This document shows positions 1 through 22,958 of a DNA stretch of 22,958 nucleotides, in pieces. Each line of letters starts with the position of its first letter. Positions within the stretch are counted from its first letter, which is position 1. The position numbers were made by a program, and so were the translations under genes. This DNA comes from a virus. Location of the stretch: positions 1 through 22,958 of IMG/VR virus record IMGVR_UViG_3300046028_002024; one strand, given 5' to 3'. Under the pieces are notes generated by a model. It ran no database searches and was not told where the DNA came from. It was given only the letters and a program-made list of their open reading frames with translations.

Positions 1-90
1 TGGGATTATGGCTCAAGCCAACTTATTTCAGCTTCTGAAACAGTGCAGACCGTACTTGATTCGGTCAATGGCGTGTTTCAAATAACTTAA
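1..90 (+). CDS. C-terminal end of a phage structural/tail protein (partial)
   Basis: Frame 1 is open from the window edge to TAA at 88-90 and gives 29 residues ending SVNGVFQIT. The start lies outside the window. It is followed after 9 bases by the tail fibre gene, whose AAGGA ribosome site (89-93) overlaps this stop codon. The position just before a fibre gene suggests a tail or neck protein, but 29 residues are too few to assign a family. Confidence 0.6.
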   Translation, partial: WDYGSSQLISASETVQTVLDSVNGVFQIT

Positions 91-99
91 GGAATTATA

Positions 100-1557
100 A
101 TGGCTCTTGCATTAAAAGATCGTGTTAAAGAAACAACTATTGTTGTAGGCACAGGAACAGCTACTTTATTAGGCTCTAGCATTGGGTTTCAACCTTTTTC
201 TGTTGTTGGCAATGGCAATACTACTTATTATTGTATTTCAGATCAGTTTGGCTCTAACTGGGAAGTTGGTATTGGCACTTATTCAACCTCTGGAAATACA
301 CTTGCTAGAACAACGGTATTGGCATCATCAAATGGTGGAGCATTAGTTGTATTTACTGCTGGGATTAAAGATGTATTTGTCACTTATCCTGCTGAGAAAG
401 GCGTTTGGCTTGATGCTTCTGGTAATGCTATAGGTTTAGGAACTCCTGCTGCATTTGTAGGCACTAATATTACAGGTACTGCTTCTGGATTAACCGCTGG
501 TAATGTTACTACTAACGCCAATCTTACAGGCGCAGTTACTTCTTCAGGCAATGCAACATCTTTAGGGTCTTTTACTTCTGCTCAACTAGCACTTGCAATA
601 AGCGATGAAACAGGGACTGGTAAAGCCGTATTTGCAACAAATCCAACATTGACATCGCCAACTTATGCAGGAACTCTTACAGGCTCTACTGACATACTAA
701 ACATAGGCTCAGGTCAAATCTATAAAGATGCTTCAGGCAACGTGGGGATTGGGACTGCTTCACCAACTCAAAAGTTACAAGTAGCAGGTAATATAGCTCT
801 GCAAGGTAGTACATCAGGAACTGTAACATTACAAGCACCAGCGGTAGCAGGGAGTACGGTCTTAACTTTGCCAGCGGTAACAGGAAACGTCTTAACAACT
901 ACAAGTGGTGTAGCACACACAGTCCAAGTATTCACATCAGGCTCAGGCACATACACTCTACCGACTAACTGTAAAGCTATTAAGGTCACGATGGTTGGTG
1001 GTGGAGGTGGTGGCGGTGGTGGTGGTACTGGTAGTTGGGGTATCGGAGGGGCTGGAGGTAATACTACTTTTGGAGCTAATACTGCAAATGGCGGAAACGC
1101 ACCGGCTGCACCTTATGGTACTGGTGGTGGTGGTGGATCGTTTACTTTAGGTGTTGGCTCAGGGTATGGGATAGTTGGTGGGGCGGCTGGCGATGGTAGC
1201 ATAACTACAACTGGAGGTACTGCTAGTAATGGCATAGGTTCAGCAGGAGGAGGCACACCATTCGGTAGTGGTGGGGCTGGTGGGGCTTATGTTACCAGTG
1301 GAAGAGCGGCCTCCGGCAATACAGGCGCTGGGGGTGGTGGTGGAGCTGCTGGTAATGCTACGGCTACTACTCTTTATGGTGGCAATGGTGGTGGAGGGGC
1401 TGGGTATTTAATGTCCTTAATAGCTTCTCCTTCTGCTACCTATTCGTATGCTATAGGGGCTGGAGGTACAGCCGGTGCAGCCGGTGCAGGGGGAAACGCG
1501 CAGGCTGGCGGTGCTGGTGGCTCAGGTGTAATTATAGTGGAGGAATATTATGTTTAA
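100..1557 (+). CDS. Tail fibre protein with glycine-rich C-terminal domain
   Basis: 485 residues. The first ~100 residues (start MALALKDRVKETT, then GFQPFSVVGNGNTTYYC) match an N-terminal module common to many phage tail fibres, which probably attaches the fibre to the tail. Residues ~110-265 are Ser/Thr/Gly-rich fibre sequence with motifs such as ETGTGKAVFATNPTLTSP and NVGIGTASPTQKLQV, typical of trimeric fibre shafts. From residue ~270 (HTVQVFTSGSGTYTLP) to the end it resembles the Gly-rich domain found at the tips of phage adhesins, with long poly-Gly runs from residue 299. An AAGGA site lies 6 bases upstream of the ATG. It overlaps the next gene by 8 bases. Likely role: host receptor contact. 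The exact receptor cannot be inferred. Confidence 0.85.
   Translation: MALALKDRVKETTIVVGTGTATLLGSSIGFQPFSVVGNGNTTYYCISDQFGSNWEVGIGTYSTSGNTLARTTVLASSNGGALVVFTAGIKDVFVTYPAEKGVWLDASGNAIGLGTPAAFVGTNITGTASGLTAGNVTTNANLTGAVTSSGNATSLGSFTSAQLALAISDETGTGKAVFATNPTLTSPTYAGTLTGSTDILNIGSGQIYKDASGNVGIGTASPTQKLQVAGNIALQGSTSGTVTLQAPAVAGSTVLTLPAVTGNVLTTTSGVAHTVQVFTSGSGTYTLPTNCKAIKVTMVGGGGGGGGGGTGSWGIGGAGGNTTFGANTANGGNAPAAPYGTGGGGGSFTLGVGSGYGIVGGAAGDGSITTTGGTASNGIGSAGGGTPFGSGGAGGAYVTSGRAASGNTGAGGGGGAAGNATATTLYGGNGGGGAGYLMSLIASPSATYSYAIGAGGTAGAAGAGGNAQAGGAGGSGVIIVEEYYV
994..1540 (+). repeat. Glycine-codon-rich low-complexity tract in the tail fibre
   Basis: Long stretches of GGT/GGA/GGC/GGG codons, including a run of ten glycines near residues 300-309 and several GGGGG runs, separated by short variable segments. 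In T-even Gp38 adhesins, poly-Gly motifs fold as poly-glycine II helices displaying variable loops; the same architecture here is inference. The local GC content is visibly higher than in the surrounding AT-rich genes. Such tracts are prone to slippage and recombination. Confidence 0.8.
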
Positions 1558-1828
1558 TCTAATACGTCACGTTATCTTAAAAGACAATGTTGTGGTCAAT
1601 GTTATTGAGTATGAATCAGCGCAAACTGGCTGCCCTGAAGGTTTAGAAGATGTCATTGCTTTAGCTTCAGATGAAGGTCAAATAGGTTGGATATATGCTA
1701 ACAACACATTCACTGATCCTAACCCACCAGTTGCACCTGATCCATTACCAGAACCAACACCTCAAGAAAAACTAGCAAATGCAGGTCTTTCAGTGGATGA
1801 ACTTAAAGAATTATTAGGACTAAAATGA
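1550..1828 (+). CDS. Small tail-fibre-associated protein (XkdW/fibre-assembly-like)
   Basis: 92 residues, starting 8 bases inside the end of the fibre gene, so the two are probably translationally coupled. The N-terminal half looks like a small beta domain (IRHVILKDNVVVNVIEY, then GWIYANNTFTDP). It is followed by a proline-rich linker (PPVAPDPLPEPTP) and a helical tail QEKLANAGLSVDELKELLGL, which is frequent in phage proteins encoded directly after tail fibres. This suggests a chaperone or fibre accessory role, but that rests on position and general resemblance only. Confidence 0.65.
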   Translation: MFNLIRHVILKDNVVVNVIEYESAQTGCPEGLEDVIALASDEGQIGWIYANNTFTDPNPPVAPDPLPEPTPQEKLANAGLSVDELKELLGLK

Positions 1829-1980
1829 TAAACTTAAATTTAACAGTACAAGAAATTAACCTTATCCTACAAGCACTGGGTCAAGCACCTTATGCTCAAG
1901 TAGCTGAAATTGTAGAGAAGATAAAAGCACAAGCTGTGCCTCAAGTTGAGGTATTACCTAAAGAAGAGGTTGCTGAGTAA
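1825..1980 (+). CDS. Small conserved phage protein, 51 aa
   Basis: ATG at 1825 overlaps the previous TGA (ATGA). The 51-residue product MINLNLTVQEINLILQALG... has one amphipathic helical segment, a second helix (AQVAEIVEKIKAQA) and an acidic end (KEEVAE). Short proteins starting NLT.xE.N.IL.ALG are common next to phage tail and lysis genes, but I know no function for them. Evidence that it is real: exact coupling to both neighbours and phage-typical composition. Confidence 0.6.
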   Translation: MINLNLTVQEINLILQALGQAPYAQVAEIVEKIKAQAVPQVEVLPKEEVAE

Positions 1981-1981
1981 T

Positions 1982-2143
1982 ATGAAAATAGAATGGTCTG
2001 AAGCTTCTACTAAACGAGGTATCATATGGGTTGCAACTGCTGTAATAGGAAGTGTATTTGTTTTCCTAGGTAAGCCTGTAGACCAGTTATTATTACTTGC
2101 TGGTGGAGTTGCTGGTGGTCTAGGTGTACTGTTGAAAGACTGA
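1982..2143 (+). CDS. Holin-like small membrane protein, 53 aa
   Basis: ATG at 1982 comes one base after the previous TAA and gives 53 residues with a short charged N-terminus (MKIEWSEASTKRG). It has two predicted transmembrane segments, about residues 14-30 (IIWVATAVIGSVFVFLG) and 34-51 (LLLLAGGVAGGLGVLL), and ends KD. A longer in-frame ATG at 1946 exists but would run back through the previous gene, so the compact start is preferred. Size, topology and location directly before the spanin genes support a holin or holin-like role in lysis. No sequence-level family match is claimed. Confidence 0.6.
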   Translation: MKIEWSEASTKRGIIWVATAVIGSVFVFLGKPVDQLLLLAGGVAGGLGVLLKD

Positions 2144-2622
2144 TGGGATATATAGTTATTGCCATAGCAGTTTTATCTGGAGGGTTTGGGTTTACTTTTT
2201 CACATATGATTGATAAAGCTGAGATCCAGCACATGTCTGACAGCATTGCTGCACAAAATAGAGAAGCAGAACTACAGCTTGCGACGCTGACTGAGAAGGC
2301 TACCAAAGCTCATGATGAAGCTTTAAAACTTAACAAAGATTTGGAGGATGCCAATGTATCAGCGATCAATGCACTCAATAGTCAACGTGATTCTTTTAAG
2401 TCTGTGCGGATGTACGACAGCGGTAGGAAAAGTAGTAGTTGCGCCACAACAAAAAGTAATAGTTCCCAAGTCGTTATTGAATCAGATGAAAATAGATACG
2501 AACTTTCAAACGAACTTACGGAATTTCTCAAGTCTGAAGCCTACAGAGCAGACCAAGTAGCAGAGTATGCTAAAATATGTCAAAAGTTTGTGGTGGATAA
2601 TAATTGTGGGATAACTAAATAA
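2143..2622 (+). CDS. Rz-like inner-membrane spanin (i-spanin)
   Basis: 159 residues; ATG at 2143 overlaps the preceding TGA. One N-terminal hydrophobic segment (residues 2-20, GYIVIAIAVLSGGFGFTF) acts as a signal anchor. It is followed by a long charged helical region (~24-90: KAEIQHMSDSIAAQNREAE... and EKATKAHDEALKLNKDLED) expected to form a periplasmic coiled coil. The C-terminal part has C135- and C144-type cysteines (KICQKF, NNCGI) of unknown role. This is the usual layout of Rz proteins, which join inner and outer membranes in the last step of lysis of Gram-negative hosts. A probable Rz1 partner is encoded inside it in another frame, which strongly supports the assignment. Confidence 0.75.
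   Translation: MGYIVIAIAVLSGGFGFTFSHMIDKAEIQHMSDSIAAQNREAELQLATLTEKATKAHDEALKLNKDLEDANVSAINALNSQRDSFKSVRMYDSGRKSSSCATTKSNSSQVVIESDENRYELSNELTEFLKSEAYRADQVAEYAKICQKFVVDNNCGITK
2354..2560 (+). CDS. Rz1-like outer-membrane lipoprotein spanin, nested inside the i-spanin gene
   Basis: 68 residues, wholly inside the i-spanin gene in another frame. The N-terminus MYQRSMHSIVNVILLSLCGC is a lipoprotein signal: a basic residue, a hydrophobic core, and the lipobox L-C-G-C with the predicted lipidated Cys at residue 20. The mature part is short and polar (TTAVGKVVVAPQQKVIVP). A GGAGG at 2343-2347 sits 6 bases before this ATG. An in-frame ATG at 2348 directly abuts the GGAGG and is therefore a less likely start. 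Nested Rz1 genes are well known (lambda, T7). The mature protein is less proline-rich than lambda Rz1. Confidence 0.72.
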   Translation: MYQRSMHSIVNVILLSLCGCTTAVGKVVVAPQQKVIVPKSLLNQMKIDTNFQTNLRNFSSLKPTEQTK

Positions 2623-3233
2623 TGTTTGGGCTAACCGCTTTTGCGCAATCTTCATTTTCTGATTTTGAGCATAATACAACATCGTATGGAAATTATTTAT
2701 ACGCAGGATTAGACGCTAATATTCTTAATAATAGAAGCATAACTGCATTAAATGGCGTTTATAACTATACAGGCAATAATGCAAGTTTACTTGTTAATAG
2801 AAACTTAACAGCAGCCAGCGCAGTAAATAGGACGATTGCTTTTTCAGAATTACCTTTTGCTGGACTTGATTTAGTAACACAAAATAAATCCTATACATAC
2901 ATAGGATTAACATCAGATTTGCTTGTTAATAGAAATCTAATTGCACTTAATGGTGTTTATACTTATACAGGTAATAACGCTGTATTTTCTCAAACATTAA
3001 CTGCATTAAATGGTGTTTATAGTTGCACAGGCAATAATGCAAGTTTACTTAAAACTTATAAAGTATATGCCATTAACGGTGAATATGGTTATGTAGGCTT
3101 TACATCAAGAAGAAAGATATTTATTGGTAACTGGGAAATGGGAGAGGATTTTGTTGATGTATGGACTTGTCAGGACGATAATACTTCATCAGTATGGACA
3201 AAACAAACACCACCAACTGCAACTTGGAATTAA
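2622..3233 (+). CDS. Repeat-containing structural protein of unknown function
   Basis: 203 residues; the ATG overlaps the TAA of the spanin gene (TAATG). Most of the protein is built of ~20-residue units of the pattern (L/I)xALNGVYxYTGNNAxLL, seen clearly at residues ~41-62, ~107-126 and ~127-146, with degenerate units before, between and after. The last ~35 residues (WEMGEDFVDVWTCQDDNTSS) are a distinct Trp-rich end. Similar YTG repeats occur in phage proteins near tail genes. They may form beta-strand repeats in a fibre or decoration protein, but no function is established. Position between lysis and adaptor genes suggests a virion component. Confidence 0.6.
   Translation: MFGLTAFAQSSFSDFEHNTTSYGNYLYAGLDANILNNRSITALNGVYNYTGNNASLLVNRNLTAASAVNRTIAFSELPFAGLDLVTQNKSYTYIGLTSDLLVNRNLIALNGVYTYTGNNAVFSQTLTALNGVYSCTGNNASLLKTYKVYAINGEYGYVGFTSRRKIFIGNWEMGEDFVDVWTCQDDNTSSVWTKQTPPTATWN
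2742..3050 (+). repeat. Diverged 51-bp coding repeats (copies at 2742, 2940, 3000)
   Basis: Copies at 2742-2792 and 3000-3050 differ at only a few bases and both encode TALNGVYxxTGNNASLL. A third, more diverged copy lies at 2940-2990. All three are in the same reading frame. The 60-base spacing of the last two copies matches one 20-residue protein unit, consistent with internal duplication or unequal recombination. Confidence 0.75.
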
Positions 3234-3236
3234 AAA

Positions 3237-3857
3237 ATGAATTATGCAGAAATTGTAAGTTTAACGCTTGGTTATGCTGATAGGCAAGATACAGAGGTAA
3301 CATCTCGCATTGATCTATTTATGCGTGTTACTGAGGCTCGCATTAATAGGCTTCTTATGACGCTTGATATGTCATGCAGAGCTACAACACCAATGAGCAG
3401 CACAACTGAATATTATTCATTGCCAATCAACTATTCTGTTATGCGATCTATTAAGGTTATTGATAATAATAACTCAAAAAGTAGAGTAACTTTGTTGCAA
3501 GTCAATCCAGAACAGATGGCGAACATTATTAACAATGGTGAAACACAATTTCCATGCTATACCGTTATTTCTGGAGATATTCAAGTACAACCTTTTTATG
3601 ATAATACTCATTCACTAGAGATTAATTACTTTCAAACATTGCCACCATTATCAACTAGCATAACAACCAACTGGCTTTCTGACTCCAATCCAGATGCTTA
3701 TATTTTTGGATTATTAGTTGAGATTAATAGCTTCATAAAAGATGCAAACTCAGCCACTATGTGGGACGCTAGATTTAATCAAGCATTAAGTGAAATAACA
3801 AACAATGATTCCAAGTCTACTTGGTCAGGCACTTCTTTAACTACTTTCCCAGGGTAA
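3237..3857 (+). CDS. Portal-to-tail adaptor protein (SU10-adaptor-like)
   Basis: 206 residues. The pattern fits the podovirus head-tail adaptor family represented by phage SU10: an N-terminal helix with VTEARINRLLMTLDM, then EYYSLPINYSVMRSIKVID, a central beta region ending YTVISGDIQVQPFYDNTHS, LEINYFQTLPPLS, and a C-terminal helical part NPDAYIFGLLVEINSFIKD. Adaptors of this type form a ring under the portal and carry the nozzle. A nozzle-like gene lies 1 kb downstream. The start ATG is 4 bases after the previous gene's stop. Family assignment is from remembered motif pattern. Confidence 0.7.
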   Translation: MNYAEIVSLTLGYADRQDTEVTSRIDLFMRVTEARINRLLMTLDMSCRATTPMSSTTEYYSLPINYSVMRSIKVIDNNNSKSRVTLLQVNPEQMANIINNGETQFPCYTVISGDIQVQPFYDNTHSLEINYFQTLPPLSTSITTNWLSDSNPDAYIFGLLVEINSFIKDANSATMWDARFNQALSEITNNDSKSTWSGTSLTTFPG

Positions 3858-3862
3858 TTATT

Positions 3863-4510
3863 ATGGGTTTAGAAACAGGCAGTACAATATCAAGTCTTAT
3901 TACATCAAATCCTACTAGCTCTGATCCTGTAAACCAAGGTGATGACCATTTAAGATTGATTAAATCTATATTAAAAGCACAATTTCCTGGTGCTGCTGGA
4001 TCAGGTTTTGCTATACCGATTACAGCAACTGAGGCAGAGATAAATGCCTTACATGGGTTTACCAATATAGGCTTTGCATCTGGTACAAGGATACCATTTG
4101 CACAAGCCGCAGCTCCTACAGGGTGGACTCAGGATATTACTGATAATGCTAATAACCGTATGCTTAGAGTTTCAAACGGCACAGGAGGTGGTGTTGGTGG
4201 TACTGATAACCCTACATTTAATAGTACAGTACCATCACATACCCATACATTTACTGGCTCTGTGATGGCAACGCATAGTCATGCAGATTTGGGTCATAGT
4301 CATAAAGTGAATGCTCTGACTACTGGTGGTGGTGGATATTGGGCGCCAGGTGGGTCTGGACAAAACAATCTAGCTGCAGGAACTACAACTGGATATGCAA
4401 ATATACAGGCAGCATCAGCAGGCACACCATCTGGAACAATTTCAACCAATGCTAGCTCTGCTAATTGGGCGCCTCGTTATATTGATATGATTATTTGTTC
4501 TAAAAATTAA
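3863..4510 (+). CDS. Tail-collar-like fibre protein with three HxH metal motifs
   Basis: 215 residues from ATG 3863, which has AGGG at 3850-3853. An upstream in-frame ATG at 3821 lies inside the adaptor gene and is unlikely. Residues ~28-65 carry a DDHLRLIKSILKAQFPG motif common in phage fibre N-terminal regions. Residues ~70-105 (GTRIPFAQAAAPTGWTQD) and the end WAPRYIDMIICSKN are typical of the phage tail-collar/short-fibre tip. HTH (126-128), HSH (138-140) and HSH (145-147) match the HxH motifs that bind an iron atom along the trimer axis in T4 gp12-like tips. Likely a trimeric receptor-binding or spike tip. The metal identity is inference. Confidence 0.75.
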   Translation: MGLETGSTISSLITSNPTSSDPVNQGDDHLRLIKSILKAQFPGAAGSGFAIPITATEAEINALHGFTNIGFASGTRIPFAQAAAPTGWTQDITDNANNRMLRVSNGTGGGVGGTDNPTFNSTVPSHTHTFTGSVMATHSHADLGHSHKVNALTTGGGGYWAPGGSGQNNLAAGTTTGYANIQAASAGTPSGTISTNASSANWAPRYIDMIICSKN

Positions 4511-4803
4511 TGGAAATTAAAACAGTATTAACATGCCCATTAGGTGCAAAGTGTGAAGAGATAAAAGACAATGCAATCCATCGTTGTGCATGGTACACAA
4601 AGTTAGCTGGAACTAATCCTAATACAGGCGAAACTGTTGATGAACACGGTTGTGCTATGAGTTGGTTACCAATGTTAATGATAGAAAACTCTATGCAACA
4701 ACGCTCTACTAGTGCCGCCGTTGAGTCTTTTAGAAACGAAATGACTTCTGCTAACCAAACAAGCCAGCAATTATTATTAGCTACTCAAGGTAAACTGTTA
4801 TGA
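4510..4803 (+). CDS. Conserved four-cysteine phage protein
   Basis: 97 residues; the ATG overlaps the preceding TAA. The N-terminal half contains C9, C15, C26 and C48 in the arrangement CPLGAKCEEIKDNAIHRC...HGCAMSWLP, suggesting a bound Zn or Fe-S cluster. The C-terminal half is helical and polar. I recognise this as a small protein that recurs in tailed phages between adaptor/fibre and nozzle genes, but I know no function. It could be a virion component or a metal-binding chaperone. It overlaps the next gene by ATGA. Confidence 0.6.
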   Translation: MEIKTVLTCPLGAKCEEIKDNAIHRCAWYTKLAGTNPNTGETVDEHGCAMSWLPMLMIENSMQQRSTSAAVESFRNEMTSANQTSQQLLLATQGKLL

Positions 4804-6362
4804 CATTATTAAAAATTAATAATTTGGGTATGCAAAATGTTAATTTTGATTTAGAACCTTGTGACTTACCACCAGAAGTATTTACCTATGGCACAAACTT
4901 TAGGTTATTAAATAATAAAATCGTTGGCTTTAACATGTCTAAGACACTAGCCACTCCACCATCTAACTTTAAAGCAGGTGTAATTCAGCCAATATTGGGT
5001 GCTAGTGGTAGTTTTTATGTGCTAATAGGGCAATCATCAGCATGGGCATATAGCGGATCCTCATGGACAAATATTACATCTGCTACAGGTTATCCAGGCA
5101 TTAGTACAAACGGTGAATTATTTTGGCATAGTTGTTTGCTTGGAAGCATACCAATATTTAATAACAAACAACATTATCCAGAATATTGGTCGCCACAACA
5201 AACTGCACAGATACTTCAACCACTTAACTTTAAAGTTGGTAGCACTTGGCAAGCAATGGGCTATAGTGCTGATATTATACGTTCTCATAAAGACTTCTTG
5301 TTTGCCTTAAACCTTTCAGAAACTGGAACTATTTTGCCATCAACTTACCGATGGAGTCATCCTGCTGATGTAAATGGCTTGCCGTACACTTGGGACGAAA
5401 CAGACTTAGCATCTATAGCTGGAAAGGCATCTATTGGTGGCGATATGGGCGCATTGATTGATGGAAAGACCTTGCGTGATGCTTTTGTTCTTTATTCAGA
5501 GCGAGGCATCAATATATTAAATTATGTTGGCGGTGAATTTGTATGGCAACGGCAGGTATTGTCTGCAAATCATGGGTTATTAGCTAAGAACTGCCTAGCA
5601 GAAGCAAATGGCGTTCATTATTTCTTATCTGATGGCGATATTTTATCGAATGACGGTAACTCTATACGGTCTATATTAAATAAACAGTTAAAAATACGCC
5701 TAACCACTAATATAGATTCTACTTATTATGCCAACTCGTTTGCCTTAACCAATCCGATTACTAAAGAGATTTGGTTTTGTGTTCCAGAGGTAGGCAATAC
5801 ATTGCCTAACATTGCCTTCATATTTAATTATGTTGACGGCACTACATCAATTCGCAACATACCAAACACTACAACAGGTTTAGCATTTGGTGTGAGTCTT
5901 GCTGTGCCTTTATTGTGGAGCAATATATCTGACACTTGGGACACATCATCAAGAGTTTGGACGTACGATCAAACATCAGTATTCTCTAAAACGATTGTAA
6001 GTACAAATAACGTCAATAGCGCAATAGTTTCACTAGAGCTAGACGATAACACTACTGTTCAAAATACGTTGCTAGAAAGGCTTAGTTTTGCCTTAGAAGG
6101 GCAGGAAGTGGTAACAACAACACAAAGTGTATACCCACACTTAACATCCAACGAATCAGTTAGTATTCAACTTGGATCACAAGATTTTGTAGGTGGCGCA
6201 GTAAGATGGAAGCCAGAAGTGTTATTTGATCCTAAAACAATGCGTAAAGTAGATATTAGAACGACTGGAAAGCTACTGTCATGGCGCATTAAGTCAACTG
6301 GTTTATTACCATTTACTTTAAGTGGTTTGGATATAGAATATGTAACTAATGGGGTGAGATAA
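4800..6362 (+). CDS. Putative tail nozzle/stabilisation protein (beta-propeller-like)
   Basis: 520 residues; start overlaps the previous stop (ATGA). Starts MTLLKINNLGMQNVNFDLEP. The middle has repeated short beta elements with Trp/Tyr-rich turns (YVLIGQSSAWAYSGSSW, YWSPQQT, LFWHSC, YRWSHPADVNGLPYTW, GIVNIL-like strands, WQRQVLSANHG, VWTYDQT). This is the pattern of podovirus tube/nozzle proteins such as P22 gp10 or T7 gp12, which contain beta-propellers and close the tail tube. Length and location one gene after an adaptor/fibre pair fit. Residues ~400-515 form a separate beta-rich C-terminal domain. Identity by gene order and composition, not by a specific motif. Confidence 0.55.
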   Translation: MTLLKINNLGMQNVNFDLEPCDLPPEVFTYGTNFRLLNNKIVGFNMSKTLATPPSNFKAGVIQPILGASGSFYVLIGQSSAWAYSGSSWTNITSATGYPGISTNGELFWHSCLLGSIPIFNNKQHYPEYWSPQQTAQILQPLNFKVGSTWQAMGYSADIIRSHKDFLFALNLSETGTILPSTYRWSHPADVNGLPYTWDETDLASIAGKASIGGDMGALIDGKTLRDAFVLYSERGINILNYVGGEFVWQRQVLSANHGLLAKNCLAEANGVHYFLSDGDILSNDGNSIRSILNKQLKIRLTTNIDSTYYANSFALTNPITKEIWFCVPEVGNTLPNIAFIFNYVDGTTSIRNIPNTTTGLAFGVSLAVPLLWSNISDTWDTSSRVWTYDQTSVFSKTIVSTNNVNSAIVSLELDDNTTVQNTLLERLSFALEGQEVVTTTQSVYPHLTSNESVSIQLGSQDFVGGAVRWKPEVLFDPKTMRKVDIRTTGKLLSWRIKSTGLLPFTLSGLDIEYVTNGVR

Positions 6363-7063
6363 TGGAACAACCTCCTTTTACAACATCACCAGAACTTAAA
6401 GAGTATTTAGTAAGACAACTTACTGCTGTTAATTATAAGGCTGATGATCTAGGTAATCTATCAGCATTAACTGCATTGCCAGCGAAACCGCACATAGGGA
6501 AGATTTATTATTTTTCCAATGCGATACTGCCATACATTACTTATGAAGGCGCATGGGTATATACTTCATATGGCTGGACATCGTTATCATCAATGTCATC
6601 TGCTCCTTATGGTGCATTTGCAGATACTTTAACGCATACGGTAACAGCCAACACAGCTAATGCTATGACATTTAATACTACTGATTATAGTAGCAATGTC
6701 AGTATGGTTAGTGGATCAAGGATAACAGTTGCATATAGTGGCTTATATAATTTGCAATTTAGTACGCAGTTTCAAAATATAGATAATTCATTACAGGACG
6801 TTAGTATTTGGTTGCGTATAAATGGCACAGATGTTGTGGGTTCTGCAGGATATATTTCTGTACCCAATAGTCATGGTGGTATAGCAGGACATAGCATTAA
6901 TGGCTGGAACTTCTTTGTTAGATTAACTGCAAGTCAATATGTTGAAATCTGGTGGTCTACAACAAGTGCAAATGTAACTATACAAGCATATACAGCAGGA
7001 ACTTCACCAACTAAACCATCAACTGCATCTAATGTAGTAACAATGACTTATGTAGCACAATGA
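6362..7063 (+). CDS. Fibre/decoration protein with C1q/TNF-like jelly-roll domain
   Basis: 233 residues; the ATG overlaps the previous TAA. Residues 1-80 contain PAKPHIGKIYYFSNAILPYI and EGAWVYTSYGWTSLS, a small module common in phage tail and head fibres. Residues ~85-233 look like a C1q/TNF-type jelly roll: FNTTDYSSNVSMVSGSRITV, the strand AYSGLYNLQFSTQFQN, WLRINGTDVVGSAG, and FVRLTASQYVEIWWSTTSAN. Such domains are used as trimeric binding heads in phage fibres and head decorations. Located between the nozzle and internal-virion genes, so it may be a head or tail fibre. No receptor can be inferred. Confidence 0.6.
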   Translation: MEQPPFTTSPELKEYLVRQLTAVNYKADDLGNLSALTALPAKPHIGKIYYFSNAILPYITYEGAWVYTSYGWTSLSSMSSAPYGAFADTLTHTVTANTANAMTFNTTDYSSNVSMVSGSRITVAYSGLYNLQFSTQFQNIDNSLQDVSIWLRINGTDVVGSAGYISVPNSHGGIAGHSINGWNFFVRLTASQYVEIWWSTTSANVTIQAYTAGTSPTKPSTASNVVTMTYVAQ

Positions 7064-7491
7064 ATAATTATAATATAGTAGCATTACCACCAACATTAGT
7101 AGAAGTATTGTGGGAAAAGATTGTTCCACATCTTAAAAAAGCTATTGAAATATCAAATGGTGAGCTTACTGAGGAAGGAATAAAAAGAGTCCTATTGTCA
7201 GGAAACAATATGGCACTCCTTATTTGTCGTAATGAACACATTGTTGCAGTGCATACTTTAGAAGTAAGAGAACTTTCAGAAGGATTGCGTGTCCTCCATA
7301 TTAACGCTATTGGTGGTGAAGAAATGGGCGCATGGTTTGAACAATATGTGCTTGTAATGAGAGCTATAGCAAAAGACTTAAACTGTACAGAAGTCAGAGG
7401 TTGTGCAGTTAGAAATGGTTGGTTAAGGTATCTTAAAGGCTTAGGATTTGAAAAAATATCATCAACAGTTAGATTAAAACTAGGGGAATAA
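7060..7491 (+). CDS. GNAT-fold-like protein
   Basis: 143 residues, ATGA overlap with the previous gene. The centre has the order of a GNAT N-acyltransferase: MALLICRNEHIVAVHTLEVRE (strands), VLHINAIGGEEM (beta4-like), then a helix and TEVRGCAVRNGWLRYLKGLGF, where the end resembles the GNAT motif preceding a final beta strand. Podovirus genomes often carry such a gene between structural and internal virion genes. The canonical acetyl-CoA Q/RxxGxG/A loop is not obvious, so catalytic activity is uncertain. It may be a structural derivative of the fold. Confidence 0.5.
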   Translation: MNNYNIVALPPTLVEVLWEKIVPHLKKAIEISNGELTEEGIKRVLLSGNNMALLICRNEHIVAVHTLEVRELSEGLRVLHINAIGGEEMGAWFEQYVLVMRAIAKDLNCTEVRGCAVRNGWLRYLKGLGFEKISSTVRLKLGE

Positions 7492-7492
7492 C

Positions 7493-7654
7493 ATGTCTGG
7501 AAAAATATATAAAAACTCATTTAAACTAAATGAAGCATGGGGAGATGGTCGTAGAGCTGCTCAAACAGGTTTGCTTATTGGTACTAACCCATTTTCTGCT
7601 GGAGTTCCTGCTTACCAAGCATGGATAGACGGCTTCAACAACACTTTCGCATAA
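7493..7654 (+). CDS. Small phage protein, 53 aa
   Basis: ATG at 7493 is one base after the GNAT-like stop, with AGGGGA 6 bases upstream. Product MSGKIYKNSFKLNEAWGDGR... ends AWIDGFNNTFA. The stop is 10 bases before the next ATG and the two are separated by a strong AAGGAGAAGG. The region has no other gene, and the reading frame uses phage-typical codons. Function unknown; position suggests a minor virion or assembly protein. Confidence 0.6.
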   Translation: MSGKIYKNSFKLNEAWGDGRRAAQTGLLIGTNPFSAGVPAYQAWIDGFNNTFA

Positions 7655-7664
7655 GGAGAAGGTC

Positions 7665-8507
7665 ATGTCAGGTGGTGGAAGCTATAATCAAAGCAACGCA
7701 AACAACCAAAGTCAGTTTGCTCAGAAAATACCAAAGTGGCAATCTGATGCGCTTACTCAAATGTACAATGCAGCAGCAGGTACTTATGGTAATGTTGGAA
7801 ATACCATTAATCAACAAATGGGTGGAGCGCAAGATTACATTAACCAAACTAACCAAGCTGCAATGCCAGAATGGCAAAACCAGTTAGGTGGTGGTGTATA
7901 TCAAGGCATGGATAATGCTAATAAACTTTCTGAGTCATTACAACAATCGTTAAATGCTCCAACTAATACACAAAGCATTTATTCTCAGATGATGGGTGGA
8001 CAGGGTAATACCTATGCTGATGCAATGAAAGCTGGTTATACTGCTGATGCTAATAGAGCAACTGCTAATATGCTATCTAATCTTGATGCAAGGGCAACAG
8101 CTTCAGGAATGTCTGGCGGTTCAAGACATGGCACTGCTACTTCTCAAGGAATGTATGATATTAACAGCAACCTGCAAAAGAATTTAGCAGATGTTGGTTA
8201 CAATACTTTTGACAAAGACTTACAAAATAAACTTAACATTGCACAACAAGCAGATCAAGGAACACTTGCTAGACAACAGTTAATGTCAAACATGTTGGGT
8301 CAGCAACAAGGCGTTTCTACTGGTGCTTTAGGTATGGGTCAGAATATGCAAAATCTTGGTATGGGTTCTTTTGCTCCTGGCATGATGCCTTGGCAAAACA
8401 TTAGTAACTATGCAAATGCTTTAGGATCACCAACAGTTCTTAATTCAGGTAGCAGTTCTGGAAACAGCAATGCTATGGGCATGAGTGGCGGTGGTGGTGC
8501 TAAGTAA
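7665..8507 (+). CDS. Candidate internal virion/ejection protein (Q/N/G-rich)
   Basis: 280 residues, with a strong AAGGAGAAGG ahead of the ATG. Rich in Gln, Asn, Gly and Met. The helical middle (ADAMKAGYTADANRATANML, TASGMSGGSRHGTATSQGMY, VGYNTFDKDLQNKLNIAQQ) and the end GNSNAMGMSGGGGAK are typical of small podovirus internal or tail-tip proteins encoded upstream of ejection proteins. It heads a run of four related-looking low-complexity genes, suggesting a DNA-ejection apparatus. No enzymatic motif seen. Confidence 0.5.
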   Translation: MSGGGSYNQSNANNQSQFAQKIPKWQSDALTQMYNAAAGTYGNVGNTINQQMGGAQDYINQTNQAAMPEWQNQLGGGVYQGMDNANKLSESLQQSLNAPTNTQSIYSQMMGGQGNTYADAMKAGYTADANRATANMLSNLDARATASGMSGGSRHGTATSQGMYDINSNLQKNLADVGYNTFDKDLQNKLNIAQQADQGTLARQQLMSNMLGQQQGVSTGALGMGQNMQNLGMGSFAPGMMPWQNISNYANALGSPTVLNSGSSSGNSNAMGMSGGGGAK

Positions 8508-9001
8508 TGGGTAGTTTATTGGAGTTATTAAGTGGCGGTGGCAGTCTTGTTGATTTACTAAGAAAGAATCCTATGGGAGGCTCTGGCAATGCCATGTCTG
8601 GACAGGTTGCAGGTGCTGTATTGCCACAAAGTTCATTAAATCAAGCATTAACAGGATCACCAACAGCCACTAATCCTATGATGTCACCAACAATAGGATC
8701 AACAGCAACCATTCCTGCACAAAAACAAAGTAATCGTAGTTGGGAGAAATGGGCGCAACCACAAGATGTTTCTGCTGGATTAGTTGCAGGACAAGCCAAC
8801 GACCCAATGTATAATCAAATGATGCAACAGGTTATGCAACAACAACAGCCTCAACAACAAAGACAACCAATGACTTCTGTTGGTGTAGCGCAGCTTCCAC
8901 AGACAGGTATTCCACAAGCTACTATGCCTCAAATGCCTGGTGCTATTCATCCAAACGAAGATATGATGTCATTATTTAGAAGATTAATGGGAGGTGCGTA
9001 G
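8507..9001 (+). CDS. Low-complexity candidate virion protein (Met/Gln/Pro-rich)
   Basis: 164 residues, TAATG overlap with the previous gene and shared stop/start with the next. The first ~25 residues form a hydrophobic helix (GSLLELLSGGGSLVDLLRK). Residues ~105-145 are dominated by Met, Gln and Pro (MMQQVMQQQQPQQQRQPM). The end EDMMSLFRRLMGG is helical. No domain is recognised. Position inside the ejection-protein run is the only clue to function. Confidence 0.45.
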   Translation: MGSLLELLSGGGSLVDLLRKNPMGGSGNAMSGQVAGAVLPQSSLNQALTGSPTATNPMMSPTIGSTATIPAQKQSNRSWEKWAQPQDVSAGLVAGQANDPMYNQMMQQVMQQQQPQQQRQPMTSVGVAQLPQTGIPQATMPQMPGAIHPNEDMMSLFRRLMGGA

Positions 9002-10161
9002 TGGCATTTAATATTGTTGATATGTTAAGAGGTGATATTGTCCAGCGACAACAACCTCAACAAAATTCAAGCTCAGGTCTTGGTGAGATGCTTTCATACT
9101 TAATGCAAAGCACTAACCAACCTGTTGCAAAAGTTCCTGAACAAGCTCAATACTGGAATCCTCCTAGTTTAAGTGAGATTGCTCAAGTTTCTGCTAATAG
9201 ACGACAAGAAAAGCAACAGGAAGATTCATTTGCAAAGTTGCGTGAATTGATTGGTACTAAAGGAACACCAGGTAATAATATTCCAATACCATTTAGGGGT
9301 GCAGTAATGCCAACTAAAGGAACAGGATTGCGTGGTGGTGGAAGTTTAGAAGATTTTGCTATTGGCCTTGCTGGTCTTCCTGATAAGGCTTTAGCATCTC
9401 AAGGTTTTGATATGATGACTAACTTGTCAAAACCAACTCCTCAACCTGCTCTTCATTCTATGGGTGTTCCTAATAAGCCTGGTTGGAAAGTTAATTTCTA
9501 TCTTGATGCTAATAACCAACCTGTACCAGTTGGAGACCCATACAAAGCAGATGGAGGAATTAATATTAATACTGGTGCTGGGGCTATGGGTAATATATTG
9601 ACTAGAGAGCAAAAAATACAAGCTGGAATACCTCCTGAAGATGTTGCACAATTTAGCCAATCTGGCGGAATAAGCATTATAAAATCTGCTGCCACTCCTA
9701 CTGATACACAAAGAAAAATTGGTTCAGGGTTAATGCAAGAGCAAGCACTAGAAGGTCAAATAAAAAACTTAACAAAGAAATATGACCCAACCGAAATAAC
9801 ATTAGATAATACTATATTATCAAATGTTTCTGAAATGCAAGGAGCTGTTGGATCAATGCTTGGTGCTTATGCAAAACAAAATATGTCACCAGATGCTCAA
9901 GATTATTTAAGACTGATGGATACATGGATAGAAAATTATGGTCGTAATGTATCAGGTGGAGCAATTACTAAAGAAGAGTATCCAACATGGAGAAGACAAT
10001 ACTTTGCTCAACCTGGAGAAAGCAAAGAACAGATAGCAAAAAAAGAACAATCAAGAAAAGAATATATGCAAGGTCTTAAAATGCAATCTGGGAAAACTGT
10101 TCCATCATCAACAGAAGGTGGTTTAAAATCTGCTGAACAATATTTACAGGATAACCCATAA
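9001..10161 (+). CDS. Candidate internal virion/ejection protein
   Basis: 386 residues. The start is GTG at 9001, overlapping the TAG of the previous gene; GGGAGG lies 5-6 bases upstream. The N-terminal third is Gln/Pro-rich (IVQRQQPQQNSSSG). Residues ~190-330 are helical (REQKIQAGIPPEDVAQFSQS; QEQALEGQIKNLTKKYDPTE; MLGAYAKQNMSPDAQDYLRL) and resemble the helix-rich internal virion proteins of podoviruses, which are ejected with DNA to form a trans-envelope tunnel. A family name cannot be assigned with confidence. It ends by overlapping the next ATG (TAATG). Confidence 0.5.
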   Translation: MAFNIVDMLRGDIVQRQQPQQNSSSGLGEMLSYLMQSTNQPVAKVPEQAQYWNPPSLSEIAQVSANRRQEKQQEDSFAKLRELIGTKGTPGNNIPIPFRGAVMPTKGTGLRGGGSLEDFAIGLAGLPDKALASQGFDMMTNLSKPTPQPALHSMGVPNKPGWKVNFYLDANNQPVPVGDPYKADGGININTGAGAMGNILTREQKIQAGIPPEDVAQFSQSGGISIIKSAATPTDTQRKIGSGLMQEQALEGQIKNLTKKYDPTEITLDNTILSNVSEMQGAVGSMLGAYAKQNMSPDAQDYLRLMDTWIENYGRNVSGGAITKEEYPTWRRQYFAQPGESKEQIAKKEQSRKEYMQGLKMQSGKTVPSSTEGGLKSAEQYLQDNP

Positions 10162-11888
10162 TGAGTTCTTATAGTGATTTACAAAAAGCATTTTATATAG
10201 CACAACAAAAAGGTGACACTGAACATGCCACAAAGTTTGCAAAAGAATTAGCAGCACAAGGAACTGATTATAGTGGAAAGCAAGTTGAAGAAGCTAATCT
10301 ACAGGCTGGTGATACATTAGATGGCAATGTTTGGAATGGTAAAGGATGGGTATATCCTGAAAAGTATGATCTACCATTAAAAACTGTTGCTAACACACAA
10401 ACTGTACAAGAAAACAAACCACAGTCATGGTTAAAAGTAGCAACAAGAGGTGTAGCAAATCTTCCATCATCTATTGCTGGCGTAGCTGGTGACGTTGTGT
10501 CTAGCGTTTTACATCCTGTTGATACAGCACAAGGTGTTTTAGATTTAGGCAATGCTGCGCTTCAGAAAGTGCTTCCTGATGCTATTGTTCAAATGATGCC
10601 AGAAAGCACACGCAATAATCCTGCAAAATTAAACGCTGTTGTAGACTTTTATAAATCACGATATACCAATCCTGAAAACTTTAAGGAAGCACTAGCAACT
10701 GATCCAGCCAGCGTATTAGCTGATTTTTCAACAGTTCTTACAGGTGGAGGTTCTTTAGCTTCAAAGATTCCAGCGTTAACTAAGGTTGGTAATGTTGTAG
10801 CAGGTGCAGGACGTATTGTTGATCCACTATCAATAGCAGTTAATGCAGCTCCTTCATTTGGTAAAGGTCTTGCAAATGTAATTGGTGGAGCTGGAACGCA
10901 TACAGGCGGAGAAAGTTTAAAAACAGCAGCTAGAGCAGGAACTGAAGGTGGAAAGATGGCTGAAACATTCTTGGGAAACATGCGTGGAAATGTTCCTATG
11001 AAGGATGTTTTGGATATGGCAAAACAAAATGTTGATGATATGGCTGCTACAAAAGCACAAGCATATCAACAAGGAATAGCCGGTATATCTAATGATAAAT
11101 CAATATTAGATTTTAATAAGATAGACAATACTTTAGCAAATACATATGACAAGATAACATTCAAAGGAAAACCAAAGAATGATGTTGCATTTACTGCTTT
11201 TAGTAAAATAGCTGATGAAATTAATAACTGGAAAAATTTAGATCCTGCTGAATATCATACTCCAATAGGTCTTGATTCGCTTAAGCAAAGAATAGGTGGA
11301 ATACAAGAGTCTATTCCATACGAAGAAAAGACTGCAAGAATGGTAGCTAAAAATCTTTATGATTCAGTAAAGAATGAAATATCTAATCAAGCACCAACCT
11401 ATTCAAAAGTGATGAAGGATTATTCACAGGCATCTGATTTAATCAATGAAATAGAACGTACATTCTCATTAAAACAGTCTGGCAATCCAGATACAGCGAT
11501 GCGTAAACTACAGTCTTTAATGCGTAATAATGTTAATACAAATTATGGAAATAGACTTGATCTGTTTAAAACTTTAGAAGATCAAGGACGTAATCAATTA
11601 ACTTCAGCAATAGCTGGTCAAGCACTTAACTCATGGACTCCAAGAGGTCTTGCAAATGCTGGGTTGACAGGCATAGGAAGTTATGCGGTTGGTGGCGCAC
11701 CATTGGCTGTACCTATGCTTATGGCACAATCACCAAGATTAATGGGGTTATCTGCTTATGGTGTTGGTTTATTATCAAAACCTGTAACAAAAACATCTAA
11801 AAAGTTAAAAGGTATGTTTGATTACCTGAATGTTGATCCAACACTTACTGGAAACTTATTGTATCAGTCTAGGGAGAATCGCCAATGA
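10161..11888 (+). CDS. Large candidate ejection protein with amphipathic/membrane-like segments
   Basis: 575 residues. Starts SYSDLQKAFYIAQQKGDTEHA, a helical repeat-like opening seen in phage ejection proteins, followed by AAQGTDYSG. Residues ~95-135 (TRGVANLPSSIAGVAGDVVS, then a helix) and ~505-555 (GLTGIGSYAVGGAPLAVPML) are Gly/Ala-rich segments that could insert into a membrane. The long helical centre (~255-480) is charged. This arrangement suits a protein that is ejected and crosses the host envelope. ATGA overlap with the following gene. Confidence 0.55.
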   Translation: MSSYSDLQKAFYIAQQKGDTEHATKFAKELAAQGTDYSGKQVEEANLQAGDTLDGNVWNGKGWVYPEKYDLPLKTVANTQTVQENKPQSWLKVATRGVANLPSSIAGVAGDVVSSVLHPVDTAQGVLDLGNAALQKVLPDAIVQMMPESTRNNPAKLNAVVDFYKSRYTNPENFKEALATDPASVLADFSTVLTGGGSLASKIPALTKVGNVVAGAGRIVDPLSIAVNAAPSFGKGLANVIGGAGTHTGGESLKTAARAGTEGGKMAETFLGNMRGNVPMKDVLDMAKQNVDDMAATKAQAYQQGIAGISNDKSILDFNKIDNTLANTYDKITFKGKPKNDVAFTAFSKIADEINNWKNLDPAEYHTPIGLDSLKQRIGGIQESIPYEEKTARMVAKNLYDSVKNEISNQAPTYSKVMKDYSQASDLINEIERTFSLKQSGNPDTAMRKLQSLMRNNVNTNYGNRLDLFKTLEDQGRNQLTSAIAGQALNSWTPRGLANAGLTGIGSYAVGGAPLAVPMLMAQSPRLMGLSAYGVGLLSKPVTKTSKKLKGMFDYLNVDPTLTGNLLYQSRENRQ

Positions 11889-12826
11889 CATTAGAGGAGA
11901 TAGTTAATAGCTTAAAATCTGCTGGACAGGATTATGGTCAGTTGCTCAACAACAATCCAAAGTACACTGCTGTAGCATCAAATGTTACTAAAGGACTTGA
12001 AAATCTTGTACCACCACAGTTTACTAATACTCAAGATGCTAAAAGCCAAGAATACAGCAAAAAAATAGCTGAATGGGCTTTAGGAAATGGTATGGGTATG
12101 AGTGGTATGGCGTTGTCTACTAAAATACCTAATCCTATTAAAGACAATCTTAACGCTACTTTATTGCAAAAATACTTATCAGTAGGAAAGTTATCTCCAA
12201 AAGAAATGACGCAATATGAAGCCAATGCTTTAGCTATGGAAACACCACAATTGCAAAGATATAATGTGGCTAATGCTATGGCTAATCCTGAAAGAGAGGC
12301 GTATAAAAATAGTTTAGACTTTAATTGGGCGCATGGAAGTCCATCTCCTAATATACAAGAGTTAGTTCCATCCGATATTGGAGCAATGGGGCCAGGTGTG
12401 TATGCCACAAATTATTTTCCTGAAGCAGATAGATATGCAACAGAAAACATTGGAGCAACAGTATATCCTTTGGCTGTAAACACATCTAAATCATTTAATC
12501 CTAAAAAAATAGGAAATATTTATGACATCTTAGATGCTGATAATGACAGAATGCTTGGGCAACGGTTAAGTGCAATGGATAAAGATAGCATTATTCAGAC
12601 TCAGCCACCAGCTAGAGCTTATTACAAGCATTTAACTGGAGATAATTTAGATATGATTCCAGCCTTACCAGAAAGAAAGCATTATGTAACAGATTATCAA
12701 AATAACATACGATCCCGATTTGCCGCCTTTGATCCACTAAGAAAAAACAGTTCTAGTTTGTTAGCAAGTGGATTATTAGGTGCTTTATTATTTAACAATG
12801 AAAACAAAACATCAGAGAAAAGATAA
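11885..12826 (+). CDS. ADP-ribosyltransferase-like protein, candidate virion-delivered effector
   Basis: 313 residues; the start overlaps the ejection protein's TGA. Residues 1-140 are helical with no family match (possibly a virion-association region). From residue 147 it shows an ART-like fold pattern: NWAHGS with H150, GAMGPGVYATN with Y173 (residues 166-176), ATVYPLAVNTSKSF (191-204), and later NNIRSRFAAFDPLR (273-286), a motif that ends many phage ART-like domains. H and Y match the first two positions of the H-Y-E class; I cannot place the third catalytic residue with confidence. A C-terminal hydrophobic segment (SSLLASGLLGALLF, 290-303) follows. The position after ejection genes suggests transfer into the host, by analogy with T4 Alt. 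Substrate unknown. Confidence 0.6.
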   Translation: MTLEEIVNSLKSAGQDYGQLLNNNPKYTAVASNVTKGLENLVPPQFTNTQDAKSQEYSKKIAEWALGNGMGMSGMALSTKIPNPIKDNLNATLLQKYLSVGKLSPKEMTQYEANALAMETPQLQRYNVANAMANPEREAYKNSLDFNWAHGSPSPNIQELVPSDIGAMGPGVYATNYFPEADRYATENIGATVYPLAVNTSKSFNPKKIGNIYDILDADNDRMLGQRLSAMDKDSIIQTQPPARAYYKHLTGDNLDMIPALPERKHYVTDYQNNIRSRFAAFDPLRKNSSSLLASGLLGALLFNNENKTSEKR

Positions 12827-12963
12827 TGCCATCAAAATCAAAAGCACAAGAAAAGTTAATGCAAGCAGCAGCCCATAATCCAAAGTTTGCAAAGAAAGTT
12901 AAGATACCAGTTGAGGTTGCTCAAGAGTTTGTAAAAGCTGATAAAGCTAAAAGAAAAAAATAG
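12826..12963 (+). CDS. Small basic phage protein, 45 aa
   Basis: 45 residues from an ATG overlapping the previous TAA: MPSKSKAQEKLMQAAAHNPK... ending KADKAKRKK. Short proteins starting MPxKSKAQ are common at the end of structural operons in podoviruses. No function is known to me. It is the last gene of the + strand block and is followed 16 bases later by a strong terminator. Confidence 0.7.
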   Translation: MPSKSKAQEKLMQAAAHNPKFAKKVKIPVEVAQEFVKADKAKRKK

Positions 12964-12979
12964 TTTTCGCTCGTAGCTT

Positions 12980-13006
12980 GGGGATACCTAAGTATCCCCT
13001 TTTTTT
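12980..13006 (+). terminator. Rho-independent terminator ending the + strand block
   Basis: Perfect 8-bp stem GGGGATAC (12980-12987) / GTATCCCC (12992-12999) with a CTAA loop, followed by seven T residues from 13000. It lies between the two converging blocks. The T-tract also contains the stop codon of the leftward lipoprotein gene (13005-13007). A weaker terminator role on the minus strand is possible, but no T-tract follows directly there. Confidence 0.9.
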
Positions 13007-13256
13007 ATTTACGAACAAATTGACCATCAAGTAAGATCATTTGTGTTTGATAAGCGTTGTTTCTTTCTTGACGTATTTGTCTATCTTGATTAAGTTCATT
13101 TATATAAGCATTATAATTAGCATCATTTCGTTGTTGACGTAATTCATTAGTTATCCTACTTGTTCTTGCTTCTTCTGCCAAATCATAACCAGCATCATCA
13201 TCGCAAGCTAAAACAATAGTTGGTATTAACAGTAATATTAAAAGTAAGTTTTTCAT
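13005..13256 (-). CDS. Small lipoprotein, 83 aa
   Basis: 83 residues beginning MKNLLLILLLIPTIVLAC: a lysine, a 14-residue hydrophobic stretch and the lipobox V-L-A-C, so Cys18 is the predicted lipidation site. Position +2 is Asp (CDDD), which in Enterobacteria signals retention in the inner membrane. The mature part is a polar, charged helix rich in Asn, Gln and Arg, probably a coiled coil. It is the last gene of the leftward block. Phage lipoproteins sometimes block superinfection, but nothing here shows that. Confidence 0.65.
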   Translation of the reverse strand: MKNLLLILLLIPTIVLACDDDAGYDLAEEARTSRITNELRQQRNDANYNAYINELNQDRQIRQERNNAYQTQMILLDGQFVRK

Positions 13257-13354
13257 TTCTTTTCCTCTTTCTTTTTATCTCCAAATATCTTATCCCAATT
13301 TTCTTCAAACTTTTTCCTATCATTTATAGGGCGTGGTGCTGAACCTTTACTCAT
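13253..13354 (-). CDS. Small conserved phage protein MSKGSAPRP-type, 33 aa
   Basis: 33 residues, MSKGSAPRPINDRKKFEENW..., very charged, ending KKKEEKK. Both ends use ATGA overlaps (with the lipoprotein gene and with the next ORF). Phage genomes often carry a tiny protein with the same opening and a central E/NxxWDxIF core. Function unknown. Upstream GGAGG (GGAGGAAAAACA before ATG) is a good ribosome site. Confidence 0.7.
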   Translation of the reverse strand: MSKGSAPRPINDRKKFEENWDKIFGDKKKEEKK

Positions 13355-13494
13355 TGTTTTTCCTCCAGTTGTTTCTCTGCCCATCGTACACCATCTTCAA
13401 AACCTTCTTCCCATTCTTCAGAATAATATTCCTCACTAAATGATGATGAACGTATTGAGTCAATGTATTCTTCTATTTCTTTTTCACTAATCAT
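13351..13494 (-). CDS. Small acidic phage protein, 47 aa
   Basis: 47 residues, MISEKEIEEYIDSIRSSSF... with GFEDGVRWAEKQLEEKQ at the end. Strongly acidic. The GVRWAEKQ end resembles GVKWAEQQ at the end of the protein at 13911-14279, suggesting a shared short module. ATGA overlap with the gene at 13253 and 8-base overlap with the next gene at 13487. Function unknown. Confidence 0.65.
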   Translation of the reverse strand: MISEKEIEEYIDSIRSSSFSEEYYSEEWEEGFEDGVRWAEKQLEEKQ

Positions 13495-13777
13495 CTTTCT
13501 TCCCCCTCTCTGCTAACATTGCGTCTGCCATGGTGTACGACAGTCTTGCTAAAGTTTCCATATCAGGAATATTTTTTGGTAATGTTTGCATAGCCAAGCC
13601 AGCAAAGTGATCTCGGAGGGATATTCCTTCTCGTATATCTTCTCGCATATCTTCTCGTAACTTACTATTTTCTTCTGCTAATTTAAGTATGTGCTTATCA
13701 CGCTCATGTAGTTTTGTTTTAACCCACTTTAATTCCAAATCCATAGGTATTTCTAATCTTTCATATTCAACGCTCAT
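13487..13777 (-). CDS. Conserved phage protein with coiled coil and LRDHFAGLAMQ motif
   Basis: 96 residues. Residues ~15-50 form a charged helix (ELKWVKTKLHERDKHILKLA, then ENSKLRED) that contains the four-residue repeat REDM-REDI-REGI. Residues 53-96 contain LRDHFAGLAMQTLP and YTMADAMLAERGKKDD, a motif pair I recognise from many small phage and prophage proteins of unknown function. ATGA coupling on its upstream side. Confidence 0.65.
   Translation of the reverse strand: MSVEYERLEIPMDLELKWVKTKLHERDKHILKLAEENSKLREDMREDIREGISLRDHFAGLAMQTLPKNIPDMETLARLSYTMADAMLAERGKKDD
13627..13659 (-). repeat. In-frame 12-bp tandem repeat
   Basis: CTTCTCGTATAT, CTTCTCGCATAT and a partial CTTCTCGTAA follow each other directly. 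On the coding (-) strand they give RED(M/I)RED(I)REG. The period keeps the frame, so copy-number change would lengthen the coiled coil by four residues. Confidence 0.75.
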
Positions 13778-13914
13778 TTCTCTCTCCAGTACATACTGTG
13801 CATTGCTTTAGTACTTCTTTGTTTATGTGGGATATACTCAAACTTATATGGATTACAGTGTCTTAGCTCTCGTAAAAAATACGCTATACGACACCAGTTA
13901 TTTTTAATTTTCAT
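13774..13914 (-). CDS. Small basic phage protein, 46 aa
   Basis: 46 residues, MKIKNNWCRIAYFLREL... ending MHSMYWREK, very basic and aromatic-rich. ATGA overlaps on both sides: its stop overlaps the start of the coiled-coil gene and its start overlaps the stop of the gene at 13911. Its ribosome site, GGAGGTGGGGG, is also the last coding sequence (GGGG tail) of the upstream gene. Function unknown. Confidence 0.6.
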   Translation of the reverse strand: MKIKNNWCRIAYFLRELRHCNPYKFEYIPHKQRSTKAMHSMYWREK

Positions 13915-13934
13915 CCCCCACCTCCAATGCCGTG
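13910..13934 (-). repeat. 25-bp direct repeat copy A (gene end plus ribosome site plus next ATG)
   Basis: Identical over 25 bases to 14275-14299. On the minus strand it encodes HGIGGGG and TGA, contains the GGAGGTGGGGG ribosome site, and includes the ATG of the following ORF. Confidence 0.95.
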
Positions 13935-14279
13935 TTGCTGTTCTGCCCACTTAACCCCTTTTACAAACGCTTCTCTCGTAACATTAAACATTGACTGATT
14001 ACCTTCGCTTATTTGTTGTGGTGTTAAAGGCTCTTGCTTCTTAACATATACGTTACCGTCAAGAACTATTGTATTGCCCAGTTCAGGAAAGGTGTCCAAT
14101 TCATTTAGTTTCATTCCACTACTCTCTTTACATTTTTGATAATCCAAAGTTAAAACACATTCCTTCACAACCAATTCAGCAAACTTTCTTAACTCTTGCT
14201 CACAATCATCACCGGATTCAGAAAACCATGAGTCCATAAACCCCGCACGTTCAGCAAGTTCGGCAAGTTTATCGTTCAT
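13911..14279 (-). CDS. Ea22-like modular phage protein, 122 aa
   Basis: 122 residues. N-terminus MNDKLAELAERAGFMDSWF, a helical region with ELRKFAELVVKECVLTL, then KKQEPLTPQQIS, and the end AFVKGVKWAEQQHGIGGGG. The sequences (R/Q)EPLTxxQI and xHGIGG at the C-terminus are typical of a mosaic group of phage early-region proteins related to Ea22/DUF551 types. Function unknown. The last seven codons double as the ribosome site of the next gene. A related protein with the same last seven residues is encoded directly upstream. Confidence 0.6.
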   Translation of the reverse strand: MNDKLAELAERAGFMDSWFSESGDDCEQELRKFAELVVKECVLTLDYQKCKESSGMKLNELDTFPELGNTIVLDGNVYVKKQEPLTPQQISEGNQSMFNVTREAFVKGVKWAEQQHGIGGGG

Positions 14280-14299
14280 CCCCCACCTCCAATGCCGTG
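14275..14299 (-). repeat. 25-bp direct repeat copy B
   Basis: Second exact copy of the 13910-13934 sequence, at the junction of the genes at 14276-14686 and 13911-14279. The repeat spacing (365 bases) equals one gene, which fits duplication or recombination of whole gene cassettes at this site. Confidence 0.95.
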
Positions 14300-14686
14300 A
14301 TACTTTTCAGCATCTCTAAAACCCAAATAATATCCTGCAATGCCCTCGTCTGTTATATTAGCCTCAGCAAGTACATCGAGTTTATCTTCGCTTAAAGGCT
14401 CACGTTTTTGTGGTGCTGTGTAGAGCGGTATCACTTCAAATATTTCCCTGTTGTACAAAAAGGGTGTTAAATCAGATACTTGTGTTCTATAGCCTGTTTC
14501 TTTATTAACTATTATCCATGCCTCAGGTTGCTGTTCAGACATTAAAGATTTTCTACCTTCTTCATAAGCATCATATACATTACTAACGCAAACACCGTTA
14601 GGCATAACAGCCATAGGAGTTGCATTTGATATAGAATCTAGCCCAGTCTGCTCAGGTTGGGCAAGTAACTCTTTTTTTTTACTCAT
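14276..14686 (-). CDS. Ea22-like modular phage protein, 136 aa
   Basis: 136 residues from the ATG at 14686 (overlap ATGAGTAA with the upstream gene). An ATG at 14698 would add four residues; neither has an ideal ribosome site. Contains PEAWIIVNKETGYRTQVSD and VIPLYTAPQKREPLSEDKLD, the typical (V/T)PLYTAPxxREPL linker of mosaic phage early proteins, and ends AEKYHGIGGGG. The C-terminal seven residues match the next protein exactly. A role in the early/lysogenic region of lambdoid phages is known only by location; no biochemical function can be given. Confidence 0.6.
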   Translation of the reverse strand: MSKKKELLAQPEQTGLDSISNATPMAVMPNGVCVSNVYDAYEEGRKSLMSEQQPEAWIIVNKETGYRTQVSDLTPFLYNREIFEVIPLYTAPQKREPLSEDKLDVLAEANITDEGIAGYYLGFRDAEKYHGIGGGG

Positions 14687-14879
14687 AATACATACCATCT
14701 CTAAAATCTATAAATAAATCACATTCAAGTTTATTCAGTTCTTTTTTGAAGTCTCCATGCCACATGAAGTCCTTAGTATCTACTTCAATAGATAAATATC
14801 TTGAACAATTTTCTTTTTTATCGCAGTTACTTCCTAAGCAACGTGCGTTTTCATTCGGCAGTGGATACTTCATCTTCAT
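14679..14879 (-). CDS. Small four-cysteine protein, 66 aa
   Basis: 66 residues starting MKMKYPLPNENARCLG with AGGAG 9 bases before the ATG. C14, C19, C25 and C53 (RCLGSNCDKKENCSRYL) suggest a small metal site. Proteins with an RCxGxxC-C-RYL core recur in phages. The ATG lies inside the end of the HTH gene (29-base overlap) and the stop overlaps the next ATG. Function unknown. Confidence 0.6.
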   Translation of the reverse strand: MKMKYPLPNENARCLGSNCDKKENCSRYLSIEVDTKDFMWHGDFKKELNKLECDLFIDFRDGMYYE

Positions 14880-15129
14880 AATAATAATCTCCTAATTCAA
14901 TGTAATCACCAACACGGGGAGGTGCTTCACCTGTCGCTTTACGATAATACTCTTGCATTGACAAACCTTCCCAGCCATCATGCCATGCATCAGGAACATT
15001 TTTTAATTCTTGTTTAACATTGCTCAATGTACTTACTGCTGCACCTGTTAATCTGGATATACTAGCTAAACTATATCCTTTGCTATAAAGAACTTGCAGT
15101 AAAAGCGCATAATCAACATCTCTAGCCAT
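14851..15129 (-). CDS. Small helix-turn-helix protein, 92 aa
   Basis: 92 residues. Residues ~18-42 (GYSLASISRLTGAAVSTLSN and the following KQEL) have the spacing of a helix-turn-helix with Leu-Ala-xxx-Gly-AAVSTLS, typical of phage DNA-binding regulators. The acidic C-terminal half (GDYIELGDYYYEDEVSTAE) is unlike the DNA-binding part. Start overlaps the stop of the gene at 15122 by 8 bases. Probable transcriptional regulator of this early block; targets unknown. Confidence 0.55.
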   Translation of the reverse strand: MARDVDYALLLQVLYSKGYSLASISRLTGAAVSTLSNVKQELKNVPDAWHDGWEGLSMQEYYRKATGEAPPRVGDYIELGDYYYEDEVSTAE

Positions 15130-15577
15130 TTTTACCTCTGCGTCTTAATTCATCGCAATACAATTCCATGTCTTTACTGCGACGAATAAACTCAACTATT
15201 GATGCTGCCATGCCAGTTAATTTGATTGGTTTAGTTTTTTTAATAAAAGCACAAGCTTCACGGGCGTATGGCAACCATTCCATTATTTCAGCTCTGTTAA
15301 ACAACACAGTGCCATCAATATGCGTGGCAACCTGTTTTGGCATACAATACTTCTTATCTTTGCTAATTCTATCCAACACTAATGCTGTAACACCAATTAA
15401 TGCCATTATTTCTTTCTTGGTTATGTTTTTTTGATTTATTTTCACAACAACATTTAGTTCTTTCAATTTATCTGACTTACGTTTTGCAACAACTCTTACA
15501 TTTATAGCTTTCTTATTCCTGTGATAATATTCCAACATTCTAACTCTTTGCTTTTCTTTGCGTTCTTCTGGTGTCAT
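15122..15577 (-). CDS. Basic phage protein, possibly DNA-binding, 151 aa
   Basis: 151 residues from the ATG at 15577. I chose it because it overlaps (ATGA) the stop of the 37-aa ORF upstream, as at other junctions here. Two longer in-frame starts (15586, 15625) lie within that ORF. Starts MTPEERKEKQRVRMLEYYHR, very basic, then KINQKNITKKEIMALIGVTA with a helix-turn-helix-like MALIGVTALVLDRISKDKK and a helical end. May bind nucleic acid. No family assigned. Confidence 0.5.
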   Translation of the reverse strand: MTPEERKEKQRVRMLEYYHRNKKAINVRVVAKRKSDKLKELNVVVKINQKNITKKEIMALIGVTALVLDRISKDKKYCMPKQVATHIDGTVLFNRAEIMEWLPYAREACAFIKKTKPIKLTGMAASIVEFIRRSKDMELYCDELRRRGKNG

Positions 15578-15687
15578 TGTAACCATGCCTTTAGAGATAA
15601 AATAATTCCTGCTACTAATAAACACCAGATTTGTATTTCTTGATGCTTAGTAAATATATGAACTGGTTTATTCTTATAGTCTTTCAT
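15574..15687 (-). CDS. Small membrane protein, 37 aa
   Basis: 37 residues with a polar N-terminus (MKDYKNKPVHIFTKHQEIQI) and one transmembrane segment (WCLLVAGIILSLKAWL). Stop TGA overlaps the ATG at 15577, and its start overlaps the TGA of the gene at 15684, so both junctions are ATGA. Too short for a family assignment. Precise coupling and a clean membrane segment support translation. Confidence 0.55.
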   Translation of the reverse strand: MKDYKNKPVHIFTKHQEIQIWCLLVAGIILSLKAWLQ

Positions 15688-16130
15688 TTACATGCACTCC
15701 AATTTCGTGCGCTATTAGCTTCAAGGTTATCTCTATATTCAATTCTTGCTGCTTTAGCTGCTTTATATAATTTCTTTGTAATATTATTTTTATTTGGTTC
15801 ACTTAAATAATTTTTTGTTTCTTTTGAAACAACAGTTATATTTATATCTGTATTTTTTAACCATAATGCAATATCTAAAATATCATCAACTTGTTTTTTA
15901 TCTAAAATCTTATATAACTTTTCTAATCTAGTAGCTACAAAACAATAAATATCTAATTTTCTTGGAATAAATCCATTGCTTTTTCTTTTTATTAAATCCA
16001 TATCATCATTAGTCAACTTATTATTAATTTTAAAAGTATGTTCCAACCTTAAAATTTTATAATTTGGTTTTTCATAAAAATGATTCATCAAACAAATATC
16101 CCATCTCATTTGCAATCTTTCAATATTCAT
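15684..16130 (-). CDS. Hypothetical protein, 148 aa
   Basis: 148 residues from ATG 16130; the frame could extend to a TTG at 16142 but there is no better ribosome site there. Rich in Lys, Asn and Ile, with predicted helices (MNIERLQMRWDICLMNHFYE; DIYCFVATRLEKLYKIL; TKKLYKAAKAARIEYRDN). More AT-rich and repetitive in codon use than its neighbours. It is the first gene after the minus-strand terminator, so it needs its own promoter or readthrough. No domain recognised. Confidence 0.5.
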   Translation of the reverse strand: MNIERLQMRWDICLMNHFYEKPNYKILRLEHTFKINNKLTNDDMDLIKRKSNGFIPRKLDIYCFVATRLEKLYKILDKKQVDDILDIALWLKNTDINITVVSKETKNYLSEPNKNNITKKLYKAAKAARIEYRDNLEANSARNWSACK

Positions 16131-16140
16131 AATATTACCC

Positions 16141-16167
16141 AAAAAAATGCCCAGTCATAAGCTGGGC
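16141..16167 (-). terminator. Rho-independent terminator, leftward
   Basis: On the minus strand GCCCAG (16167-16162), a 7-base loop, CTGGGC (16154-16149), then ATTTTTTT (16148-16141). A second short hairpin (CTTCC/GGAAG) overlaps the stop of the gene at 16184. This should end leftward transcripts from the SSB-helicase side before the small-ORF block. Confidence 0.8.
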
Positions 16168-16183
16168 GAGTGGTTGCTTCCCC

Positions 16184-16429
16184 TCAGGAAGTAATTAATT
16201 GATTTGCTTTCCAGTCCATTGCTTCACGAACTAGATAATTAATATCTGTATGTTTTGGCGATAATGTTGCGTTCTCTAACAATCCAAATAGTTCAGATCC
16301 GTCTGTTTCTGCTATTTCAGCGTTAATTATTGCTTGGCAATAGTCTACAAAGGCTTGTGCTATTAAAATGCCACCAAGCGATTGATCTGTACGCATATCA
16401 GTTATTATTTTATCAAATTGCTCTTCCAT
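16184..16429 (-). CDS. Hypothetical acidic protein, 81 aa
   Basis: 81 residues, mostly helical (MEEQFDKIITDMRTDQSLGG, then ILIAQAFVDYCQAIINAE) and acidic. The start overlaps the stop of the upstream gene (TAATG), and it is the last gene before the terminator at 16141. No recognisable motif. Confidence 0.55.
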   Translation of the reverse strand: MEEQFDKIITDMRTDQSLGGILIAQAFVDYCQAIINAEIAETDGSELFGLLENATLSPKHTDINYLVREAMDWKANQLITS

Positions 16430-16653
16430 TAGAAATCACCTTTGTTTGGTGCTACAAATGAAGGAACATTACTTGGAAGCTCAAGAACTTGGTAAATCTG
16501 CTCCTCTCCCTTCAGATTCTTTTGGATAATGAAGCTACCACTTCGAGTTTTGTGGATTACGCTGGATTGACTATCATTTTTATAATTTGTACCTGCAAAA
16601 ATACCAATTATAAAAGTTGTTAATGCTATTGTTGCTATTTGTTTATTGTTCAT
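16429..16653 (-). CDS. Small single-span membrane protein, 74 aa
   Basis: 74 residues. The N-terminus MNNKQIATIALTTFIIGIFAG has a positive charge then a hydrophobic segment (residues ~6-20), followed by a polar domain with HKTRSGSFIIQKNLKGEEQI and a C-terminal PSFVAPNKGDF. An AGAGAG site lies 5 bases upstream. Predicted to sit in the inner membrane with the tail in the periplasm or cytoplasm; direction not clear. Function unknown. Confidence 0.6.
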   Translation of the reverse strand: MNNKQIATIALTTFIIGIFAGTNYKNDSQSSVIHKTRSGSFIIQKNLKGEEQIYQVLELPSNVPSFVAPNKGDF

Positions 16654-16677
16654 AATTTCTCTCTAGTTGTTGTTAAT

Positions 16678-16693
16678 GCCACATCCTTGTGGC
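16678..16693 (-). promoter_or_regulatory. Intergenic hairpin with AGGA loop, copy 1
   Basis: GCCACA (16678-16683) / TGTGGC (16688-16693) with a 4-base loop that reads AGGA on the minus strand. It lies in the 51-base gap between the genes at 16705 and 16653. The 12-base core CACATCCTTGTG recurs exactly at 22866-22877. No T-tract follows, so it does not look like a terminator. It might stabilise or process mRNA, or bind a protein. Confidence 0.5.
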
Positions 16694-16704
16694 GGTGGTT
16701 AATC

Positions 16705-16971
16705 CTATATAACATTTACTGGCAATAAATCATCGCCAGCAAAGAAGCTCCATAAAAGTTCTGGTTGTTCTGTATACCTAGAGTTTCCCAACTCGTAGAT
16801 TTTACCAGCGTCTCCCATTACAGCTGTGGTGCGGTTGCCATGCGATATTACAGCACGATGATCATCCATGATCTGGATGGTAGTAACCCATCCAAAAGCT
16901 GTAAACTTACCTGCGATAATATCGCAGTCTTCGTAACTATACGCTTCGGATTTTAATATTTTAATTCTCAT
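16705..16971 (-). CDS. Hypothetical protein, 88 aa
   Basis: 88 residues from ATG 16971, preceded by AAAGGGG 8 bases upstream. The frame extends to 17091 but that would overlap the nuclease gene, so the shorter start is preferred. Contains KILKSEAYSYEDCDIIAGKF and TTIQIMDDHRAVISHGNR, then YTEQPELLWSFFAGDDLLP. Compact alpha/beta look; no family recognised. Confidence 0.5.
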   Translation of the reverse strand: MRIKILKSEAYSYEDCDIIAGKFTAFGWVTTIQIMDDHRAVISHGNRTTAVMGDAGKIYELGNSRYTEQPELLWSFFAGDDLLPVNVI

Positions 16972-17020
16972 CTTATTTACCCCTTTGTATTTCTTGTTAA
17001 GTTGGGCATAGATTAAATAA

Positions 17021-17443
17021 TTATTTATCAAATTGCAAATATTTTTTATCTTTCCAGAAAATAAATGCTTCATATGCTCCAACATAACCAAGAGCTACAC
17101 AAGCGAAAGCCCCTTGTTTCTTGGCTTCCAAGAGATATTCTTGCTGTCCATCTTGCCATTTTGACCGTGTATGATCTTGACGTTTTAATTCACAGACGAA
17201 CGCAACGCTTGCTGGAATTAAAATATCAGATGCTCCTTTTGTCATGCCTTCACTTTTTTGTTTAGCAACCTGGTGATAAGTACGCAGTCCTTCATTTCTT
17301 ATGTGCGTTGCAATCTTTCCATAACTGTCTGGGTATTCTCTTCTAAGTTTTGCAAAGAATGTTACTGCTTCAGCAGCTTCAGAAGGACATTCACCTCTAA
17401 ACTCAATATCACCAAAAACTTTTATATCATTGTGGAACTTCAT
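17021..17443 (-). CDS. VRR-NUC-like PD-(D/E)XK nuclease
   Basis: 140 residues from ATG 17443; AGGA lies 6 bases before it (an ATG two codons earlier abuts the AGGA and is unlikely). Overlaps the end of the helicase gene by 17 bases. Contains the PD-(D/E)XK pattern GMTKGASDILIP with D73, then VCELKRQDHTRSKWQDGQQ with E85-x-K87 and the Q pair, and GAFACVALGYVGAYEAF. This is the typical small VRR-NUC nuclease encoded beside phage helicases. Expected to cut branched DNA or nick during replication/recombination. Product and substrate are not shown. Confidence 0.7.
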   Translation of the reverse strand: MKFHNDIKVFGDIEFRGECPSEAAEAVTFFAKLRREYPDSYGKIATHIRNEGLRTYHQVAKQKSEGMTKGASDILIPASVAFVCELKRQDHTRSKWQDGQQEYLLEAKKQGAFACVALGYVGAYEAFIFWKDKKYLQFDK

Positions 17444-19211
17444 CGGCATTCCTGTTGTAGTCGTATATCCTAAAAAAATCACCACTTTTTCTATAAGTGA
17501 TGGTGGTTGGTGTTGTAAAGCCTCCATCAGTAAACGCCATAAAAGCATCGTAGTGCTTCTGCATCTTCATGGTAAACCATACTGGAAACGATCTATACTC
17601 GGTTACAAAATCAACCCGTAGGCATTCATTTCCTGCCTTGCTTAGTGTGGGAGTTGCTCGCATTGCAACAACCTTATCAGTTTGTATCTGCGTGGGGTCT
17701 TTTTTCTTCATCTGGAAGTCAGAAATTAGCTTGCTGTTTGGGTCAATCAGTTCGTGCTTGCACTCGCAACAATACCTTGCTGCAATATCGTTTTCAGCTT
17801 CACAATGCACACAAGGTTTAAACGTCCATCTATAGCTGCATCTAACCAGTTTCTTTATGGTCTTGTTAAATACTTCCCCATAACATCTTCTGCCATGATG
17901 GGCTGGCATATCTCCATATTCTGTTTCTAGTCGTATTCCTTCAAGATCAATAAAATATCCATTAATGTCAATCTCATGTTTTGCTTCATTAATTACTGGT
18001 GCAAACTGATTTATTGCTCTGCACTCTGGACATTGTGCTTCTATTGCTTCACCAGCTCCACAATTACTTGATGCTTCAATTTCTGGATTAAATAAATCAC
18101 CATCAGTACAATGACGACTAATATTTTCTGCATAATCAAGAATCAGACAGTCATCTTTGTTGTTATCAATTCTAAGTCCTCTACCAATTATTTGTTGGAG
18201 TAAACTAACTGACTCGGTAGCTCTTAAAATAGCCACCAAATCAACGTGTGGGGCATCAAATCCTGTAGTCAACACGCTAACATTAACTAAATATTTAAGC
18301 CTTCTAGCTTTAAATAATCGCAGTATTTCAGCACGTTCTTGTTTGGGTGTTTCGCCAGTAACAATTGCTGATAACGATGGCGGTAACGACCCCATTACCT
18401 CGCCAGCATGTTGCACTGTAGCTGCAAAAATCATTACACCTTGTCTATCTACTGCTTGCGATACAATATCGCCCACAATTGAGCTGGTGAGCCTTCCTTG
18501 TCCATGAAATGCCCTATCAATGTCAGCAGCATCAAAGTTACCCATGCGATTGGTTTGCAACTCCAATGTTTCATAATGACCTGTATTGATTCCCCCAATA
18601 GTAGGAGCTGTTAAATAACCTTGTTTTATTAAATCTCTCGCATAAACAGTAAACACTCTTGCGCTAAAGTAAGGATCTTTTGCTTTATCGTCACCATAAG
18701 CATTGCCATGCTCGTCCATCCTATATATATAGCCATCACCAAGACGGTATGGCGTTGCTGACAAACCTATGACCCTAAGATTAGGATTACAGGCAACCAA
18801 AGATTCAATGATGCTTTTAACGGTTGGTGTTATCCTATGTGCTTCATCCAGTACAACCGCACAAAATTTAGCTCCAAAACGATGAATCTTATTCTTGACG
18901 CTAACAGGTGTGCCAAAAACTACTGGATGTTTTAAACATGTTTCACCAACACTTGCACTAAACAAACTGCATTGATTACCAGTATCTCTATATTTCTCTG
19001 CATTTTGTTCTAACAGCTCTTTTGATGGGACAAGACACAATATATGTTTACCACCACTAACTTGGTGTAGTGTATTTGCTATTGCTGCAACAATTAAAGA
19101 TTTGCCACTCCCTGTTGGCAGTTCTAATACGCATGGTGATGTACATTTCTTTATCCAGTCTATAGCAGCATCATGCGCTTGTGATTGGTATGGGCGCAGT
19201 TTCATAATCAT
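17427..19211 (-). CDS. SF2 DEAH-type helicase with C-terminal zinc ribbon
   Basis: 594 residues. Motif I LPTGSGKS (31-38), motif II DEAH (122-125), motif III SATP (151-154), motif VI QIIGRGLR (340-347), with LTTGFDAPHVDLV (314-326) typical of motif V. It belongs to the RecG/UvsW/type I restriction-like group of phage SF2 helicases. Residues ~384-397 (C-x-GAGEAIEAQCPEC) and ~458-484 (C467-x2-C470, C481, C482, C484) are cysteine-rich zinc-ribbon-like sequences. The C-terminal ~90 residues (SFPVWFTMKMQKHYDAFMAF) are a family-typical extension. Start overlaps the preceding stop (TAATG). Probable replicative, recombination or repair helicase. Confidence 0.88.
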   Translation of the reverse strand: MIMKLRPYQSQAHDAAIDWIKKCTSPCVLELPTGSGKSLIVAAIANTLHQVSGGKHILCLVPSKELLEQNAEKYRDTGNQCSLFSASVGETCLKHPVVFGTPVSVKNKIHRFGAKFCAVVLDEAHRITPTVKSIIESLVACNPNLRVIGLSATPYRLGDGYIYRMDEHGNAYGDDKAKDPYFSARVFTVYARDLIKQGYLTAPTIGGINTGHYETLELQTNRMGNFDAADIDRAFHGQGRLTSSIVGDIVSQAVDRQGVMIFAATVQHAGEVMGSLPPSLSAIVTGETPKQERAEILRLFKARRLKYLVNVSVLTTGFDAPHVDLVAILRATESVSLLQQIIGRGLRIDNNKDDCLILDYAENISRHCTDGDLFNPEIEASSNCGAGEAIEAQCPECRAINQFAPVINEAKHEIDINGYFIDLEGIRLETEYGDMPAHHGRRCYGEVFNKTIKKLVRCSYRWTFKPCVHCEAENDIAARYCCECKHELIDPNSKLISDFQMKKKDPTQIQTDKVVAMRATPTLSKAGNECLRVDFVTEYRSFPVWFTMKMQKHYDAFMAFTDGGFTTPTTITYRKSGDFFRIYDYNRNADEVPQ

Positions 19212-19438
19212 TAATTACTCAGTTCAATACGTTTAAAAAAAGAATACCATTTTGATGGCTTTGCTGTATTGCCAAGCGTTAATAAACCATGATCATTCTT
19301 TAAAATAGCTATTGCTATAGCTTTGTATGATGGAGCTAAATTATTTTTCATTAACTCAGCAGGAACTTCATCAGGGATATCTATTGGATAACCCTGTTCT
19401 TTCCATTTATTAATATAATCTTGTATTTTCCCAATCAT
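19211..19438 (-). CDS. 75-aa protein resembling the IbrA/PAPS-reductase C-terminal domain
   Basis: 75 residues: a helical start (MIGKIQDYINKWKEQGYPID), then IPDEVPAELMKNNLAPSYKA, IAIAILKNDH and SKWYSFFKRIE. The last 50 residues align with the C-terminus of the PP-loop protein at 20671, which has YPDHTDDIRNNN, EIASWKRFAITILKNDH and a helical end. So it looks like a detached copy of that domain. AAGGA sits 9 bases before the ATG. Its stop overlaps the helicase start (TAATG). I recall similar solitary short proteins in phages with IbrA-like genes. Role unknown; perhaps a partner or accessory subunit. Confidence 0.6.
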   Translation of the reverse strand: MIGKIQDYINKWKEQGYPIDIPDEVPAELMKNNLAPSYKAIAIAILKNDHGLLTLGNTAKPSKWYSFFKRIELSN

Positions 19439-19793
19439 TTAATTTTATCCTTGCTGCATTGTTTGCTTCTATTTTTTGATAATCATCTAATAAAAAGAAA
19501 CCACTTTTAAATGTGCTTGGTATTTTATTTGCCAAACACATTGATGACTGCCCAAGCCAAGCTATTCTATTTATACTTGGATTAGATAAAAAATGTTCTG
19601 AAGAATATTTCCATGTTTTTATTACTTCATCCATTGAATAATTAAACAACTCAATATCTGATAAAAAAATTGCATATTCTTCTTTGCACTGTTCTTTTGT
19701 TTTTCCATCAGGTGGAATAGTGCTATAAAATCCTGCTTTATAGCACTCCCATAGCCACCAAGGATGATAAATCCTAAGCCCATTCTTCTTCAT
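19410..19793 (-). CDS. Conserved uncharacterised protein of the IbrA/IbrB cassette, 127 aa
   Basis: 127 residues from ATG 19793 (a longer frame to 19844 lies within the ParB-like gene). Contains IYHPWWLWECYKAGFYSTIP, SSEHFLSNPSINRIAWLGQS, then KIPSTFKSGFFLLDDYQKIE and NNAARIKLNDW. The conserved-looking EHFLSNxSINRIAWLGQSS block and Trp-rich opening are seen in phage proteins encoded next to IbrA/IbrB-type genes; no function is known to me. Overlaps the end of the ParB-like gene by 20 bases and the next gene by 29 bases, so it is part of one transcription unit. Confidence 0.6.
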   Translation of the reverse strand: MKKNGLRIYHPWWLWECYKAGFYSTIPPDGKTKEQCKEEYAIFLSDIELFNYSMDEVIKTWKYSSEHFLSNPSINRIAWLGQSSMCLANKIPSTFKSGFFLLDDYQKIEANNAARIKLNDWENTRLY

Positions 19794-20301
19794 CTGCTTC
19801 CCAACTATCAGAAAAACTACGATTTTGAAATAAAGCAGCAACACCAGTTATTTGTTTTAATCTCAATAACTCATCAACACTCATTCCAATATGTTTGCAT
19901 ATCCAAGCATCTCCTTTTCCCATTTCAACAAGCTCAGAAACTATAGTACTCATTAATTCAATATTATGAGAACCTCTAGCTCTGTTATGTCTGATAGTAG
20001 ATGCCATTCTGTCGCCAAGTTCTTTTTTGATTACAACAATTGGCAGCATGTTATTTTCACGCTCTCTTATGCGCTCACTATTTTTCATTGTTAAATAGCG
20101 GTGAAACCCATCTACTACAATGTAAATGTCTTTTGTATCATCGTAATAAGTAACAATTGGCTGCGTATATCCATCTTCCCATATTGATGTTTCTAATAAA
20201 GCCATCTCAGGTGGAGCAACTGCATTAGGGTTGTAATCATTTGCAGTTACTTGGCTAAATGGAACGCAAAGTACGTTATAAACTGGAGATTTAAATGTCA
20301 T
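19774..20301 (-). CDS. IbrB-like ParB-fold protein
   Basis: 175 residues from ATG 20301 (AAGGA 8 bases upstream; the longer frame to 20328 runs into the cupin gene). ParB/Srx-type N-terminal domain: FSQVTANDYNPN (15-26), QPIVTYY, YIVVDGFHRYLTMK (60-73, with D64-G65-F66-H67-R68), PIVVIKKELGDRMASTIRHN (87-106) and RARGSH (107-112). Then an HTH-like helical part GKGDAWICKHIGMSVDELLR and the end SFSDSWEADEEEWA. This pattern matches IbrB, the partner of IbrA, which in E. coli regulates eib genes. ParB-fold proteins may bind DNA, act as CTPases or modify nucleic acid. Activity not shown. Confidence 0.75.
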   Translation of the reverse strand: MTFKSPVYNVLCVPFSQVTANDYNPNAVAPPEMALLETSIWEDGYTQPIVTYYDDTKDIYIVVDGFHRYLTMKNSERIRERENNMLPIVVIKKELGDRMASTIRHNRARGSHNIELMSTIVSELVEMGKGDAWICKHIGMSVDELLRLKQITGVAALFQNRSFSDSWEADEEEWA

Positions 20302-20674
20302 ATGAATTATCCTTATTGTGGACCTCAAGTCCTGTTAATGGTGGGTTAAATACGCATAGCAGCTCTACTGTAGAAAAAGCTATAAATGAATGCGGATCAT
20401 TGTTGTCAAGAACGTACATTGTGCCGGGCAATATTCTATGCTTTTCTCCTGTATTTTTATTTGTAATACATCCATGACCTTTTATGCAATAACAAGCTTC
20501 AAGATGATTTTTATAATGCCAATGTTGCTCTCCATTTGGAGGTATTATTGTATTTGTTACAGAAAATCCCATATTGTCTTTTTCAAGCAAAAACCTTCTG
20601 CTTAAAAACCCTCCTTTTGGGCATTTAACTTCTCTTTCTGTTCCTGCTAACTCATGTAATTTAATTATTTTCAT
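20291..20674 (-). CDS. Ectoine-synthase-like (EctC-like) cupin
   Basis: 127 residues, the usual size of EctC (~130), starting MKIIKLHELAGTEREVKCPK. Conserved motifs in order: SRRFLLEKDNMGFSVTNTII, HWHYKNHLEACYCIKGHG, GEKHRILPGTMYVLDNNDPH, LLCVFNPPLTGLEVH. The residues equivalent to the iron ligands of Paenibacillus lautus EctC (Glu57, Tyr85, His93, as I recall) are E59, Y87, H95, with a constant offset of 2; C107 and F109 match the substrate-site Cys/Phe. EctC closes the ring of N-gamma-acetyl-diaminobutyrate to make ectoine. No EctA or EctB gene is in the window, and the flanking genes are IbrA/IbrB-like, so the real substrate is uncertain. ATGA overlap with the gene upstream. Confidence 0.8.
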   Translation of the reverse strand: MKIIKLHELAGTEREVKCPKGGFLSRRFLLEKDNMGFSVTNTIIPPNGEQHWHYKNHLEACYCIKGHGCITNKNTGEKHRILPGTMYVLDNNDPHSFIAFSTVELLCVFNPPLTGLEVHNKDNSYDI

Positions 20675-21972
20675 AATTTTTTATATTTTTCCATAATATT
20701 ACGTTGTCTCAATGATTGTTCTTTTGTTGGAGCAAATCCCATGTATTTACAGGTATGGTCATTTTTTAAAATAGTAATTGCAAATCGTTTCCATGAAGCA
20801 ATTTCACTATTATTATTTCTTATATCATCAGTATGGTCTGGGTATTTTTTAATTATCACTCTAATTTTGTCTTTCCTTCCATGAGGAGTTAATCCGTTTT
20901 CTTTTATCTTTATACGGTTACTTTCTCTTAGTTGTTTTAAAGTACTGTCTGATACGGTTTGCCCAACTCTACCCCAGTATTTTATAGATTGAACAAACCG
21001 CATTTTAAAATTTATAGAAACTTCCTCCGGTAAAGTTGCCAATAAAAATTTAACAAATGATTTCCATGTATGTCCTTCTGGAAGCTTAAAAGTATTGTAA
21101 TTAAGTTGTTTTCCATAAGTTGCTATAAAGTTAGCACCTTGCACTCTGGCACATAATTTAGCCCATGTATGAGGATCAATAACTCGATACAAACCTAAAC
21201 TAGATTTAGACTCAGACATAAATGGAGACGCAACCCTCATTCTATGAACTGGAATACCTGCTTTATAAAAAATATCGTAAAGCTTGTTGTAATCCCAATC
21301 ATATATATAATTAGCCGTCCAAACATCTTCTGTTCTCCAATCATAAATGGGGTAACAATTATAAGAATGTTCAGTATTCTTTTTTGTCCACATTTGACCG
21401 CCTAATGTTTCCTTGCGTTGATTCATAATTGCTCTAAACCTGTTTAAACTTTCAACAGTTCTAATTCCAATTAAATTTGCGCAAGTTTTGCCTTGTGAAT
21501 ACCATTCTGAAAATCCATCCCAGAATTTATCGTATGGCATATCTTCTTCAAAAAATGGAAAATTATGATTTTCAAAATTAACAATGTAATCTTGTTTTGG
21601 CATAGGGCGTATCCATCTTTCTTTATCTCTATTACCCCAGCATTGCCATTCAACTGCATACGAACTTATTGTGCAAGGAAGCGTTATTGGCAAACAACAC
21701 CAATAAATTTCAAGCAAATCTCTATTTGAATCAAGTATTTTGTGCATAAACTCTACAGACAATTCATAATTTGCTTCATTGTCTAAAATTTGAATGCCTA
21801 TTTTTTTTGTTATTCCTTTTTCCCTCATATATTTCAAAACAAAATTAAGCATTACTCCAGAATCTTTGCCGCCTGAAAATGAAAGATATATTCTTTCAAA
21901 ATTATTAAATATAAAATCTAATCTTTCTACGCCTGCATCCCAAACATTCTTATTTCTGTTATAAGTTCTCAT
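20671..21972 (-). CDS. IbrA-like PAPS-reductase-family protein (DUF3440-type)
   Basis: 433 residues from ATG 21972, with GGAGG 5 bases upstream; a TTG four codons earlier is less likely. N-terminal PP-loop ATPase: YLSFSGGKDSGVMLNFVLKY with SGGKDSG at 33-39, the ATP-binding loop of PAPS reductases and related thiolating/adenylating enzymes. Later: TCANLIGIRTVESLNRFRAI, CYPIYDWRTEDVWTANYIYD, RMRVASPFMSESKSSLGLYR and the C-terminal SWKRFAITILKNDHTCKYMG. This layout matches IbrA and phage DUF3440 proteins, not assimilatory PAPS reductase. Known partner: IbrB, encoded two genes on. Possible chemistry (sulfur transfer, adenylation of nucleic acid or small molecule) is inference. ATGA overlaps upstream and downstream. 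Confidence 0.82.
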   Translation of the reverse strand: MRTYNRNKNVWDAGVERLDFIFNNFERIYLSFSGGKDSGVMLNFVLKYMREKGITKKIGIQILDNEANYELSVEFMHKILDSNRDLLEIYWCCLPITLPCTISSYAVEWQCWGNRDKERWIRPMPKQDYIVNFENHNFPFFEEDMPYDKFWDGFSEWYSQGKTCANLIGIRTVESLNRFRAIMNQRKETLGGQMWTKKNTEHSYNCYPIYDWRTEDVWTANYIYDWDYNKLYDIFYKAGIPVHRMRVASPFMSESKSSLGLYRVIDPHTWAKLCARVQGANFIATYGKQLNYNTFKLPEGHTWKSFVKFLLATLPEEVSINFKMRFVQSIKYWGRVGQTVSDSTLKQLRESNRIKIKENGLTPHGRKDKIRVIIKKYPDHTDDIRNNNSEIASWKRFAITILKNDHTCKYMGFAPTKEQSLRQRNIMEKYKKL

Positions 21973-22832
21973 GTCAACCTCCAATAACTACTAGGAGGTG
22001 ATTGATATTTAGTAAGGTCTGCATCAGGCAATAATTCTTTTATGGCTTTAGCGTAGGATATAGCACCATCACGGTGTACTTGTGTTAGTTTGTGTCCAGC
22101 AATCTCACTATCCTTTCCACCAGCCAATGTAACTATCTCAGCTAATATATCTTTGCGTGTTGCTTCTAGCTTCTTAATTTCTTCTGTTGCTGCAAGATAC
22201 AGTTCCAACATTGCTTCACATTGAAGTTGTTGGCGTTTATCTTCCAAATACTTTATACAGACTGGTGCTTCACGTTCCACAAGATACTTATTATAAAATG
22301 TTCTAAGTTCCGGTAAGTATTTATCAATAGCTAAAGGATTAAACCAAACTGTTTCTAGCATCTCTCCATGTGCAGACCATTGGTAGAAATGACACCATTC
22401 CCTACCAGTAACTAACAACTGTATTTGTATTTGCATCCAGTAATGCGTTTGGTAGTCTATGCTTTTAAACTCTGGTGGGTTTTTGTCACGCAAACCATAT
22501 GGGCATTTAATTTCAATTAAACCGTCAGTATCGATCAAACCATCTGGTGATGCTCCAAGCCAATCTTCATAAGTATGAAAACCAGTTTCTACTACTTTTT
22601 TATCAAACTTCAATTCGTAATCAGCTAAAGCATTGGGTTCGTTATACGTTCCATAGCTAGTCGCTGGATTACCAGTAAACTCACTTGGATAGCCATGATA
22701 ATCACGAACCATGTTACGCATAACATCTTCACGTTTCATAAATGGCGACAATCCTAGAATTGCACCAACATTACTACCAGTTATACGACCTTTGCGTTTT
22801 TCAAACCATTCTTCTGTACGTTGTTGTTCCAT
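21969..22832 (-). CDS. YqaJ/lambda-exonuclease-type recombination nuclease
   Basis: 287 residues. RTEEWFEKRKGRITGSNVGA opening, AILGLSPF, SYGTYNEPNALADYE (with E65 in the helix), then GASPDGLIDTDGLIEIKCPY (D97, E107, K109) and YWMQIQIQLLVTG, giving the D-(E)XK plus Q motif order of viral alkaline exonucleases. Its C-terminal ~90 residues form a helical extension. Expected to digest one strand of dsDNA ends for recombination. The upstream neighbour ends like an SSB, so the pair could work with an annealing protein, which is not in the window. Confidence 0.88.
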   Translation of the reverse strand: MEQQRTEEWFEKRKGRITGSNVGAILGLSPFMKREDVMRNMVRDYHGYPSEFTGNPATSYGTYNEPNALADYELKFDKKVVETGFHTYEDWLGASPDGLIDTDGLIEIKCPYGLRDKNPPEFKSIDYQTHYWMQIQIQLLVTGREWCHFYQWSAHGEMLETVWFNPLAIDKYLPELRTFYNKYLVEREAPVCIKYLEDKRQQLQCEAMLELYLAATEEIKKLEATRKDILAEIVTLAGGKDSEIAGHKLTQVHRDGAISYAKAIKELLPDADLTKYQSPPSSYWRLT

Positions 22833-22864
22833 TTTTATTTACTCTTATAGTTATAATTAAAAAT

Positions 22865-22878
22865 ACACATCCTTGTGC
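22865..22878 (-). promoter_or_regulatory. Intergenic hairpin with AGGA loop, copy 2
   Basis: CACA (22866-22869) / TGTG (22874-22877) plus a closing G-U pair on the minus strand, loop AGGA, followed by ATTTTTAATT. The 12-base core is identical to 16680-16691. It lies 11 bases after the stop of the SSB-like gene and upstream of the exonuclease gene. Stem is short, so as a terminator it would be weak. Confidence 0.5.
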
Positions 22879-22888
22879 GTTTGGTTAT

Positions 22889-22958
22889 TTACCAGGGTAT
22901 AGAATCAATATCAACAACACTGGGTTCAGCAGATACTTCTTCTTTAACTGGTGCAGAT
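22889..22958 (-). CDS. C-terminus of a probable single-stranded DNA-binding protein (partial)
   Basis: The last 22 residues of a minus-strand gene that enters from the right edge: polar, acidic, ending VVDIDSIPW. Bacterial and phage SSBs end in an acidic tip such as DDDIPF that binds partner proteins; the DIDSIPW end, followed at once by a recombination exonuclease gene, suggests SSB. The OB-fold is outside the window, so this rests on the tip and context only. Confidence 0.5.
   Translation of the reverse strand, partial: SAPVKEEVSAEPSVVDIDSIPW

Follow-up and report, generated by a model that had tools for sequence, protein, structure and literature searches.

The question raised by this locus is what a 25-base sequence that stands twice, letter for letter, in an array of small phage genes does there. 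The window, by which we mean the whole stretch of DNA analysed (22,958 nucleotides, IMG/VR record IMGVR_UViG_3300046028_002024), had been given a sequence-only reading, in which the two copies were described as identical, each as the end of one gene, a ribosome site and the start of the next gene at once, with exactly one gene between them, and in which the repeat was proposed to work as a recombination joint for swapping small gene cassettes while translational coupling is preserved automatically. The genes of the array lie on the minus strand, and the features of the window that bear on the question are:

14275..14299 (-): joint copy 1; end of the 140-aa gene (HGIGGGG and stop), GGAGG ribosome site, ATGA overlap with the 122-aa gene
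13910..13934 (-): joint copy 2; the same 25 bases, end of the 122-aa gene and start of the 46-aa gene
14276..14698 (-): 140-aa mosaic protein; N-part disordered, followed by a small beta module, a helical hairpin and the tail HGIGGGG
14648..14668 (-): LLAQPEQ linker inside the 140-aa gene; TTACTTGCCCAACCTGAGCAG, close to the consensus with fixed codons
14390..14407 (-): KREPLS linker inside the 140-aa gene; AAACGTGAGCCTTTAAGC, likewise close to its consensus with fixed codons
13911..14279 (-): 122-aa mosaic protein, between the joint copies; C-module LTPQQISEGNQSMFNVTREAFVKGVKWAEQQ followed by HGIGGGG
13774..13914 (-): 46-aa gene (MKIKNNWCRIAYFL...); conserved gene that follows the array, with its start in joint copy 2
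13487..13777 (-): 96-aa gene flanking the array, conserved, used as marker of the downstream side; C-module DHFAGLAMQ...ADAML, phrog_2201
14679..14879 (-): 66-aa gene flanking the array, conserved, used as marker of the upstream side; CLGSNCDK, 74 relatives
21969..22832 (-): YqaJ/RecE-like recombination exonuclease with the orientation of the array; candidate joint-recombining machinery

The description of the repeat was confirmed. The segments 13910-13934 and 14275-14299 are identical at 25 of 25 positions, the adjoining base differs on either side, and the minus-strand reading is CACGGCATTGGAGGTGGGGGATGAA, that is, H G I G G G G, a stop and an A. Both copies contain the HGIGGGG end, the GGAGG and the ATGA: the TGA lies at 13913-13911 in copy 2 and at 14278-14276 in copy 1, the ATG of the next gene lies at 13914-13912 and 14279-14277, respectively, in a 4-base ATGA overlap with the stop, and GGAGG stands 6 nt 5' of that ATG, so that the window joints have the stop/start overlap and the SD motif inside the upstream gene that characterize ATGA pairs. 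The single gene between the copies is exactly the 122-aa gene (13911-14279). No match to the joint pattern was found in 100 dinucleotide shuffles with up to 3 mismatches allowed, and the probability of 25/25 identity given the same heptapeptide is about 4 × 10−4 (arithmetic from body codon use). In the sister contig IMGVR_UViG_3300034064_000207, the two copies differ at one base, copy 1 being GGGGAATGA (HGIGGGE and stop), and over 12473-20879 (8.4 kb) the two contigs differ at window position 14280 alone; one joint could have been converted by the other, or the difference could be an artefact of assembly or error correction. The adjacent 600 bases (11873-12472) contain 57 differences, and the alignment thus places a sharp recombination border near 12472. 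Neither RNA structure (z from −1.24 to +0.65 at six joints) nor inverted repeats (window 13780-14420) were found, so that the joint has neither the inverted repeats nor the stable fold of an integron-type recombination site. Elsewhere in the window, Gly-rich repeats (GGT/GGA runs) occupy 994-1530 (+) within a 485-aa putative tail protein (100-1557).

The exact 25-mer, which the sequence-only reading took as the element, turned out to be one spelling within a larger joint family, with ends such as HGIGGGE, HGIGVDDE, HGITGGGE and others, each followed by a stop; a commoner spelling, CAYGGYATTGGAGGTGRGGAATGA, was found in 87 stretches in a pattern scan. For codon tests, we used only loci that were fetched by their flanking genes, and discarded loci fetched by the joint pattern as biased. 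In the retained loci, 114 distinct genes end in HGI followed by 1-9 residues. At the 94 HGIG ends, CAC is used in 81% of cases vs. 24% in the bodies of the same genes, GGC in 57% vs. 14%, ATT in 91% vs. 41%, and GGA in 94% vs. 23%, the following base always being G; these percentages are descriptive, as the gene copies are related. GGAG is present in 88 of the 94 HGIG joints, and GGGG in the remainder. Across all loci, an ATG-started frame lies at or overlaps the stop in 196 of 208 joints, with ATGA in 107 of the 208; of the proposed automatic preservation of coupling, this geometry is the part that is borne out, and coupling itself is inferred by analogy with the pairs described in PMC6728339. 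In a few cases translation reads through the joint, or the copy stands outside a long HGI frame. Read-through occurs in L008 (4642-5025, +) and L010 (8557-8940, reverse strand), where HGIGGG is fused directly to the flanking gene's C-terminal module, DHFAGIAMQ...ADAMI, to give a fusion protein.

A degenerate scan for AIE-x-AHGIG identified at least 120 stretches, in contigs of 34-67% GC. Among the matches listed, the spelling CACGGAATAGGAGAATAG ends 16 genes, with 13 unrelated C modules among them, at 40-46% GC, CACGGGATTGGAGGTGAAGCATGA ends 5 genes at 51-58% GC, and the spelling of the window's group, CAYGGYATTGGAG, occurs in 0 of 58 contexts with a GC content of at least 0.5; the core of the ribosome site in other spellings is GGAG in 57 and GGGG in 27 of the 104 ORFs among these matches. 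The DNA spelling of the joint therefore tracks the phage group. Since the peptide is widespread and its spellings are group-specific, the tail peptide is probably old, with the joint DNA probably homogenized within groups.

Finding the same 25-mer beside different small genes had been proposed as the check on cassette swapping. An exact scan identified the 25-mer in three other IMG/VR contigs, one of which is the sister virus; in the other two (L003/L160 and L001/L012), a different gene of a 126-aa type is followed by the same 25-mer and the same 46-aa gene. The flanks of L003/L160 are homologous to those of the window (the 66-aa CLGSNCDK gene on one side, the 46-aa and 98-aa genes on the other), and one different 126-aa HGIGGGG gene stands in place of the window's two HGIGGGG genes. 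In L001/L012 the 126-aa type likewise precedes the 46-aa gene, where the contig stops. DNA similarity between these relatives and the window extends from the downstream genes through the joint and ends 8 bases past it (13942). L001 also encodes a phage integrase (PF00589; 9895-10905, -), which suggests that some of these phages may be temperate; among the window proteins scanned, which are part of the total, there is no integrase. All relatives are metagenome contigs. Cultured phages gave no DNA match to the window, and in tblastn searches of them with four family proteins, three had no match and the fourth had one weak partial match (ON524861, E = 4 × 10−4). One DNA-pattern scan of bacterial and archaeal genomes, which took in GGG[G/E]-type ends only, returned 11 matches, none of them ending a family gene, and these were attributed to chance.

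Gain or loss of cassettes between joint copies, the other comparison proposed, was also observed. Between 0 and 4 HGI genes follow the upstream flanking gene, depending on the relative, and L226/L233 vs. L228/L202 allow a clean before/after comparison: two joints of L226 enclose two additional cassettes (498 nt), and the single joint of L228 equals L226 joint 1 on its left side (TTGGGTTTTAGAGA.GCTGA.AAG.ATCACGGCATTGGAGGTGGGGAATGA) and L226 joint 2 on its right side (ATGATAGTTTCTATAGGGTTGTTAACGG), and is thus a hybrid. Among non-redundant contexts, the DNA similarity of pairs that share the left gene stops within 60 nt past the joint start in 97 of 104 cases (93%), compared to 136 of 252 (54%) at other gene junctions of the same phages; in pairs that share the right gene, similarity starts at the joint in 20 of 27 cases (74%), compared to 13 of 126 (10%) at other junctions. 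These counts depend on BLAST ends, and the sequence pairs are not independent; P values are descriptive only. The same short sequence thus borders otherwise unrelated modules, and homology breakpoints between genomes fall at it. Metagenomes that were assembled separately contain the same arrays, 98-100% identical over 2.5-12 kb.

The lengths of shared sequence bear on the route of exchange. Of 119 joints, 101 match a joint of unrelated context perfectly over 23 nt or more, and 70 over 31 nt or more, whereas random windows reach 12 nt at most. Between neighbouring joints within one genome, the median shared run is 15 nt, and 9 of 54 adjacent pairs, that of the window among them, share at least 23 nt perfectly. 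Efficient pairing is cited as requiring at least 23-27 bp with Red-beta and 31-34 bp with RecA (PMC3945230); by this measure, exchange between genomes appears feasible and deletion within a genome usually does not. Because identical neighbouring joints are uncommon and 101 of 119 joints match an unrelated context elsewhere, exchange between phages is the likelier route. The proposal of a cassette-swapping joint is accordingly upheld as far as replacement, gain and loss are concerned, judging from comparison of genomes, and has to be amended in that the 25-mer is one spelling of several and identical copies within a genome, as in the window, are uncommon. Identity length and gene content together suggest that exchange would proceed by homologous recombination at the joint.

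Shuffling also takes place inside the genes, at two further codon-fixed linkers that the sequence-only reading had not included. The proteins share the layout M-S-K-E-R-E-L-L start, variable part, LLAQPEQ..EPVAW, variable part, PLYTAPPKREPLS, variable part, HGIGGGE and stop. In the KREPLS linker, CGT is used in 88% of cases vs. 16% in bodies and GAG in 100% vs. 41%; in the LLAQPEQ linker, CTC is used in 91% vs. 10% and GCC in 91% vs. 12% (the figures cover these two linkers, with the SKERELL and RAIEKA rows left out). Among the 122 proteins with usable N and C modules, C modules being defined at fixed length, there are 63 N types, 48 C types and 110 distinct combinations, compared to 116 ± 2 expected under random reassortment (adjusted mutual information 0.06); N- and C-terminal modules thus assort almost freely. 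Single-linkage clustering of C modules merged nearly everything, because the linkers are shared, and was replaced. Two side cases concern the modules: blocks of 96-98% identity stand in reversed order in L092 (1596-2428) and L136 (6667-7382), which combine one N-part (MNKEICILNGTKWILGDESTEPMNWEDANNWCKSIG..) with different C-modules; and a 47-aa protein of the window (13351-13494, -) contains GFEDGVRWAEKQ, like the end of the 122-aa gene's C-module, FVKGVKWAEQQ, with no HGIG tail.

The 140-aa protein likely starts at MSKKKELL (14686). Its AlphaFold2 model (pLDDT 70.6, pTM 0.39) begins with an N-part of low confidence, continues with a small beta module modelled confidently, a linker and a helical hairpin, and ends in a tail that has no secondary structure; the predicted module borders coincide with the linkers. 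Nothing in Pfam or NCBIfam matches the protein, and its PHROG matches have E values no better than 0.008. A fold search of the model against PDB gave no significant match, and in the viral library only uncharacterised phage proteins matched; very weak matches to Ead/Ea22 and DUF551 folds were not counted. More generally, the HGI-tailed proteins tested have no Pfam or NCBIfam match above cut-off, and their PHROG matches are weak or partial, with a partial match to phrog_60 (E = 6.6 × 10−6) in one relative. We found no paper on HGI-tailed proteins in the literature searched, although some may exist.

Candidate machinery for the exchange is encoded in the window and its sister contig. In the sister contig, which is 99% identical, a DUF669 SSB and a Sak4-like annealing protein are encoded directly upstream of the YqaJ exonuclease; the window has the YqaJ gene and ends before the other two, so that the window and its sister together hold a Sak4/YqaJ module. 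The Sak4 of phage HK620 anneals single strands together with its SSB (PMC5928155), and we infer that YqaJ, SSB and the Sak4-like protein carry out the exchange at the joint. In a set of 30 related contigs, of which many may be fragments, YqaJ was detected in 10, and the RecT, Erf and Rad52 families in none; the recombining enzyme is therefore a candidate and may differ between relatives. Among the minus-strand phage genes of this part of the window are also an ectoine synthase (20291-20674, -; PF06339, E = 1.8 × 10−44; NCBIfam ectoine synthase above cut-off) and, adjoining it, a PAPS reductase/DUF3440 gene (20671-21984), which are possible auxiliary metabolic genes.

We consider it probable that the joint is a coding element, gene end, ribosome site and start in one, through which phages recombine and replace, gain or lose cassettes, and it seems to let them shuffle genes without breaking them. 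Its last codons give each gene a standard tail (...A-HGIG-GG[E/G] and stop), its GGAG(G) is the ribosome site of the next gene, and its ATGA serves as stop and start, by which the two genes would be coupled. Recombination of two phages inside the joint would bring any left gene before any right gene, in frame and with the ribosome site intact, because the same joint ends many unrelated small genes in a freshwater phage community; cassettes would thereby be replaced, gained or lost, the joint DNA would stay nearly identical within each exchanging group of phages, and a phage exonuclease with a single-strand annealing protein (YqaJ, SSB and Sak4-like) would perform the exchange. A broader version is that the codon-fixed linkers (LLAQPEQ, KREPLS and the HGIG joint) bound modules that annealing-type recombination within the phage community reassorts freely, with frame and expression kept, in a natural combinatorial gene assembly in which the spellings proper to each group limit exchange to that group; we put this forward tentatively, as a possibility that we hold to be somewhat less than evenly probable.

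In phage mosaicism, breaks at gene borders are frequent in any case (54% at the control junctions), and GGAG has a role of its own as a ribosome site, which qualifies the sequence-only reading. Recombination may therefore exploit the joint without having shaped it, the tail peptide too having its own role. In a rival explanation the joint would serve expression only, as ribosome site and ATGA termination-reinitiation point, its sharing reflecting old common ancestry, with modules exchanged by any route and in-frame products selected. The retention of GGAG in 88 of 94 HGIG joints and in other spellings (57 GGAG and 27 GGGG in 104 ORFs, among the matches listed), the ATGA in 107 of 208 joints and the coupling established for other genes at such overlaps (PMC6728339) are all consistent with it. 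Nevertheless, we regard this explanation as unlikely, for it accounts neither for the fixed third positions 5' of GGAG (CAC, GGC/GGT, ATT) between unrelated bodies, nor for the fixed codons of KREPLS and LLAQPEQ, which have no ribosome-site role, nor for homology ending more often at the joint than at other junctions. Selection on the AHGIG tail itself, as a C-terminal tag or interaction site, with the DNA identity coming from recent gene duplication, would fit the conservation of the peptide at 34-67% GC despite different spellings; it is at odds with codons that are fixed within groups, with a tail predicted to have no secondary structure and with the few cases of joint DNA read through or outside an HGI gene end, and appears very unlikely.

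Still less credence can be given to a regulatory site, bound by a protein or RNA that controls translation of the array, as proposed for Start Associated Sequences. The ribosome-site position, the several copies per genome and the resemblance to SAS (PMC3203893) are what such a site would have, but the six joints show no RNA structure, inverted repeats are absent, the internal linkers are fixed too, and the element is spelled differently among phage groups, which is not expected of a site bound by one factor. The least probable explanation, in our judgement, is that assemblers joined unrelated genes at short repeats. It is true that the relatives are all metagenome contigs and that the only sister-virus difference over 8.4 kb falls in the joint; yet the same arrays turn up, 98-100% identical over 2.5-12 kb, in metagenomes assembled separately, no frame or overlap is broken, and repeats of 25-40 nt are short compared to usual reads.

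Of the known systems, the short conserved boundary sequences of phage mosaicism are the closest kind, and the joint belongs with these. Genes 67 and 68 of phage Island3 have a common 60-bp 3' end, of which Brujita has a single recombinant copy (PMC3029335); there, as here, unrelated genes share repeated ends, gene gain or loss leaves one hybrid copy, and homology-based exchange has been proposed. That case is one event in two phages, whereas the joint ends more than 100 different genes in many phages, contains the ribosome site and the next start, and is accompanied by codon-fixed intragenic linkers and lineage-specific spellings. The SAS of Cluster K mycobacteriophages, with a 13-bp consensus GGGATAGGAGCCC upstream of starts, are likewise short, multi-copy, associated with non-structural genes, mostly in one orientation and followed by different gene families, with AGGAG just before start codons; however, they are described by their position before starts and not as a shared C-terminal coding sequence or recombination joint (PMC3203893), and in a consensus comparison the joint consensus CACGGYATTGGAGGTGGGGRATGA agrees with theirs at GGAG and a few bases around it, and nowhere else. 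ATGA termination-reinitiation pairs have the same overlap and an SD motif inside the upstream gene end, each pair with its own sequence (PMC6728339), whereas the joint is one standard sequence common to many unrelated genes. Domain mosaicism of phage proteins also involves fragments common to unrelated proteins and ongoing shuffling; its description is agnostic on genetic mechanism and most robust for proteins of known function (PMC10684548), unlike the array, where fixed DNA linkers mark the module borders of proteins without a named family. Relaxed homologous recombination by annealing proteins (PMC3945230; Sak4, PMC5928155) relies on a phage-encoded exonuclease and annealing protein and tolerates short homology, as may the candidates here. 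What is new relative to known boundary sequences is the union of coding end, ribosome site and start, the large-scale use, and the intragenic linkers.

It has long been asked whether phage mosaicism arises from homology at short shared borders, or from illegitimate joining and subsequent selection. The joint is a plentiful natural example: in many phages a border sequence stands at most junctions of an array, the breakpoints can be measured and there is a candidate for the recombinase, so that the homology hypothesis becomes directly testable. Its study also describes a widespread group of unnamed phage proteins made of interchangeable modules.
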